Shown: in pieces, positions 1-59,052 of the stretch
Numbering within the stretch: position 1 is the stretch's first letter
Layout of the letters: each line of letters begins with the position of its first letter
Program-made: the position numbers and the translations under genes
Origin: Bacteroidaceae bacterium
Lineage (GTDB): Bacteria > Bacteroidota > Bacteroidia > Bacteroidales > Bacteroidaceae
Direction of reading: 5' to 3'
Length of the DNA: 59,052 nucleotides
NCBI GenBank assembly: GCA_016280445.1
Contig: JAEEGS010000031.1
Location: 1 to 59,052 of the forward strand
The notes under the pieces: generated by a model
What the model was told of the DNA's origin: nothing
The model's input: only the letters and a program-made list of their open reading frames with translations
Database searches by the model: none

Positions 1-42
1 GTTCCAAAACTCATCAAGTATTACAAGAAGAATAGTAAGTAA
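1..42 (+). CDS. C-terminal end of an upstream gene, possibly electron transfer flavoprotein alpha subunit
   Basis: Only 13 codons and a TAA stop (40-42) lie in the window, reading VPKLIKYYKKNSK. The frame is open to the left edge. The short basic tail and the position just upstream of an acyl-CoA dehydrogenase would fit EtfA, which often precedes such genes in Bacteroidales, but 13 residues cannot prove it. The identity is inference from context. Confidence 0.4.
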   Translation, partial: VPKLIKYYKKNSK

Positions 43-43
43 C

Positions 44-217
44 ATGAAGACAAAAGTCCTGCTTTTAATCTTCCGTGCTGCTTGTGCTATATTTTTAATA
101 TATCGCTCACTCCAGACAGACCTTGAGTTGTGGCATAGATTATTAGATGAGGTATTCGCGATATTCTTTGCAATACGCTTCTACGATACCTACAGAGACT
201 TAAAGAATAAAAACTAA
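44..217 (+). CDS. small hypothetical membrane protein (57 aa)
   Basis: The ATG lies two bases after the upstream TAA and the TAA stop lies six bases before the next ATG, so the ORF fits tightly into the operon gap. The product starts MKTKVLLLIFRACCAIFLIY, a plausible single membrane segment of about 17 residues, then an amphipathic stretch ending RFYDTYRDLKNKN. I do not recognise a family. Tight spacing on both sides argues for a real, co-transcribed gene, but short AT-rich ORFs also arise by chance. It could be a small membrane partner of the flavoprotein/dehydrogenase pair; nothing in the sequence shows that. Confidence 0.45.
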   Translation: MKTKVLLLIFRAACAIFLIYRSLQTDLELWHRLLDEVFAIFFAIRFYDTYRDLKNKN

Positions 218-223
218 AGAATC

Positions 224-1933
224 ATGGCTAATTCCTATACAGACGTTCCTGAGATTAAATTCCACATGGAACACCCTTTGATGAAACGCATCGTTGAGTT
301 GAAGGAGAGAAACTATGCTGACTACGGTCAGTACGACTATGCACCCAAAGACTACGAGGATGCACAGGAGAACTATGACAGCCTGCTCGAAATCACAGGC
401 GACATCAACGCCAACATCATCGGCCCTAACTCTGAGGATGTGGATGCTGAAGGTCCTCACTGCGAGAACGGTCGTGTGCGCTATGCCAGCAAGACCTACG
501 AGAACCTCGACGCCACTATCAAGGCAGGACTCTGCGGCATGACGATGCCACGTCGTTACGGCGGCCTCAACCTGCCTAACGTGGTTTATACAGCAGCCAA
601 CGAAATCATCGCTGAAGGTGATGCAGGTTTTGAAAACATCTGGTCACTCCAAGACTGTATCGAGACCCTCTATGAGTTCGGTGACGAAGACCAGCGCAAG
701 CGTTATATTCCACGTGTGTGTGCAGGTGAAACAATGTCTATGGACCTCACTGAGCCAGATGCTGGTTCCGACCTCCAGAGTGTGATGCTCAAGGCTACCT
801 TCGACGAGAAGGAGAACTGCTGGCGTCTGAATGGTGTGAAGCGTTTCATCACCAACGGTGACGCTGACATCCACCTCGTGCTGGCTCGTTCAGTGGAAGG
901 CACTCGCGATGGTCGTGGTCTCTCCATGTTCATCTACGACAAGCGCAACGGTGGTGTGAATGTGCGCCGCATCGAGAACAAGCTCGGTATCCACGGCAGC
1001 CCCACTTGTGAACTCGTTTACAAGAACGCCAAAGCAGAACTCTGCGGTTCTGAGAAGCTCGGTCTTATCAAGTATGTGATGGGTCTGATGAACGGTGCCC
1101 GCCTCGGTATCGCATCTCAGTCAGTCGGTGCAGAACAGGCTGCATACGAAGAGGCCATCAACTACGCTCGCGACCGCAAGCAGTTCGGCAAGGAGATTAT
1201 CCACTTCCCAGCCGTTTACGATATGATTGCCCGCATCAAGGCAAAACTCGATGCCGGTCGTTCACTCCTCTACATGACGGCTCGTTACGTGGACATCTAC
1301 AAGTGTCTCGACGACATCAGCAAGGAGCGCAAGCTCACCCCAGAGGAGCGTGACGAGTTCAAGAAGTACAGCAAACTTGCCGATGCTTTCACGCCACTCG
1401 CCAAGGGTATGAACTCCGAGTTCGCCAACGAGTCTGCTTACGACTCCATCCAAGTACACGGTGGTTCAGGCTTCATGCTCGAGTACAAGTGCCAGCGCGT
1501 GTATCGTGATGCCCGCATCATGTCCATCTACGAGGGTACTACTCAGCTCCAGACCGTTGCAGCCATCCGCTACATCACTTCAGGCTTCTACGCCAACGTC
1601 ATCAAGGACTTCGAGGCAGAGCCCGTTGCAGCCGAGTATGCCGCCTACGCAGAGCGTATCAAGGCAATGGCTGAGAAGCTCGCTCAGAGCATCGAGAAGG
1701 CGAAGAAGCCAGGCAATCAGGATTTCCTCGACCTCTGCGCCCGCAAGCTCTACGAGATGACTGCTTACGTCATCATGTGCCACCTGCTTCTGCAAGACAC
1801 CCAGCGTGCGCCCGAACTTTTCGGCAAGTCACTCGTGGTCTTCATGAACTACGCCGAAAGCGAAGTGGCCAAGCACTTCAACTACATCAGCAAGCTTGAT
1901 GTTGACCAGTTGGCAAGCTACGTGCAGGAATAA
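224..1933 (+). CDS. acyl-CoA dehydrogenase family protein (569 aa)
   Basis: A flavin-dependent dehydrogenase expected to take two electrons from an acyl-CoA thioester and pass them to electron transfer flavoprotein. The family pattern is clear: substrate/FAD-binding stretch MDLTEPDAGSDL near residue 173, the RLNGVKRFITNGD beta-domain segment near 201, RDRKQFGKEI near 317, VHGGSGF near 411 and IYEGTTQLQ near 435, whose Glu (about 437) is the usual catalytic base. At 569 residues it is longer than the classical enzyme of about 380. The extra sequence is an N-terminal section of about 75 residues and a C-terminal helical section after residue 450, as in the long family members. The ATG at 224 follows the small ORF by six bases. 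A strong hairpin follows the stop, so it ends its transcript. The acyl substrate cannot be read from the sequence. Confidence 0.93.
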   Translation: MANSYTDVPEIKFHMEHPLMKRIVELKERNYADYGQYDYAPKDYEDAQENYDSLLEITGDINANIIGPNSEDVDAEGPHCENGRVRYASKTYENLDATIKAGLCGMTMPRRYGGLNLPNVVYTAANEIIAEGDAGFENIWSLQDCIETLYEFGDEDQRKRYIPRVCAGETMSMDLTEPDAGSDLQSVMLKATFDEKENCWRLNGVKRFITNGDADIHLVLARSVEGTRDGRGLSMFIYDKRNGGVNVRRIENKLGIHGSPTCELVYKNAKAELCGSEKLGLIKYVMGLMNGARLGIASQSVGAEQAAYEEAINYARDRKQFGKEIIHFPAVYDMIARIKAKLDAGRSLLYMTARYVDIYKCLDDISKERKLTPEERDEFKKYSKLADAFTPLAKGMNSEFANESAYDSIQVHGGSGFMLEYKCQRVYRDARIMSIYEGTTQLQTVAAIRYITSGFYANVIKDFEAEPVAAEYAAYAERIKAMAEKLAQSIEKAKKPGNQDFLDLCARKLYEMTAYVIMCHLLLQDTQRAPELFGKSLVVFMNYAESEVAKHFNYISKLDVDQLASYVQE

Positions 1934-1958
1934 GCAATTCGTCACAACGAATATACAG

Positions 1959-1999
1959 AAAAGCCCATCACCGTACACACGATGATGGGCTTTTTTCTT
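1959..1999. terminator. bidirectional intrinsic terminator
   Basis: A GCCCATCA arm at 1963-1970 pairs with TGATGGGC at 1983-1990, followed by six T on the plus strand and preceded by AA on the same strand. It sits 26 bases after the acyl-CoA dehydrogenase stop. Because TTTTC also follows the stem on the minus strand, it may catch read-through from the HD gene. Confidence 0.85.
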
Positions 2000-2125
2000 T
2001 TTTGATAAATACATATTATCAAATGGTGTAACACTTATTAAAACTAACGAAATGCTGCATGGAGATTATACTGAAAATAGGTGAATAGAGGAAGGAAGTC
2101 AAGAGCGAAACACGCTCCAATCACC

Positions 2126-4195
2126 TTAACTAGTCACCTCTCCTTCTCCCAATTCTGGATAGGAGATACGGGTGTGGTAGATGGTCTTCAGTTTCTCTTT
2201 CAGCACGGATTTGGCTATGGCAATGTCCTTGAAGGTGATGGCGCACTCGCTGAAGAAGCCTTCGGCCACCTGGGCGTCGATAATCTTGTCGACCAACTGG
2301 TTGATGCTGTCCTCCGTGTATTCGGGCAGGGAACGGGAAGCAGCTTCGGTGGCGTCGCACATCATGAGGATGGCCTCTTCCTTGGTGCTGGGGTTAGGGC
2401 CTGGATAAGCGAAGGCTGCCTCGTCGATTTCCTCGTCGGGGTGGTCTTTCTTGTAGGTGATGTAGAAGTATTTGGCCTTGCCCAATCCGTGATGAGTGGT
2501 GATGAAACGCTTGATGGCTTCGGGAATATGGTTCTTCTCGGCAAGGGCAACACCGTTCTTCACGTGGGCAATGATGACCTCTGCACTCTTCAGCGGTGTG
2601 AGGTGCTTGTGGGGCGAGATGCCGTTCTGGTTTTCAGTGAAGAATACAGGACGTTCCATCTTGCCGATGTCGTGATAGAGGGCGCCAGTGCGCACCAACT
2701 GCGCCTTCCCTCCAATCTTGTTGGCGACTTCGGCACAAAGATTGGCCACCTGCATGGAGTGCTGGAAGGTGCCTGGAGCCACTTCTGTCATGCGTTGCAG
2801 AAGAGGATTGTGCACGTTGTTGAGTTCGACAAGTGTGACATCGCTGATGAAGCCAAACACTTTCTCAAGCATCCAGAGAAGGGGATATGTGAAGAGGAGG
2901 AGCACACAGTTGACCGTGAAGCAGACGTACATCCACGTGTCGGTGTTGAGGTCGTTCTCGTGATGGAGAGAGTAGCCCGTGTAGAAAAGAACATACACCA
3001 AGAAGATGATGAAGGCTGTACGGACAATTTGGGAGCGTTGCGAGAGCTCTCTGAGGGTTTGTATAGCCACCATACCCGCCACGAGTTGCAGGATGAGATA
3101 CTCGTATGAACTCACGAGGGTGATGGAAATGATGAGCACCATTGCGCAGTGGAACATGAAAGCCGTTCGGGAATCCATGAACACACGGATGACGATGGCC
3201 ACCAAGCAGCATGGGAGCATGAAGACGTTGAGTATCTTGTGTGACACCATGAGGGATGCGACAATACAGAAGAGGACGGGCAGCGCGAACAGCAGGGTGA
3301 CGTTGCGTACGTTCTCAAAATAGTCGGCACGGAAGAGGGTGAGATAGGTGATGAGCACAAAGAAGAGGATGAACACGAAGACGGCTTGCCCGATGGTTCG
3401 GTAGGGAATGCTGGTGGTCGTGGTGTTGCGACGCTCATACTCTTTCTCGTATGACCTGAGGATGTCATACACTTCGTCGGTGACGGTTTCGCCTCTATCC
3501 ACAATCTTCTGACCCGCCTGCACATAGCCGTTGTAACTGGAGATGTGCTGCATCAATTCGCTCAGTTCGGTTTCCGACTTCAGGGCATCATACGCCAGAT
3601 TCGGCACGATGAGTTCGTTGATGTTGTATTGCCGCAGAACGGCTGGGGAGTATTTGGCCGTGTCGGCAGTCACGATGTAGTGATAAGCCATGCGTGGCGT
3701 AAACAAGTTGTTCAACGTCTGGGAAGTGGCGATGCTGCCCGATACAACCCTGACGCTCTTGCGGTGCTCAGCATCCTGAAGACGTGTGTAATCGTCGCTG
3801 GAGAGGACTCCACGCCGATAGATGGTGTCCAGCAGGGCTGCGATGTGGTGAACATACATGGCCGAGTTTTGCCCCTTCCAATCGTTGGCAGCGTAAGCGT
3901 AGAGACGGCGAACCATCGAATCCCTGACAGCAGGATTGGAGTTGTAGTAGGGTTGGAAACTGCGTATCGTAGCCGCCTGTTCCTGCTTGATGATGGAGTC
4001 GTTCTTGAGAATGGGGAACTTGGTGTTAGCTATGAGCAAGCCGTAATTCCAGGGCTTATTGACTTCGTAAAGATAACCAAACTCATCTCCGCGTGGCATG
4101 AAGTAAACCACAAGTGCTGTGGAGACGATGACCAAGATGCTCTTCATCAAGAAGCGGGTCATATCGGTGCGTCGCTGCTGTTTGCTGGGTTTCAT
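2126..4195 (-). CDS. 7TM receptor with intracellular HD hydrolase (PgpH/YqfF family)
   Basis: Probably a membrane cyclic-dinucleotide phosphodiesterase or related metal-dependent phosphohydrolase. Order: an N-terminal membrane segment at about 15-33, an extracytoplasmic domain to about residue 262, a cluster of hydrophobic helices at about 267-445 (7TM-HD type), then a cytosolic HD domain. HD-domain residues are visible: H479 in GTFQHS, H508-D509 in LYHDIGK, H543 in IIAHVKNG, H568-H569 in THHG and D614 in MMCDATEA. The length of 689 fits the family. Known members (PgpH of Firmicutes) cleave cyclic di-AMP; substrate here is inference. It starts 69 bases after thrC on the same strand and may be read from the thr operon or its own promoter. 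Only a weak hairpin follows its stop. Confidence 0.9.
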   Translation of the reverse strand: MKPSKQQRRTDMTRFLMKSILVIVSTALVVYFMPRGDEFGYLYEVNKPWNYGLLIANTKFPILKNDSIIKQEQAATIRSFQPYYNSNPAVRDSMVRRLYAYAANDWKGQNSAMYVHHIAALLDTIYRRGVLSSDDYTRLQDAEHRKSVRVVSGSIATSQTLNNLFTPRMAYHYIVTADTAKYSPAVLRQYNINELIVPNLAYDALKSETELSELMQHISSYNGYVQAGQKIVDRGETVTDEVYDILRSYEKEYERRNTTTTSIPYRTIGQAVFVFILFFVLITYLTLFRADYFENVRNVTLLFALPVLFCIVASLMVSHKILNVFMLPCCLVAIVIRVFMDSRTAFMFHCAMVLIISITLVSSYEYLILQLVAGMVAIQTLRELSQRSQIVRTAFIIFLVYVLFYTGYSLHHENDLNTDTWMYVCFTVNCVLLLFTYPLLWMLEKVFGFISDVTLVELNNVHNPLLQRMTEVAPGTFQHSMQVANLCAEVANKIGGKAQLVRTGALYHDIGKMERPVFFTENQNGISPHKHLTPLKSAEVIIAHVKNGVALAEKNHIPEAIKRFITTHHGLGKAKYFYITYKKDHPDEEIDEAAFAYPGPNPSTKEEAILMMCDATEAASRSLPEYTEDSINQLVDKIIDAQVAEGFFSECAITFKDIAIAKSVLKEKLKTIYHTRISYPELGEGEVTS

Positions 4196-4264
4196 GTTGT
4201 TCGTCTTTTTGAAGTTAAACCATCATTGTCCACCACAATAATCATCGTGCTCACCGCACATCCC

Positions 4265-5566
4265 CTACTCTTTCATCAGGAACTGCTTGAAGTCGGCAAA
4301 GTCCTTGCTCATGGGGACACTCTGCTTGGTGCCCTGCATGAAGGCCTGCAACTTGGCAGGAATCTCGATGTCGCCGCCAAGGATGCGGTCAACCGTATCT
4401 TTGAACTTGGCTGGATGTGCCGTCTCAAGGAACACACCCACTTCGCCCTCTTTCAAGCCCTCCTGCAAGGCACGGAAACCACAGGCACCATGAGGGTCGC
4501 ACACATAGCCCGTGGCGGCCTTCACCTCCTTGATGGTCTCGGCAATCTGCTCATCCTTGTACGTCGCACCACTGATGTCAGCACAGATGGCTTCGTGGCT
4601 CTTGCCATAGAGGTCATACACACGGGCAAAGTTGCTTGGGTCGCCCACATCCATCGCATTGGCAATAGTTTGCACCGATGCCTTGGGTTCATACTTGCCT
4701 GTCTGCAGATACTTAAAGAAGATGTCATTCGCATTGTTGGCAGCAATGAAACGCTTGATGGGCAGCCCCATCTTCTTGCCGAAGAGTGCCGAGCAGATGT
4801 TACCGAAGTTGCCCGATGGCACACACACCACCAGTTGGTCGGCTAAACCCTTCTTCTTCATCTGAGCGTATGCATAGAAGTAGTAGAATGCCTGCGGAAG
4901 GAAACGAGCCACATTGATGGAGTTGGCCGAGGTCAACTGCATGTGCTTGTTCAAGTCGGCATCCATAAAGGCATTCTTTACCAGTGCCTGACAGTCGTCA
5001 AACACGCCATCCACCTCCACTGCGGTGATGTTCTTGCCCAGCGTCGTGAACTGACATTCTTGAATCGGGCTTACTTTTCCCTTCGGATAGAGCACATACA
5101 CATGAATGCCGTCCACACCGAGGAAACCATTTGCCACAGCACTTCCCGTGTCACCCGAGGTGGCCACAAGCACGTTCACCTGTCCTGCTCCTTCCTTCTT
5201 CAGGAAGAACTGCAAGAGACGCGCCATAAAACGTGCGCCCACATCCTTGAACGCGAGCGTGGGACCATGAAAAAGTTCCAGCGAGTAGATGCTGTCGGTC
5301 ACTTTCACACAAGGGCAGTCGAATGCCAGCGTGTCATACACAATCCGCTTCAAATCCTCAGCAGGCACATCCTCGCCAAAGAAGGCATCGGCCACCGTAT
5401 AGGCAATATCTTGGAAAGAGAGGTTCTCTATGTTGTCGAAAAACTCCTGAGGCAAGGCCTTGATGCGTTCAGGCATATAGAGTCCCTTATCCTCTGCGAG
5501 TCCTTTCACCACCGCCTTCTCCAGTGTGGCGATAGGTGCTTGTCCGTTAGTCGAATAAAATTTCAT
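4265..5566 (-). CDS. thrC: threonine synthase
   Basis: PLP enzyme making L-threonine from O-phospho-L-homoserine, the last step of threonine synthesis. The N-terminus MKFYSTNGQAPIATLEKAV and the LFHGPTLAFKDVGARFMARL segment are typical; K107 in that segment is the expected PLP lysine. The phosphate-binding TSGDTGSAVANGF loop follows, and VCVPSGNFGN and LETAHPAKF occur later. The 433 residues match the long class of threonine synthase. It follows the phosphoglycerate-mutase-like gene by 11 bases, completing a thrA - putative homoserine kinase - thrC order, which strongly suggests one operon. Confidence 0.96.
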   Translation of the reverse strand: MKFYSTNGQAPIATLEKAVVKGLAEDKGLYMPERIKALPQEFFDNIENLSFQDIAYTVADAFFGEDVPAEDLKRIVYDTLAFDCPCVKVTDSIYSLELFHGPTLAFKDVGARFMARLLQFFLKKEGAGQVNVLVATSGDTGSAVANGFLGVDGIHVYVLYPKGKVSPIQECQFTTLGKNITAVEVDGVFDDCQALVKNAFMDADLNKHMQLTSANSINVARFLPQAFYYFYAYAQMKKKGLADQLVVCVPSGNFGNICSALFGKKMGLPIKRFIAANNANDIFFKYLQTGKYEPKASVQTIANAMDVGDPSNFARVYDLYGKSHEAICADISGATYKDEQIAETIKEVKAATGYVCDPHGACGFRALQEGLKEGEVGVFLETAHPAKFKDTVDRILGGDIEIPAKLQAFMQGTKQSVPMSKDFADFKQFLMKE

Positions 5567-5577
5567 GCTTATCTTTT

Positions 5578-6804
5578 TTATATCTTCATGAGTTCTTTAA
5601 TAAATCCATCTTTCTCCAGCAACCCGTAACTGCCCTTCTGGCAGGCCACCTCGTCAAATGTCTCCACTTCATCTGCCTCTATGCCTGGTGCATAAATCAG
5701 GAAAGGGATGGGTTCATTCGTATGGGTGCGATGTGCCACAGGTGTCGGATGGTCGGGCAACACGGCGATGGCCACCTGCTGATCCTTCACGGCTTCATAG
5801 ATAGGTTTCACAATGCGGCTGTCCAAATATTCGATGGTCTTCAGTTTCAGCCCCAAGTCACCATCATGTCCAGCCTCATCCGAAGCCTCCACATGCACAT
5901 AGACGAAGTCGTCCGTCTCCAATGCCTTGATGGCTGCCTGAGCCTTGCCTTCGTAGTTGGTGTCGGCCAAACCTGTGGCTCCTGGCACATCAATCACTCG
6001 CAATCCTGCCAACGTGCCGATACCACGAATCAAGTCCACCGCCGTTATCACAGCACCTCGCTTGATTTGCGGGAAAGTCTCTGTGAGCGGCACCATGTGG
6101 GGACGATACCCACCAGCCCAAGGCCAGATGCTGTTCGCCTGACGTTCGCCACGCTTCGCCTTCTCCACGTTGTAGGGATGACGTGCCAGCAACTCCTGCG
6201 AACGGAGAATCAAGCCGTTGAGCAAGTCAGCCGTTTCCTGAGCCGTCAGTTCGTTATCTTTAGGTGCGTCTGCCTTTGCCGTAACAAGCAGCGGACGCCA
6301 AGGTTCGCCTGGATGGTCGTGTGGCGGCTGACATTCCACATGCTTGTTGCCGCCCTTGATGACGAGCAGATGGCGGTATTGTACACCACAATAGAATCTC
6401 ACCCTGTCTGTAGCCAGATGCTCGTTCAGATAGTCAATCAACACAGCCGCATCATCCGTCTGCAGATTTCCTCCATTGTGCGTGACGATGTTCCCATCCT
6501 CCAGCGTGATGATGTTGCAGCGAATCGCCATATCGTCGGGAGCCAAATCCACCCCGATGCTGGCAGCCTCCAGTGGTCCTCTTCCTTCATACACCTCATT
6601 CTGGTCATATCCGAGGATGCTGCTGTTCGCCACCTCTGAGCCTGGGTGAAATCCGTCCTGCACCGTCTTCAGCATGCCGCAACGCCCCATTCTGGCCAAC
6701 ATGTCCATGTAGGGCGTCTCGGCATATTGCATCAATGTCTTATTTCCCAGCGACTCAACCGGCCAATCGGCCATTCCGTCGCCCAAGATGATGATATGTT
6801 TCAT
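5578..6804 (-). CDS. cofactor-independent phosphoglycerate mutase-like protein, probable homoserine kinase
   Basis: Alkaline-phosphatase-superfamily protein of the archaeal-type (ApgM) phosphoglycerate mutase group, 408 residues. Metal and active-site features: IILGDGMADW at the N-terminus (D9 as a metal ligand), HPGSEVANSSILGYDQ near 53-68 with the probable nucleophilic serine at 61 or 62, HVEASDEAGHDGD near residue 288 and AVLPDHPTPVAHRTHT late in the chain. It lies between thrA and thrC, and no GHMP-type homoserine kinase (ThrB) is seen in the cluster. I recall genetic evidence in Bacteroides that this family supplies homoserine kinase activity. From context I infer phosphorylation of homoserine rather than a glycolytic role; the family name alone would say phosphoglycerate mutase. 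Confidence 0.85.
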   Translation of the reverse strand: MKHIIILGDGMADWPVESLGNKTLMQYAETPYMDMLARMGRCGMLKTVQDGFHPGSEVANSSILGYDQNEVYEGRGPLEAASIGVDLAPDDMAIRCNIITLEDGNIVTHNGGNLQTDDAAVLIDYLNEHLATDRVRFYCGVQYRHLLVIKGGNKHVECQPPHDHPGEPWRPLLVTAKADAPKDNELTAQETADLLNGLILRSQELLARHPYNVEKAKRGERQANSIWPWAGGYRPHMVPLTETFPQIKRGAVITAVDLIRGIGTLAGLRVIDVPGATGLADTNYEGKAQAAIKALETDDFVYVHVEASDEAGHDGDLGLKLKTIEYLDSRIVKPIYEAVKDQQVAIAVLPDHPTPVAHRTHTNEPIPFLIYAPGIEADEVETFDEVACQKGSYGLLEKDGFIKELMKI

Positions 6805-6835
6805 ATATCGCTTCGCTAAAAAAGTAAAAGGTATA

Positions 6836-6919
6836 AGTGAAAAGTGAAGAATTTGCTACCGCAAACGTTACGCTACCAAAAGACCAACACATGTGGTAGC
6901 AAATTTTTCACTTTTCATT
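6836..6919. repeat. inverted repeat between thrA and the mutase-like gene
   Basis: Arms at 6836-6860 and 6895-6919 match at 23 of 25 positions; the inner ends read ATTTGCTACC and GGTAGCAAAT. The loop is 34 bases. In the minus-strand transcript it would form a long hairpin in the 128-base thrA-to-mutase gap. There is no clean U-run, so it looks more like an mRNA processing or attenuation structure than a terminator. Confidence 0.7.
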
Positions 6920-6932
6920 TTTCACTTTTACC

Positions 6933-9401
6933 TTAGATATTCGCAATACTCATGATGTCAGCAAACACACCGGCAGCAGTGACTGATGCACCGGCACCAT
7001 AACCCTGAATGAGCATCGGGTACTGGTTGTAGCGTTCCGTTGTGATGAGGATGATGTTATTGGAGCCTTCGAGGTCGTAGAAGGGATGGCGTTCACCCAC
7101 TCGCTGCAGAGCAACAGAGCCTTTGCCGTTCTCCAGTTTGGCCACGAAACGCCAGTGCTGATGGGCTGCCTCCACTTCCTTGCGTTCTGCCTCGAACTGG
7201 GCATCCAGCGATGGAAGGTTCTTCCAGAAGTCCTCCAACGAGCCGTCGAAGAACGACTGCGGAATGAACAGATGCTTCTCCACATCCTCCTGATTCATCT
7301 TGTAGCCAGCCTCACGGGAGAGGATAACCAACTTGCGAATCACATCCTTACCACTCAAGTCTATACGTGGGTCGGGCTCCGCATATCCTTCCTCCTTGGC
7401 CAGACGCACTGTCTCGCTGAAGGGCACATCGGCGGAAATCGTATTGAAGATAAAGTTGAGTGTACCGCTCAACACGGCCTCCAACTTCAGAATCTTGTCG
7501 CCCGAGTTGATGAGGTCGTTGATGGTATTGATGATGGGCAGACCTGCACCCACATTCGTCTCGAACAAATATTTCACGCCACGTCTGCGGGCAGTTGCCT
7601 TCAGTCGTGCGTAGTTGTTATAGTCACTCGATGCAGCCACCTTGTTGGCAGCCACCACCGAGATGTTATTGCTCAGCAAGTCTTCATACAGCCCTGCCAC
7701 TTCGGCACTGGCCGTACAATCCACAAACACGCTGTTGAAGATGTTCATGCCAATGACTTCCTCCTTCAGACGGTCGATGTTGCTTGCCTCGGCCTGCTTC
7801 AATCCTGCACGCAACCGGGCAATGGAGAACTTTCCACCCTCCTCAAACTGAGCAAGGTCGATACCGTTTCTGTCAAACATCGCATTGTGGCCGCTCGCAA
7901 TGCCCACCACATTGATTTGCAGGTTACGCTCCTTCATCAGTTTCGCGCGTTGGCCGGCAATCTGCTCCAGCAGGCTTCCACCCACAGTGCCCACACCACA
8001 CAGGAACACGTTCAGCACCTGATATTCCGACAGAAAAAACGAGTCATGAATCACGTTCAGCGACTTTCTGAGGCTCTTCCGCTCCACCACAAACGAGATG
8101 TTTGTCTCGCTCGCACCCTGAGCACAGGCAATCACACTGATACCGTTCCTGCCCAACGTGCCAAAGAGTTTACCCGCAATGCCAGGCGTATGCTTCATGT
8201 TCTCGCCCACAATGGCCACCGTCGCCAAGTCGCGCTCCAGTTTCATGTGGTACATCGCACCCATCTCTATCTCCTTCGCGAACTCGCGGTTCAGCACCTC
8301 ACAGGCGCGGTCGGCATCATCGTCGGTCACACCAATGGAGGTGCTGTTCTCCGACGAAGCCTGACTCACCATGAACACGCTCACTCCATTCTCGGCCAAT
8401 GCCGTGAAGATGCGGCGGTTCACGCCAATCACACCCACCATCGACAAACCACTCACCGTAATCAGGCTCGTGTTGTTGATGCTGCTGATGCCCTTGATGG
8501 CACGTCCCTCATCTTCTCCTTCAACCAAATTGGTGATAATCGTTCCCTTATCCTCTGGTCGGAACGTATTCTTGATGAGAATCGGGATGTTCTTGATGCA
8601 CACGGGGTAAATCGTCGGCGGATAAACCACCTTCGCACCGAAGTTGCACAACTCCGTCGCCTCCACGTAGGAAAGTTTGTCAATCGGATAAGCGTTGTTG
8701 ATGACACGCGGGTCGGCCGTCATGAAGCCCGACACGTCCGTCCAAATCTCCAACACATCGGCATTCAGCGCAGCCGCCAGAATGGCCGCCGTGTAGTCAG
8801 AGCCACCACGACCCAAGTTCGTCACCTCGCCCGTCACACAATCTGTCGAGATGAAACCGCCACAAACACCCACATTCCCGAAGTCTTTAAACGCCTCCAG
8901 AATCAACGGCTGGCTCATCGTATTGCTGAACAGGTTCCTGCCCTGCTTCTTCTTCGTCCTGATGAACTCCAGCGAGTTATACCACTTGGCACCCTCGATA
9001 AGCGTGGCAACAATGTTGCTCGAGATGCGCTCACCATACGAAACGATGGCGTTGCTCGTCTTCTCGCTCAGGTCGCCAATCAGGAATACACCCTGATAGA
9101 TGCTCTTCAACTGACCCAGCAACTCATCCACCGTTGCCAGCAACGTCTGTTTTCTCTCTGTGTCTGTGATAATGGCGTCAATCATCCGGTGGTGACGCTC
9201 CACCATCTCTTCATAAGCCGTGAGGTACGACGCGTCGCCTGAAACCGCCAGTTTCGACGTGTTGATGAGCTTGTCGGTGATGCCGCCCAAAGCCGACACC
9301 ACCACAACGACAGCCTCATCCTGTCCCTCCACAATCTTCTTCAAATTGAGAATGCTCTCCACGGAACCAACCGATGTTCCGCCAAACTTTAATACCTTCA
9401 T
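6933..9401 (-). CDS. thrA: bifunctional aspartate kinase / homoserine dehydrogenase I
   Basis: Catalyses the first and third steps of the aspartate-to-threonine route. The aspartokinase half begins MKVLKFGGTSVGSVESI and contains the GRGGSDYTAAI substrate loop. Two ACT-like regulatory segments follow (around SLITVSGLSMVGV and VAIVGENMKHTPG), then the homoserine dehydrogenase half with its GCGTVGGSL-type NAD(P)-binding loop (here CGVGTVGGSL) near residue 463. It ends GVFADIMSIANI. I place the start at 9401: it gives an 822-residue protein beginning exactly like other AK-HSD enzymes, and a promoter lies just upstream. An in-frame ATG at 9551 would add 50 residues spanning the promoter and part of a terminator. 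The ACT domains suggest feedback control by threonine. Confidence 0.96.
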   Translation of the reverse strand: MKVLKFGGTSVGSVESILNLKKIVEGQDEAVVVVVSALGGITDKLINTSKLAVSGDASYLTAYEEMVERHHRMIDAIITDTERKQTLLATVDELLGQLKSIYQGVFLIGDLSEKTSNAIVSYGERISSNIVATLIEGAKWYNSLEFIRTKKKQGRNLFSNTMSQPLILEAFKDFGNVGVCGGFISTDCVTGEVTNLGRGGSDYTAAILAAALNADVLEIWTDVSGFMTADPRVINNAYPIDKLSYVEATELCNFGAKVVYPPTIYPVCIKNIPILIKNTFRPEDKGTIITNLVEGEDEGRAIKGISSINNTSLITVSGLSMVGVIGVNRRIFTALAENGVSVFMVSQASSENSTSIGVTDDDADRACEVLNREFAKEIEMGAMYHMKLERDLATVAIVGENMKHTPGIAGKLFGTLGRNGISVIACAQGASETNISFVVERKSLRKSLNVIHDSFFLSEYQVLNVFLCGVGTVGGSLLEQIAGQRAKLMKERNLQINVVGIASGHNAMFDRNGIDLAQFEEGGKFSIARLRAGLKQAEASNIDRLKEEVIGMNIFNSVFVDCTASAEVAGLYEDLLSNNISVVAANKVAASSDYNNYARLKATARRRGVKYLFETNVGAGLPIINTINDLINSGDKILKLEAVLSGTLNFIFNTISADVPFSETVRLAKEEGYAEPDPRIDLSGKDVIRKLVILSREAGYKMNQEDVEKHLFIPQSFFDGSLEDFWKNLPSLDAQFEAERKEVEAAHQHWRFVAKLENGKGSVALQRVGERHPFYDLEGSNNIILITTERYNQYPMLIQGYGAGASVTAAGVFADIMSIANI

Positions 9402-9440
9402 TCCGTATATCTTTAGGGTACCATATTCAAAAAACAGTTG

Positions 9441-9471
9441 CAAAGGTACATCATTTTCACCGAACGGCAAA
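9441..9471 (-). promoter_or_regulatory. promoter of the thr operon
   Basis: On the minus strand TTTG (9471-9468) is followed after 19 bases by TACCTTTG (9448-9441), matching the Bacteroidetes primary-sigma consensus. Transcription would start about 9435, giving a leader of roughly 35 bases before the ATG at 9401. This site also argues against the upstream start at 9551. Confidence 0.8.
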
Positions 9472-9522
9472 GAAAAAAACTCAAAACCAACTTTTTGAGG
9501 ACGAAATTGCAGGGACAGAAAG

Positions 9523-9558
9523 AAAGAACGTGCATTCGAGTTCGAACGCACGTTCTTT
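9523..9558 (-). terminator. terminator of the GH115 gene
   Basis: AAAGAACGTGC (9523-9533) pairs perfectly with GCACGTTCTTT (9548-9558), and the loop contains a second 5-bp stem (TTCGA/TCGAA). On the minus strand the stem is followed by TTTCTTTC. It lies eight bases after the GH115 stop and separates it from the thr promoter. Confidence 0.75.
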
Positions 9559-9566
9559 ATAGGATA

Positions 9567-12080
9567 TCATAATGTAGGGCTCCCGAAGTAACTGTAGTGG
9601 TTGTTGTCGGGGTTGACCACGATTTGCTCGACCACGATTTCGGGGTCAATCATGATGATTTTGAGCGTGTGCTTGCCTTCTGTGATGTCGGAGAAGGTGG
9701 CATCGAGCCAACGGAGGTTGTCGAACACTTCGTCGCGACGGGGCAGTTGACGGCCTTGCCAGAATCCGCTCAGGGCGAGGCGGCTGCGTGGTGGCAGGGG
9801 CTTCAGCACTTTGGAGCGTGAGAGATTCTGCGGATTGTACTCCGAGAAGGTGTCGACAAGGCCACGACGGGCATCAATCGTCTGCATGGGCTGATTGTCT
9901 ATCTGCACGCCGATGCGGAGGCCACGAGCAGGATAGATGTCCTGTGTGGGGAGGATGCCGATGGCAACTTTTCCTTCAGCAGTGAGATTGACTTCATATT
10001 CGAGGGTGGCTCCGCTGTCTTGTGCCTTCACGTTGCTGCTGCCCATGCAGCCGTCGGCGCGTCCGAGATCGGGCAGGAACGTCCACGTGGCTTCCTTGCC
10101 GTCGGTCTTGCGGGTGTAGCGATGGGCAGGGATGCTGTATTCGAGGGTGGATGCCGTGCTGCTGGCGATATGGTCAACCTTGAAGCCGAGAGTTACAGGG
10201 TTGACGTTCTTGTCGGGAATCGACCACTTGGTATAGCCGATGTGATTGTCCTGCATCATCTTGTTCCACTTGCCGCCAGCCACTTGGTGGTAGTAGTCGC
10301 TGAGTTGGCGGTCGCGAGCCATCAGTTGCTCCACGAGCGGAGAGTTCCCACGGGTGGCTGCGTTGTAAATCTGAGCCACTCCTGCACTCGCCACCACGGG
10401 GTAGTACACTAACTGGTAGTAGGCATCCTGCGCATCGGCTGGAATCTTCGTGCGAAGAGCCTCTGCACGGGCAGCGAGGGAGAGCCAAAGGCTGTCGGTA
10501 TAGGCCATTTCCTCCTTGTTGAAAATACCAGGCACTTGTGCTTCGGCTTTGCGCCAAAGATTGTATTTCGAGTATTTGGCAATGAGGTCAGCAGCTTCTT
10601 TGGCTATTTCAGCGGGGCAACTGCTGAACACGGACGCTGAGAACTGCTCCAGCCACGCCTGCTCGTCGCCAGCCTTGATGACTTCGGGGTTCCATGCATA
10701 GTGCATGATGAAGTCGATGGGCACTTCTTTGGGCTTCAGGTCGCCCACGTTGATAATCCAAATGCGGTCGATGCCCGTCTGATAGGCGAGGTTGAGTTGC
10801 TCGCGCAATTTGGGAATGGTGGTGGTGTTCACCCATCGGTCGTTCCAAGGCCCACCGTTCATGTCAATATGGTAATAGAGGCCAAGCCCTCCTTTGCGCT
10901 TGCGTTCGAAGTCGCGGCCGATGCGACGGATGTAACCCCAGTTGTTGTCGCAAAGCAGCAGGGTCACGTCGTCGGGCACCGTGAAGCCTGCGTCGTAGTA
11001 GCGCTGCACCTCGGTGAAGATAGCCCACAATTGCGGCACTGCATCCTCACGGCCGTACACCTTCTTGATGATGGCACGCTGACCCTTCAACACTTCGGCC
11101 AAGGTCTTCATGTTGTCCTCGTCGTTGCCCTTCCCCATCGCCACATCGCCGTCGCCACGCATGCCGATGGTCACGAGGTTGTCGTAGTTCTTGTTGCGCT
11201 GCATGCCCTCGAGGAAGAAACGGTCGAGCCGTTCCTTGTTCACCGAGTAATCCCAAGGGCCGATGCTGTCCTTCCTGTACACATATTCCTTGTGTGCCCG
11301 CATCATCGGCTCGTGGTGAGAAGTGCCCATCACAATGCCATACTCGTCGGCCACTTTCGGAGTCAGCGGGTCATCTTCGTTGAAGCGAGAATCCCACATG
11401 GCTGGCCACAGGTAGTTGGCCTTCAGGCGCAAGAGCAACTCAAACATATGGGCATACATCTTGGAGTTCACGCCTCCGAAGTGTTCCGTTGCCCAACCAC
11501 CAAACGAGGGCCACTCGTCGTTGATGAAGATGCCCCGATACTTCACCTTCGGCGATGGTTGCACAAAACGCCCGTCCGTCCAATACACCTCATCCTGATG
11601 CTGCACGGGCACATCTGCCCACCAATACCAAGGCGACACGCCTATCCTCTGGCTTATCTCGTAGATGCCGTAGATAGTGCCTCGCTTATCGCTTCCAGCC
11701 ACCACAAGACGGCCGTCCACCACATCGATGACGAACGACTCCCATTGCCCCTTCACCTTGCTCACATCGAGTTTCTTCTGCTTGACAAGCCCGTCAATCA
11801 GGCGGCTCTTGCCGATGGTTCCGACGCAAATGGCACCAGTGCCATTTTCAAGTTTCAACTTCCCATTTTCAATTTCCACGGCACTCGCCGTTCCCGTCAC
11901 CTTCCGTACATCGTCGCCCAAATCACGGGCAGCACGAATCACTCCTGCCCAATCCTTCTCATCCACCACGACGGGAGCCGCTTTGCCGTCTTTGGCTATA
12001 CAAAAACTTCCTTGTGCCATTGCACTCATCGCCGCCACAACGCAGGCGATGCATACCGTCACGAATCTCTTTCTTTTCAT
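9567..12080 (-). CDS. glycoside hydrolase family 115 (probable xylan alpha-1,2-glucuronidase)
   Basis: Secreted enzyme expected to remove glucuronic acid side chains from glucuronoxylan. The start at 12080 gives a clean signal peptide (MKRKRFVTVCIACVVAAMSAMAQ); the in-frame ATG at 12149 would put 23 unlikely residues before it. GH115 landmarks are present: SPWYWWADVP, KYRGIFINDEWPSFGGW, LLRLKANYLWPAMWDSRF, GIVMGTSHHEPMMR, LLCDNNWGYIRR and the late LEQFSASVFS stretch. The C-terminal part (after about residue 620) is rich in beta-type sequence, as in GH115 accessory domains. Length is 837 residues. No SusC/SusD pair, regulator or other glycosidase is adjacent, so it is an orphan enzyme rather than part of a polysaccharide utilisation locus. 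No T9SS sorting signal is seen at its C-terminus (NPDNNHYSYFGSPTL). Confidence 0.9.
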   Translation of the reverse strand: MKRKRFVTVCIACVVAAMSAMAQGSFCIAKDGKAAPVVVDEKDWAGVIRAARDLGDDVRKVTGTASAVEIENGKLKLENGTGAICVGTIGKSRLIDGLVKQKKLDVSKVKGQWESFVIDVVDGRLVVAGSDKRGTIYGIYEISQRIGVSPWYWWADVPVQHQDEVYWTDGRFVQPSPKVKYRGIFINDEWPSFGGWATEHFGGVNSKMYAHMFELLLRLKANYLWPAMWDSRFNEDDPLTPKVADEYGIVMGTSHHEPMMRAHKEYVYRKDSIGPWDYSVNKERLDRFFLEGMQRNKNYDNLVTIGMRGDGDVAMGKGNDEDNMKTLAEVLKGQRAIIKKVYGREDAVPQLWAIFTEVQRYYDAGFTVPDDVTLLLCDNNWGYIRRIGRDFERKRKGGLGLYYHIDMNGGPWNDRWVNTTTIPKLREQLNLAYQTGIDRIWIINVGDLKPKEVPIDFIMHYAWNPEVIKAGDEQAWLEQFSASVFSSCPAEIAKEAADLIAKYSKYNLWRKAEAQVPGIFNKEEMAYTDSLWLSLAARAEALRTKIPADAQDAYYQLVYYPVVASAGVAQIYNAATRGNSPLVEQLMARDRQLSDYYHQVAGGKWNKMMQDNHIGYTKWSIPDKNVNPVTLGFKVDHIASSTASTLEYSIPAHRYTRKTDGKEATWTFLPDLGRADGCMGSSNVKAQDSGATLEYEVNLTAEGKVAIGILPTQDIYPARGLRIGVQIDNQPMQTIDARRGLVDTFSEYNPQNLSRSKVLKPLPPRSRLALSGFWQGRQLPRRDEVFDNLRWLDATFSDITEGKHTLKIIMIDPEIVVEQIVVNPDNNHYSYFGSPTL

Positions 12081-12102
12081 AAAAATACAGGTTTTGGTGC
12101 CA

Positions 12103-12110
12103 CAAAGGTA
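12103..12110 (-). promoter_or_regulatory. putative -7 element of the GH115 gene
   Basis: TACCTTTG on the minus strand, 22 bases upstream of the ATG at 12080. A TTTC, not a perfect TTTG, lies at the expected -33 distance. The match to the -7 consensus is exact but the -33 half is weak. Confidence 0.55.
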
Positions 12111-12169
12111 CAACGATACGTGAGAAAGCCACGACAGCCCATGTTTCACATTCTTTACAATAAGTTACA

Positions 12170-12218
12170 GAAAAAAAGGAATTCCTGCCGTTGTCTCGCA
12201 TGACACAACGACAGGAAT
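12170..12218 (-). terminator. terminator of the T9SS operon
   Basis: Arms 12181-12194 and 12205-12218 form a 14-bp stem with one G-U pair; on the minus strand the stem is followed closely by seven T (12177-12171). It lies 45 bases after the gldN stop. Confidence 0.88.
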
Positions 12219-12262
12219 CCGTAGGAAACCGTACAGAAAAGATACGGTATATGGAGGAAAAA

Positions 12263-13345
12263 TTAGTGACGCTGCCTTCTGACAGACACACGGGGAGCGC
12301 CGCCACTTGCTGAGGAGCCACCACCCGACCTTTCTTTCTTGCCCGAAGAGGCGGAGGAGCCACGACGGCTGGTGCGTGAGGCTGACGAGGAGGCTTTCCC
12401 GGCAACAGACTTGCCCTTCTTGCCCTTGGCCGATGCAGCGGCGATGGAGTCGCGTCTGGCCTGCTCGACAGAATCGACAGGAGTGCTCCAAATGTGCTCT
12501 TCGAAGTCGGTGATTTGTTTCTCGATGCGGTTCTGTTCCTTCTTCAGCAGGGAGTCGGTAGCACAGTATTGCTGCAGCGACCTATTCTGCATGTTGGTGG
12601 TCATGTAGATTTCACCCTTATAGTGATTGGTGGAGAAGAAATCGTCCATCGACATGCGGGCAGCGTTGTTGAGGTTGCTGGTCATCACTTCCTGACCGCT
12701 GAGATAAGTCTTGACATCGTCGTATTTCACCCAGAAGAGGGGACGCTTCTGCACGTTGTCGGAGTAGGAGAACTCGTCGGCTGCACGATGCAGCACAGGG
12801 CAAAGCGCCACGATGCGGCTGTGATAGGTGGCCGTGTTCTGGTCGTAGTAACTGCTTTCCTTCACATAGTAACTGAGCACCTCGGAAGAAGGTATGTCGC
12901 TCTGAGCCACTTTGATGCTGTTGCCATCCACCTCGTAGAAGATATCCTGACGCTCCAGCAAGTCCTTGAAGTGCATGCGGTTGCTTTGCTGGAAGTTTTC
13001 CACACCATCCAACTGATACTCGTAGGCAGGAATCTTGCCTGTGTTGAGCAACCTGAACAGCAACGTGAACAAGTTCATGTTGCCGCCTTGTGGCTCGACT
13101 GGATAGTAGAGTGCCGCATTCTCGTCCTTGGTCAGGTCGATGGAACGGTAGATGTCGCGTCGCCAACTGGGGTCTTCAGGCACATCAACCGCGGTGGGGA
13201 ACATGAGGCTGGCTCTGTCGTTGCCTGCAGCATCAGTCTTCTTTGCAGCCGTTGTCCTTGCGTTCTGCACTCGGCTCTTCTGTGGCTGGGCAACCATCGT
13301 GCCTGCCACGCAGAAGGTAATCAGTATGATAATAAAACGTCTCAT
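12263..13345 (-). CDS. gldN: T9SS component GldN/PorN
   Basis: Periplasmic ring component that partners the lipoprotein GldK beneath the outer membrane. The start at 13345 gives MRRFIIILITFCVAGTMVAQ, a signal peptide cut after AQ; the in-frame ATG at 13399 lies inside an inverted repeat and is rejected. Family features include RRDIYRSIDLTKDENAALYYP, the LFTLLFRLLNTGKIPAYEY segment and the WSTPVDSVEQARRDSI end of the conserved region. Length is 360. The last 55 or so residues are low-complexity Lys, Ser, Gly and Arg with no hydrophobic pattern. It is the last gene of porP-gldK-gldL-gldM-gldN and is followed by a strong terminator. Confidence 0.93.
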   Translation of the reverse strand: MRRFIIILITFCVAGTMVAQPQKSRVQNARTTAAKKTDAAGNDRASLMFPTAVDVPEDPSWRRDIYRSIDLTKDENAALYYPVEPQGGNMNLFTLLFRLLNTGKIPAYEYQLDGVENFQQSNRMHFKDLLERQDIFYEVDGNSIKVAQSDIPSSEVLSYYVKESSYYDQNTATYHSRIVALCPVLHRAADEFSYSDNVQKRPLFWVKYDDVKTYLSGQEVMTSNLNNAARMSMDDFFSTNHYKGEIYMTTNMQNRSLQQYCATDSLLKKEQNRIEKQITDFEEHIWSTPVDSVEQARRDSIAAASAKGKKGKSVAGKASSSASRTSRRGSSASSGKKERSGGGSSASGGAPRVSVRRQRH

Positions 13346-13352
13346 AATTACA

Positions 13353-13510
13353 GACCCCCTCTGCCTGAAAGGCATCTCCCCCTCTATGGGGAGAACCATC
13401 CGGCTTGTTTGTCAAGCGGGGGTGACTTGTTTTAGATGTTTATTATTCCCCAACATTCCGCATGGCCTTCTCCCCATAGAGGGGGAGATGCCTTTCAGGC
13501 AGAGGGGGTC
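13353..13510. repeat. inverted-repeat element, copy A (gldM-gldN gap)
   Basis: Perfect 43-base arms at 13353-13395 and 13468-13510 flank a 72-base middle. Outer ends are GACCCCCTCTG and CAGAGGGGGTC, and each arm contains the smaller palindromes CTGAAAGGCAT-like and CCCCTCTATGGGG. The element fills the gap almost exactly, ending 7 bases from each gene. No coding capacity. It is related to the element at 15933-16097 and would form a very stable hairpin in the operon mRNA. Confidence 0.92.
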
Positions 13511-13517
13511 TTCTTTC

Positions 13518-15077
13518 TTAATTTATGATGACCTCCACAGGGGATGTCAATGTTCTTTCTATGCCGTCGGGACCAACCACACGGATACGGCTGATGTTGA
13601 AGAGCTTACCGCGGCTCAAGGAACGGATGCGGTTGAGTTGGTTAGGCGTGAAGGAAGCCGACGAACTGACTTCGGGCACCACGTTACCCATGTTGTCGAC
13701 GAAAAGGGTCTCGAAACCGAGCACTCGGAAGGAGATGTCGAGCAATCCGTCGTCGATAGCCGCCCCTATGCCTCCAGCAGCCACAATGGCCTGCTTGGAG
13801 ATACGACCGCCCTTGAATCGGCTGCTGTTACCCTTTGCATCGGTGTATTGCAGATAACCCGTCGGGTCGGGCAACTTGCGCACATGGAAGGTGAACTTGC
13901 CCATCTCCTGCGAACGGCCCTCGTTTTGAGCAGTGACCGTGAAAGTCACATCCTCGCCCACCTTGGAGGGCACCGCCACATAGTTGCCTCCATCCTTCTT
14001 GGTGAGGGTTCCGTTGGTCATGGAGAGGTTAATCTTGTTGGTGGGCACACCTGGCACACTCACGCTGATGGGGTTCTGATAACCCGCATAGAGCATGTTC
14101 ATCATGGTGGCACTCACCGTGGCCGATGGCTCCACAACGGTGTAGGGCTGAGAGAACTCGCGCCGTATGGTCTCGCCGTTGCCATTCTTCATGATGAGGT
14201 AGCCTTTGAGGGTGAATTCGCCTGTAGAACCACACACGGTCTCATAGCGTCCATTTTCCGACTTGAGCAAGGTGTTGCCCACATAAATCTCCGGGCGCTG
14301 TGTTGTATCGACGGCTGCCATAATGATTTGTGCGGAGAATCGGCCACCACGCACCACCGTCTGGGCGTTCGGAATGACATAGGCGTTGATTTGGTTGACA
14401 CGCACGTCCTTCACGTCGATGTTGGCCACCAGTTGGTGAAGCATCTCGCCCTCAGCATGGCGCACATCGGTCTGAAGTTTGGTGAGCAACGTGATAGCAG
14501 CCGCCACAGGCGTGTTCTCAAACATGTACTCCTGCCAGTTCTTGCCCTGCAACTTGGCCTTCTTCGGCACCTCGGTGCTCAGGTTCGCCTTGATAATCTT
14601 CTTCTGGTTCTCATCGTTAATCATCGAGGTGATGCCCTCGCGATAATGCTCAATGGCCTTCTTGAGTTTGCCACCCTTCCCCACTCCCGATGCAAGCATC
14701 ACGTGGGTGGGTGCCTCGAGATTGTCACGGCCTTCTATGTTGTTCAGGTCGGCATCGTCACCATCAGCCTCACGCACAATCTCCCACTTCAGCGCCTCGG
14801 CAAACGAGTAGAGCGAGTCGGACATCTTGTGCACCTGTTGCGCTTTCTCATACCACTGGCGAGTCTTCTCCGGATTCTGCTTCATGGCTTCCTCCAGTTC
14901 TTTATAGATAGCCTCGTTCTGGGTGGTGGAGTTGGCTTTCGTGCGATTCAGACCTTCGTCCACGAGCGAGAAGCCTTCGAGCACGTCTGACGAAACGTTG
15001 AGCGCAAGCATAGCCATGAGCACAACGTACATCAGATTGATCATCTTCTGTCGCGGAGTTAACTTCTTTCGTATCAT
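13518..15077 (-). CDS. gldM: T9SS component GldM/PorM
   Basis: Inner-membrane protein whose long periplasmic part, with GldL, forms the proton-driven motor of type IX secretion. One N-terminal membrane segment is visible (MINLMYVVLMAMLALNVSSDV, about residues 12-32), preceded by basic MIRKKLTPRQK. The rest is periplasmic with beta-rich repeats, including VVRGGRFSAQIIMAAVDTTQRPEIYV and the terminal IRVVGPDGIERTLTSPVEVIIN. The 519 residues match the family. Its ATG overlaps the gldL stop by four bases (ATGA), so translation is probably coupled, as expected for two subunits of one complex. Confidence 0.95.
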   Translation of the reverse strand: MIRKKLTPRQKMINLMYVVLMAMLALNVSSDVLEGFSLVDEGLNRTKANSTTQNEAIYKELEEAMKQNPEKTRQWYEKAQQVHKMSDSLYSFAEALKWEIVREADGDDADLNNIEGRDNLEAPTHVMLASGVGKGGKLKKAIEHYREGITSMINDENQKKIIKANLSTEVPKKAKLQGKNWQEYMFENTPVAAAITLLTKLQTDVRHAEGEMLHQLVANIDVKDVRVNQINAYVIPNAQTVVRGGRFSAQIIMAAVDTTQRPEIYVGNTLLKSENGRYETVCGSTGEFTLKGYLIMKNGNGETIRREFSQPYTVVEPSATVSATMMNMLYAGYQNPISVSVPGVPTNKINLSMTNGTLTKKDGGNYVAVPSKVGEDVTFTVTAQNEGRSQEMGKFTFHVRKLPDPTGYLQYTDAKGNSSRFKGGRISKQAIVAAGGIGAAIDDGLLDISFRVLGFETLFVDNMGNVVPEVSSSASFTPNQLNRIRSLSRGKLFNISRIRVVGPDGIERTLTSPVEVIIN

Positions 15078-15925
15078 GCTATCTTCATTTTCAGGGCTTC
15101 AACCATCTTGAAATAGACGTCGTTCAGTTCTTGCAACTGAATAGCGAGTTTCTTGGTTTGCTCGTTCACCTCGTCGATAGTGGCCGACTGAGTGCCTACG
15201 CTCTTCAACTGCATCTCGTAGAAGCGGTTGATGCCTGTGAGGGTGCGGTTCATGTTCTCCATCTCCTCGGAGTCGCGAGTGAGACGTGCACTCTGCTCGG
15301 CCACCTTCTTCAGCGTGTCGGTCAGTTCGGTCAACTGCTCCACATACGCCTTGGTAGCCTCCTGCATCTCAGGTGCCATGCTCTGGAACTGAGCCGAGCG
15401 GAATACAGGTGCCGACGAGATGTTCTCTGCCAACTGGGCAGCATCGACAGCCTCTTCTTTACCACCAACAGCGCCAGCAGAAGCAGCAGCACCTCCAGCG
15501 TTGGAGCCGCCACCACCATTGATGACAATCGTGCCACCACTTGGCACACCTCCGCCACCAACAACCACAGTGCCACCAGTAATAGGTACGCGTGATGCAC
15601 TTGTAGCGGCATTGGCCAAGGCTGCCACCGTCTCTTCAGAAAGGGAAGAATTGGTTTGTGCCACAATAGCTGCATTCTCTGCCACTTCCTCAGCCAACTC
15701 CTGTGCATCCATACTCTCTTGCGGTTCGAAACCAGCCAAGAAGAACACGATGACCTCTGTGCCCATACCCAACCAGAGCATGATGTCTGCACCATCGGTG
15801 TGGGTGAGTTTGAAGAGGGCACCTGCAATCACGACGGATGCACCCCAACTATAAGCATAGTTCAAAAAAGTCTGACCACGCTTCGTGCGAAGCCATTTCT
15901 GTATTCCTGTATATTGTGTTGCCAT
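15074..15925 (-). CDS. gldL: T9SS motor component GldL/PorL
   Basis: Inner-membrane motor subunit. Two helices near the N-terminus, FLNYAYSWGASVVIAGALF and DIMLWLGMGTEVIVFFLAGF, carry the family's conserved pattern, including the E in the second helix region and the following EPQES. A Gly/Ala/Ser-rich linker at about residues 110-155 (runs of GGG) precedes a cytosolic helical part ending MVEALKMKIA. I place the start at 15925 (MATQYTGIQKWLRT); the in-frame ATG at 15979 lies inside the repeat element. Length is 283. The Gly-rich linker is longer than I would expect and may vary between strains. Confidence 0.93.
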   Translation of the reverse strand: MATQYTGIQKWLRTKRGQTFLNYAYSWGASVVIAGALFKLTHTDGADIMLWLGMGTEVIVFFLAGFEPQESMDAQELAEEVAENAAIVAQTNSSLSEETVAALANAATSASRVPITGGTVVVGGGGVPSGGTIVINGGGGSNAGGAAASAGAVGGKEEAVDAAQLAENISSAPVFRSAQFQSMAPEMQEATKAYVEQLTELTDTLKKVAEQSARLTRDSEEMENMNRTLTGINRFYEMQLKSVGTQSATIDEVNEQTKKLAIQLQELNDVYFKMVEALKMKIA

Positions 15926-15932
15926 AATGATA

Positions 15933-16097
15933 GACCCCCTCTGTCCTTTGGACATCTCCCCCTCTATGGGGCGAGCCATCCGGTTTGTTTTCTGACTGGA
16001 GGATTTTTTTATTAGTTATTAAATATATTTTACATTTCCTGACACCCCGCAAGGTTCTCCCCATAGAGGGGGAGATGTCCAAAGGACAAAGGGGGTC
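15933..16097. repeat. inverted-repeat element, copy B (gldK-gldL gap)
   Basis: Arms at 15933-15975 and 16055-16097 match at 40 of 43 positions, with the same outer ends (GACCCCCT and GGGGGTC) and the same inner CCCCTCTATGGGG core as copy A. The middle (79 bases) starts CCATCCGG like copy A, then diverges and is AT-rich. It ends 7 bases from gldL and 6 bases from gldK. No transposase or ORF is associated. Confidence 0.92.
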
Positions 16098-16103
16098 TTT
16101 CTC

Positions 16104-17537
16104 TTATTTCTTCGCCTTTGACGCTGTGCCCACCTGCGAACGGACGCATCGGAAACCGACAAAGGAGCGACCCACATTCTGATACTCGTACGAACGCCAT
16201 GCGCTCTTGATGAAACTCTCTGGGTCTTTCCACGAACCGCCACGCACACTCTTCTTCTTCAGCGCGTAGGGGTCTTCCTTCGCGGCGTTGTAGGTCAGCG
16301 TCGGGTTCATGTCGCTCATGGAGAGCACACCTGCCTCAGTATAGACGGTGCTAGTCCACTCGGCCACATTGCCCGCCATGTCGTAAAGGCCATTGGAGTT
16401 GGCGCTGTAGATACCGCACCTCGACGTAATCAGGTTGCCGTCCTTCGTATAGTTGCCTCGGTCAGGCTTGAAGTTGGCGTAGTAGCAACCCTTGTCGCTC
16501 GACACGCCCTCCTGTTGCCAAGGCAGTTCGTTGCCATCCTTGCCACGAGCGGCAAACTCCCATTCTGCCTCAGTGGGCAGGCGATAGCGCTGCACGAACT
16601 TTGCCTGTGGGCCAAGACCCTTGATGAGGAAGTCTGTACGCCAGTTGCAGAAGGCATTGGCCTGCTCCCAGTTCACACCCACCACAGGATATTCGTTGTA
16701 GTTGGAATGTGTGAAATAGAGACGCATGTACACCTCGTTCTCCGCATTTTGGAAGTCGTTAATCCAGCAAGTGGTGTCGGGATATACATTGACGATATAG
16801 GTGTTGACGAAGTCCCACATGCTGCTCAGCGGACGCGTGATGGTTTCGCGATGAATGTTGCCGTCATCGTCCACGTATGCCGTGTCCTTCGAAATCATCA
16901 CCACCTCATTCGGGTCATTATCAAAGTCGGTGTTGAGGTTGCGCTCCCCGGGATCCAAACGATACTTGCGCTTGGCCGCCATCACGTAGTCAAACACCTC
17001 ATAGCGATAGTTCAACTGCTTCACATCCAGCATTCTCTCGCCCGTCACAGGGTGGAACGTGTAGACACTCTCCATAGCGCGCTGCTGGTCTTCATCCGGA
17101 TTGCGCGGCAATGCCTTGTTCCAGTTCAGATGAGGGGTGACGGGCTCACCATACTTGTCCTCTTCAATCTTGTAACTCTCATCGCCACCATAAGCAGGGT
17201 CTGCCAGACGTTCACGGATGATGGAGTCACGCACCCAGTAGACAAACTGGCGGTACATCGAGTTGGTCACTTCCTTCTCGTCCATCCAGAACGCATCCAC
17301 ACTAATGTCTCGCGTCGGCACATTCTTGCCCCACAAACTGTCGGTCTTGTCGGTACCCATCTTGAGGCTGCCACGCTTCACCAATACCATGCCATAAGGA
17401 GCAGGTTCACTCATCGAGGAGCCACTGACACCAGTCACCTCTCCGCCCGACGCACTCGAGCCTCCCTTGCTGGAGAAGCAAGATGCAACGGACAACGCGA
17501 GCACCACTGCACATATAGCAAACAATACTTTTTTCAT
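16104..17537 (-). CDS. gldK: T9SS lipoprotein GldK/PorK
   Basis: Outer-membrane lipoprotein that forms the periplasmic ring with GldN. The N-terminus MKKVLFAICAVVLALSVASC ends in a lipobox with the acylated Cys at residue 20. The body is a formylglycine-generating-enzyme-like (sulfatase-modifying) fold: VKRGSLKMGTD, FWMDEKEVTNSMYRQFV, RLPTEAEWEFAARG, YDMAGNVAEWTSTVY, VRGGSWKDP and GFRCVR. Length 477. These domains in GldK are structural; catalytic activity is not expected. It follows porP by 80 bases and precedes gldL, with a repeat element in between. Confidence 0.95.
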   Translation of the reverse strand: MKKVLFAICAVVLALSVASCFSSKGGSSASGGEVTGVSGSSMSEPAPYGMVLVKRGSLKMGTDKTDSLWGKNVPTRDISVDAFWMDEKEVTNSMYRQFVYWVRDSIIRERLADPAYGGDESYKIEEDKYGEPVTPHLNWNKALPRNPDEDQQRAMESVYTFHPVTGERMLDVKQLNYRYEVFDYVMAAKRKYRLDPGERNLNTDFDNDPNEVVMISKDTAYVDDDGNIHRETITRPLSSMWDFVNTYIVNVYPDTTCWINDFQNAENEVYMRLYFTHSNYNEYPVVGVNWEQANAFCNWRTDFLIKGLGPQAKFVQRYRLPTEAEWEFAARGKDGNELPWQQEGVSSDKGCYYANFKPDRGNYTKDGNLITSRCGIYSANSNGLYDMAGNVAEWTSTVYTEAGVLSMSDMNPTLTYNAAKEDPYALKKKSVRGGSWKDPESFIKSAWRSYEYQNVGRSFVGFRCVRSQVGTASKAKK

Positions 17538-17617
17538 CGTTTTATTTTAAGTTTATATATTCCCAACTTGTCTTTTTGTCTTTAAACTCTAAACTATCAA
17601 CTCTAAACTTTATTTCC

Positions 17618-18562
17618 CTACAACCATCTCACACTCTTGTGCTTGTTTCTCCCCTTCTTGAAGAGGTCGAGGTCTGTCCGGTAACTCAGCACCACCTCGT
17701 GGGCGCCATTGCCCAAACCTATGCCCGAAGTGTAGAGTTGGTAACTGTAGCCCAAACTGATACCATGGAACACGCCACCAGCCAAGAAAGCCACCGACGT
17801 GTCAGGACTATAATTCAAGCCCCCGTAGAACTTCTTATCATCGCGCTCATAGAGCACCTTGCACTGCACATCCTCGCGCCAATGGTCAAAGTCCGACTGC
17901 ACCAGAAAAGAAGGCTGCAATGTTAATAACGAATGTTTTATTTTAATATTGCATCCACCCATCAAATAATACATACGAGCAATCTCCACCTCGTTCGTCA
18001 AACCCAACACCACTGTGGGTGCCAGCAAGTGCTGTCCTGATACACCCAGCCACATCTTCGGATGGTAATAATACAAACCTGCACCCAGATCCACCTTGTT
18101 GCCCTTCTGCTCCGACGAAGGGAAAGCCGGGTCCTTGTTATCCTCCAGCTCAAAGCTATTTTTGCTCGCCTTCACCGTCATCAGTCCTCCCTGCACACCC
18201 GCAGCCAAACGCCCACGCCTGCTGATTTTCAGATTGTAAGCATACTGCAAAGCTATCTTGGTCGTGGTGAAGATGCTCACATTCTCGTTGAAGAAACTCA
18301 ACCCCACACCATGACGTGGGCTCAAGAAATACACGGGCAAGTCAGCTGACGCATACAACGTCGCTGGAGCCTTCTTGTAGCCAGACGTCTGCATCGAATA
18401 GACAGCCGCCACATTCAGCATCCCATCCGTACCCGACACCGCCGGATTATAAAACGATTTAAGGGTTGTGTAGTCAGTAAACTGCACATCCCACTGCGCT
18501 CTCACCGCCGACACACACATCAGCACGAGAGCCAAAGCCGCTAATCCACGCCTTGTCATCAC
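17618..18562 (-). CDS. porP: PorP/SprF family T9SS outer-membrane protein
   Basis: Outer-membrane beta-barrel protein of the PorP/SprF family, which anchors or assists type IX machinery and its cargo. The signal peptide is MMTRRGLAALALVLMCVSAVRAQ. Typical family opening: WDVQFTDYTTLKSFYNPAVSGTD, then AVYSMQTSGYK and alternating strands such as LSPRHGVGLSFFNENVSIF and GVFHGISLGYSYQLYTSGIG. It ends YRTDLDLFKKGRNKHKSVRWL. Length is 314. As the first gene of the gldKLMN cluster it is the operon-type PorP rather than a cargo-specific SprF. I could not find a convincing promoter upstream. Confidence 0.9.
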   Translation of the reverse strand: MMTRRGLAALALVLMCVSAVRAQWDVQFTDYTTLKSFYNPAVSGTDGMLNVAAVYSMQTSGYKKAPATLYASADLPVYFLSPRHGVGLSFFNENVSIFTTTKIALQYAYNLKISRRGRLAAGVQGGLMTVKASKNSFELEDNKDPAFPSSEQKGNKVDLGAGLYYYHPKMWLGVSGQHLLAPTVVLGLTNEVEIARMYYLMGGCNIKIKHSLLTLQPSFLVQSDFDHWREDVQCKVLYERDDKKFYGGLNYSPDTSVAFLAGGVFHGISLGYSYQLYTSGIGLGNGAHEVVLSYRTDLDLFKKGRNKHKSVRWL

Positions 18563-18825
18563 TAATAAATAACTCCATTTCCCCCATTTTATTGTGTCAG
18601 AACCCGATTTTTTCTCTGAAAGTTACCAACAAAAGGGGCAAAACTTTTTTCAAATAGATGGTAGAAAAACCATCATTCTACAATCTATGCTGTTGGATGC
18701 TACAGCACCTTTACCTTCTACATTATCTGGGATACCTGCATGAAATGGTCGCTAAGAATGGTTCCCAATGAGAGCTTACAATGGCAACGGGCTTGCCTGT
18801 GAATTGACATTTCCGTTACCAATAC
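18563..18825. other. intergenic gap upstream of porP
   Basis: No ORF of useful length, tRNA or clear Bacteroidetes promoter was seen. The nearest -7-like sites on the minus strand (AAGTTTTG, TCTATTTG) miss the TA. The gap should hold the T9SS operon promoter, possibly one read by an alternative sigma factor. Confidence 0.5.
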
Positions 18826-18863
18826 AATAAAACCCCCGTTGCCTATTAATTGGGAACGGGGGT
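18826..18863 (-). terminator. terminator of the LRR/cohesin cluster
   Basis: ACCCCCGTTGCC (18832-18843) pairs with GGGAACGGGGGT (18852-18863) with one mismatch; on the minus strand TTTTATT follows. It ends 24 bases beyond the stop of the 65-residue gene. On the plus strand TCTCTTTTTT follows, so it may work both ways. Confidence 0.85.
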
Positions 18864-18886
18864 CTCTTTTTTGCACTTATAGAGTT

Positions 18887-19084
18887 TTACCAAAGATCCT
18901 CTTCGTCGGAGAAAAAGTCTTCCTCCGTGCGCATCTTGGCGCTGGGGTCTTTAGAGCCGCCAGTGTCCACACCGCCATAACCGGCATTCACACCAGCACC
19001 GTCACCGCTGACGCCTAACAGCATTTCCCTGCTTTCCATCTGCTGGTACCCCATTGCTGGAGTCACATATACTTTCTTTTCCAT
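18887..19084 (-). CDS. small acidic hypothetical protein (65 aa)
   Basis: Short protein beginning MEKKVYVTPAMGYQQMESRE, then a Gly-rich centre with GVSGDGAG and GYGGVDTGG, and an acidic aromatic tail DFFSDEEDLW. No signal peptide or membrane segment. I recall similar peptides (basic start, YVTPxM, Gly-rich core, acidic end in W) scattered through Prevotella-type genomes, without known function. It is 54 bases downstream of the cohesin-like gene and just ahead of the terminator, so it is the last gene of that operon. The layout of helical leader plus Gly-rich tail resembles peptide precursors, but no modifying enzyme or exporter is nearby. Function unknown. Confidence 0.65.
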   Translation of the reverse strand: MEKKVYVTPAMGYQQMESREMLLGVSGDGAGVNAGYGGVDTGGSKDPSAKMRTEEDFFSDEEDLW

Positions 19085-19138
19085 TGTTTTACTCCAATTA
19101 TGAATTCAAAAACTTCAATTCTTCAACTCTTCAATTCT

Positions 19139-20359
19139 TTAATTCTTTACGACTTTCTTTCCGTCAATCACATATATGCCCCTCGGCAGCCGCTTCACGT
19201 CCTTCTCTCCCAGCGCCACGCCCTGCAGGGTGTACACGCCCTTCTTCTGCTTGGCGGCGATGCCGCCGATGCCGGTGGCTTCTTCACCCGGGAAGGTCAT
19301 GCGCACTTTTGCGCCATTGCCGTCATTTTCAACTTCTGCCAGCACATCGGCCAATTCAAAATAGGCACGGAAAGCCTTCGTTTTTGTCAATCCTGTGGAA
19401 TACCAGAAGTTGTTTTCACTCAGAAAGAGATTTTCCTCTGGCACCGTGGTGTTTGCCACATACGTACCTATGAAGTAGCCACGTTCAGCCTTCTTCGTAC
19501 CCACCTGTACGTACGGCTCGTCCTCAGGGTCGATGTCCACACCGTCCACGGTGAACTCGCTGATGGCCGAACTCACCTTGATGAGGCACGGGTGGTTGGC
19601 TGCCAGTGCACTGATGGCTGTGAATCCGATTTTGAGGCCTACAATGTTGCCATCGTTGTCTTCCTCAGATGACCACGAGGTGAAGTCTGCCAGCTGCACA
19701 TCCTCACCAAAGGCGGCTGTCACCTGCGCTGCACTCATGGAGAAGGGCAGCACAATGGTGCTCCACTCGTTGGCCTTGATGGTGCGCTTCACACGCACAT
19801 CCACACCTGTGGCTGCTGCAGGCGCAGTGGTGGAAGTCTCGTCCAGCACCACGCGTGTGTCGGCAGGTGCGCCGATGGTGATAGTGAAGGGAATGTCCAC
19901 CGGCGTGTGCTTCGTCTCGTCAAGCTCCGTCAGGTTGATGGCTGAGAGACTGCAGGCAAGCTCCGCACCTTCCTCCAGCACAGCATCGGCCTTGAGGGTG
20001 ATCAGCACAATCGCTCCGCTCTTTTCGGGTATCGCCTGCGTCTCCGTGTAGTAGCCCAGCACACGGAAGGTGTTCACCTCCGTATCGGGCTGCGACATGC
20101 CTAGCGTGAAGTCATCGTCCAGACGCTCGCCCCTTGTGTAGTCCAGCTTGCCCTTCTCGTTGAGGGCGACCGTGATACCAGCTGCCAAATCCACATTGAA
20201 CTGGAATGCGGTGAAGTCCGTCGTTGGGTTCTCCAGCGCAATCTCCAGCGTGGCCTCCCCTCCCTTGGGGATGGTGATGTTCTGCACCGTGAGGCCTTCT
20301 GCCGCAGCACGGCCGCACCATGCGGCCAGCACTGCCAATAACATGAAAATCTTCTTCAT
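19139..20359 (-). CDS. secreted protein with cohesin-like domain and T9SS-type sorting signal
   Basis: Signal peptide MKKIFMLLAVLAAWCGRAAAE. Residues about 22-155 look like a cohesin-type beta-sandwich: GGEATLEIALENPT, FTAFQFNVDLAAGI, TLGMSQPDTEVNTFRVLGY and GAIVLITLKADAVLEEGAEL are the usual strand pattern. The middle (about 185-345) has beta-type sequence with no family I recognise, beginning TIKANEWSTIVLPF. The C-terminus GVYTLQGVALGEKDVKRLP then RGIYVIDGKKVVKN is a short type-A T9SS sorting domain, so the protein should cross the outer membrane via the machinery encoded next door. It sits between the giant LRR/dockerin gene (88 bases upstream) and the 65-residue gene, all on one strand. 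Its own ligand is unknown; the neighbour's dockerin is a candidate. Confidence 0.8.
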   Translation of the reverse strand: MKKIFMLLAVLAAWCGRAAAEGLTVQNITIPKGGEATLEIALENPTTDFTAFQFNVDLAAGITVALNEKGKLDYTRGERLDDDFTLGMSQPDTEVNTFRVLGYYTETQAIPEKSGAIVLITLKADAVLEEGAELACSLSAINLTELDETKHTPVDIPFTITIGAPADTRVVLDETSTTAPAAATGVDVRVKRTIKANEWSTIVLPFSMSAAQVTAAFGEDVQLADFTSWSSEEDNDGNIVGLKIGFTAISALAANHPCLIKVSSAISEFTVDGVDIDPEDEPYVQVGTKKAERGYFIGTYVANTTVPEENLFLSENNFWYSTGLTKTKAFRAYFELADVLAEVENDGNGAKVRMTFPGEEATGIGGIAAKQKKGVYTLQGVALGEKDVKRLPRGIYVIDGKKVVKN

Positions 20360-20447
20360 TTCTTTATTTTTAATTTAAGTTTTGGACTTCTTTTGATATA
20401 TAGATGATTCAAATCCCATTCATCTTTCTCACCTGTGTTGAAACTGC

Positions 20448-23400
20448 TCATTGTGGGTCCATCATCTGCATCGCCTCACGCACCTTGGCGGCGTTCACAC
20501 CTCCGTCGTGCAGGATGATGTTGGCCACCACCACGATATCCGTCACATCCACGCTGCCGTCACCGTTCACGTCGGCTGCCACCGCGTCGAACGACTCGCT
20601 TGCATGGTCCAGAATGCTGTTGGCGATGCCCACAATGTCCGTCACGTCGATGACATTGTCACCGTTGGCATCACCCGGGATGCTGTTGTGCACGGTCAGC
20701 ACGCAGGTTGCATCGGTTGGCGAGATTTTCTTCTCTGCCGTTGTCGTCAAGTTGATGTCGGAGATTCTCACCTCGTAGTCACCTGCCTCCATGTTCTCCG
20801 CAGCCTCCAGGGTCACGTTGATGACTGCGCCCTCGTTGCCCGTGATGCTTTCCACATCCGGGGAGTACAAGAGTACCTTGTACACATTGGCCTCCCCTGG
20901 CTTGCTTGCGCTCAATGTGTGGTCAGCGCATCGGCCTGTTGTTGCCAAGATGTATTTCCCCTTGCTGTTCTTTGCGATGCTCACACCAGCCGGTAGCGTG
21001 AGGTCGAACTGAATGGCGGTGATATCCTCTGTGTTGGTCATGCTCACAGGCAAGATGATTTGTCTGCCACAAAGCACTTGGACGTCGGTAAGGGAAAGAG
21101 TGTTGTTGACCGCTTCCACCACTGTCAGCGTTCCCTTCACATACGTCATCTCATAGTTGGCTGCCTCTGCACCCGACACGTTGATATCGTAAGTGCCGAC
21201 AGGGCTTTCAGTGGTTGCCTCACAGGTGAATGTGGGTTGTGCGGTCAGCACAGTAGCATCATCTTCACCCACAAAACCTTCGTAGGATGCCGTGAATGCA
21301 GGATTCTCCTCACCTACATTCTTAGTAGCATCGTTAGCCGTGATGGTCAGTGGAGCTTGGGCCACAGTTAAGGTGAACTCCCTGCTGAAAGGCTTGTAGT
21401 TGTCATTACCAGCCTGTGATGCTGTGATGGTGGCTGTGCCTGCACCCACGATGCTGAGGGTGTTGCCGCTGATGGTCGCCACACTGGTGTTGCCGCTTGT
21501 CCATGTGAGCGTCAAGCCTTCTGTGGTTGTTGCTGGTAAGGTGTAGGCAACATCACCGTAAGTCTTTTCTGGCAGCGAAGTCAAAGTCATTGATTGTGCC
21601 GCTTTCGCTGTCACTGTCAGCGTTCCCTTCACGTATGTAATCGTATAGTTGGCAGACGAAGCTCCCGATGGGGTAATATCATACGTGCCAGGAGTGCTGG
21701 ATGATGTAGTGCTACATGAAAGGGTGGGTTGTGTGGTCAGCACCATTGGTGTTTCATTGTTTTTGAAGCCTGAGTAAGTGGCTTCAAAGGTAGGCAATGC
21801 CTCTCCTTCCATGATAGTGTAGCTCTTTGCGGTGATGGTCAGTGGAGCCTTGGCCACTGTTAACGCGAACTCCCTGCTGAACGGCTTGTAGTTATTGTTG
21901 CCTGCTTGGGTGGCAGTGATAGTAGCAGAACCTGATCCCTTCACGGTGAGGGTGTTGCCGCTGATGGTTGCCACATTCGTGTTACCGCTTGTCCATGTGA
22001 GCGTCAAGCCTTCTGTGGTTGTTGCTGGCAAGGTATAAGCAGCATCACCGTAGGTCTTTGCTGGCAGAGATGTCAATGTCATTGATTGTGACGCTTTCGC
22101 AGTCACGGTCAGAGTACCCTTCACGTATGTAATTGTATAGTTGGCAGACGAAGCTCCCGATGGGGTGATATCATACGAGCCAGGAGTGCTGGATGATATA
22201 ATGCTGCAGGAAAGGGTGGGCTGTGTGGTCAGCACCGTTTGTGTTTCATTGTTTTTGAAGCCAGAGTAGGTCGCTTCAAAGGCTGGCAATGCCTCTCCTT
22301 CCATGATAGTGTAGCTCTTTGCGGTGATGGTCAGCGGAGCCTTTGCCACCGTCAGCGTGAACTCCTTGCTGAAAGGCTTGTATTCCTCGTTACCAGCCTG
22401 TGATGCTGTGATGGTGGCAGTACCAGCTCCCTTCACGGTGAGGGTGTTGCCGCTGATGGTGGCTACATTCGTGTTGCCGCTTGTCCATGTGAGCGTCAAG
22501 CCTTGGGTGGTAGTTGCAGGCAAAGTGTAGGCGGCATCACCGTAGGTCTTTGCTGGCAGGGATGCCAGTTCCATTGACTGCTCATTGCGGTTGTCTAATT
22601 CCACAATACCTCCCTTGAAAACACTTTCTGACCAACCTGCCGCAATGTATGCATCTCTTGTTCCGTATGGAACAGTCAATGTACAGGTGGGTGAAATATT
22701 TTGGAAAGCGTAGATATTAAAATCAGACGGCTCTTCAATCTCTGATATGACTGAGGTCAAGTTTGTACAATTCTTGAAAGCATAACTTCCTATTATTGAT
22801 GTGACGCTGTTGGGAATGGTCACAGAAGTCAAGCCACTACAATCTCTAAAAGCACTATTCCCTATTGATGTGACACCATTAGGAATACTTACAGAGGTCA
22901 GACCACTGCAGCCGTCGAAAGTTTCTGTTACAATTGATGTGACATTATTAGGAATACTTACAGTCGTCAGACTACTGCAGCCAGAGAAAGCAGCATAGCC
23001 GATTGATGTAACACTATTAGGAATGCTTATAGTAGTCAGACCACTACAACCTTGGAAAGCACGATCTCCTATCGATGTGACATTATTAGAGAAGGTCACG
23101 GAAGTCAGACTACTGCAGTCGCAAAAGGCATATTGGCCAATGGATGTGACATTGTTAGGAATAATCACGGAACTCAAAGCATTACAGCAATAGAAAGTAC
23201 CTGTTCCAATGGATGTCAACCCTGTGAAATATTGCAACTCATCAAACGATGTAATTTGTGTGTTATTCTTGAATACTGTACCCAAATCTGTTACTGCTGC
23301 AGCTTCTTCCTCACTTAATCCTCCATCACCATTCGTGTCCCAATTGGCCACACAGATGGCTTCTACGTTAGCATCAGCAAAAGTAATGTTTGGAACTGCT

Positions 23401-24512
23401 TCAACAATTCCACCTTTGAACACGTCTTCCGTCCAGCCTGCTGCAATGTAGGCATCTTTTGCGCCGTATGGGACAGTCAAGACACAATTCGCAGGAATGT
23501 TTACAAAAGTGTAATAACTAATTGTAAATGGTGTTGTTATCTCAGAAGTGATGGAGGTCAAACGGGTACAATACTCGAATGCATAGTCACCAATAGTTGT
23601 GACACTATTAGGAATAACTACAGAACTTAAGCGGCTACAGCCGGAGAAAGCCTGATATCCAATGGATTTAACACTTGCAGGAATAGAGATTGAGGTCAAA
23701 CCGCTACAATTAGAAAAAGCATCTTCACTAATAGATATACATCCCTGATTCAGAGTTATGTTTGTAGATTGGGGCATTGTGCCTTTGTATTTGTACGCTA
23801 CATTATTAATGTAAATTAGCCCAGTTGGTTGATTATTATACCAAGCTGTTCCCAGAAAAGCATTACCTCCTATTATTGTAATATTATCGGGAAAAGTGAT
23901 GGAGGCTAAATTACTACAATTCTGGAAAGCACAGGCACCAATTGAAGTGACTATACTTGGAATATTCACAGTAGTCAAACTGCTACAATCCCAGAATGCA
24001 CCATAACCAATATATGTTACTCCTTCTGGGATATTCACTGAAGTCAGAGCTTTACATCCATAAAACGTGCTGGATGCGATAGTCGTGATGCTATTGGAAA
24101 GGGTTATAGATTGTAAGGCGCTGCAATCCTTAAAAGCATAACTGTCAATAGTCGTTACACTATTGGGGATGATCAGATCTTTCACACCTGTGGCCTGCAA
24201 AAAAGCCCATGATCCGATATATGTGACACTGTTAGGAATTGTTACAGAGGTTAAGTTGCTACAATTTTGGAACGCCTGCTCGCCAATAGATTTCACAGTA
24301 TATGTAGTCGATTGGTAAGATATCGTAGAAGGAATCGTAACACTCCCCGAATACGAATTATAAGCAGTATTCTTGTACGTTACTGTAGCCGTTTTATTAC
24401 TTGTGTTCAGATTGTAATAGATGCCACCAATGTAAGCATCATACGCATGAACATAGAGCGACAACAACGTGGTGAATGCTGTCACTAAAGATTTAATGAT
24501 TAACTGTTTCAT
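20448..24512 (-). CDS. BspA-like surface protein: LRR_5, MBG repeats, cohesin-like domain, dockerin
   Basis: Large secreted modular protein (1354 residues from 24512). Numbering below counts from an in-frame ATG at 24527; I prefer 24512 because MKQLIIKSLVTAFTTLLSLY gives a tidy signal peptide. Order: BspA-type leucine-rich repeats at about 70-345, each like SVTIPNSVTSIGxxAFxxC; an EF-hand-like loop DTNGDGGLSEEE at 397-408; more LRRs at about 430-600; three near-identical MBG/Ig-like repeats at about 648-1136; a cohesin-like domain at about 1143-1280; two dockerin-type calcium loops at about 1284-1336 (DANGDNVIDVTD, DVNGDGSVDVTD). The LRR blocks end in twin modules LTVPYGAKDAYIAAGW and LTVPYGTRDAYIAAGW. 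No T9SS sorting signal: the chain stops soon after the dockerin (REAMQMMDPQ). BspA-type proteins bind host matrix or other bacteria. Function here is inferred. Confidence 0.88.
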   Translation of the reverse strand: MKQLIIKSLVTAFTTLLSLYVHAYDAYIGGIYYNLNTSNKTATVTYKNTAYNSYSGSVTIPSTISYQSTTYTVKSIGEQAFQNCSNLTSVTIPNSVTYIGSWAFLQATGVKDLIIPNSVTTIDSYAFKDCSALQSITLSNSITTIASSTFYGCKALTSVNIPEGVTYIGYGAFWDCSSLTTVNIPSIVTSIGACAFQNCSNLASITFPDNITIIGGNAFLGTAWYNNQPTGLIYINNVAYKYKGTMPQSTNITLNQGCISISEDAFSNCSGLTSISIPASVKSIGYQAFSGCSRLSSVVIPNSVTTIGDYAFEYCTRLTSITSEITTPFTISYYTFVNIPANCVLTVPYGAKDAYIAAGWTEDVFKGGIVEAVPNITFADANVEAICVANWDTNGDGGLSEEEAAAVTDLGTVFKNNTQITSFDELQYFTGLTSIGTGTFYCCNALSSVIIPNNVTSIGQYAFCDCSSLTSVTFSNNVTSIGDRAFQGCSGLTTISIPNSVTSIGYAAFSGCSSLTTVSIPNNVTSIVTETFDGCSGLTSVSIPNGVTSIGNSAFRDCSGLTSVTIPNSVTSIIGSYAFKNCTNLTSVISEIEEPSDFNIYAFQNISPTCTLTVPYGTRDAYIAAGWSESVFKGGIVELDNRNEQSMELASLPAKTYGDAAYTLPATTTQGLTLTWTSGNTNVATISGNTLTVKGAGTATITASQAGNEEYKPFSKEFTLTVAKAPLTITAKSYTIMEGEALPAFEATYSGFKNNETQTVLTTQPTLSCSIISSSTPGSYDITPSGASSANYTITYVKGTLTVTAKASQSMTLTSLPAKTYGDAAYTLPATTTEGLTLTWTSGNTNVATISGNTLTVKGSGSATITATQAGNNNYKPFSREFALTVAKAPLTITAKSYTIMEGEALPTFEATYSGFKNNETPMVLTTQPTLSCSTTSSSTPGTYDITPSGASSANYTITYVKGTLTVTAKAAQSMTLTSLPEKTYGDVAYTLPATTTEGLTLTWTSGNTSVATISGNTLSIVGAGTATITASQAGNDNYKPFSREFTLTVAQAPLTITANDATKNVGEENPAFTASYEGFVGEDDATVLTAQPTFTCEATTESPVGTYDINVSGAEAANYEMTYVKGTLTVVEAVNNTLSLTDVQVLCGRQIILPVSMTNTEDITAIQFDLTLPAGVSIAKNSKGKYILATTGRCADHTLSASKPGEANVYKVLLYSPDVESITGNEGAVINVTLEAAENMEAGDYEVRISDINLTTTAEKKISPTDATCVLTVHNSIPGDANGDNVIDVTDIVGIANSILDHASESFDAVAADVNGDGSVDVTDIVVVANIILHDGGVNAAKVREAMQMMDPQ
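21118..22586. repeat. three tandem ~490-bp coding repeats (MBG domains)
   Basis: Inside the LRR gene, protein units of about 164 residues recur three times, with shared motifs PAKTYGDAAYTLPATTT, GLTLTWTSGNTNVATISGN, YKPFSREF and APLTITAKSYTIMEGEALP. The first two units are nearly identical, also at DNA level (for example the repeated stretches around 21590-21700 and 22080-22190); the third is more diverged at its end. Such repeats can change copy number by recombination. Confidence 0.85.
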
Positions 24513-24544
24513 AGAACCCCTGTTCATACCTCAGCCAGTCCCAA

Positions 24545-24578
24545 CAAAGGTATACATTATTATATATACACACACAAG
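24545..24578 (-). promoter_or_regulatory. proximal promoter of the LRR/cohesin operon
   Basis: TACCTTTG on the minus strand at 24552-24545, with CTTG at 24578-24575 (22-base spacer, slightly long). The predicted start, about 24538, lies just before the ATGs at 24527 and 24512. Confidence 0.6.
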
Positions 24579-24580
24579 AA

Positions 24581-24780
24581 GCGCGGAACTGTATGTCCAC
24601 ATCTTCAAGGTGAGGGTCCTAGGAAATACCCATAGCGGAAAGATGGTTATATAAAGCAGTTCCACGCATAATGCGTGAAGCCGCTATGTCCAACTTTACC
24701 GCTCTGAGTATGGCCGTAGGCACACGAGCCTTCTCAAAACATTCTTTGCAATGATTGAAAATTTCCTAGGTTTTCACCTT
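24581..24780. other. structured intergenic region with nested inverted repeats
   Basis: Several inverted pairs overlap here: GCGCGGAACTG (24581-24591) with CAGTTCCACGC (24657-24667), 10 of 11; CATAGCGG (24631-24638) with CCGCTATG (24681-24688), perfect; CACGCAT with ATGCGTG (24664-24677), perfect; and an outer pair of about 20 bases at 24607-24627 and 24761-24780 sharing CCTAGGAAAT. No ORF. It lies between the distal repeat promoter and the LRR gene, so it could be a folded leader, a small RNA, or a recombination site. Confidence 0.5.
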
Positions 24781-24945
24781 GCAAGAAAGAGCATAACGCT
24801 TCTATTTTATCCAATAAGCCACGGCACCGAGGCACCGCAGGAGGGCGCACAAGGCACCCTTTCGGTGGCAAAGTAAAGGAAAAAGAAAGAAATCACCAAA
24901 TTTTCCCCTAACTTTTTTGTTCCCATCAAGCTAAAAGACTCTTCC
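24778..24945. repeat. direct repeat flanking the toxin-antitoxin cassette, copy 1
   Basis: About 165 bases repeated at 25664-25830. The first 35 bases are identical and the block 24833-24904 is identical to 25718-25789; the rest is diverged. On the minus strand it carries TTTG (24900-24897), 20 bases, TTACTTTG (24876-24869), a promoter-like pair that points toward the LRR gene. Confidence 0.88.
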
Positions 24946-24950
24946 ACAAA

Positions 24951-24985
24951 CAAAAAAGGCACAAAGCCACGATGGACTTTGTGCC
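24951..24985 (-). terminator. terminator of the toxin-antitoxin cassette
   Basis: GGCACAAAG (24958-24966) pairs perfectly with CTTTGTGCC (24977-24985); on the minus strand TTTTTTG follows the stem. It lies about 30 bases after the toxin stop. Confidence 0.88.
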
Positions 24986-25013
24986 TAAAGGTTTTAAGAT
25001 GGATAGATGAAAT

Positions 25014-25421
25014 TTACCCCAATTGGTTTATAAAATCTTTTATCTTAATAATGGACACTTTGGGCCATGGTATCTCTTTAAGGACATTGAAATGAGAGTC
25101 ATTCGTGACAATGTATTCGGCATCAGCTGCAACAGCACAATCCACAAACTTGTTGTCATCTACATCGTTCTTAATGAGATGGAAGTGAATATACACTTCT
25201 TGGTATGTGGTTGTACTTAGTCGTGCAATAGCCTCCACCACATTACGAGCTATTTCTTTCGTTGTCTTCTCAGCAAGGATTTCCTCATACTCATCCAAAA
25301 TCTCCGTGTTCACACAAAGACTTATCTTACCTGACAACACGTCCATCCAAATCTTGTGGTAAGGACTGGATGTTGGCAATGTCTGCAACAAACAATTCGT
25401 GTCAAGAACGATGCGACGCAT
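25014..25421 (-). CDS. PIN-domain toxin (VapC-like, COG1569 type)
   Basis: Probable RNase toxin of a type II toxin-antitoxin pair. The 135-residue chain is one PIN domain: VLDTNCLLQ with D7, an acidic residue near 40-44 in NTEILDEYEE, DDNKFVDCAVAADA with D94, and EYIVTNDSHF with D108, which together can form the metal-binding acidic site. PIN toxins cleave tRNA, rRNA or mRNA; the target here is unknown. Its start overlaps the antitoxin gene end by 20 bases, the usual arrangement for coupled expression. A terminator follows. All key acidic residues are present, so the toxin appears intact. Confidence 0.88.
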   Translation of the reverse strand: MRRIVLDTNCLLQTLPTSSPYHKIWMDVLSGKISLCVNTEILDEYEEILAEKTTKEIARNVVEAIARLSTTTYQEVYIHFHLIKNDVDDNKFVDCAVAADAEYIVTNDSHFNVLKEIPWPKVSIIKIKDFINQLG

Positions 25422-25632
25422 ATCGATAGGGGGTGCGCATGTGTTCTGTACCCCATTGTTCTATGGTGTGTTCATTGATGGTGCCATTCTCCCATAGGGC
25501 ATCAATTGCTTTTTGGGCCTTTTGGGCAAAAAAGTTGGCCACAAGATCTCTGAACTCTTTAAGTTCTCTCTCGGAGGTGATGCTATTCAATGCATTCATC
25601 AACTCCAATTGTGCCATCTGACTATAAGACAT
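25402..25632 (-). CDS. antitoxin partner of the PIN toxin
   Basis: A 76-residue protein upstream of the PIN gene and overlapping it by 20 bases. It starts MSYSQMAQLELMNALNSIT, continues with a long predicted helix (SERELKEFRDLVANFFAQKAQ), and ends in a polar, basic tail (MRTPYRYASHRS). I do not recognise a DNA-binding fold in the first residues, but size, order and overlap are typical for antitoxins of COG1569-type toxins in Bacteroidetes. The helix may bind the toxin, and the pair may repress its own promoter, which lies in the direct repeat about 120 bases upstream. Confidence 0.8.
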   Translation of the reverse strand: MSYSQMAQLELMNALNSITSERELKEFRDLVANFFAQKAQKAIDALWENGTINEHTIEQWGTEHMRTPYRYASHRS

Positions 25633-25663
25633 GTTTTTTGTTATTTTATTGAAATTATTTCAG

Positions 25664-25830
25664 CTTGCAAGAAAGAGCATAACGCTTCTATTTTATCCAT
25701 AAGCCACGATGCAGAAACACCGCAGGAGGGCGCACAAGGCACCCTTTCGGTGGCAAAGTAAAGGAAAAAGAAAGAAATCACCAAATTTTTCTCCAACTTT
25801 TTTGTCTCTACTGAGCCAGAAGACTTTTCC
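25664..25830. repeat. direct repeat flanking the toxin-antitoxin cassette, copy 2
   Basis: Upstream partner of the repeat at 24778-24945; the two copies start 886 bases apart with the whole toxin-antitoxin module between them. Sequence shared includes GGAGGGCGCACAAGGCACCC, which can fold with itself (GGGTGCC/GGGCGC), and the promoter-like pair. No ORF longer than chance is needed to explain it. Confidence 0.88.
25754..25785 (-). promoter_or_regulatory. promoter of the toxin-antitoxin cassette
   Basis: TTTG (25785-25782), 20 bases, TTACTTTG (25761-25754) on the minus strand. The -7 box differs from consensus by one base. The predicted leader before the antitoxin ATG is about 115 bases and contains a GC-rich hairpin. 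Confidence 0.6.
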
Positions 25831-25963
25831 GTAAGTATAAAGGTTACACTTTGGAGTAGACAAAAAAAAATGGCTTGGATATCTCGACGATATTCGAAGG
25901 GTATTCGACAACGCTTCGGAAGCGTACTCCACACAGGTGGATGCAGGTGACCCGAACAATGGA
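25831..25963. other. intergenic, no feature recognised
   Basis: Between repeat copy 2 and the terminator of the CpxP-like gene. Only a short CGCTTC-GG-AAGCG palindrome is visible. The several ORFs that cross this area run through repeats and terminators and look spurious. Confidence 0.5.
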
Positions 25964-25994
25964 ATAAAAAAAGGGGCAACGAAGTGCCCCAAAA
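25964..25994 (-). terminator. terminator of the CpxP-like gene
   Basis: GGGGCA (25973-25978) pairs with TGCCCC (25985-25990) around a small loop; on the minus strand seven T follow. It lies about 45 bases after the stop at 26036. Confidence 0.88.
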
Positions 25995-26035
25995 TGTTAT
26001 GTTTGCTTATGAAAAAGTTGTGTGAGAGAGAGTGC

Positions 26036-26560
26036 TTAGAAAGAGGTGTTGCCATCGCCACCACGAGGGCCTCCGCCAAATCCGCCTGGGCGTCCCATGC
26101 CACCAGGTCTGCCACCACCCTGTTGTCCTCCTCGGAAGCCTTGCTGCATGCCTGCACGGCGGACATAAATCTGTGCGGCCTGCACGGGAGTCAGAATCTC
26201 GAGGAACTTGGGCAGATAGGCCTTATCAACGGAGAGTTGTGCTTCCTGAGTGGCGAACTGCTTCTGGATGAGTTCTGTGGCCTGTGCGTCAGTCATCTTC
26301 TTGAAGTCCACTTCCTCTTCGGCGGCTTTTTCGCCCTTGGGATTCTCTGCATTGTGACGCGCTGTCTGATAATCCAGATAGAGTACCTTGAATGCTTCGG
26401 TCTTGGCGTCGTCAAGTTTCATCTGCTTGGCGAGACGGTCAGCCATACGAGTGTACATCTCTGCAGGTGACATTCTCTGACGGGAACCGCCGTTGTCTTG
26501 TGCCATTGTGGCTACTGATACGAGCACGAATACGAGTGCTGTCAAAATCATTTTTTTCAT
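26036..26560 (-). CDS. small exported protein, Spy/CpxP-like (DUF4890 type)
   Basis: Signal peptide MKKMILTALVFVLVSVATMAQ, then about 120 residues of charged helix: MSPAEMYTRMADRLAKQMKL, KTEAFKVLYLDYQTARH and LTPVQAAQIYVRRAG. The pattern of paired helices with conserved LT-x-Q resembles periplasmic Spy/CpxP-like stress chaperones and the DUF4890 proteins of Bacteroidales. The last 35 residues are Gly/Arg/Pro-rich (GGGRPGGMGRPGG) and likely disordered. Length 174. It may buffer misfolded envelope proteins; that role is inferred from the family. It stands alone, with its own terminator. The start could also be the Met at residue 4. Confidence 0.75.
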   Translation of the reverse strand: MKKMILTALVFVLVSVATMAQDNGGSRQRMSPAEMYTRMADRLAKQMKLDDAKTEAFKVLYLDYQTARHNAENPKGEKAAEEEVDFKKMTDAQATELIQKQFATQEAQLSVDKAYLPKFLEILTPVQAAQIYVRRAGMQQGFRGGQQGGGRPGGMGRPGGFGGGPRGGDGNTSF

Positions 26561-26708
26561 CGTCTGTGTTGTTTTAGAGGTTTGAGTATTTAGTTGTTAG
26601 TTGTTAATTGTGAGTTTTTATTTTTTAGTTTCTTGTTTTGCGTTTTTAATTGTCAGCTTTCGATGGGTATGACCCACCCCACACTTAAAAGGTTTAATAG
26701 TCAAACGT

Positions 26709-26746
26709 AAAAAAAACAAAAAAGGGCAGGACGGTGTGTCCTACCC
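26709..26746 (-). terminator. terminator of the OmpA-like gene
   Basis: GGGCAGGAC (26724-26732) pairs with GTCCTACCC (26738-26746), one G-U pair in the RNA, followed on the minus strand by a T-rich run (26723-26709). It lies 28 bases after the stop. Confidence 0.88.
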
Positions 26747-26774
26747 TCTTAAATATAATAATGTATCAGTTGGC

Positions 26775-27899
26775 TTATTTCTTGTTCTCCTCGATGAAGA
26801 CAACCACGCGGTTCCAGTCGTTCTCGCTGAAGAGTTCGTCTGTGACACCAAGACCCTTCTGAGTGAGGCGGCTTGGGTCAATCTTGTAGGTGTTGACGAG
26901 CATGTCGTAAACAGCCTTAGCACGAGCATCTGAGAGACGCTGATTGAGGTCGGCTGGACCTTCTGGAGAAGCATAACCGTTGATAATAACCTTGCTCTCT
27001 GGGTGGTTCTTCATGTAAGTGGCAATCATGTCAACAGAAGGACGCTGAGATGGGTCGATGATGCTCTTGCCCTGACGGAAGATAACCACAGGAGCGAGCT
27101 TGTTGGCCTCAACCACAACTGGTTTGTCAACATACTTAATCTTCTCAACCTCCACTTCCTTAATCACTTCCTTTGGCTTCTTTGCAAGTTCTGCCTGGAG
27201 ACGGGCAATCTCGTCCATCATGGCACCTACATCATAGGTCTTGAAGTAGTGAGTACCATTGGAGTTTTTGAAGTGGTAAGTGAGACCTGCAGTAAGCGTG
27301 AGCTGAGACTCGTGAACATTGAGACCAGAACCAACGTTCCAGTAAGAGATGGCTGGCTTTACTGTGAAAGTGAGAGCCTTTGCCTGACCCAGGTTGAAGT
27401 TGAAGTCAAGACCAAAGTTGGAAGTCACTGTACTGTATGGGTGATGTGTGTGCTGACGATAGCACTCACCGAGGATATAGCCCCAGCCACAACCTGCACG
27501 TGCAACAACTTCCACTGGACGTGGCTGACCCTTGTAACCTCCGAAGAAGTTGTTCAGGTTGATGAGCGCGTTGACGCCGAGATTGCCAAAGTCAAAAGCG
27601 GTCTTCTGACCATAAGCATTATATAAGAAATAAGTGGCCTTGTCGTTAGCATTGTTCGCATTGATGCCTGCGAAATAGTTAACGCTCAAACCAAGTACAG
27701 GAGTAATGTCCTTTGTGATTTCAACATTCACACCTGCACGCATGTCTTTAATCATGTTCTGACCGATAGTTGGTTCGTAAACACCACCTTGAACACCGAT
27801 AGACCAGTTGTCAAAGAATTTGCTTGTTTCGATTGCCGTCTGGGCATTAGCAGCCAGAGTTGAGCCCATGACTGCAATTGCAAGTAAAAGCTTTTTCAT
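26775..27899 (-). CDS. OmpA-family outer-membrane protein
   Basis: Outer-membrane barrel tied to peptidoglycan. The start at 27899 gives the signal peptide MKKLLLAIAVMGSTLAANAQ; an ATG two codons earlier is less likely. Residues about 21-215 form the barrel (alternating strands such as NWSIGVQGGVYEP and LTLTAGLTYHFKN). A coiled-coil-like link, MDEIARLQAELAKKPKEVIK, leads to the C-terminal OmpA domain: VIFRQGKSIIDPSQRPSVDM, VIINGYASPEGPADLN and LSDARAKAVYDML carry the peptidoglycan-binding pattern, with D and R in the usual places. Length 374. Likely abundant: it has a good promoter, a strong terminator and codon use like housekeeping genes. Monocistronic. Confidence 0.93.
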   Translation of the reverse strand: MKKLLLAIAVMGSTLAANAQTAIETSKFFDNWSIGVQGGVYEPTIGQNMIKDMRAGVNVEITKDITPVLGLSVNYFAGINANNANDKATYFLYNAYGQKTAFDFGNLGVNALINLNNFFGGYKGQPRPVEVVARAGCGWGYILGECYRQHTHHPYSTVTSNFGLDFNFNLGQAKALTFTVKPAISYWNVGSGLNVHESQLTLTAGLTYHFKNSNGTHYFKTYDVGAMMDEIARLQAELAKKPKEVIKEVEVEKIKYVDKPVVVEANKLAPVVIFRQGKSIIDPSQRPSVDMIATYMKNHPESKVIINGYASPEGPADLNQRLSDARAKAVYDMLVNTYKIDPSRLTQKGLGVTDELFSENDWNRVVVFIEENKK

Positions 27900-27959
27900 A
27901 CACAAAAATTTTTAGTTAATAAGAGAAGTAATTCTTAAAATCATTGTAAAATTCCATTG

Positions 27960-27990
27960 CAAAGTTAAATCTTTTTAACTCAACAAACAA
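27960..27990 (-). promoter_or_regulatory. promoter of the OmpA-like gene
   Basis: TTG (27990-27988), 20 bases, TAACTTTG (27967-27960) on the minus strand, about 60 bases before the ATG. The leader is AT-rich, as is common for highly expressed Bacteroidetes genes. Confidence 0.75.
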
Positions 27991-28038
27991 TTTTTCGCTC
28001 TTTTTTTTCCAAAAAACATATAAAAAAGCAGCTTTTCA

Positions 28039-30141
28039 TCAATTGACAGACAAATGCACCTCCATGGTGGCGGTATATTGCTTGCCATCGGTGTGGGTGT
28101 AGACGAATGCTTGACGAATGATGTAGGTATTCCCTTTCGTCAGACGTCCAGGATATTGTCCCACATAGCAGCCATATTGGTCGGGGTACATCTCGGCAAA
28201 AATGGCTGCGGAGGAATCGTATCCCACGACATTGCCCGCAGTGGTGAACCAATGGCCGTAGCAGGTATTGGAAGAGGTGGATGTAGTCGTGTTGAAGTTC
28301 TTGTTTCCATTCTTGCTCACACCTGCAAACACCAAAGTACCTTCCGTGCCTGCGGAGGTGTTTCGTTTCACGGCCTTCATCTGTGCGGTGCTGACACCCA
28401 GCGCCTGGCTGATAGCATCCATATCGTACTGCACACGCACACTGGAGTATTGGCTGCTGCTATAGGCCAAATCGGCATAGAGCACCACGGTGGTGTCCTT
28501 CCTCTCATAGTCTGCTGCGTAGTCACCATAGGTGCGTGTGGTGCCCGATGCTCCACATTCCTCGAATGACACCTGGTAGGGCCACTGCTCATCGGTGGCA
28601 TCACTGTCATCCCAAGGATGACGCCAGTGCTCAGTCGGTGCGCCCGTCACGACAAACCATGCCCGCTTAGTGTTTTCAGGCAAAGCCAACTCTGCCACAC
28701 CTTCCTTGTCGCTGTACATGCTGCCATAAACGCGTTCGCCATCTGTCGTCTGCGCCACGAAGCCATAACGCCAGCCGGCCTTGCCCACATTGATTTTGCG
28801 ATAGCCATCCGCTCCGGCAATGCCTTTGAAGTTGGCTTTCACCGTTGTGCCGCCCTTGAAGCCCTTCAACGGGATGATGTTGAAGCCATAGTTTTGAGGA
28901 CAGTTCTCCGCATCGACCGCATAGGTGTTGTCGGTTCCTTCCACGTAGGTCAGTTTGGTAGAGAAAGCATTCTGGTAGTTCTTGCCACGATCGCGAAGGC
29001 CATCGATGTCCCAAGTGGCCGCACGGCAAGCGTAGTCGAACATCATCTGGTTGAAGTCATTCTGGGTGGCACCCGTCATGCGCTTGTAGGTCTCCACGGG
29101 GTCTTCGGGACGCTTGGTCTCGCGCCACATTCTGCCGATAAAGTCCTGACCATGCAGTTGGCACCAATAATACTGAATGAAGTAGTTGGCATAACGGAAA
29201 AGGCTGCTTTCATAACCCTCGTGCAGAAGGTTCAGATAAGACCTTGACACATAAGTGCCGTAGTAGCCGCTGAAGAGACCTGCCGGATATACTTGGAAAG
29301 CCTGCCATTGGGCACAACTTTCCCACCAGGCGCAGCCGCCACTGCCATTGTCGCCAAAGCCCCATTGCCAACCATGAGTGGTGCCCAAGTCGGCACTCAC
29401 CAGATACTGGAACACGTGACCAATCTCATGTGCCGCCGTATGTCCGCCCTCAGCACCTGCTGCCCAAGGGGTGCAGTGGAACAGTCCCACCTTGTAGGCT
29501 TTGCTCTTCTTCGTTCCGTCGTAATACCATACTGTGCCGTCTGTTCCGGAACCATCGGCGCGCCATGCGTTTCCATCCCACGATGTCTTCACGATGAACA
29601 TGCATATCTTATGCTCGTCAGTCGTTGACTTGCCTGGCTCCAAGAAGCCCAAATCTTCCACGTAGGATTTCCATATTTTCTCGCCATTGTTGAGCAGTGT
29701 CTTCACATTGACGGTGTAATTATTGTAAGAAATCGTGTTGCTCTTGGAAAGTGTCAATCCGTTCTCCCAAAAACACACGAAGTGCTCCGATTCCATCGAG
29801 CGTTGGAAGCACCATTGCGAACTTTCCTTCGTGAAATCCACGCTTGAATAAGCACTCGGTTTCACCAATGTGCGCTCCACCTTATCCATACGATAGACAC
29901 CATTTGTGCGGTAAGACTTGTTCAGCTTCACCACTTTCCCATTCGATGGATTGGTTCTGTAGCGTGAGAAGGACGACTTTCCGAAGATGATGGAGTCAAC
30001 ATCTGTCAAACTGATAATTTCATTTTCCGTGAAAGGGTCGTCAAACTGGAACCAGAGGGTGTCTGGCTTTGTTTGGGCATTCATGTGCACCCCCATCGCT
30101 GATGTGAGGAATGTCAACATGAGAAAGACGTTGCGTTTCAT
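28039..30141 (-). CDS. putative secreted zinc metallopeptidase (DUF6055-type) with C-terminal DUF4859-like domain
   Basis: A 700-residue exported protein (MKRNVFLMLTFLTSAMGVHMNAQ). Residues about 112-385 include a zinc motif: GGHTAAHEIGHVFQY with HEIGH at 238-242, and a possible third ligand at E274 in CAWWESCAQ. This fits the DUF6055 family that I recall as gluzincin-like. Beta-type sequence follows (about 400-540) and the end, from about residue 560, resembles a DUF4859 domain (GYDSSAAIFAEMYPDQYGC, TYIIRQAFVYTHTDGKQY). There is no T9SS sorting signal. It follows a 152-residue sorting-signal protein by 12 bases. Peptidase activity is inferred from the HExxH motif; substrate unknown. Confidence 0.78.
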   Translation of the reverse strand: MKRNVFLMLTFLTSAMGVHMNAQTKPDTLWFQFDDPFTENEIISLTDVDSIIFGKSSFSRYRTNPSNGKVVKLNKSYRTNGVYRMDKVERTLVKPSAYSSVDFTKESSQWCFQRSMESEHFVCFWENGLTLSKSNTISYNNYTVNVKTLLNNGEKIWKSYVEDLGFLEPGKSTTDEHKICMFIVKTSWDGNAWRADGSGTDGTVWYYDGTKKSKAYKVGLFHCTPWAAGAEGGHTAAHEIGHVFQYLVSADLGTTHGWQWGFGDNGSGGCAWWESCAQWQAFQVYPAGLFSGYYGTYVSRSYLNLLHEGYESSLFRYANYFIQYYWCQLHGQDFIGRMWRETKRPEDPVETYKRMTGATQNDFNQMMFDYACRAATWDIDGLRDRGKNYQNAFSTKLTYVEGTDNTYAVDAENCPQNYGFNIIPLKGFKGGTTVKANFKGIAGADGYRKINVGKAGWRYGFVAQTTDGERVYGSMYSDKEGVAELALPENTKRAWFVVTGAPTEHWRHPWDDSDATDEQWPYQVSFEECGASGTTRTYGDYAADYERKDTTVVLYADLAYSSSQYSSVRVQYDMDAISQALGVSTAQMKAVKRNTSAGTEGTLVFAGVSKNGNKNFNTTTSTSSNTCYGHWFTTAGNVVGYDSSAAIFAEMYPDQYGCYVGQYPGRLTKGNTYIIRQAFVYTHTDGKQYTATMEVHLSVN

Positions 30142-30153
30142 AGTGTATCCTTT

Positions 30154-30612
30154 CTATTTTTTCATCACCGTCATTGATGACTTGCCGAAATTGACCACGT
30201 AAACACCCTTGGAGAGTCTGTTCAGATTCACCGAAATGAGGTCGCCAGACTTCTGTACATCGGCGTTGACCTCCACACCATTAGGGGTGTAGACCCGCAC
30301 TTCCTGCACATCAGCCGCATCAACGACCAAGGTGTTGGCGCTAAATTTCACTTTCTTCTCTGCAAGTGTCGGTTCAATGCCCACGGGGTCATCCTCTTCC
30401 GACACGTAGAAGTTCTTGATGTCGCTCAACTCATACTGGTCGGTGTTGACCGTCATCTTTCCGTCCTTGAATTTCAGGACAGGGTCGCTTTCACCACCCA
30501 GCAGATAGTAGACTTTGGTTTCCTGAGCATCGTTCAGAATGAAGACGATGCTTCTGGCCATTGCTCCCAGAGAAAGCAGGCTTGCACACAGTAAAAGAGT
30601 AAGTTTTTTCAT
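30154..30612 (-). CDS. small secreted protein with T9SS-type sorting domain (152 aa)
   Basis: Signal peptide MKKLTLLLCASLLSLGAMAR. Residues about 21-80 (IVFILNDAQETKVYYLLGGE, then YELSDIKNFYVSEEDD) form a short beta-type module that I do not recognise by name. Residues about 85-152 are a type-A sorting domain: VRVYTPNGVEV, ISVNLNRLSKGVYVVNFGKS and the basic end MTVMKK. With almost no cargo besides the small module, it is unusually short for a T9SS substrate. It is 12 bases upstream of the putative metallopeptidase, which has no sorting domain. The two may work as a pair, or this may be a minimal cargo. Confidence 0.75.
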   Translation of the reverse strand: MKKLTLLLCASLLSLGAMARSIVFILNDAQETKVYYLLGGESDPVLKFKDGKMTVNTDQYELSDIKNFYVSEEDDPVGIEPTLAEKKVKFSANTLVVDAADVQEVRVYTPNGVEVNADVQKSGDLISVNLNRLSKGVYVVNFGKSSMTVMKK

Positions 30613-30631
30613 TTTTCGATCGCTTTTAGTT

Positions 30632-30811
30632 TTAGGATTTTAATAGATTTCTAACATTGATTCCGAACCAGACAAGTCCCAAGAAGAAGATAATCATGAT
30701 GACCATCGAGAACGAGTCTTGCAACACGGTGTAAAGCCAAATGCTCGCTCCAAAGCACACAACGATGAAGAAGAGCGAGAGTATCATGAATGTTTTTTTT
30801 AGCCTTTCCAT
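30632..30811 (-). CDS. small membrane protein (59 aa)
   Basis: MERLKKTFMILSLFFIVVCF opens the first of two hydrophobic helices; the second is SMVIMIIFFLGLVWFGINV, and the chain ends RNLLKS. I chose the ATG at 30811 because a basic start directly before the helix is typical; an ATG at 30856 would add 15 polar residues and overlap cysS by 19 bases. It lies 26 bases downstream of cysS and 19 bases upstream of the sorting-signal gene. No family recognised. Confidence 0.65.
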   Translation of the reverse strand: MERLKKTFMILSLFFIVVCFGASIWLYTVLQDSFSMVIMIIFFLGLVWFGINVRNLLKS

Positions 30812-30837
30812 CTCGTTTCCGTTTCTTGAATAAGACT

Positions 30838-32343
30838 TTATTTGTTGAGTTTCCAAGTGAACCCGTCCTTCGTGTCCTTCACCTCAAAGCCCAGGGCGGC
30901 CAGGTTGTCACGAATCATGTCGCTAGTGGCCCAGTCTTTGTTGGCTTTGGCTTTGGCACGCTGCTCCAGGAGCATGTCGACCACCTTTCCGAAGGCCTCT
31001 TCACGGGCATCGTTCGTTCCGCCGGCAGCAGCCACCGATGCACCACCTGCCTTCAGACCGAGCAGGTCGAAGGCGAAGAGATGGAAGACTTCCTTCAGGG
31101 CTTCCAGCGCATCGGGCGTGATGGTTTCCTTTTTGTCGACAATGGAGTTGATGGTCTTGGTGGCATCGAAGAGGTGAGAGATGACGATGGGGGTGTTGAA
31201 GTCATCATACATCGCATCGTAGCACTGCTGCTTGAGAGCATTTACAAAGTCGATGCTCACGGAACCGCCATCGGCGGGTTGGATGCTCTGGAGAGCTTTC
31301 CAGGCATCGAGCAGTCTCTCCAATCCCTTTTCGGCGGCTTGGAGGGCGTCGTTGCTGAAATCGACCGTAGAGCGGTAGTGTGCCTGAAGGATGAAGAAAC
31401 GGATGGTCATGGGCGAGTAGGCACGGTCAAGCTTCGGGTGGTCGCCACTGAAGAATTGCGGCAAGGTGATGAAGTTGCCGAGCGATTTGCCCATCTTCTG
31501 TCCCTCTATGGTAATCATGTTGTTATGAATCCAGTAGGTCACCATCTGTTCGCCTTGGCTGGCTACGGCCTGGGCTATCTCGCACTCGTGGTGAGGGAAG
31601 ATGAGGTCCATGCCGCCTCCGTGGATGTCGAAGTGGGCGCCGAGGTACTTCCGACCCATCGCGGTGCATTCGCAGTGCCAACCTGGGAAGCCGTTGCTCC
31701 AAGGCGAAGGCCAGCGCATGATGTGCTCGGGCTGGGCGGCTTTCCAGAGCGCGAAGTCGGCCTGATTCCTCTTTTCGCCCACACCGGCGAGGTCGCGGCT
31801 GGCGTCTTTCACGTTCTCAAGGTTGCGACCGGAGAGGATGCCGTACTTGTGCACTTTGTTGTATTTATCCACATCGAAGTAAATGGAACCGTTGCTCTCG
31901 TAGGCAAAGCCATTGTCGAGAATCTGCTGCACCAGTTGTTGCTGTTCGATGATGTGTCCTGTGGCATGAGGCTCGATGCTGGGGGGCAAGCAGCCCAAAG
32001 CATCCATTGCCTCGTGGAATCGGTTGGTGTAATACTGGGCCACTTCCATCGGCTCCAGTTGCTCCAGGCGTGCCTTCTTGGCGATTTTGTCCTCGCCTTC
32101 GTCGGCATCATGCTCCAAATGCCCCACATCGGTGATGTTGCGCACGTAGCGCACCTTGTAGCCGATGTGCTGAAGGAAGCGGAAGATGATGTCGAAAGTG
32201 ATGGCGGGACGTGCATGTCCCAAGTGAGCGTCACCATATACTGTAGGTCCGCAGACATACATGCCCACGTGTGGCGCATGCAGTGGGCGGAACACCTCTT
32301 TTTTTCTGGTCAGGGTGTTGTAGACGTAAAGTGCCTGTTCCAT
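30838..32343 (-). CDS. cysS: cysteine--tRNA ligase
   Basis: Charges tRNA-Cys. The start at 32343 gives [18 protein letters not shown], the standard N-terminus; 85 further in-frame codons upstream run through both divergent promoters and are rejected. C31 in [19 protein letters not shown] is the first zinc ligand and HLGH (40-43) the HIGH motif; [18 protein letters not shown] supplies the next zinc Cys, and [10 protein letters not shown] the last ligands. The KMSKS loop reads KMGKS near residue 284. Length 501. The gene leads a run of small secreted-protein genes, which may share its transcript. Confidence 0.97.
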
Positions 32344-32374
32344 TTTTACTTTTGCTTTTGCTTTAAAATGCGTA

Positions 32375-32405
32375 CAAAGGTACGGAGAATCACGCATATG
32401 GCAAA
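32375..32405 (-). promoter_or_regulatory. promoter of cysS
   Basis: TTTG (32405-32402), 19 bases, TACCTTTG (32382-32375) on the minus strand, a near-perfect Bacteroidetes promoter, 32 bases before the ATG at 32343. Confidence 0.82.
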
Positions 32406-32560
32406 GAAAAAGGGATTTTTTTTCTTTTTCGCAGAAGTCACTGCCCCATAACCGGTAGTGGAGTAAACCTACAGGCGGCAGTGGAGGGCAATGCAACGGG
32501 GTTGTGGAGGATGCAGCACGCTTCTTGTGGCACATTTGGAAAAAAATTTCTTCTTTTTTG

Positions 32561-32590
32561 TTGTGTTTCGGAAAATAATCACTACTTTTG
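32561..32590 (+). promoter_or_regulatory. promoter of the polyferredoxin-tatC operon
   Basis: TTG (32561-32563), 19 bases, TACTTTTG (32583-32590) on the plus strand, about 40 bases before the ATG at 32632. It is divergent from the cysS promoter. Confidence 0.75.
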
Positions 32591-32631
32591 TGGCGCAAAC
32601 ATTTATAACACGTAATTCGAACGTAATACCG

Positions 32632-34239
32632 ATGCTGAAACTAACCCGCAGGATCCTTGCCGTCATTTTCTGGTTAGGAATCACCCTTTTGTTCCTCGAC
32701 TTCACGGGAACCATGCAGTCCCTCCTCGGATGGATGGCGAAACTGCAATTCTTGCCCAGCGTGCTGGCGCTCAACGGCATATCCGTCGCGATTGTGCTGG
32801 TGATGACGCTCGTGCTAGGGCGTTTCTATTGTTCCGTCGTCTGTCCGCTCGGCGTCTTGCAGGACTTCTTTGCATGGATAGGCAAATGGCCCATCTTCCG
32901 CAAGAACAAAAAGGCCAAGTTCGCCAACCGCTACAGTTACTCGAAAGAAAAGAGATGGCTGCGGCTCACGGTGCTCGTCCTGTTCATCATCATGCTCGTG
33001 GCAGGCTTCAATGCAGGCATGGTACTGCTGGCCCCCTACAGTTCCTACGGACGCATCGTCTCATCGTTCATCCGACCTCTGTACATTGGCATCAACAACC
33101 TGCTGGCACAATGGTCGGAGGCAAACGACAACTACCTCTTCTATCAGGTGGAACAGCATGACAACCCACTCATCCTGTGGGTCATCGCCGGTGTGACAGC
33201 CCTCATCCTTTTCGTGCTTGCCTTCCTGCACGGCCGCACCTACTGCAACACCATCTGCCCCGTGGGCACCGTGCTCGGCTACATCGCAAAGTTCTCGCGA
33301 CTGAAAATGCAGGTGGATGAGGACAAGTGCATCAAATGCGGCCTTTGCGAGAAAAACTGCAAGGCAGCCTGCATCAAGGTGGAGAAAGGGCAGCCCGTGC
33401 TGTTTGACTACACGCGGTGCGTCACCTGCGGCGACTGCCAAACCGTATGCAGCAAGGGAGCACTACATCTGGCACCTGCGAAAAACCAAAGTGATCAGAG
33501 CACTCTGATTACTCCGAATAATCCGGCCAACCCAAAAGAAAACGACATCACTCGGCGTTCCTTCCTCGCCATCACAGGCACAGCTATTGCTGCCGCCACC
33601 CTTGAGGCACAGGAGAAAACCACCGACGGAGGACTGGCCGTCATCGAAGACAAGAAGATTCCTCAGCGCAAGACCCCGCTCACTCCTCCGGGTTCGCTCT
33701 CGGCAGCCAACTTGCAGCAGCACTGCACCGCATGCCAACTCTGCATTGCCAACTGCCCCAATGGTGTGTTGCGTCCATCGACCGATATGGCACACCTCTT
33801 GCAGCCCGCGATGGAATACGGCAAAGGCTTCTGCCGACCCGAATGTACCCGTTGCGCAGACGTCTGCCCCGCTGGCGCCATCCGCCCCATCACGGTGGAG
33901 GAGAAGACCGCCATTCAAATCGGTCATGCCGTGTGGATCAAGGAGAACTGCCTACCTGCCTCGCAAAACCAGAAGTGCGGCAGTTGCGCCACCCACTGCC
34001 CTGCCGAGGCCATCCAGATGGTACCCATCGACAAGAGCATCAAGCAGAACCCCGACGACGGACAATGGTATGACGGCGACGGCAACAAACTGGATTGGCG
34101 TGCCGTGAACGACCTGCTCCGTATCCCAGTGGTGGACACCGAGAAATGCATCGGCTGCGGCAAGTGCGAGTACCTCTGCCCTGCCCGCCCCTTCAGTGCC
34201 ATCTATGTAGAAGGGCACGAAACTCACCGAGAAATCTGA
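32632..34239 (+). CDS. membrane polyferredoxin (NapH/NosR-like) with an internal twin-arginine signal
   Basis: A 535-residue Fe-S electron-transfer protein. The first half is a NapH/YccM-type membrane domain: hydrophobic helices at about 10-25, 45-65, 110-135 and 180-200, the two CxxxCP motifs (C67-C71, C205-C209), then two cytosolic 4Fe-4S clusters (C233-C243, C263-C273). Next comes [18 protein letters not shown] at about 305-321, a Tat signal with RRSF at 308-311. After it a second set of Cys motifs follows: C365-C375, C401-C412, C440-C456 and C506-C516. The layout suggests a fusion of a membrane quinol oxidase-like module with a periplasmic ferredoxin. The start at 32632 is set by the promoter just upstream; 47 further in-frame codons precede it. 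tatA and tatC follow in the operon. Confidence 0.87.
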
Positions 34240-34281
34240 AAATATCTTCAATTTTTCAATCCTTCAATTCTTCAATTTCTC

Positions 34282-35703
34282 ATGAAAGATATCAACAGAA
34301 GAGACTTCCTCAAGATAGCAGGAGCCGCCACTGCAACAGCAACCCTTGTGGCTTGCGGAAACAAGGCTGGCAACGAATTGGGTGACCTCGACCCCGCTGG
34401 ACACCATACAGGGCCGATTCCAACGGACAAAATGACCTATCGCACCAACCCCAACACGGACGACAAGGTGTCTATTCTCGGCTATGGCATGATGCGCCTG
34501 CCCAACAAGCCCGTCGCCCCCACCAACGACCCCAGTGCACCAACTCCTGAAGAGATTGACCAGGAACAGGTGAACAAACTGGTGAAGTTCGCCCTCGACC
34601 ACGGGGTGAACTACTTCGACACCAGCCCTGCCTATTGTCAGGGACATTCGGAGGAGAGCACGGGCATCGCCCTCAAGGCATCTGGCTACGACCGCTCAAA
34701 GTTCTACATTGCCACCAAGTTGAGCAACTTCGCCCCTCAGCAACAAACGTATGAAGAGGGTGTGAAGATGTTCCAGAACTCGCTCAAGTTCCTGCAAACC
34801 GACTACATCGACTACCTGCTGCTGCATGCTGTCGGCGGAGGGGGCATTGAGAACCTCAACAGGCGTTTCATCGACAACGGAGTGCTCGATTACTTGCTGG
34901 AGCAGCGCGAGAAGGGAGCCATCCGCAACCTCGGCTTCTCGTTCCACGGCGACGTGGAGGTGTTTGACCACCTGCTGGCCAACCACGACAAGTACCACTG
35001 GGATTTCGTGCAGATTCAGATGAACTATGTGGACTGGAAACTGGCGAACGAGACGAACCCAAGCAACGTCGATGGAGAATACCTCTATGGAGAACTGGAA
35101 AAACGGGGTATCCCGGCAGTCGTCATGGAGCCGCTTCTCGGAGGTCGCCTCTCGAAAATGCCAGACCACATCGTCGCCACGCTCAAGCAGCAGCGTCCAG
35201 AGGACAGCGTGGCATCGTGGGCATTCCGCTACGTGGGCACGAAACCCAATGTGCTCACTGCCTTGAGCGGCATGACCTACATGGAGCATCTGGAAGACAA
35301 CCTGCGTACATACAGTCCTTTGGAACCACTCAGCGAAGAGGAACAGGAATGGCTCGAAAACGAGATTGCCAACCTCTATGTCTCCTACCCCACCATTCCC
35401 TGCAACGACTGCAAATACTGCATGCCTTGTCCTTACGGATTGGACATCCCAGCCATCTTCGTGCATTACAACAAATGTGTGAACAAGGGCAATGTGCCAG
35501 AAAATCAGCAGGCAGAAAACTACCGCGAGGCACGTCGTGCCTTCCTCGTGGGTTACGACCGCGCCGTGCCAAAACTGCGCCAAGCCAGCCACTGCATCTC
35601 GTGCGGCAAATGCGTTCCCCATTGCCCGCAGAACATCCGCATCCCGATGGAACTGCACCGCATTGACGATTTTGTAGAAAAACTAAAACAAGGAACACTA
35701 TGA
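34282..35703 (+). CDS. Tat-exported aldo/keto reductase-ferredoxin lipoprotein
   Basis: N-terminus [20 protein letters not shown] then TLVACGN combines a twin-arginine motif (R6-R7) with a lipobox Cys at 25, so this should be a Tat-exported lipoprotein. The body is an aldo/keto reductase barrel: [47 protein letters not shown] and [11 protein letters not shown]; the Tyr of DTSPAY is the usual proton donor. The C-terminus carries two Cys groups, [13 protein letters not shown] and [13 protein letters not shown], for 4Fe-4S clusters. Length 473. It lies 42 bases after the polyferredoxin and overlaps tatA by four bases, so electrons may flow from the membrane protein to this enzyme. The substrate is unknown. 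Confidence 0.88.
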
Positions 35704-35903
35704 TACAACCTCTATTCCTCGGTCTTGGATGGCCTGAAATCATCGTCATCCTCCTCGTCGTTCTCCTCCTCTTCGGAGGCAAGAAGATTCCTGAACTCAT
35801 GCGTGGAGCAGGGAAAGGCGTGCGCGCCTTCAAAGACGGCATGAAGGAAGTGACCACCGACGAAGACATCGACAAGAAAGAAGAAAAACAATCAGAACAG
35901 TAA
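35700..35903 (+). CDS. tatA: Sec-independent translocase subunit TatA
   Basis: A 67-residue protein: short N-terminus, one membrane helix ([19 protein letters not shown]), the hinge FGGKKIPEL, an amphipathic helix ([18 protein letters not shown]) and an acidic/charged tail. It makes the pore or weakened-membrane patch for folded Tat cargo. Its ATG overlaps the TGA of the aldo/keto reductase (ATGA), indicating translational coupling with its probable substrate. tatC follows by six bases. No tatB is seen, so TatA probably does both jobs. Confidence 0.94.
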
Positions 35904-35909
35904 ATCACT

Positions 35910-36632
35910 TTGACTTTTTGGGATCATCTTGAAGAACTGCGCCATGTGCTGCTACGATGCATCATCGTAGTGGCACTCTTCGCTATCCTCGCCTTTGTGT
36001 TCAAGGACGAGGTCTTTTGGGTAGTCTTTGCCCCGAAAAGTCCTGACTTTCTGCCACGCATCTTTGGCAACACGCCTGACATACAACTCATCAACACCGA
36101 ACTGACGCGCCAGTTCATCGTCCATATGATGACCAGTTTCTATGTCGGCATCATCGTGGCAGCCCCCTACATCATCTTCGAACTGTACCGCTTCATCGCC
36201 CCCGCCCTATACCAAAACGAGCGGCGTTTCTCCACGCCGCTCGTCATTGCTTCTTATCTGATGTTCATGCTGGGCATCCTCTTCAACTACTTCATCGTCT
36301 TCCCTATCACTTTCCATTTTCTTGGCAACTATCAGGTGGACAGTGCTGTCGAAAACCTCATCAGCCTTGAGAGTTACATCGACATGCTCGTTTTCCTAAG
36401 CCTCGCCATGGGAATTGTCTTCGAGATTCCCATTCTTTCCTGGTTGCTCGGCAAACTCGGCATCCTCCATCGAGGACAAATGCAACAATTTCGCCGACAC
36501 GCCATCGTCACCATCCTCATCATCGCCGCCATCATCACCCCCACTTCCGATGCCTTCACCCTTGCCATCGTCTCAGTTCCCATGTATCTGCTTTACGAAC
36601 TGAGCATCCTGTTGGTGCCACGATATCGCTGA
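35910..36632 (+). CDS. tatC: Sec-independent translocase subunit TatC
   Basis: Twin-arginine receptor with six membrane helices, 240 residues. The start MTFWDHLEELRHVLLRC matches the conserved cytosolic N-terminus (FWDHLEELR), with P and E residues in the first loop. The start codon is TTG: an in-frame TAA (the tatA stop) lies three codons upstream, and no ATG or GTG can precede the conserved FWDHLEELR. The rest contains YFIVFPITFHFLG, ESYIDMLVFLSLAMG and the end helices. It closes the operon; I see no strong terminator before the convergent amt gene 145 bases away. Confidence 0.95.
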   Translation: MTFWDHLEELRHVLLRCIIVVALFAILAFVFKDEVFWVVFAPKSPDFLPRIFGNTPDIQLINTELTRQFIVHMMTSFYVGIIVAAPYIIFELYRFIAPALYQNERRFSTPLVIASYLMFMLGILFNYFIVFPITFHFLGNYQVDSAVENLISLESYIDMLVFLSLAMGIVFEIPILSWLLGKLGILHRGQMQQFRRHAIVTILIIAAIITPTSDAFTLAIVSVPMYLLYELSILLVPRYR

Positions 36633-36777
36633 GGATTTCATCGGCATAGGGTGTATGAGATACTCCATGCTGATACACTCCGCATCTTACTCCATATCAT
36701 TCCTCCATTTGGTGACAGTGTCCTGGCTATCCATGAGAGCGTTCATGTCTTTATCTTGTGTGTGCGTCTGTGATGAA

Positions 36778-38178
36778 TCACACCGACTCTGTTTTCATCT
36801 CTTTCCGCCGAATATGTTCCTCGTATTCAGCCAACTCTCGTTCACCGACATGTGCCAATCCATAATGCTCGTCGTGCTGGCTGTAGTCCAATCCAACCTT
36901 TTCACTGTAAACAGAGACGCGCATGGGGATAAGCTTGTCAATGAGTGTATAGCCTACCCAGCTCATTCCAAACGTATAGACAAAGACAATAACGATGGCC
37001 AGCAGATGATATAGGAAAATCACAAAGCCATCCCATGTGCCGGCAATCAGTCCTTCTTGGATGAAAATGCCTGTGAGCACCGTGCCGAAAATACCACCCG
37101 TACCGTGAGTCGGGAACACATCAAGGGCATCATCAATCTTCGAGTGTGAACGCCAATAAACGGCGATGTTACAGATGAGCGTGATAACGAAGGCGATAAA
37201 GATACTCTGTCCTACAGTCACATAACCTGCCGAAGGCGTAATGGCCACCAGACCCACGACACATCCCACAGCAGCACCCATCGCTGAAGGCTTGCGGCCA
37301 CGTAGACAGTCGAAGAATATCCACGTCATCATGGCTGTCGCTGAAGCCGTGTTAGTGTTCAGGAACGCCTTAATGGCCTGTCCGTCAGAATGGAGCGAAG
37401 ACCCTGCGTTGAAACCAAACCAACCCAACCACAGCATGGCGGCTCCCAAAAGGACAAACGGAATATTGGCCGGTTCGCTATTTCGGGTGTCTGCCTTACG
37501 TCCACCTAGATAGATGGCTCCAGCGAGAGCCGCCACACCTGACGAGGCGTGAACAACGATACCACCAGCAAAGTCAATCACGCCCCACCGCATAAATAGC
37601 CCCTCTGGATGCCATGTCATGTGAGCCAATGGACAATAGATGAGAAAGAAGAAGAATATCATGAAAAACATGTAGGCAGAGAAGCGCACACGTTCAGCAA
37701 ACGAACCCGTGATGAGCGACGGTGTGATGATGGCAAACTTCATCTGGAACAAGGCGAACAAAGCCAATGGGATGGAAGCACCACCTAATATATTTCCCGC
37801 AGGTGTGGTGTAAACCGCACCTCCCACGTTGTGAAACATCGGGAAGGTGAGCGGGTTACCAATAATGCCACCAATATCGTCTCCAAAACAGAGCGAGAAA
37901 CCGACAACCACCCACAGCACCGAGATGAGTCCCATTGCGATGAACGACTGCAACATTGTACTAATTACGTTCTTTGCTCCTACCATGCCACCATAGAAAA
38001 ACGACAAACCCGGTGTCATCATCAGAACAAAAATAGTGGCTGTAATGAGCCATGCCACATCGGCAGCCGAAATGACAGACCAATCACAATCAAAGGTAGG
38101 CTCGCCTACGAATACTCCAGTTAAGGCAATCAGTGTCATTGCCGTCATCAGAATTATCCAACGTTTCTTTACTTTCAT
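36778..38178 (-). CDS. amt: ammonium transporter
   Basis: Channel-like ammonium transporter of the Amt/MEP/Rh family in the inner membrane. The start at 38178 gives MKVKKRWIILMTAMTLIALT; an earlier in-frame ATG at 38265 covers the promoter. Eleven hydrophobic segments can be traced; conserved stretches are TPGLSFFYGGMVGAKNV, WVVVGFSLCFGDDIGG, FAGGIVVHASSGVAALA with the pore His, NSEPANIPFVLLGAAMLWLGWFGFNAGS and FPTHGTGGIFGTVLTGIF with the second His. The tail SVYSEKVGLDYSQHDEHYG is long and charged. No glnK/glnB lies next to it, which is unusual for amt. Confidence 0.95.
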   Translation of the reverse strand: MKVKKRWIILMTAMTLIALTGVFVGEPTFDCDWSVISAADVAWLITATIFVLMMTPGLSFFYGGMVGAKNVISTMLQSFIAMGLISVLWVVVGFSLCFGDDIGGIIGNPLTFPMFHNVGGAVYTTPAGNILGGASIPLALFALFQMKFAIITPSLITGSFAERVRFSAYMFFMIFFFFLIYCPLAHMTWHPEGLFMRWGVIDFAGGIVVHASSGVAALAGAIYLGGRKADTRNSEPANIPFVLLGAAMLWLGWFGFNAGSSLHSDGQAIKAFLNTNTASATAMMTWIFFDCLRGRKPSAMGAAVGCVVGLVAITPSAGYVTVGQSIFIAFVITLICNIAVYWRSHSKIDDALDVFPTHGTGGIFGTVLTGIFIQEGLIAGTWDGFVIFLYHLLAIVIVFVYTFGMSWVGYTLIDKLIPMRVSVYSEKVGLDYSQHDEHYGLAHVGERELAEYEEHIRRKEMKTESV

Positions 38179-38238
38179 AATGTAACTCTCTTTTTCTTTT
38201 ATATTACTTTGTACAATTGTTATTTCGATGTCACGGTG

Positions 38239-38246
38239 CAAAGTTA
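38239..38246 (-). promoter_or_regulatory. putative -7 element of amt
   Basis: TAACTTTG on the minus strand about 60 bases before the ATG at 38178. No perfect TTTG at the -33 distance. I found no sigma-54 (GG-N10-GC) site here by eye. Confidence 0.55.
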
Positions 38247-38433
38247 TATCATTTTGAATAAACATGAAAGAAAATTACTCAAAATGTTTTCTATTTAATA
38301 TAAAAGACTTCTTTTTGAAATATATTTTTCAATATTTACATCATAATGAAAGCTTTTTGTTAATAATTACTTTTATTTTGACACAATAATCAAAAGATTC
38401 TTTTTTATGATAATGTATATCATATACAGACAA

Positions 38434-38468
38434 GGGCTGACACATTTAAAACCTCAATGTGTCAACCC
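38434..38468. terminator. hairpin downstream of coaX
   Basis: GGGCTGACACATT (38434-38446) pairs with AATGTGTCAACCC (38456-38468) with one mismatch. No clear T-run follows on either strand. Position after the coaX stop at 38517 suggests a terminator or an mRNA 3' end. Confidence 0.5.
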
Positions 38469-38516
38469 ATGCACCCTCTCTATATGACAAACTTCCTGCC
38501 GATGTCGCCCCACCTG

Positions 38517-39221
38517 TTACAACGAGGCTAACCCTTTGAATACAAGATAAGGGTCATGTGTAATGGGACAAGAGATGTCTTCAGCAAACTCGAACGTGTT
38601 ACCGCCCGTGATGAACACATGCAAGTCTGGATATTCCTTCATGAACTGGCGGATGTAGCCCTCCATCTCAAAACGCGCCCCATTCACAGCCGCAGAAAGC
38701 ATATGGGTGCGGGTGTCGTACCCTAATAGAACAGCCTCCTTTTCTGCCTTAATCTGAGGGAGAAGTGCCGTGTGTTCGTGCATGGCGTTAAGCCTCAACT
38801 GTACACCCGGAGAGATGGCACCACCAAGTAAACGGCCATCAGCCGAAAAGAGATCATAAGTGATACAAGTGCCTGCATCAATGATGAGTAGCGTGTGGTC
38901 TGAGTCTTGAGCAATTGCACCAATATCTGCCGCCCAACGGTCAGCCCCATATGTGGGAGGGACTTCCATCACTGGTTTGACGGGACATGGGACAGATGAG
39001 GTCAACCATATCACTGGAATGTCCAGATGAGCCAATGCCTCTTTCAGCTCCACATCTTCGCCTGCCACCGTGGAAAGGCGCACACCGTCAATAGGGAATG
39101 CCGCCAAGAGCCGCACGAAAGTCTCCTTCCACGGCTCACAACGGCGCTCAAAATGCACGATATCCGTGTCCATCACCGCCAGTTTGGCAGATGTATTGCC
39201 TATGTCTATCAGAAGTTTCAT
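38517..39221 (-). CDS. coaX: type III pantothenate kinase
   Basis: First enzyme of coenzyme A synthesis: phosphorylates pantothenate with ATP. ASKHA fold features: MKLLIDIGNTSAKLAVMD (phosphate loop), PPTYGADRWAADIG, LLIIDAGTCITYDLF and GGAISPGVQLRLNAMHEHTA. It ends with VFITGGNTFEFAEDI and YLVFKGLASL. Length 234 is slightly short but full. It is the last gene of the rpoN-purE-ispG run on this strand. Confidence 0.94.
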   Translation of the reverse strand: MKLLIDIGNTSAKLAVMDTDIVHFERRCEPWKETFVRLLAAFPIDGVRLSTVAGEDVELKEALAHLDIPVIWLTSSVPCPVKPVMEVPPTYGADRWAADIGAIAQDSDHTLLIIDAGTCITYDLFSADGRLLGGAISPGVQLRLNAMHEHTALLPQIKAEKEAVLLGYDTRTHMLSAAVNGARFEMEGYIRQFMKEYPDLHVFITGGNTFEFAEDISCPITHDPYLVFKGLASL

Positions 39222-39261
39222 AAGTCATTTTGTCGATTTCATCGAAGAACTTGAAGCGGTT

Positions 39262-41202
39262 TTACCATGAGCCGCCGCCACCGCCACCACCGCCGCCGCC
39301 GGAGAAGCCACCGCCACCAGAAAAACCACCACTGTCGGAACTATCATGGCTGATGGTGCTGATGGCACGGTTGGTGGATGAGTACAGACTGCTAACCATG
39401 TGGGAGGTGAGATCGTAGCCATCGAGAGGTGATACTGTCCGATACCACTCTGGCTGCTTCACGTCAATGTCCTTGAAGAGTCGAGCCCATTTGACGCCTA
39501 AGCCAAATACCATGGCGTAGGGCAATATCTTGTAGAAGTATTCGGGGTCGTCATGCTGCAGGGCTTCCAGACGTGGTTTCTCTGCCGTCTTGATAAACTC
39601 CTTGAAGCCTAACAAGCGCCCACACATCTGTACACGATAGTCGGTATCGATGTTGAAATGACCGATGGATTCGCCTAAGAGGAAGCACACCACGAACATG
39701 ACGACGCTCAACCCTTTCCCCATAGGAGCACCATAAGCAAGAATGGTATATATATAAGTCAAGCACACGATGCACATCACTACTGCCTTGCCTAAGAAGA
39801 TGAGCACTTGCTTCCATTTGCTTCCAAAAAGGTCTTTGTCGCTGTTGTACAGACGGATGAATGCACCTACCGTGAAAGGCAGCGCCCACAATAATGCAGC
39901 CGTAATCCACTCGTCCCAATCAAATGTCTCCAGTACGGAGTTGGTGGCGAACATACCGGTGGTGGACAATATCAGGAAGAAGTAAAGGAAGACGGGCATT
40001 CCGTATGAAGACAGCGCCTTGTCACCCTTGAAGCTCTTCTTCAGTTCCGTCTTAAAATCATTCACAGCTGTGGGACTTTCCGCCATGTGACTCAAATTGG
40101 CGGTCTGATTGCCCCTGAAAAGGAGCTTCATCATCTTTTTCTGATAACTCGGAGCATCATCAGGCAAGTCCCTCAATTTGGTCAGCACCACCTCCGTCCT
40201 TTTCAATACAGGGCCTTTTTCTTTCTCCTCGATGCTGATATATCCTTGCCCTGCAAGCCATGGTATCATCGAAGCCATATCCACCGTATCGACACTATCA
40301 TCTATGATCGTACCCATCTCTGCACTACAGATGTCATCAGGCGGATAGAACTCTATCACCTTGACAGGCTTCTTTCTCTTCGTCTTGAAAAGAAAGAAAA
40401 CTATCAATAGGATGAGCATAATAGAAACAGCAAAACTGATGTAGTGGAGCACATGATTGGCGGAAAGCACATCCTCATAATATCCCTCTGGTAGTTTAGC
40501 GTAGAGGGTGATGCCGTGACGAGGAGGAATGTTCACAGCCCTACCATAAATGGAGTTTGGGGTCGCCTTGACCGTCAAATCCTTCACCAGGTTGAGGGTA
40601 CTTCCATAGACTCCGCTATACACCTCCAAACGCTGCTGTATATCGGCAGGAAGGGGTTTCTCAAACTCAACCTTGAAGCTGAAAGTATCGATGCGTTCGT
40701 TGAAGTCGGTGCCCAAGATGGTGTGGAAAATGTAGTCGTAGTTGGGACGGCGATCTTCGCGGTAGATGTATTTGTAACGGATGACGTATCGGTGATCGCC
40801 TGTCACTTCATGCCATTCGCTGCCAATGCGGATGACGCAGTTGTCATCATCACTGTCCTCCGTCGTATACGCTCCTCCTTCCACACTGACGCTCTCCACT
40901 TCACTCCTATAATGAAATTCTTTCCAATCTCGCACCACCTGTCCTTGGTTGACTTCGGGTGTCGTCCCTTCATCCTGCGAAACATCATGTGTCAACTTGA
41001 AAGTAAGGGGAATATAACGATAGATGCCATGACGAGGTTCCTCAAAGCAAACATCGATAATCTCTGTGACATCCCATACATTATCGGGATGCACCACTGC
41101 ATGCACACGGAAGTTCTTGTAATAGAATCCGCCTCTGTCCGCTCTTGCTGTCAACGTGATCGCCAAGAGAACAATGAGCCATAAAATCCTACCTTTCTTC
41201 AT
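39262..41202 (-). CDS. DUF2207 membrane protein with glycine-rich tail
   Basis: Signal peptide MKKGRILWLIVLLAITLTAR, then an extracytoplasmic beta domain (FRVHAVVHPDNVWDVTEII, RHGIYRYIPLTF) to about residue 250, the DUF2207 pattern. A membrane segment follows (HYISFAVSIMLILLIVFFLF), then a cytosolic part with IDDSVDTVDMASMIPWLAGQGYISIEEK, further membrane helices at about 410-530, and a final run of glycine with FSGGGGFSGG before SW. Length 646. It is four bases after lemA, and LemA-DUF2207 pairs are common. The function is unknown; an envelope role is likely from its membrane topology. Confidence 0.86.
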   Translation of the reverse strand: MKKGRILWLIVLLAITLTARADRGGFYYKNFRVHAVVHPDNVWDVTEIIDVCFEEPRHGIYRYIPLTFKLTHDVSQDEGTTPEVNQGQVVRDWKEFHYRSEVESVSVEGGAYTTEDSDDDNCVIRIGSEWHEVTGDHRYVIRYKYIYREDRRPNYDYIFHTILGTDFNERIDTFSFKVEFEKPLPADIQQRLEVYSGVYGSTLNLVKDLTVKATPNSIYGRAVNIPPRHGITLYAKLPEGYYEDVLSANHVLHYISFAVSIMLILLIVFFLFKTKRKKPVKVIEFYPPDDICSAEMGTIIDDSVDTVDMASMIPWLAGQGYISIEEKEKGPVLKRTEVVLTKLRDLPDDAPSYQKKMMKLLFRGNQTANLSHMAESPTAVNDFKTELKKSFKGDKALSSYGMPVFLYFFLILSTTGMFATNSVLETFDWDEWITAALLWALPFTVGAFIRLYNSDKDLFGSKWKQVLIFLGKAVVMCIVCLTYIYTILAYGAPMGKGLSVVMFVVCFLLGESIGHFNIDTDYRVQMCGRLLGFKEFIKTAEKPRLEALQHDDPEYFYKILPYAMVFGLGVKWARLFKDIDVKQPEWYRTVSPLDGYDLTSHMVSSLYSSTNRAISTISHDSSDSGGFSGGGGFSGGGGGGGGGGSW

Positions 41203-41206
41203 CTTC

Positions 41207-41761
41207 CTACAATTTCACATTCACAACCTTGCGTTCTTGTTCATTCTCCACTTGATACATAGGCAGCGCCTTAAATCCAAACATGCCTGCCACAAGGTTC
41301 AGGGGAAACATCTGACAGCTGTTGTTGTACTGTCTCACACTCCCATTATAGTAGCGACGAGAGAACGCTATTTCCTCTTCCATCTTGGATAGCCTTTCCT
41401 GCAAATCCAAGAAGTTCGTATTCGCCTTCAATTCAGGATATTTCTCCACCACGACCAACAACGACTGGAGAGCATCACCAATCTTCACTTCGCTATCAAT
41501 CGTCGTGTTCAAGTCACCTTTTTGTGCATTCATACGCATCTCGGTCACTTTCTGAAGCGTTTCCGTCTCATGCTTAGCATAGCCTTTCACGATGTCCACA
41601 AGATTGGGAATCAAGTCATAACGCTTCTTTAGGTAAACATCCATCGTAGAAAATGCCTCGTTCACCTTGTTGCGTAACTGCACCAAACTATTGTATGTCA
41701 ACCCAACAAACAATACGAGCGATACAATGACAGCACAAATAATCCATAACGTATATCCCAT
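41207..41761 (-). CDS. lemA: LemA family protein
   Basis: N-terminal membrane anchor (LWIICAVIVSLVLFVGLTY) followed by a long four-helix bundle: YNSLVQLRNKVNEAFSTMDV, KKRYDLIPNLVDIVKGYA and FNRRYYNGSVRQYN-like segment (here FSRRYYNGSVRQYNNSC) with the NxxVxxYN pattern typical of LemA. It ends FPLNLVAGMFGFKALPMYQV. Length 184. Cellular role unknown in general; known to be anchored with the helical part outside or inside depending on species. It is paired with the DUF2207 gene. Confidence 0.9.
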   Translation of the reverse strand: MGYTLWIICAVIVSLVLFVGLTYNSLVQLRNKVNEAFSTMDVYLKKRYDLIPNLVDIVKGYAKHETETLQKVTEMRMNAQKGDLNTTIDSEVKIGDALQSLLVVVEKYPELKANTNFLDLQERLSKMEEEIAFSRRYYNGSVRQYNNSCQMFPLNLVAGMFGFKALPMYQVENEQERKVVNVKL

Positions 41762-41773
41762 ATTCGAATCAAT

Positions 41774-43171
41774 TTAAGTTAAGTCGTTTTCTATAAACTG
41801 CATCAGGCGTTCCACAGCCTCTGCCTCGGGAATGTTCTTCTCGATGCAGGTCTTCTGCTTGTAGAGCGACACCTTACCCACACCTGCACCCACATAGCCA
41901 TAATCGGCATCCGCCATTTCACCAGGACCATTCACTATGCAACCCATGATGCCAATCTTCAAAGTGGCAAAACGCTTGTCTGTCTTAGCACGTTCGCTCA
42001 CAGCTGAACGTATCTTGGCTATGGTCTCCTCCAAATTATACAGCGTACGTCCACAACCTGGACAACTGATGTATTCCGTCTTCGTGAACTTGATGCGTGC
42101 TGCTTGTAGGATAGCATCTGCCAATTCTGTCAACTTTTCCTCAGTAAAACCAGCGTTTTTGATAATGAGTCGATGAGCCAGCTGGTCAATGAAAAGGGCA
42201 CCCACCGTCATGGCGGCTTTCAGTTGCAATTCTTCCCAGTCTTCTTCGTGGAACTCCACCGTCACCGTATCATCAGTAATGGTGCTCTTTACTTTTTCAC
42301 GAAGAAAAGCGCATTCTTCGATGGAATCGACCAATTTCTTTGCCACAGGTATTTCCCTTTCTGGAGCTTCCGACAAGGATACACGAATGGTGTCTCCAAT
42401 GCCTTCACAGAGTAAGGCACCGATTCCAACGGCACTCTTAATGCGTCCATCCTCACCCTCTCCTGCTTCTGTCACACCCAGATGCAAAGGGAATGCCATA
42501 CCCTCTTTCTCCATCTGTGCCACCAGCAAACGAACGGTACGCACCATCACAACGGTGTTGCTTGCCTTGATGGAGATGACCACATTGGGGAAGTTCTCAC
42601 GCACACAGATACGCAAAAATTCCATACATGACTCCACCATTCCTTCAGGTGTGTCACCATAGCGCGACATGATGCGGTCGCTCAAAGAGCCATGATTCAC
42701 ACCGATGCGAATGGCGGTGTGGTGTTCCTTGCAGATATTCAAGAAGGGTACAAAGCGCTCGTCTATTTTCTTGATTTCATCGGCATATTCCTCGTCTGTA
42801 TATGCCAGTTTCTTGAATGTGCGAGCAGGGTCAACATAGTTACCAGGATTGATACGCACCTTCTCACAAATCGTGGCAGCAGTATCAGCTACAGCTGCAT
42901 TGAAATGTACGTCTGCCACCAAAGGCACCATGTAACCATCAGCACGTAAAGCATCGCTGATGTTCCGCATGTTGAGCGCCTCACGCTGTCCTTGCGTGGT
43001 AAAACGCACGATTTCACCGCCAGCATCAACAATTCGCTTGGCTTGAGCCACAGAACCTTCCGTATCCATCGTGGAGGTATTGGCCATCGATTGTACACGG
43101 ATGGGATAGTTGCTACCTATCATCACACCACCCACACAGACATCTGCGGTCTTTCTTCTCTGATAACCCAT
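41774..43171 (-). CDS. ispG: (E)-4-hydroxy-3-methylbut-2-enyl-diphosphate synthase (IspG/GcpE)
   Basis: MEP-pathway 4Fe-4S enzyme giving HMBPP for isoprenoids. The TIM-barrel N-terminus holds RRKTADVCVGGVMIGSNYPIRV, QSMANTSTMDTEGSVAQAKR and INPGNY; the C-terminal Fe-S domain has ISCPGCGRTLYNLEE and GIMGCIVNGPGEM with the three Cys and the Glu. Between them is a partial insert (about residues 285-375), so the protein is longer than the 370-residue enterobacterial enzyme but shorter than the 600-residue form I recall for Bacteroides and Porphyromonas. I use ATG 43171; an in-frame TTG at 43201 overlapping the purE stop (TTGA) would add ten residues and is a fair alternative. Confidence 0.94.
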   Translation of the reverse strand: MGYQRRKTADVCVGGVMIGSNYPIRVQSMANTSTMDTEGSVAQAKRIVDAGGEIVRFTTQGQREALNMRNISDALRADGYMVPLVADVHFNAAVADTAATICEKVRINPGNYVDPARTFKKLAYTDEEYADEIKKIDERFVPFLNICKEHHTAIRIGVNHGSLSDRIMSRYGDTPEGMVESCMEFLRICVRENFPNVVISIKASNTVVMVRTVRLLVAQMEKEGMAFPLHLGVTEAGEGEDGRIKSAVGIGALLCEGIGDTIRVSLSEAPEREIPVAKKLVDSIEECAFLREKVKSTITDDTVTVEFHEEDWEELQLKAAMTVGALFIDQLAHRLIIKNAGFTEEKLTELADAILQAARIKFTKTEYISCPGCGRTLYNLEETIAKIRSAVSERAKTDKRFATLKIGIMGCIVNGPGEMADADYGYVGAGVGKVSLYKQKTCIEKNIPEAEAVERLMQFIENDLT

Positions 43172-43197
43172 AAAAAAATGTGTTTGATTTTCTATAC

Positions 43198-43707
43198 TCA
43201 ATTACACTTGTAAGCGAACTTCACTTCCTTCAGCTCTGCATTCGCTTTCTCTATCTTCTGACGAAGACCATTTTTGTAAGCCGCGAACTTTTCAGCCAAA
43301 ACCTCATCGGAAAGTGCAAGCATCTGCACAGCAAGAATGCCCGCATTGAGGGCGCCATTGATAGCCACCGTCGCCACAGGAATTCCTGGAGGCATCTGCA
43401 ACATAGAGTAAACAGCATCCACACCATCCAGTACACTTCCTTTCACAGGAACACCGATGACAGGCAATGTGGTGCTGGCAGCAATCACACCAGGAAGAGC
43501 AGCTGCCATTCCCGCGCCAGCAATAATCACCTTGATGCCGCGAGCCTTTGCGCCTTTGGCAAAAGCTTCCACTGCATCGGGGGTACGATGGGCAGACAAT
43601 GCATTAATCTCAAACGGTATCTCCATTTCATCGAAGAACTTGGCAGCCTTTTCCATAACAGGAAGGTCTGACGTGCTGCCCATAATAATTGACACAACTG
43701 GTTTCAT
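43198..43707 (-). CDS. purE: N5-carboxyaminoimidazole ribonucleotide mutase
   Basis: Purine pathway enzyme that moves the carboxyl group of N5-CAIR to give CAIR. The start MKPVVSIIMGSTSDLPVMEK and INALSAHRTPDAVEAFAK are the substrate-binding signatures; IAGAGMAAALPGVIAAST and the end GIPVATVAINGALNAGILAV complete class I PurE. Length 169. Between the PAP2-like gene and ispG, tightly spaced; no purK is in this window. Confidence 0.96.
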   Translation of the reverse strand: MKPVVSIIMGSTSDLPVMEKAAKFFDEMEIPFEINALSAHRTPDAVEAFAKGAKARGIKVIIAGAGMAAALPGVIAASTTLPVIGVPVKGSVLDGVDAVYSMLQMPPGIPVATVAINGALNAGILAVQMLALSDEVLAEKFAAYKNGLRQKIEKANAELKEVKFAYKCN

Positions 43708-43725
43708 ATTCTATTCTTTTTAATG

Positions 43726-44349
43726 TTACATCCAACCAATCAATATAAACGTCATCGTACAGATATATCCGATGCCAAACCCCACCAACACTTGTGCCAA
43801 ACTATGTTGGCGCAAGATAATACGACTGGTGCCCAAAGCGCCAGACAGCAGCAACAAAGCACAGAAAGGCCACATCGGATTATAAAAGAACAAGACACTA
43901 AACGCATTGAGCGCTCCCACCAGACCTCCCATGCCTACCATGTGAGTGCTGACTTTCCACCACGCATTAATCGTGATACAAATAATTTGGCAAATCAATG
44001 CAGACATCACCACGCCACGAAAAAACATGGCCATATTCATTTTCGTCATGATAACCAAACATGTGGCATAACTAAGCAATGCCACGACATAAGGCATGTG
44101 GCGGTGCTCACGGTGGCTCAACTCGAGACGAGTCCATTTCTTAAACATACGGAAAGTCGTGATACCCAATGTGGGTACAAAAACCGTAAAGAAATAGACC
44201 AGCGCTATGATGAACAATTTATACCCCCATGGCAACATCTTCAGATAACTGAACAGAAACAGGCCGAAGAACACCCACAACGGAGCGTACAACGGCATGA
44301 AAAGCGAAGAAAGCACCTTCGCTATATTAATCAATGTTCTGTTTCTCAT
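43726..44349 (-). CDS. PAP2-like membrane protein with a degenerate active site
   Basis: Five to six hydrophobic helices in 207 residues. The segments HREHRHMPYVVALLSY, KVSTHMVGMGGLVGALNAF and SRIILRQHSLAQVLVGFGIG line up with the three PAP2 phosphatase motifs. The first keeps R and P; the second reads KVSTH rather than PSGH; the third keeps SR and the His with five residues between, but has Q where D is expected. It may therefore bind a lipid phosphate without normal catalysis, or act with a changed site. It lies 18 bases upstream of purE, in the rpoN operon. Confidence 0.8.
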   Translation of the reverse strand: MRNRTLINIAKVLSSLFMPLYAPLWVFFGLFLFSYLKMLPWGYKLFIIALVYFFTVFVPTLGITTFRMFKKWTRLELSHREHRHMPYVVALLSYATCLVIMTKMNMAMFFRGVVMSALICQIICITINAWWKVSTHMVGMGGLVGALNAFSVLFFYNPMWPFCALLLLSGALGTSRIILRQHSLAQVLVGFGIGYICTMTFILIGWM

Positions 44350-44427
44350 TCTCTTATCTTTTATACAACGATAGTCAACCCTTCAACGATAGAAACTTGT
44401 CTACGTCTACGGTCTCAACCTTTCTTT

Positions 44428-45942
44428 TTATCCACGACGGTTTCCCACGGGAGGAATCCCCATCTCTGCACGATATTTTGCCACTGTGCGACGAGCCAAC
44501 GCCACTCCTTTCTTCCTCATCAGTTCCACGATTTTATCATCAGGATAAGGAGCCATTTTATCCTCACCATCGATGATTTCCCTGATAAGTCCCTTCACCA
44601 CTCGCCCATCTATTTCCTCTCCTTCTGAATTCTTACGCGTCAGTTTAAAGAAGTCCGAAAGAGGATAGATACGTCCATCCAGAAGCACACACTTTGAATT
44701 GCAGACACGTGAGACGGTTGACACATCATACCCCGATAACTTAGCTACATCCTCCAACACAAGGCGCACCTTGTCATCTTCCTCTTTCGTCAGGAAGAAA
44801 GCACGTTGCAGAGTGATGATCGCTTTCATGGTTTCGTAAAGAGTACGCCGACGACGCTTCACAGACTCAATAAACATCTGTGCCGCCTCTATCTTCTGGC
44901 GCGTATAAAGCATTCCCTCCTTCTCTCCGCGTGTAAGTTTCGATGGATTCGCCTGATAAGTTTTCAATTGCCCGATGTAATCACGGCTCACATGCAAGCG
45001 TGGAACCTCCCCACTATTCAACCTCATCTCAATATTACCTTCAGGGTCTGTTTCCACGATGAAATCAGGAATCTGTGTCTGAACTCGGTCGCTCGTGGCC
45101 TCACTCAGAGCAAATCCTGGATAAACATTCAATTTCTTGATGTCCTCAAAGAGCGCATCCACCTGCAAACCAGACAGCCCCATCTTATTCTTCAGGCGTT
45201 CCTTGTTTTTGTTGATGAACAAATCATAGTGGTCGGCAATGAGTTTACGTTCCAACCGCAACATCTTCTCCTTCAATGCCGAAACAGGATTCTCTTCATT
45301 ATTCAGCATCCGGTCAATCTGCAACAACAAGCACTCTTGTGTGGAACGTGCACCAATACCAGCAGGATCAAAACTTTGAAGAATCTTCAACACCCTCTCC
45401 ACTTCCGCTTCCGACACATACAAATACTCCTTGAACGACAATTCATCGGCAATAGTTGGTATCGGCCTATCTATAAAACCACGATTGTCCAGTGAACCTA
45501 TCAAATAGGTCATCACCTTTTTCTCGTCTTCGCTCAGATTGTAGTTCATCATCTGGGCTTCCAGATAATCGATAAAAGAGCCGCTATCCCCCAAAGGAAG
45601 CTCGTTACGTTCCTCCCGGCCTCCTCCAGCAACATACACAGGCAGATCATCTTCCGCGTATTTCGACAAATCGTCTGTATGCTCTCCATCTGAATCGCTA
45701 AAGGGATCCAGCCCCGTGTCATTCAAGTCAGCTTCCACGATAGAATCGCTGTTTTCATCGTCCACGCGCTCATTAGGGGCACCTTCTTCAAGGGCAGGAT
45801 TATCCAGAACTTCTTTTTTTACACGCTGCTCAAACTCCGCAATAGGCATCTCTAGCAACCGCACAAGTTGAAGTTGCTGTTGAGAAAGACGGAGTTGTTG
45901 CTCTGCCCGCTGCGTCTGTGTCTGAGACAACGACTGTGGCAT
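44428..45942 (-). CDS. rpoN: RNA polymerase sigma-54 factor
   Basis: Alternative sigma factor that needs an AAA+ activator. The N-terminal Gln-rich region I starts MPQSLSQTQTQRAEQQLRLS, followed by QLVRLLEMPIAEFEQRVKKE; an acidic region II (about 60-110) comes next, then the core-binding domain (DNRGFIDRPIPTIAD, LQSFDPAGIGARSTQECLLLQ) and the HTH/RpoN box ARRTVAKYRAEMGIPP at the C-terminus. The start at 45942 is set by this conserved beginning and by the promoter at 45961-45990; an ATG 17 codons upstream would span it. Length 504. No sigma-54 activator is encoded in the window. Confidence 0.96.
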   Translation of the reverse strand: MPQSLSQTQTQRAEQQLRLSQQQLQLVRLLEMPIAEFEQRVKKEVLDNPALEEGAPNERVDDENSDSIVEADLNDTGLDPFSDSDGEHTDDLSKYAEDDLPVYVAGGGREERNELPLGDSGSFIDYLEAQMMNYNLSEDEKKVMTYLIGSLDNRGFIDRPIPTIADELSFKEYLYVSEAEVERVLKILQSFDPAGIGARSTQECLLLQIDRMLNNEENPVSALKEKMLRLERKLIADHYDLFINKNKERLKNKMGLSGLQVDALFEDIKKLNVYPGFALSEATSDRVQTQIPDFIVETDPEGNIEMRLNSGEVPRLHVSRDYIGQLKTYQANPSKLTRGEKEGMLYTRQKIEAAQMFIESVKRRRRTLYETMKAIITLQRAFFLTKEEDDKVRLVLEDVAKLSGYDVSTVSRVCNSKCVLLDGRIYPLSDFFKLTRKNSEGEEIDGRVVKGLIREIIDGEDKMAPYPDDKIVELMRKKGVALARRTVAKYRAEMGIPPVGNRRG

Positions 45943-45960
45943 AGAATCACATTTTTTTTG

Positions 45961-45990
45961 CAAAGTTAGACAAAAACATAAACAAAACAA
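45961..45990 (-). promoter_or_regulatory. promoter of rpoN
   Basis: TTG (45990-45988), 19 bases, TAACTTTG (45968-45961) on the minus strand, 19 bases before the ATG. It overlaps nothing of the divergent dnaE promoter but is within 50 bases of it. Confidence 0.7.
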
Positions 45991-46012
45991 CAAAAGGATA
46001 GAAAAAAATGAC

Positions 46013-46020
46013 TATCTTTG
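46013..46020 (+). promoter_or_regulatory. putative -7 element of dnaE
   Basis: TATCTTTG on the plus strand, 18 bases before the ATG at 46038, so the leader is only about ten bases. No TTTG at the -33 distance is visible in the A-rich upstream sequence. Confidence 0.6.
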
Positions 46021-46037
46021 CCCCAAAATAAAAAAGC

Positions 46038-49000
46038 ATGGAAGACTTCGTACATTTACACGTACATACTCAATATAGTATCCTTGACGGACAGGCTGCC
46101 ATTCCCAAACTGGTGGACAAAGCCATCAAGAATGGTATGCGTGGTATGGCTATCACTGACCACGGCAACATGTTTGGCATCAAGGAATTCTTCAATTATT
46201 GCAGCAAAGTTAACAAGGGGAAACCAGACAGCGAGCGGTTCAAACCCATTTTTGGATGTGAAGTGTACTGTGCCCGCAGAGACCTGCACTCAAAAGAGAA
46301 TAATGCCACCGACAAGAGCGGATGGCACCTCATCTTATTGGCCAAAAACGAAGTGGGTTACCACAATCTGGTGAAAATCGTGAGCGAAGCATGGGTTGAC
46401 GGCTACTACCACCGTCCACGTACAGACCACAAATCCATCGAGAAACATCACGAGGGACTGATCGCCTCTTCAGCATGCTTGGCGGGAGAGATTCCACGCT
46501 ACGTGATGCGTGGACAAATGGAAGAGGCCGAGAAATCCGTCCAATGGTTCAAAAATCTCTTTGGCGACGACTTCTACATCGAACTGATGCGGCATGAGGT
46601 GAAAGACCCCATGCAAAAGGCCAACAGGGAGACCTATAAAGAACAGAAAGCCATTGAGCCCGCGCTGATTGAACTCGCCAAAAAGTACGACGTCAAGCTC
46701 ATTTGCACCAACGACTCCCACTTTGTCGACGAAGAGAATGCGGAAGCGCATGACCGCTTGCTGTGTCTATCAACGGGCAAAGATTTAGACGACCCCAACC
46801 GAATGCTTTACAGCAAACAGGAGTGGTTCAAGACCCGAGAAGAGATGAACGAGGTGTTCAAGGACATCCCCGAGGCTCTGAGGAACACGACCGAAATTCT
46901 TGACAAAGTCGAAGCGTATAGTATTGACCATGCCCCCATCATGCCATTCTTTGCTATCCCGGAGGACTTTGGAACCGAAAAAGAATGGCGGCAGAGGTTC
47001 TCCGATGAAGATATCTTCAACGAGTTCACACGAGATGAAAACGGCAATGTCGTACTCTCGCAGGAAGATGCTGAAAAAAAGATTAAAAAGCTCGGTGGAA
47101 TCGACAAATTATACCGTATCAAGTTCGAGGCGGACTACCTCAAGAAAATCACTTACGATGGCGCAAAAAGGCTCTACGGAGACCCCATCCCAGAGAACGT
47201 GAAAACGCTGCTTGACTTCGAACTGCACGTCATGAAGACGATGGGCTTCCCTGGCTACTTCCTCATTGTGCAAGACTTCATCAACTCTGCCCGCAAGGAA
47301 TTGGATGTGTGGGTAGGACCCGGACGTGGCTCGGCAGCAGGAAGTGCTGTGGCTTATTGTTTGGGCATCACAAAGATAGACCCCATCAAGTACGACCTTC
47401 TGTTTGAACGTTTCCTCAATCCCGACCGTATCTCTCTGCCTGATATCGATACTGACTTCGATGATGACGGACGCGGCAAGGTGCTGCAATGGGTCACCGA
47501 AAAATATGGAGCAGAGAAAGTGGCACATATCATCACTTATGGCACGATGGCCACCAAACTCGCCATCAAAGACGTGGCTCGCGTACAGAAAGTGCCACTT
47601 TCCGTTGTGAACACTCTCTGCAAGGCTATACCTGATAAACTGCCCAACGGCAAGAAGATGAACTTGGCGAATGCCATCGAATGTGTACCAGAACTGAAAG
47701 ATGCCGCCACTTCGCCCGACCCACTTCTGAGAGACACGATGCGGTTTGCACAGATGCTGGAAAACAATGTGCGCAACACGGGTGTGCATGCTTGTGGAAC
47801 CATCATCTGTCGTGATGCCATCGACGACTGGGTACCTGTAAGCACTGCCGACGACAAAGAAACAGGCGAAAAACTGAGATGCACACAGTATGACGGCCAT
47901 GTAATAGAAGAGACAGGCCTCATCAAGATGGACTTCCTCGGACTGAAAACGCTCTCACAACTAAAAGAGGCTGTCGTCAACATCAAGGAAAGTCTCGGCA
48001 TCGATGTGGACGTCGACCAATTCGACATCACTGATCCTGCCACCTATCAGCTCTACTGCGACGGACGAACCATCGGCACGTTCCAGTTTGAATCGGCAGG
48101 TATGCAGAAATATCTACGTGAACTACAGCCCACGGTGTTCGAGGATCTCATCGCCATGAACGCCCTCTACCGTCCTGGGCCAATGGACTATATTCCCGAT
48201 TTCATCGATAGAAAACAAGGAAGAAAACCCATCACGTATGACATTCCTTGCATGGAGAAATACCTCAAGGACACCTACGGCATCACGGTCTATCAAGAGC
48301 AAGTGATGCTCCTGTCGCGTCAGTTGGCTGACTTCACCCGAGGCGAAAGCGATGCTTTGCGAAAAGCAATGGGAAAGAAGAAGAAAGACATCGTTGACGC
48401 GATGAAACCGAAGTTTATCAAAGGCGGTGAGAAGAATGGCCATGATCCCAAAGTGCTTGATAAAATTTGGAGCGACTGGGAGAAGTTCGCCTCTTATGCC
48501 TTCAACAAGTCCCATGCCACATGCTACTCGTGGGTCGCTTATCAGACCGCTTTCATGAAAGCCAATTTCCCGGCACAATTTATGGCGGCAGTGATGAGTC
48601 GTTCACTCGACAACATCACCGAAATACGCAAATTGATGGACGAGTGCAAAGCCATGGGCATCAACACCCTCGGACCCGATGTTAACGAGTCAAGACATAA
48701 ATTCTCCGTCAATTTCGAGGGCGACATCCGCTTTGGCATGGCCGCAGTGAAAGGTGTGGGAGAATCAGCCGTACAAGCCATCATCGAAGAACGCGAAAAA
48801 AACGGCGTATACAAGTCCGTCTTTAACTTCTTTGAGCGTGTGAACCTATCACAATGCAACAAGAAAAACATTGAAAACTTAGTCATTGCAGGCGCCTTCG
48901 ACTGTTTCAAAGATTGGAAAAGAGAAACCTTCTTTGCTCCTGGTCAACGACAAGGAGAGACTTATCTTGACGTGTTGGTGCGCTACGGCAACAACTTCCA

Positions 49001-49742
49001 GCAAGACAAGCACCAAGCCCAAACATCCCTTTTTGGAGGCATGGATGTCGCAGTCAGCCCTCCACCCATGCCTAAAAATGTGCCAGAATGGGGAAATCTG
49101 GAACGCCTGAACAACGAGCGCGAACTTGTCGGCATCTACCTTTCGGCTCACCCGCTTGATGAATACTCCGTCATCCTCGACTACATGTGCAACACACGCC
49201 TGAGCCAGTTGGAAGAACAACGGGAGGAACTGTCGAAGATGGAAGCAGTGACTGTCGGCGGCATTGTCACTTCCGTGCGAACCGGAGAAAGCAAGAACGG
49301 CAGCCCATACGGCATCGTCAGGATGGAGGATTTTGTTGGCAGTGGCGAGCTCCCTCTCTTCGGCCGTGACTGGATAACCTATCGGAACTTCTTCGTAGAA
49401 GGCGCCACCTTGTTCGTCACGCTCAAGTTTGAACCCAACCGATTCCGTCCCGGAGTCTACAACATGAACATCAGCAACGTGGAACTGCTGGTCGACGTGA
49501 AAGAAAAAGCTATCCAGAAAATCACGTTCGACGTGCCACTCGACCAACTGACACCAACCATGGTGGAAGACCTGGCAGAAATTGTACAAGAGAACCCCGG
49601 CAATGCTGAACTTGTTTTCAACATCCACTCTACCGACAACAACAAATTGTCACTCATGGCACGGAAAGTGAAGGTGAAGGTGGAGAAGAAACTGATACAG
49701 TACATCAGGGAGCATAATGAAATCAGCATCAGAATCAACTAA
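46038..49742 (+). CDS. dnaE: DNA polymerase III subunit alpha
   Basis: Replicative polymerase, 1234 residues. PHP domain at the N-terminus: FVHLHVHTQYSILDG, GMAITDHGNMFG and TNDSHFVDEENA. The C-family catalytic core carries GPGRGSAAGSAVAY and LPDIDTDFDDDGRGKV with the catalytic Asp pair near residues 468-470, and the DIDFDD-type motif is complete. The finger and helix-hairpin-helix parts follow (GLKTLSQLKEAV, ALYRPGPMDYIPDF, ESDALRKAMGKKK), then an OB-fold (VTVGGIVTSVRTGESKNG) and a C-terminal tail. The start at 46038 is right behind the promoter. Thirty bases later comes trxA. Confidence 0.98.
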   Translation: MEDFVHLHVHTQYSILDGQAAIPKLVDKAIKNGMRGMAITDHGNMFGIKEFFNYCSKVNKGKPDSERFKPIFGCEVYCARRDLHSKENNATDKSGWHLILLAKNEVGYHNLVKIVSEAWVDGYYHRPRTDHKSIEKHHEGLIASSACLAGEIPRYVMRGQMEEAEKSVQWFKNLFGDDFYIELMRHEVKDPMQKANRETYKEQKAIEPALIELAKKYDVKLICTNDSHFVDEENAEAHDRLLCLSTGKDLDDPNRMLYSKQEWFKTREEMNEVFKDIPEALRNTTEILDKVEAYSIDHAPIMPFFAIPEDFGTEKEWRQRFSDEDIFNEFTRDENGNVVLSQEDAEKKIKKLGGIDKLYRIKFEADYLKKITYDGAKRLYGDPIPENVKTLLDFELHVMKTMGFPGYFLIVQDFINSARKELDVWVGPGRGSAAGSAVAYCLGITKIDPIKYDLLFERFLNPDRISLPDIDTDFDDDGRGKVLQWVTEKYGAEKVAHIITYGTMATKLAIKDVARVQKVPLSVVNTLCKAIPDKLPNGKKMNLANAIECVPELKDAATSPDPLLRDTMRFAQMLENNVRNTGVHACGTIICRDAIDDWVPVSTADDKETGEKLRCTQYDGHVIEETGLIKMDFLGLKTLSQLKEAVVNIKESLGIDVDVDQFDITDPATYQLYCDGRTIGTFQFESAGMQKYLRELQPTVFEDLIAMNALYRPGPMDYIPDFIDRKQGRKPITYDIPCMEKYLKDTYGITVYQEQVMLLSRQLADFTRGESDALRKAMGKKKKDIVDAMKPKFIKGGEKNGHDPKVLDKIWSDWEKFASYAFNKSHATCYSWVAYQTAFMKANFPAQFMAAVMSRSLDNITEIRKLMDECKAMGINTLGPDVNESRHKFSVNFEGDIRFGMAAVKGVGESAVQAIIEEREKNGVYKSVFNFFERVNLSQCNKKNIENLVIAGAFDCFKDWKRETFFAPGQRQGETYLDVLVRYGNNFQQDKHQAQTSLFGGMDVAVSPPPMPKNVPEWGNLERLNNERELVGIYLSAHPLDEYSVILDYMCNTRLSQLEEQREELSKMEAVTVGGIVTSVRTGESKNGSPYGIVRMEDFVGSGELPLFGRDWITYRNFFVEGATLFVTLKFEPNRFRPGVYNMNISNVELLVDVKEKAIQKITFDVPLDQLTPTMVEDLAEIVQENPGNAELVFNIHSTDNNKLSLMARKVKVKVEKKLIQYIREHNEISIRIN

Positions 49743-49772
49743 ACATATTATTAACCCTAAAAACTTAACATT

Positions 49773-50084
49773 ATGGTAATCAACGATTCAAACTACAATG
49801 AAGTCTTGGCACAAAACAAGCCAATGGTACTCGATTTTTGGGCAACTTGGTGCGGTCCTTGCCGCATGGTAGGTCCTGTCATTCAAGAACTGGCCGACCA
49901 GTATGAGGATCAGGTCATCGTAGGCAAAATCAACATCGAGGAAGATGCTGACGACCTCGTGGCGCAGTTCGGCATCCGCAACATCCCCACCATCATCTAC
50001 ATGAAGAATGGCGAGATTGTTGACAAAGTGGTCGGTGCAGCACCCAAAGCCCAACTCGAAGAGAAACTTAAGGCACTCCTGTAA
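49773..50084 (+). CDS. trxA: thioredoxin
   Basis: Cytosolic disulfide reductase of 103 residues. WATWCGPCRMVGPV contains the CGPC active site; the cis-Pro region IRNIPTIIYMKNGE and the end VGAAPKAQLEEKLKALL are standard. No signal peptide. It lies 30 bases after dnaE and its stop overlaps the next start by one base (TAATG), so the three genes likely form one transcript. Confidence 0.96.
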   Translation: MVINDSNYNEVLAQNKPMVLDFWATWCGPCRMVGPVIQELADQYEDQVIVGKINIEEDADDLVAQFGIRNIPTIIYMKNGEIVDKVVGAAPKAQLEEKLKALL

Positions 50085-50407
50085 TGAGCAGCATTGATGA
50101 CGAAATCCTCCGCGGAGCCGAGGAAGACGCTAAAGAAGTTGCCTTCATCCAAAACTACATGGGTACGGAAAACCGTGAACTGTTTACGGAAGAAGACATC
50201 TACTACTGCCTTGACGTGCTTTTTGAGTACCTCGACAAGCTCAACGACAAGGCGGATGCGGACGGTTTCATCGACATCGACACCGAAGAAATCGCCCAGC
50301 ACATCCAGAAGAAGGCAAAAAAAGAAGGCATGGGTCCTTACGAACTCGATGCCCTCATCCTTTTGATTGATGCCGAACTGGAATACAACGAACAACTTCC
50401 AGAGTGA
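50084..50407 (+). CDS. conserved hypothetical acidic protein coupled to trxA (107 aa)
   Basis: MSSIDDEILRGAEEDAKEVA opens a highly acidic, mostly helical protein; later segments are FTEEDIYYCLDVLFEYLDK, IDIDTEEIAQHIQKKAKKE and ALILLIDAELEYNEQLPE. No Cys pair, signal or membrane helix. The start overlaps the trxA stop by one base, which suggests translational coupling and possibly a thioredoxin-linked role. I do not recognise a named family, though I believe similar proteins occur next to trxA in Bacteroidales. It converges with tsaE six bases away, with no visible terminator between them. Confidence 0.8.
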   Translation: MSSIDDEILRGAEEDAKEVAFIQNYMGTENRELFTEEDIYYCLDVLFEYLDKLNDKADADGFIDIDTEEIAQHIQKKAKKEGMGPYELDALILLIDAELEYNEQLPE

Positions 50408-50413
50408 GAAGTC

Positions 50414-50833
50414 TCAGAACTTCACACTTCTACTCTCATCCATCTCCTCCTCAATGGTGACCTTCACGGCATCGTCGGGGAGGAGATTTTCTATCAGTTC
50501 CGGCCACTCCATGAAGCAGACATGGCCCGAATAGACATAGTCCTCATAACCGATGTCCATTACCTCCTGCAGATTCTTGATGCGGTAGAAGTCGAAATGA
50601 TACAGGGGTTCCCCTTGGCCGTCCACATACTCGTTCACGATAGCAAACGTAGGGGAGTTGATGACATCCTCCACACCCAACGCTTCACATACCGCTTTAA
50701 TAAACGTCGTCTTGCCCGCGCCCATCTTGCCGTAGAAGGCAAACACCTTCCTGTCGCCCATCGCAGCCACAAACTCCTGAGCCGCTTTTCCTATCTTTTC
50801 TAATGATGCAATCCTTATTTCCATCTTTTTCAC
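50414..50833 (-). CDS. tsaE: tRNA threonylcarbamoyladenosine biosynthesis ATPase TsaE
   Basis: ATPase that assists TsaB-TsaD in t6A37 modification of tRNA. Walker A YGKMGAGKTTFIK at about 34-46, then INSPTFAIVNEYVDG, the LYHFDFYRIKNLQEVMDIG signature and CFMEWPELIENLLPDDAVKV. Length is 139; a second ATG three codons in (50824) is possible. It has its own promoter, upstream of which lies porX on the same strand. Confidence 0.95.
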   Translation of the reverse strand: MKKMEIRIASLEKIGKAAQEFVAAMGDRKVFAFYGKMGAGKTTFIKAVCEALGVEDVINSPTFAIVNEYVDGQGEPLYHFDFYRIKNLQEVMDIGYEDYVYSGHVCFMEWPELIENLLPDDAVKVTIEEEMDESRSVKF

Positions 50834-50849
50834 ATCTCTTTTTGTGGTA

Positions 50850-50881
50850 CAAATTTAGACAATTCTTTCGAACCCGCCAAA
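50850..50881 (-). promoter_or_regulatory. promoter of tsaE
   Basis: TTTG (50881-50878), 20 bases, TAAATTTG (50857-50850) on the minus strand, 16 bases before the ATG at 50833. Confidence 0.75.
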
Positions 50882-50890
50882 CAAAACCCA

Positions 50891-50934
50891 CACAGAAATG
50901 TCATTGTACACAGAAATCACAGAAAACACAGAAA
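50891..50934. repeat. short direct repeats CACAGAAA
   Basis: CACAGAAA occurs at 50891, 50909, 50918 and 50927; the last three are spaced by nine bases. They lie between porX and the tsaE promoter. Too short and few for a CRISPR; perhaps a slippage-prone tract or protein-binding sites. Confidence 0.7.
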
Positions 50935-50950
50935 GTCAACTCAAGAGAAC

Positions 50951-52501
50951 TCAAATTCTTCCCTTGCTCTTCATCGTGACAAGGGGCACAAGCATCTCTT
51001 CCATCGAGATGCCTCCGTGCTGGAAGGTGTTGCGGTAGTAGTTGACGTAGTAGTTATAGTTGTTGGGATAGGCAAAAAAGTCGTCGTTTTGGGCAAAGAT
51101 GTAGGCGGTGCTGATGTTGGGCGAAGGAAGGAATGCCGCCTTGGGAGTTTTCAGCTCATACACCTGTTTGGGGTTGTAACTCAGGTTTTTACCCAGTTTG
51201 TAGCGCAGGTTTGTGTTGGTGTTCTTGTCGCCTATCACCTTGACGGGGTTGTTCACACGGATGGAACCATGATCTGTCGTGATGATGATGCGGGCATCCG
51301 TCTTTGCCAGTTCCTTGAAAAGGTCGCGCACAGGTGAGTTGTGAAACCAGGAGGCTGTGATGCTGCGGTAGGCACGTTCGTCGCTGGCCAGTTCGCGCAC
51401 CATGCGAGACTCTGTACGGGCATGACTGAGCATGTCGATAAAGTTGATGACCAGCACGTTGAGGTCGTTTCCCATCAAGTTCTTGAACCGCTCCACAATC
51501 TTCTCCGAATCCGAAGAGTTGTTGAGTTTGAAGTAGGAGAACGTGTCTTTTCTGCGGTAGCGGTCGAGTTGTGTCTGGATGAGCGGTGCCTCGTTCAGGT
51601 TCTTACCCTCTTCCTCGTCTTCGTCCACCCATAGGTTGGGATACATCTGGGCTATCTGACTAGGCATAAGCCCCGAGAAGATGGCATTGCGGGCATATTG
51701 TGTGGCCGTGGGGAGAATGCTGAGATAGAGTTGTTCGTCAAACACGAAATCATCTGCCAACTCTTTGGATATCTCGCGCCACTGGTCGTAGCGGAAATTA
51801 TCGAACACCACCAAAAAGACCTTTTCACCGCTGTTCAGCAGAGGGAATATCATCTTCTTGAAGACATCGGGCGACATGAGCGGACGTTCCTCGCTACTGC
51901 TCACCCATTGCAGGTAGTTTTTCCGCACGAACTTGGCAAACTCGTTGTTCGCCTCCGCCTTCTGCATGTTCAGCATCTCCGACATCTCGCTCCCCGTATC
52001 GGAGAGTTCCAGTTCCCAGTAAACCAACCGTTTATAGACTTCTTTCCAGTCTTCCAATGTGTAGGAGTCGTTGATTTGCATGCCAATCTTGGAAAAGTCC
52101 TGCTGGTAACCCGTGTTGGTCACCTCGGCCTCTATCTCACGCTTGTGCAGATGCTTCTTGAGGGTCAGAAATATCTGGTTGGGATTGACGGGTTTGATGA
52201 GGTAGTCAGCAATCTTGGAACCGATGGCCTGATTCATGATGTTCTCCTCTTCACTCTTCGTCACCATCACGACAGGAATGGTGGAATTGATTTCCTTGAT
52301 GCGCGAGAGGGTCTCCAAGCCGCTCAAACCCGGCATGTTCTCGTCCAGGAAAATCAAGTCGAACGACCGCTCGCGACACAGGTCAAGGGCATCCTGGCCG
52401 TTCGTTGCCGTAACGACCTCATATTCTTTCTTTTCAAGGAAGATGACGTATGCCTTCAGCAGTTCAATCTCGTCATCCACCCACAGCAATGTTCCGTTCA
52501 T
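50951..52501 (-). CDS. porX: PorX: T9SS response regulator with PglZ domain
   Basis: Two-component regulator required for type IX secretion. The N-terminal receiver starts MNGTLLWVDDEIELLKAYVI with the acidic pair D9-D10 and the phosphorylation Asp at 53 in LIFLDENMPG; VMVTKSEEENI and LIKPVNPNQIFLTL follow. The C-terminal half is a PglZ (alkaline-phosphatase-superfamily) domain: FLVVFDNFRYDQWREIS, LPTATQYARNAIFSGL with the likely nucleophile Thr, and ARIIITTDHGSIRV. Length 516. It has no DNA-binding domain, as usual for PorX. It follows porW by three bases; the kinase PorY is not here. Confidence 0.94.
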   Translation of the reverse strand: MNGTLLWVDDEIELLKAYVIFLEKKEYEVVTATNGQDALDLCRERSFDLIFLDENMPGLSGLETLSRIKEINSTIPVVMVTKSEEENIMNQAIGSKIADYLIKPVNPNQIFLTLKKHLHKREIEAEVTNTGYQQDFSKIGMQINDSYTLEDWKEVYKRLVYWELELSDTGSEMSEMLNMQKAEANNEFAKFVRKNYLQWVSSSEERPLMSPDVFKKMIFPLLNSGEKVFLVVFDNFRYDQWREISKELADDFVFDEQLYLSILPTATQYARNAIFSGLMPSQIAQMYPNLWVDEDEEEGKNLNEAPLIQTQLDRYRRKDTFSYFKLNNSSDSEKIVERFKNLMGNDLNVLVINFIDMLSHARTESRMVRELASDERAYRSITASWFHNSPVRDLFKELAKTDARIIITTDHGSIRVNNPVKVIGDKNTNTNLRYKLGKNLSYNPKQVYELKTPKAAFLPSPNISTAYIFAQNDDFFAYPNNYNYYVNYYRNTFQHGGISMEEMLVPLVTMKSKGRI

Positions 52502-52504
52502 ATC

Positions 52505-55420
52505 TTAAAAAATGAAATTGTCATCTTCCCAGTCTTCTTCCTCTTCATTCTCCTCGACTGGTTCAGGAAGTTCAGTAGGCTCGTCCAAGCTGGTAGGCTC
52601 GTCAGCCTTGATTTGTAGCGAACCGATGCGGTCGAAGTGCTCATCATAGAAGTCGAAGTAATCGGCGAAACTAAGTCCACGCATCAGTTTCTTCAGGTTC
52701 TCCTCGCTAATGATGAAGCACTTGAGTCCGCCGAGTTTGTAGGCCATATCTGCATTGTTGAAGAGACGGTGCATATAGATGTAGGCCTCGTCGTAGTTGA
52801 GGAAGGTGCGCACCTGCATCATGTCTATACCATCACCTCGTTCTGTGGTGATGTCGAAGTTACGTACAGTAAAGGCGGTGAAGTTGTACCTCGCCATCTC
52901 GTAGAGAAGTTGATTTTCCTCGATGGAATCGCGTTCATAGGCTATCACAAACACAAAGTCGCAGTTCTTCTCCAAACTGAAAGTCGAGTCGTTAGCCAGC
53001 GAATCAGCATCATCGGAAAGTCCACGTCGCCGTTCCCAAATGCTGCCCATCTCAAACTTTCCTCCTTGCAGGATGCGGCCTTCCTTCAAGCCCTTTACAT
53101 ACAAACCTGCTAATTCGCTTACACTTGACTGCGGATGCTGCTCCACCAATGTCTTCAAGTCGCTCATGAAGTGCTCGCGGTCGCCCAGTTCCAATTTGCT
53201 CAACGCCTCCAGGAACATGAATCTGGCTCTATTGGCTCCCTCTGGATACTCTTCCGCCATCGTCTGGCTGTTGCGAATCACGGTCTGATAGTCATTGCTC
53301 TGGAACGCTTCATAAGTAGCCGTATAGACCGAATCCTCTATCTGCTTGCCATATCTCCCCTTATACTCAAAGTTCGGGTCGGCAATCCGCTTCCCATGTT
53401 CATTATCTGGATATTCTGCAATCAGTTTCTGACGGTAAGATTCTGCATCTTCCTGCCGCCCCTGCCTTGCATAGAGTTGGAACATGTTATAACAAACCTC
53501 GTCGATATGTTCGAAGTCGGGGAAGTTGAGCAAGATTCTCAAGAACGTCCGCTCTGCTAACGGGAAATTGTCCATGCGGTCTTTATAGATTACTGCGGAG
53601 CCATAGAGTCCCTCCACCAGAGCCGCATTCGATGCTGCCATCTGCTCCTCCGTGAAGGGGATGTCCTTCAGGTAATATTCTGGCCGATGCGGGTCATTTG
53701 CATACTCCTCGGCTCTGATGGAATCTTTTTCCGCCTTGGAGACTTTCTTGCCACTATTGGCTTGCAAAAGGCTATCTTCCACTGCCGCAATGCTATCGCG
53801 CACCGCCTTGGCACTGTCTGTCAGTTCTTCCTCGTTGAAATCGCTGAGCACCGTCTTATTGTTACGTCGCCAATCATCGGCCAAATCACGTTTGCCCCAC
53901 TTCTTCTCAAACTCTCGTTTACCAGCCTCCACCGTTGTGGGATTATAGAAATACCACACAGCCGTCTGCTGCTGCCCAGGTCTATTACGATTGATTACCC
54001 CTTGCTGATTGGCACCTGTTCCAGTCCGCTGCCCATTTCCTGTAGATTGTTGCCCAGCCTCTGCAGCCTTCCTCTCCTCTTCCTTCTCTTTCTTTTTCAA
54101 CTCTTCAATCGTCTTCCGGATTTTTGCCATCCGTGTCACAGAGTCAAGTTGAGCCATCATCTGCAAACTATCCTGCAACTCCACGGCCGTGGCATACGGC
54201 AACAACTCCTCCAGAATTTTGCTCCGTTCATCCACTTCACGGTAGTTATCGTGGTCTTTATCAAACAGACCCAATGCCTGCGAATAGCATTTCTGTGCAT
54301 CCACAAACTTTTCTTTCTCCCAATAGAGCTGACCCAGATGCAGTAGCACGACACCCTTCTCTATGCCATTGCGGGTACCCTTGTCCACACCATCCTTATA
54401 TGCCCAGATAGCATGCGTGGTGTCGCCCTGAGCCAAGTATATATTACCTATAGCATAATACACCTGATCCAGATAGTCCTTATTCTTCGGGTTCTTGGCC
54501 ATTGTCTTCAGTTTACGTATCATCTGCTTCGACTTCCCCTTCGACATTGCCTCTGTCATCTGAATACGGGCATTAAATTCTATCTCATAAGGCGGATTCC
54601 TCCGTATCACTTTCCTAAAATACCTGTATGCCTCAGGATCATGCCCTATCCGGTGATACAACTGACCCAACAACATGTACATTCTCGTCTTTTCAAGACT
54701 GCGATGAGTGCCATGCAAGGCACTCTCCACATTCAAGATGGCCTCTGGATACTGCTTCTGCCGCAACTGCATATCTGCCAGCACCGAAGCCTTCAGTGGC
54801 CCCAACTTAGTGGGAAAACTGTCACGTTGCACCCGTGAAATCAAGTCTTCAGCATCGTAGAACCACTCCAGTTCGGCATAGCAACGTGCCTCCAACAATC
54901 GGGCACGAGCCACCAAGTTGGGCTTCGAGAAATACAGACGTTGGATATATGCGAAGGTGGAAGCCGCCTCCATATATTCTCCCTTTCTGAACTGCGCCTC
55001 ACCCATTAAGAACCACGCCCTCCACAGGAAAGGATTGTACTCCTTTTGACTCAGCCAGATTTTATCCTTAGCGGTCTTTGCACGGTTCTTTTTCCATTCG
55101 GGACGCGCCGTGATACTATGGGTCTTGATGGTCTTCTGGCACTTCTCCACCGCACGGTCGAAGTTGCTGGCACCTATTTGAGCGGTCGCCTTGTTGCCCG
55201 TGATGTAGAGGGGAATCACTTCTGTAAAATTGTCTTTGTTGCCCTCTTCCTGCAAGAGCCTTCCCTCTTTATAAGCCTCGTTACCATTGAAATATGTATT
55301 GTAGCGTGCCTTGAAACCTTGGATATTACGAGTCATAGGCGTGTTCTTCTTGCTCGTACACGCCACCAGCAGCACCAGCAGTGCCACCATGCTCAATGAT
55401 ATGTATCTGAAACGCTTCAA
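52505..55420 (-). CDS. porW: PorW/SprE-type T9SS lipoprotein with TPR repeats
   Basis: Large outer-membrane lipoprotein of the type IX system, 971 residues. Signal and lipobox: ISLSMVALLVLLVACTSKK with Cys 21. PRNIQ-like N-terminus TRNIQGFKARYNTYFNGNEAYKE... is typical of the family. TPR-type helices follow (FLMGEAQFRKGEYMEAASTF, LLGQLYHRIGHDPEAYRYF, YYAIGNIYLAQGDTTHAIWA). A charged Lys/Glu linker with Gln/Gly (about 445-490) separates the N-part from further helical repeats; the tail has an acidic end (EENEEEEDWEDDNFIF). The gene is directly upstream of porX, an association that supports the assignment. Such proteins link the PorK/N ring with outer-membrane parts. Confidence 0.9.
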   Translation of the reverse strand: MKRFRYISLSMVALLVLLVACTSKKNTPMTRNIQGFKARYNTYFNGNEAYKEGRLLQEEGNKDNFTEVIPLYITGNKATAQIGASNFDRAVEKCQKTIKTHSITARPEWKKNRAKTAKDKIWLSQKEYNPFLWRAWFLMGEAQFRKGEYMEAASTFAYIQRLYFSKPNLVARARLLEARCYAELEWFYDAEDLISRVQRDSFPTKLGPLKASVLADMQLRQKQYPEAILNVESALHGTHRSLEKTRMYMLLGQLYHRIGHDPEAYRYFRKVIRRNPPYEIEFNARIQMTEAMSKGKSKQMIRKLKTMAKNPKNKDYLDQVYYAIGNIYLAQGDTTHAIWAYKDGVDKGTRNGIEKGVVLLHLGQLYWEKEKFVDAQKCYSQALGLFDKDHDNYREVDERSKILEELLPYATAVELQDSLQMMAQLDSVTRMAKIRKTIEELKKKEKEEERKAAEAGQQSTGNGQRTGTGANQQGVINRNRPGQQQTAVWYFYNPTTVEAGKREFEKKWGKRDLADDWRRNNKTVLSDFNEEELTDSAKAVRDSIAAVEDSLLQANSGKKVSKAEKDSIRAEEYANDPHRPEYYLKDIPFTEEQMAASNAALVEGLYGSAVIYKDRMDNFPLAERTFLRILLNFPDFEHIDEVCYNMFQLYARQGRQEDAESYRQKLIAEYPDNEHGKRIADPNFEYKGRYGKQIEDSVYTATYEAFQSNDYQTVIRNSQTMAEEYPEGANRARFMFLEALSKLELGDREHFMSDLKTLVEQHPQSSVSELAGLYVKGLKEGRILQGGKFEMGSIWERRRGLSDDADSLANDSTFSLEKNCDFVFVIAYERDSIEENQLLYEMARYNFTAFTVRNFDITTERGDGIDMMQVRTFLNYDEAYIYMHRLFNNADMAYKLGGLKCFIISEENLKKLMRGLSFADYFDFYDEHFDRIGSLQIKADEPTSLDEPTELPEPVEENEEEEDWEDDNFIF

Positions 55421-55572
55421 AGCGAAAGAAAAAGCAGTTTATCCTTTTTATTACAATAACTTATAACGATAAAAGAGCCTATTTATTGCACACAAACCAG
55501 TTAGGTCACCAACTTGATGCACATCTGACGACAAAACAAGAATCAATGCCGGCATCATCCTGTTTTCTGTTG

Positions 55573-55601
55573 CAAAGATACATTTTTTTGACAAAATCCA
55601 A
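55573..55601 (-). promoter_or_regulatory. putative promoter of porW-porX
   Basis: TTG (55601-55599), 18 bases, TATCTTTG (55580-55573) on the minus strand. This would leave a leader of about 145 bases before the porW ATG at 55420. Confidence 0.5.
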
Positions 55602-55607
55602 CAGCTT

Positions 55608-55641
55608 TTTGAGAATCTTCGAAAAATAAGATGTATCTTTG
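55608..55641 (+). promoter_or_regulatory. promoter of sod
   Basis: TTTG (55608-55611), 22 bases, TATCTTTG (55634-55641) on the plus strand, 30 bases before the ATG at 55672. Back to back with the porW promoter. Confidence 0.6.
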
Positions 55642-55671
55642 TCCCCATCATTCACCTAAAAAGAAAGAAAA

Positions 55672-56277
55672 ATGACCTCAACAATGCCTATTGACGGCAA
55701 GTTCCAACTGGTGGAACTTCCGTATGCACCGAAGGCGTTAGAACCCGTCATCAGTGCAGAAACTCTGAGTTTCCATCACGGGAAACACTTACAGACCTAT
55801 GTGAACAACCTGAATGGCTTGTTGCCAAACAGTCCCTACGACGGAAAATCGTTGGAAGAAATCGTACAGAAAAGCGAAGGAGGCGTGTTCAACAATGCAG
55901 GACAGATATTGAATCACAACCTGTACTTTACGCAGTTTGCCGCACCGAAGGACGACAACATCCCAACGGGCAAATTGGCCTCTGCCATCACAGCACAATT
56001 TGGCTCATTCGAGGCCTTCAAAGAAGAGTTCGAAAAGAAAGGCGCTACGCTCTTCGGCTCAGGTTGGGTGTGGCTCGCAGCAGATCAAGATGGCAAACTG
56101 TCTATCACCCAAGAAACAAATGCAGGCAATCCCATCACCAAAGGACTTACTCCATTGCTCACTTTCGATGTGTGGGAACATGCTTACTATCTTGACTACC
56201 AAAACCGTCGGCCTGCCCATCTCAGCGAACTCTGGAAAATCGTGAACTGGGATGTGGTGAACAGCAGGTATGCATAA
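55672..56277 (+). CDS. sodB: superoxide dismutase (Fe/Mn family)
   Basis: Converts superoxide to hydrogen peroxide and oxygen. LVELPYAPKALEPVIS opens the N-terminal helical domain; LSFHHGKHLQTYVNNLNGL has the first metal His; NHNLYFTQFA the second; LTFDVWEHAYYLDYQNRRP the Asp and last His. GSGWVWLAADQDGKL has the Trp-rich core. Length 201. ATG 55672 or the Met four codons later both fit. Cambialistic or iron type cannot be decided with certainty by eye. It ends at a strong bidirectional terminator. Confidence 0.95.
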   Translation: MTSTMPIDGKFQLVELPYAPKALEPVISAETLSFHHGKHLQTYVNNLNGLLPNSPYDGKSLEEIVQKSEGGVFNNAGQILNHNLYFTQFAAPKDDNIPTGKLASAITAQFGSFEAFKEEFEKKGATLFGSGWVWLAADQDGKLSITQETNAGNPITKGLTPLLTFDVWEHAYYLDYQNRRPAHLSELWKIVNWDVVNSRYA

Positions 56278-56296
56278 ACGACAAGGAGTATAAAAC

Positions 56297-56329
56297 ACAA
56301 AAGGGACTGCGAATCGCAGTCCCTTTTGT
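56297..56329. terminator. bidirectional terminator between sod and the small membrane-protein gene
   Basis: A perfect 15-bp stem (56297-56311 with 56315-56329) and a three-base loop; AAAAGGGACTGCG on one side gives T-runs on both strands (TTTTGTT on plus). Its last base is the last base of the opposite gene's stop codon. Confidence 0.93.
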
Positions 56330-56748
56330 TATCCTCGTCTTTCCCCCACAATCAGAAAGGCTTCATCCTTCAACTCATCAGGCAATTCTACTGCACGTAA
56401 CTGCAAAGAACGTAACCAACCTGCCACTTCATCATCCCGCATAGTGTAAAGAACATCACGAAATTCCTCGATTTCATCGGAGGAATAGGCATCACTACCC
56501 CTTCCTCTGAAGCGGTCGAGTTCTTCATCATTATAATACTCTATCTGCTTGCTCACAGCAGCCAAAAGACTCTCCTTTTCACATGTCTCATGCTGTCCAC
56601 AACACTCCATGTCCTCCACTTGCTTGAGACTAGGAAGGTCTGTGACTTCTCCTCGTTCCAACTGCTGTTTCAACTTCTTCTCACGGAAAAAACCCGCAAC
56701 CAAGGCAACAAGGCCCAGCACAACAAGTCCGACAATCAAGTAAATCAT
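56329..56748 (-). CDS. hypothetical single-span membrane protein (139 aa)
   Basis: N-terminal helix IYLIVGLVVLGLVALVAGFF then a basic stretch (REKKLKQQLERG) and a cytosolic part with three Cys close together (MECCGQHETCEKE), and helical LSSDEIEEF-like, VLYTMRDDEVAGWLRSLQLR and ELPDELKDEAFLIV. The CC-x5-C arrangement could bind metal. I recall this type being annotated loosely as a phospholipase in Bacteroidetes, without evidence that I can see here. It is overlapped by aroA by four bases, so it is translated after aroA. Confidence 0.75.
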   Translation of the reverse strand: MIYLIVGLVVLGLVALVAGFFREKKLKQQLERGEVTDLPSLKQVEDMECCGQHETCEKESLLAAVSKQIEYYNDEELDRFRGRGSDAYSSDEIEEFRDVLYTMRDDEVAGWLRSLQLRAVELPDELKDEAFLIVGERRG

Positions 56749-57995
56749 GACAATTCCTCCATCTCAAAGCCAACACTCCTCAAGTCTTCCCAGTAACGCG
56801 GGTAAGACTTTGTCACCACTTGAGGATTATTGATGACAACACGTCCTTGACACATACAAACTGGCGCAAAAGCCATCGCCATACGGTGGTCTTCATAAGT
56901 GTCAATGGAGATGTCAACAGATTCCATCGGATCAGAGGGCTGCTGTACACCATCCCACAACAACTCGCTATCATTTCTATCTTCAATGAAGAAACCCAAC
57001 TTGGCCAACTCCACTTTCAAGGCCTCAATACGATCTGTCTCCTTTATCTTCAGACTCTGTAAACCCGTGAAATGAAAGGGAACACCCAACATACAACAGG
57101 TCACCACAAAGGTCTGTGCCAAATCGGGCATTTCCAGAAAATTATAGTCAAGACAAGAAACACACTGACCGTTCTTCCTCAGCACCACTTCATTTTCCCG
57201 ATGCTCAGTACTAACACCCAACATCTCGAACACTTCCGCACCGTGGCTATCACCCTGCAAACTCTCAACAAATAGACCGGGCAACACCACTTCTGCATTG
57301 TTGTTTGGTGCCAAAGCGACCATCTCATACCAATAACTAGCTGCACTCCAATCACTCTCCACATAGTAAGGACGCTCCTGATAAGAAACTGAAGCCACCT
57401 CAATAGTCCTTTCATCGAGCCAATCAGCGTGAGCACCAAAATCCCGCATGATCGAAAGTGTCATGTCTATATAGGGACGACTGGCGATTTCATCGGACAA
57501 TTTCAGCAGTAAACCCTTCTTCAGTTTCGGTCCAATCATCAATAATGCTGATATGTACTGCGAACTCACATTTCCTGCCAAACTCAATTCTCCACCTTCC
57601 ATGGATGGATGCCCCGTGATGCGCAAGGGGGGAAAACCTTCCCTCTCCACATACTCCACTTTTGCCCCCAATTCACGCAAGGCTTTCACCAAAATACCAA
57701 TAGGGCGTTGCTTCATCCGTTCACTACCCGTAATGACATGAGTGCCTTCGCTAACAGCCAACAAAGCCGCCGAGAAACGCATCGCTGTACCTGCCGCACC
57801 AACATCCACCACATCTGGACGGCTACTTAACCACTCCAACATTGCACGTGTATCGTCGCATTCACTCACATTCTCCACACCAACATTAGTACCCACTAAA
57901 GCATTAATAACCAACGCACGGTTACTAATGCTCTTCGAAGACGGCAGCACAATCCGTCCCTTGAGTTCACTCGGAGCCACGACCTCTATTCTCAT
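56745..57995 (-). CDS. aroA: 3-phosphoshikimate 1-carboxyvinyltransferase (EPSP synthase)
   Basis: Shikimate pathway enzyme that joins PEP to shikimate-3-phosphate. SSKSISNRALVINALVG opens the first domain with the substrate Lys-Ser-Arg; GAAGTAMRFSAALLA and ERMKQRPIGILVKALRELG follow, then the LAGNVSSQYISALLMIG loop, ETDRIEALKVELAKLG, YEDHRMAMAFA and the C-terminal end. Length is 416. The substrate motifs are complete. The next gene starts at its stop (ATGA overlap). Confidence 0.96.
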   Translation of the reverse strand: MRIEVVAPSELKGRIVLPSSKSISNRALVINALVGTNVGVENVSECDDTRAMLEWLSSRPDVVDVGAAGTAMRFSAALLAVSEGTHVITGSERMKQRPIGILVKALRELGAKVEYVEREGFPPLRITGHPSMEGGELSLAGNVSSQYISALLMIGPKLKKGLLLKLSDEIASRPYIDMTLSIMRDFGAHADWLDERTIEVASVSYQERPYYVESDWSAASYWYEMVALAPNNNAEVVLPGLFVESLQGDSHGAEVFEMLGVSTEHRENEVVLRKNGQCVSCLDYNFLEMPDLAQTFVVTCCMLGVPFHFTGLQSLKIKETDRIEALKVELAKLGFFIEDRNDSELLWDGVQQPSDPMESVDISIDTYEDHRMAMAFAPVCMCQGRVVINNPQVVTKSYPRYWEDLRSVGFEMEELS

Positions 57996-58014
57996 AATTC
58001 ATCAAATTTTCGTG

Positions 58015-58022
58015 CAAAGATA
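58015..58022 (-). promoter_or_regulatory. putative -7 element of aroA
   Basis: TATCTTTG on the minus strand about 20 bases before the ATG at 57995. No clear -33 box. Confidence 0.55.
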
Positions 58023-58045
58023 AGGCTTTTTTCATTTTATTTCCC

Positions 58046-58053
58046 TACATTTG
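58046..58053 (+). promoter_or_regulatory. putative -7 element of the DUF6359 gene
   Basis: TACATTTG on the plus strand, 37 bases before the ATG at 58091. A clear -33 box was not found. Confidence 0.5.
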
Positions 58054-58090
58054 CCCACAAATCCTTGATGAAACCCTACTATTCATACAG

Positions 58091-58804
58091 ATGAACAAAC
58101 TGAAAACATACATTTTCTTACTCTTCACTCTTTTCCTGCTCACATGGACTTCGTGTGAGAAACTGGAAATACCAGAAAAAGAACACACGTCCCAACAAGA
58201 GAAAAAGGATGGACAAGGCAACCAACAGGAAGAGAAGGAGGAGCAGGAAGCAGAAACCCCTCCACAGGAGGAGCAGGAACCAACTGAGGGAAACGAGGAC
58301 ACGAACCCTACACCTCCCGGCTCCCCAGATGAGGAGATGGACCCCGACTTGGAAGAACTTATCTATGACGTGATGACACGAGGCATTAGCGAAGAAACAG
58401 CCTACACCGTCTACGACTTCAAGGTCAATATCCCCATTGTGCTTGAAAAAGGCACTGAAGGCGCCATCGGCTGGAAAGATGCTTATGTAAAAGGCTACAT
58501 CGTTGGATACGTGAAGAAAGGTGCGGCATCCATGAACAAAACCATATTTGGTGTTGGCGACACAGACACAAACGTCGTCATTGCTGATTCCCCCGATGAA
58601 ACCGACTACAATCAATGTATAGCCATCGATTTAACTACTTCCAGTAATAAAGCCAAAGCCACTCGCCAAGCACTGAACCTTAAGAACCATCCCGAAAATC
58701 TTGGCAAGAAAGTAATCATCTTTGGCAACATTGAACCGTGTAAAGGTGTATTGGGTATGGTGAACGCTCGTGCCTGCACCTTTATGGACAATCCCCTAAA
58801 TTGA
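58091..58804 (+). CDS. lipoprotein with DUF6359 domain
   Basis: Lipoprotein signal MNKLKTYIFLLFTLFLLTWT then SC with the acylated Cys at 22. A long disordered linker of Glu, Gln, Lys and Pro follows (about 30-95). The C-terminal half holds an OB-like DUF6359 domain: DAYVKGYIVGYVKKGA, NVVIADSPDETDYNQCIAI, DLTTSSNKAKATRQALNLK and GKKVIIFGNIEPCKG. Length 237. Such domains are common in Prevotella surface lipoproteins; a ligand is unknown. The linker probably holds the domain away from the outer membrane. It converges on the rRNA operon, with hairpins between. Confidence 0.82.
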   Translation: MNKLKTYIFLLFTLFLLTWTSCEKLEIPEKEHTSQQEKKDGQGNQQEEKEEQEAETPPQEEQEPTEGNEDTNPTPPGSPDEEMDPDLEELIYDVMTRGISEETAYTVYDFKVNIPIVLEKGTEGAIGWKDAYVKGYIVGYVKKGAASMNKTIFGVGDTDTNVVIADSPDETDYNQCIAIDLTTSSNKAKATRQALNLKNHPENLGKKVIIFGNIEPCKGVLGMVNARACTFMDNPLN

Positions 58805-58829
58805 CATCTCCAAACAGACAAAAACATAT

Positions 58830-58859
58830 CACCCTATTGCCTATATAGGTAACGGGGTG
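58830..58859 (-). terminator. second hairpin after the rRNA operon
   Basis: CACCCTATTGCCTAT (58830-58844) pairs with ATAGGTAACGGGGTG (58845-58859) with two wobble or mismatch positions; on the minus strand TTTTTG follows seven bases later. Likely a backup terminator for rRNA transcription, and possibly a 3' end for the plus-strand gene. Confidence 0.55.
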
Positions 58860-58861
58860 AC

Positions 58862-58907
58862 AAAAAAGAGAGAGACACCCTCAGGATTTCTCCTGAAAGC
58901 GTCTCTC
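58862..58907 (-). terminator. terminator of the rRNA operon
   Basis: GAGAGAC and TCAGGA (58870-58886) pair with TCCTGA and GTCTCTC (58891-58907) with a small internal loop; on the minus strand CTCTTTTTTG follows. It starts eight bases after the 5S 3' end. Confidence 0.88.
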
Positions 58908-58914
58908 CTCTAAG

Positions 58915-59025
58915 AAGGCGGCGACCTACTCTCCCGCATTGCGGTGCAGTACCATCGGCGCGCCCGGGCTTAACTTCTCTGTTCGGGATGGGAAGAGGTG
59001 GAACACCGGGGCCAAAGCCACCTGA
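58915..59025 (-). rRNA. rrf: 5S ribosomal RNA
   Basis: On the minus strand the conserved 5S core is clear: TTCCACCTCTTCCCATCCCG, GAACAGAGAAGTTAAGCCC, GATGGTACTGC and GGGAGAGTAGGTCG. The ends AGGTGGC (59023-59017) and GCCGCCTT (58922-58915) form helix I. Length is about 110 bases; the exact ends are uncertain by a few bases. The 23S gene should lie to the right, outside the window. Confidence 0.96.
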
Positions 59026-59052
59026 ATATGCCTTGCGTTATCCGTCAATTGA

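Follow-up and report, generated by a model that had tools for sequence, protein, structure and literature searches.

A giant protein that carries a dockerin near its C-terminus and no T9SS sorting signal raises the question of how it may be displayed at the cell surface, and by which partner. The protein is encoded in a 59,052-nucleotide stretch of Bacteroidaceae DNA (contig JAEEGS010000031.1), which is referred to here as the window. A first-pass annotation, made from sequence alone, had claimed a three-gene cluster at 18887-24552: a giant protein with a cohesin-like domain and a two-loop dockerin, a neighbour with a cohesin-like domain and a sorting signal, and a 65-residue peptide. The three ORFs are present at these positions on the minus strand, coding in transcription order for the large protein, its partner and the peptide, with the following features.

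24545..24552, minus strand: promoter-like element TACCTTTG, which fits TAnnTTTG, 17 nt 5′ of the large-protein start codon
20448..24527, minus strand: large passenger protein, 1359 aa (ORF, Pfam)
20682..21107, minus strand: predicted cohesin of the large protein, approximately residues 1141-1282 (AF2 model, PDB fold matches)
20511..20678, minus strand: type I dockerin with two calcium-loop repeats, DANGDNVIDVTD and DVNGDGSVDVTD (PF00404)
19139..20359, minus strand: partner protein and putative anchor, 406 aa (ORF; AF2 mean pLDDT 89.9)
19862..20299, minus strand: predicted cohesin of the partner, residues about 21-166 (family profile, predicted fold)
19142..19258, minus strand: short C-terminal sorting-type tail of the partner, GVYTLQGVALGEKDVKRLPRGIYVIDGKKVVKN (tail profile, hhalign)
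18887..19084, minus strand: 65-aa peptide with the core GYGGVDTGGSKDPSA, ending in EEDLW (alignment, dN/dS)
18829..18873, minus strand: terminator-like hairpin (8 bp, loop 14) with a short T run, 3′ of the peptide gene (read from the sequence)

The large protein possesses a signal-peptide-like N-terminus, BspA-type LRR_5 (E-value 2e-131), MBG_2 repeats (3e-59), the cohesin, the dockerin (Dockerin_1, 7e-8, residues 1284-1339) and a short tail ending in MDPQ. The partner consists of a signal peptide, a cohesin, a conserved middle beta domain (MID) and an export-type C-terminal tail. The end of the region, 24552, coincides with that of the TAnnTTTG element, a sequence which is the Bacteroidales -7 consensus. 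However, a stricter two-box Bacteroidales promoter pattern has no match at the operon, and the element is thus weak evidence; scanning the region for sigma-70-type promoters gave no more than chance would (9 found, 10.5 expected). The hairpin is absent from the hairpin scan output because its loop is too long for that scan. The cluster had also been described as lying next to a T9SS operon, which holds for the window, as the adjoining genes are PorP, GldK and GldM, each above its model cut-off, and a T9SS is accordingly present in the genome. Among the relatives fetched, such closeness was seen only in the window and in one close relative (L104), and it is therefore treated as incidental and not as meaningful.

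The dockerin of the window is matched by PF00404 at 40.1 bits in a search of the genome, and both of its calcium loops have VT at positions 10-11. The same model matched 37 of 38 relatives of the giant cohesin-dockerin end. Across 142 loops from 71 dockerins the calcium ligands are kept, with D at position 12 in all 142, D at position 1 in 137, D at position 5 in 126 and N at position 3 in 124. A recognition code was considered, positions 10-11 being alike across the two repeats in 66% of the 71 dockerins compared with 11% when shuffled (largest 27%). However, control position 9 is alike as well (70% against 24%), and the code was rejected in favour of a general internal symmetry. A cohesin directly precedes the dockerin on the same chain in 52 of the 71 cassettes; in the other 19 none is recognised there (one of these being a cut frame), and the partner cohesin is still present. 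Dockerin-only matches are numerous elsewhere in the relatives (e.g., G035), where a neighbouring cohesin was not looked for.

Recognition of the two beta domains as cohesins is less direct. No cohesin was called by the Pfam scan in either the large protein or the partner, and a search of the whole genome with PF00963 gave zero matches at E ≤ 10. The two domains are homologous to one another (35% identity, E-value 3e-16), their family alignments match with an hhalign E-value of 1e-32, and the family profile of the partner cohesin matches the PDB cohesins 5n5p (E-value 6.7e-6), 2zf9 and 5lxv. PF00963 is found at E ≤ 1 in 21 of 53 related partner cohesins (best 7.6e-8) and in 15 of 38 related giant cohesins (best 6.8e-7). 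The AF2 model of the large-protein cohesin has a mean pLDDT of 90.1, and each of the 50 PDB entries listed as its fold matches is a cohesin or contains one, while for the partner cohesin 41 of the 50 listed are cohesin entries, single cohesins reaching a TMt of 0.81. The alignments behind these structure and Pfam comparisons cover 38 of the 45 giant cohesin-dockerin ends, 53 of the 64 partner cohesins and 48 of the 64 partners, near-duplicates and some other sequences being omitted. It is thus very likely, on model predictions, that both beta domains fold as cohesins, though Pfam misses the two copies in the window. The first-pass annotation would have stood refuted had the beta domains failed to match cohesin profiles; the family profile does match, whereas the curated Pfam profile misses the window's own copies and matches only a part of their relatives. 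Its cohesin-like domains hold on the same grounds, as does, by PF00404, its two-loop dockerin.

The export-type tail was found on 71 of 71 partners and on none of 64 dockerin proteins. The first of these figures is partly so by construction, as the window and the homologues of its partner supply 20 of the 28 rows of the tail profile; the absence from the giants is not. The profile has 57 matches in the window's own genome at E ≤ 1, and by hhalign the tail resembles five PF18962-type tails of that genome, three over the cut-off and two below (probability 89%, E-value 2e-6). The curated NCBIfam and Pfam sorting models (TIGR04183, PF18962) do not match the window tail; among relatives TIGR04183 is found in 3 of 48 (best E-value 0.0014) and PF18962 in 2 of 28 tails (best 0.007). 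The tail is likely to be T9SS-like, which rests on profile comparison, and export by the T9SS is inferred. The sorting signal claimed for the neighbour holds in this qualified sense, the curated models missing it, and its claimed absence from the giant, which has no export-type tail, holds also. A loose lipobox pattern occurs in 7 of the 64 dockerin proteins, for which another surface route thus remains open.

The passenger-anchor-peptide operon recurs in rumen Prevotella-like bacteria. Partner homologues were picked by partner sequence (the best 80 of 226 relatives), and among these a dockerin gene lies directly upstream in 64, is fused to the partner in 7, and is not detected in the next gene in 9; considering unfused partners only, the next upstream gene is a dockerin gene in 64 of 73. 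Within the fused proteins, the dockerin and the partner cohesin are adjacent. The peptide gene is downstream of the partner in 73 of the 77 loci with enough DNA. Since no more than two dockerin genes in the whole 3.07-Mb genome pass the Pfam cut-off, chance falls far short of explaining the triple, and the three-gene operon is real and general. A search for the gene triple in Prevotellaceae was among the checks proposed in the first-pass annotation, and the triple does recur. A search starting from the peptide in five other genera (20 of the 32 peptide matches outside the genus) found that in all 20 loci the gene immediately preceding the peptide encodes a MID-tail partner, with a dockerin gene upstream in 14 of the 18 having enough DNA and absent in 4. 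At one locus of this set, L249, the dockerin gene itself bears a tail.

Most of the 80 loci have one dockerin gene followed by one single-cohesin anchor. Two or three dockerin genes precede one anchor at L126, L131, L136 and L240 (three in a row at L240), and at L139, L145, L152, L162, L165 and L251 the order is a dockerin protein with a tail, a protein with cohesin and dockerin, then the anchor. These arrangements match the earlier suggestion that the giant's cohesin may chain copies or add further partners. The passenger side varies widely in domain content, with LRR, Ig-like, CotH and lectin among its types, and there are several operon copies per genome; genome G043 has six, of which one has a cut dockerin gene. 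Locus L182 was left out of the 71-cassette set, no partner cohesin being recognised there. Another dockerin gene occurs in the window's own genome, and the gene behind it encodes the C77 protein, which has weakly matching cohesin-like domains (E-values 0.095 and 1.9 in one search, 8e-4 in another) and no PF00963 match.

The third gene encodes a real protein, as dN/dS is 0.12-0.29 in 12 pairs of relatives, although these are not all independent (identical values come from the L111 and L112 peptides). No hydrophobic signal stretch was seen in the 65-aa peptide and it has no Pfam or NCBIfam match. A first search of its own genome gave four small-ORF matches (E-values 0.0014-0.16), each behind a tail gene; a wider profile built to include these four has 5 of its 7 matches there behind tail genes, which is partly by construction. 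Two further peptides of the wider search (L201, L202) adjoin lipoprotein-type genes instead. Most likely, though this is a guess, the peptide is a cytosolic companion of the anchor, either a regulator or a small chaperone.

Co-variation was examined in the 49 of 71 cassettes with all five parts. The partner cohesin correlates with the neighbour's dockerin (r 0.75) and with the neighbour's cohesin (r 0.74), compared with r 0.04 for its own abutting MID. After strict dereplication, which leaves 24-48 cassettes (five parts) or 31-68 (three parts), the correlation of partner cohesin and dockerin is 0.54-0.64, reached in none of 500 permutations. The dockerin also correlates with the cohesin of its own chain (r 0.67), falling to 0.27 with the partner cohesin held constant, whereas that of dockerin and partner cohesin is 0.51 with the own-chain cohesin held constant. 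An exclusive coupling of dockerin and partner is not claimed, as in the full set the partner cohesin is coupled to the giant cohesin just as strongly as to the dockerin. What is revealed is a co-inherited block, and the domain that is bound is not singled out. MID identity has a median of 65% within genomes and 51% between genomes, and recombination inside this conserved domain could possibly add to the cohesin-dockerin co-variation.

We consider it likely (probability about 0.72) that the operon encodes a split surface protein, in which a dockerin-cohesin pair specific to the operon links a variable passenger to an exported anchor. What has been shown is the gene order, the predicted folds, the distribution of the tail, the co-variation and the natural fusions; binding, specificity, location and T9SS dependence are inferred. 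The 406-aa partner would pass through Sec, and its tail would then lead it to the T9SS, which would take it across the outer membrane and attach it to the cell surface, while the 1359-aa protein would pass through Sec without a tail. The C-terminal dockerin of the giant would plug into the partner's cohesin, presumably with calcium, and the LRR/MBG adhesin would be displayed on the partner because its dockerin is held there. The passenger domain would be free to vary while the MID-tail anchor is common to the operons, and with a dockerin-cohesin pair of its own for each operon several passengers could be shown side by side without mixing. The cohesin beside the dockerin would probably be an extra docking site or a dockerin stabiliser. 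The original proposal, that the neighbour anchors the LRR protein through cohesin and dockerin, is thus supported indirectly.

The dockerin might instead fold back onto its own-chain cohesin, or serve as an end cap stabilised by calcium, with the partner an independent surface protein that merely shares the operon. This would fit the own-chain cohesin in 52 of 71 cassettes and its correlation with the dockerin, but it appears unlikely, given the 19 dockerins where that cohesin is not recognised and the partner cohesin persists, the lower partial correlation (0.27 as against 0.51), and the adjoining of dockerin and partner cohesin in fused proteins. Genetic hitch-hiking, in which recombination in the neighbouring MID region would preserve the linkage of dockerin end and partner cohesin without any binding function, agrees with the greater likeness of MID within genomes, as gene conversion would give, and with the wide differences on the passenger side. 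We regard it as very improbable: the partner cohesin and the MID it abuts are uncoupled while dockerin and cohesin are coupled across a gene boundary, binding-type folds and calcium ligands are kept on both sides, and in-frame fusions occur at 7 of 80 loci.

Dockerin proteins could also form chains or shared assemblies, the giant cohesin taking other dockerins and the partner anchoring the end of the chain. The loci with several dockerin genes, those with the tailed-dockerin order, and the second dockerin gene of the same genome preceding the weak cohesin-like matches of the C77 protein speak for this. It is compatible with the split-protein reading but is itself doubtful, since one dockerin gene before one single-cohesin anchor is the arrangement in most of the 80 loci, the C77 protein lacks a PF00963 match, and, with just two dockerin genes passing the Pfam cut-off in this genome, extra cohesins would have few partners. 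A cellulosome was set aside, as the anchor has a single cohesin and the 25 Pfam families shown, of 42 in 65 passenger regions, include no glycoside-hydrolase catalytic family. The inferred assembly would be non-cellulosomal, as the first-pass annotation had it, the window anchor having one cohesin and the window passenger no glycoside-hydrolase family.

The nearest precedents are a tail-bearing scaffoldin of Candidatus Stygibacter (Cloacimonadota) and the single anchoring cohesins of Ruminococcus. Like this operon, the proposed cellulosome-like complex of Stygibacter has a T9SS-type C-terminal domain on its cohesin protein and C-terminal dockerins on signal-peptide-bearing enzymes, surface assembly being inferred (PMC8542988). 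However, its one scaffoldin, of 3755 aa, carries CBMs as well as tandem cohesins and serves several enzymes, whereas here there is one small single-cohesin anchor with its own passenger and peptide gene, in several copies per genome and with other passengers. In R. albus a single surface cohesin is thought to hold isolated dockerin proteins without a true cellulosome (PMC6118326). Ruminococcus ScaE-, ScaB- and ScaC-type cohesins (including the ScaE-type anchoring scaffoldin, PDB 2zf9) rank with the top matches by profile and by fold; Ruminococcus cohesins are anchored to a Gram-positive wall, and they differ in having neither operon-wise pairing of passenger and anchor nor a T9SS-like tail. 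Cohesin and dockerin modules outside cellulosomes are reportedly covered by Peer et al. (2009).

Dockerins have been reported from Prevotella and other Bacteroidetes (PMC7480376, PMC6071333, PMC4035507), and cohesins have been assigned to some Bacteroidetes (PMC4035507; PMC6071333, where bin 136 has tandem cohesins and abundant dockerins). The role of rumen Bacteroidetes dockerins has been given as "not defined yet" (PMC7480376) or as cellulosomal potential (PMC6071333), and the relevant sections of these three papers describe no passenger-anchor-peptide operon or T9SS-type anchor. While cohesin-dockerin pairs, single anchoring cohesins and a tail-bearing scaffoldin are known, the operon-wise split into passenger and anchor with a T9SS-like tail is likely to be new. 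In these operons the next gene is likely to encode the cohesin that the dockerin recognises; 32 of 53 related partner cohesins have no PF00963 match at E ≤ 1, which may explain why this pairing was easily overlooked. The question of the dockerin's partner is now testable with two small purified domains, and many natural, possibly orthogonal, cohesin-dockerin pairs are on offer.

A bolder reading, to which we would give rather less than even odds and for which there are no export data, is that of a piggyback T9SS, in which large tail-less adhesins cross the outer membrane in a dockerin-cohesin complex with the small tail-bearing carrier encoded next door. If this were true, T9SS cargo would be a plug-in system with an orthogonal pair for each operon, and the conserved peptide would belong to such cargo operons as their dedicated companion. 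The split-protein reading itself suggests that these bacteria have a non-covalent, operon-specific form of surface display tied to a T9SS-type anchor.

The operon lies on the minus strand from 24527 to 18887, in the order 1359-aa protein, 406-aa protein and 65-aa peptide, with intergenic gaps of 88 nt (genes 1 and 2) and 54 nt (genes 2 and 3). Its features are:

24545-24552: TAnnTTTG element, 17 nt before the start codon of the 1359-aa protein
20448-24527, minus strand: 1359-aa protein (the large protein or passenger) with a signal-peptide-like start, BspA-type LRR_5, MBG_2 repeats, a beta domain and a two-loop dockerin near the C-terminal end
19139-20359, minus strand: 406-aa protein (the partner or anchor) with a signal peptide, a beta domain, a conserved middle domain (MID) and a short tail
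18887-19084, minus strand: 65-aa peptide
18829-18873: hairpin with a short T run, 3′ of the peptide stop codon, read from the sequence

The T9SS genes PorP, GldK and GldM lie downstream. Upstream (25014-25632) is a toxin-antitoxin-like pair, a PIN-domain gene (TIGR00305, PF13470) and a 76-aa ORF, flanked by direct repeats of about 190 nt (24772-24963 and 25658-25848; 150 nt at 83% and 42 nt at 98%), all within a low-GC stretch. Dispersed repeats (13343-13512 and 15923-16099; 104 nt at 72%, 45 nt at 82%) also occur at gene boundaries in the T9SS gene region. In a related genome (G011, L104:3736-4365), beside PorP and GldK 95-98% identical to those of the window, the partner frame runs from the MID into the peptide end, apparently where sequence between two short stretches coding for GVD has been lost; the operon locus here diverges from the window far more than the neighbouring T9SS genes do.

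The first-pass annotation had described a three-gene cluster with cohesin-like and dockerin domains, and this held by ORFs, PF00404, profile and predicted fold. The dockerin is clear by PF00404, its calcium ligands being kept across 71 cassettes (passenger and partner sets). Whether the beta domains match cohesin profiles has a divided answer: the window copies do not by Pfam, whereas the family profile and some of the domains in relatives do. PF00963 had no match in the 1359-aa or 406-aa protein by Pfam scan, nor anywhere in the 3.07-Mb genome at E≤10, but individual scans of the family members at E≤1 did find it, in 21 of 53 domains from partners (best E 7.6e-8) and, for the large protein, in 15 of 38 (best E 6.8e-7). 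A profile of the 53 partner domains gave cohesins as its best PDB matches (5n5p, E 6.7e-6; 2zf9, E 3.4e-4; 5lxv, E 5.8e-4), with LPXTG-type surface proteins and flagellins also present from E 0.042 on among the 16 matches at E≤10. AlphaFold2 models of the large-protein C-terminal end and the partner (mean pLDDT 90.1 and 89.9) matched cohesin structures in 50/50 and 41/50 of the PDB fold matches considered; the nine remaining partner matches are to pilins, to antigen I/II-type proteins and to an integrin. The two domains are also mutually related (hhalign E 1e-32). With profile matches, relatives and predicted folds in agreement, and Pfam on the window alone negative, both are very likely cohesins.

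The gene triple is recurrent, well beyond the window. With the partner alignment as sole query, 84,980 species genomes yielded 243 stretches and 226 relatives, of which the best 80 were analysed, their neighbourhoods being annotated with HMMs built from the first relatives. These are MAGs titled Prevotella, Prevotellaceae, Bacteroidaceae, Bacteroidales and one Bacteroides, mostly from rumen, omasum, reticulum or abomasum where a body site is given (one from sheep rectum). The partner is fused in frame behind the dockerin in 7/80 loci. In the 73 unfused loci the dockerin gene is the next gene upstream in 64 (63/72 with ≥600 nt; median gap 26.5 nt) and was not found there in L132, L143, L156, L161, L169, L170, L175, L176 and L185. 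The peptide lies downstream in 73/77 loci with ≥300 nt (median gap 21 nt), at L173 3258 nt from the partner behind a further cohesin-dockerin gene; it was not found in L132, L151, L158 and L164, which had enough DNA, or in L161, L177 and L182, which had too little downstream DNA. L103:5295-7221 (G022) lacks the MID-tail part: two overlapping frames there encode LRR, cohesin and dockerin plus another cohesin, which could reflect either a frame change or an error of assembly.

A peptide-profile search of 399 genomes of the family (E≤1e-8) matched 37, in 6/30 genera. Thirty-two matches fall outside the genus of the window; 20 of them, from 5 genera, were followed up, and a MID-tail partner lay directly before the peptide in 20/20. 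Among the 18 with enough DNA, a partner cohesin was present in 16 (not recognised in L239 and L246) and a dockerin gene upstream in 14 (absent in L241, L246, L252 and L254). L241 and L244, whose contigs are equal in length to those of L175 and L189 of the partner-query set, are probably the same contigs. By comparison, only 2 dockerin genes in the genome of the window pass the Pfam cut-off, G043 has six operon copies (one with a cut dockerin gene), and the cohesin-dockerin query has 20 matches in G035 and 27 in G013, many dockerin-only and in other contexts.

The claim that only the neighbour of the LRR protein carries a sorting signal held for the tail, present at the C-terminus of 71/71 partners (fused ones counted) versus 0/64 dockerin proteins, even at E<10; an exception is L249, where the dockerin gene bears the tail too. 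A hydrophobic N-terminus is found in 71/71 partners and in 54 of the 61 dockerin proteins whose 5′ end is complete; 7/64 dockerin proteins, not including that of the window, match a loose lipobox pattern. In 20/64 cassettes the large protein has a conserved C-terminus, DPQ (often LDPQ), a short distance after the dockerin. The T9SS nature of the tail is inferred: curated T9SS sorting models (NCBIfam, Pfam) do not recognise it in the window, and in relatives TIGR04183 (3/48 partners, best E 0.0014) and PF18962 (2/28 tails, best E 0.007) match weakly. Profile comparison aligns the tail with five tails of PF18962 type encoded in the same genome (probability 89%, E 2e-6), three of them over the Pfam cut-off, and the tail profile matches 57 places there at E≤1. 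It is likely a short type-A-like T9SS tail, T9SS dependence not having been shown.

As to which contact is made, in 19/71 cassettes (one, L111, being a cut frame) the dockerin is not immediately preceded by any recognised cohesin of useful length, yet a partner cohesin is present; the preceding part is, for example, LRR (L187), CotH-like (L137) or InlB-like (L145). In fused proteins the dockerin and partner cohesin lie side by side. Both features favour contact between the dockerin of gene 1 and the cohesin of gene 2, a pairing which is likely but inferred, without binding or calcium-dependence data. Across 49 cassettes, domain distance matrices of the partner cohesin correlate with those of the dockerin (r = 0.75) and large-protein cohesin (0.74) but not of the MID (0.04), though it sits directly behind in the same protein; MID and dockerin give -0.03, and the cohesin-dockerin minus MID-dockerin difference has a bootstrap 2.5-97.5% range of 0.61 to 0.90. 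With cassettes dereplicated at a partner-cohesin similarity of ≥50% or ≥40%, dockerin and partner cohesin retain r 0.54-0.64 (reached by 0/500 permutations), the two cohesins 0.41 and 0.51, and the MID -0.09 to 0.09. Partial correlations are 0.51 for dockerin and partner cohesin (large-protein cohesin constant), 0.27 for dockerin and its own cohesin (partner cohesin constant) and about 0.48 for the two cohesins (dockerin constant; calculated by hand). The correlations therefore indicate a three-domain block across the gene boundary and pick out no single contact.

Passengers are diverse, the 65 scanned including LRR_5 (27), Big_2 (18), InlB-type repeats (6), CotH kinase (4), ricin-type lectin (4) and one C10 peptidase. 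At L240:1131-8469, three consecutive dockerin genes precede one single-cohesin anchor and peptide, possibly alternative passengers for one socket. In L255 a dockerin gene precedes one for a 2651-aa protein with a cohesin in front and MID-tail behind, while L139, L145, L152, L162 and L165 have a dockerin-tail gene, a cohesin-dockerin gene and then an anchor (L180 shows this order, the first gene's tail not being detected). These longer loci are compatible with a chain, which remains a possibility. The only other dockerin gene above cut-off in the window's genome, C77 (L013:4621-8190), is followed by a 544-aa protein (8406-10040) whose cohesin-like domains match weakly (E 0.095 and 1.9; 8e-4) and without PF00963; both proteins carry the tail, and the locus may be a variant defined by this double tail.

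The peptide has no Pfam or NCBIfam match in the window, and its relatives show purifying selection (dN/dS 0.12-0.29; 12 equal-length pairs, not all independent). The core [YF]GGxD occurs in 67/74 peptides and a hydrophobic run in 8/74, with on average six more acidic than basic residues. A wider class starting MKKxYxxP has 7 copies in the window's genome at E<1e-3, five directly behind a gene ending in the tail (four of these being rows of the query profile), one behind and one before a lipoprotein-type gene (L201, L202); among the 30 best tail genes, five have a peptide of this class behind them. Its members behind tail genes (L190, L197, L198, L199, L200, L227) have 50-70 aa, often end in LW and also occur outside cohesin-dockerin operons. 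From these positions the class goes with exported-protein genes and could be a companion of T9SS cargo operons. That the peptide is a cytosolic companion of the anchor is a guess without functional data.

No description of a passenger-anchor-peptide operon was found in the open-licence literature (subscription papers were mostly outside the search). A T9SS rumen Bacteroidetes genome had no cohesins or dockerins identified, in line with other Bacteroidetes genomes (PMC5831590). Differing from this, rumen Prevotella are reported to encode dockerin proteins that lie outside PULs, and what dockerin modules do in the PULs of Bacteroidetes is called "not defined yet" (PMC7480376); three Bacteroidetes bins (49, 58 and 136) are rich in dockerins, cohesins occur in some Bacteroidetes, and bin 136 is cited for both (PMC6071333); and some rumen cohesins and dockerins were assigned to Bacteroidetes families, cellulosomes being considered possible (PMC4035507). 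In R. albus, a single cohesin was interpreted as anchoring isolated dockerin enzymes at the cell surface (PMC6118326). The nearest precedent found is the inferred CTD-bearing, cohesin-rich scaffoldin of Ca. Stygibacter (PMC8542988). On piggyback export with the T9SS, the relevant sections of PMC9251779 use piggyback of other systems. The relevant sections of PMC8810776, PMC12098361, PMC10202321 and PMC6851124 hold no precedent.

The proposed model, in which the partner is fixed on the surface by the T9SS and its cohesin holds the LRR protein by the dockerin, is supported to the extent that sequence evidence allows, with binding, calcium dependence, specificity, location and T9SS dependence inferred. 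Between operon copies within a genome, partner cohesins have a median identity of 32% (22 pairs, three at 87-100%) versus 25% between genomes, and the MID 65% versus 51%. Binding specificity not having been shown, it is inferred as likely that the anchor is common to the operon copies while each retains recognition ends of its own.
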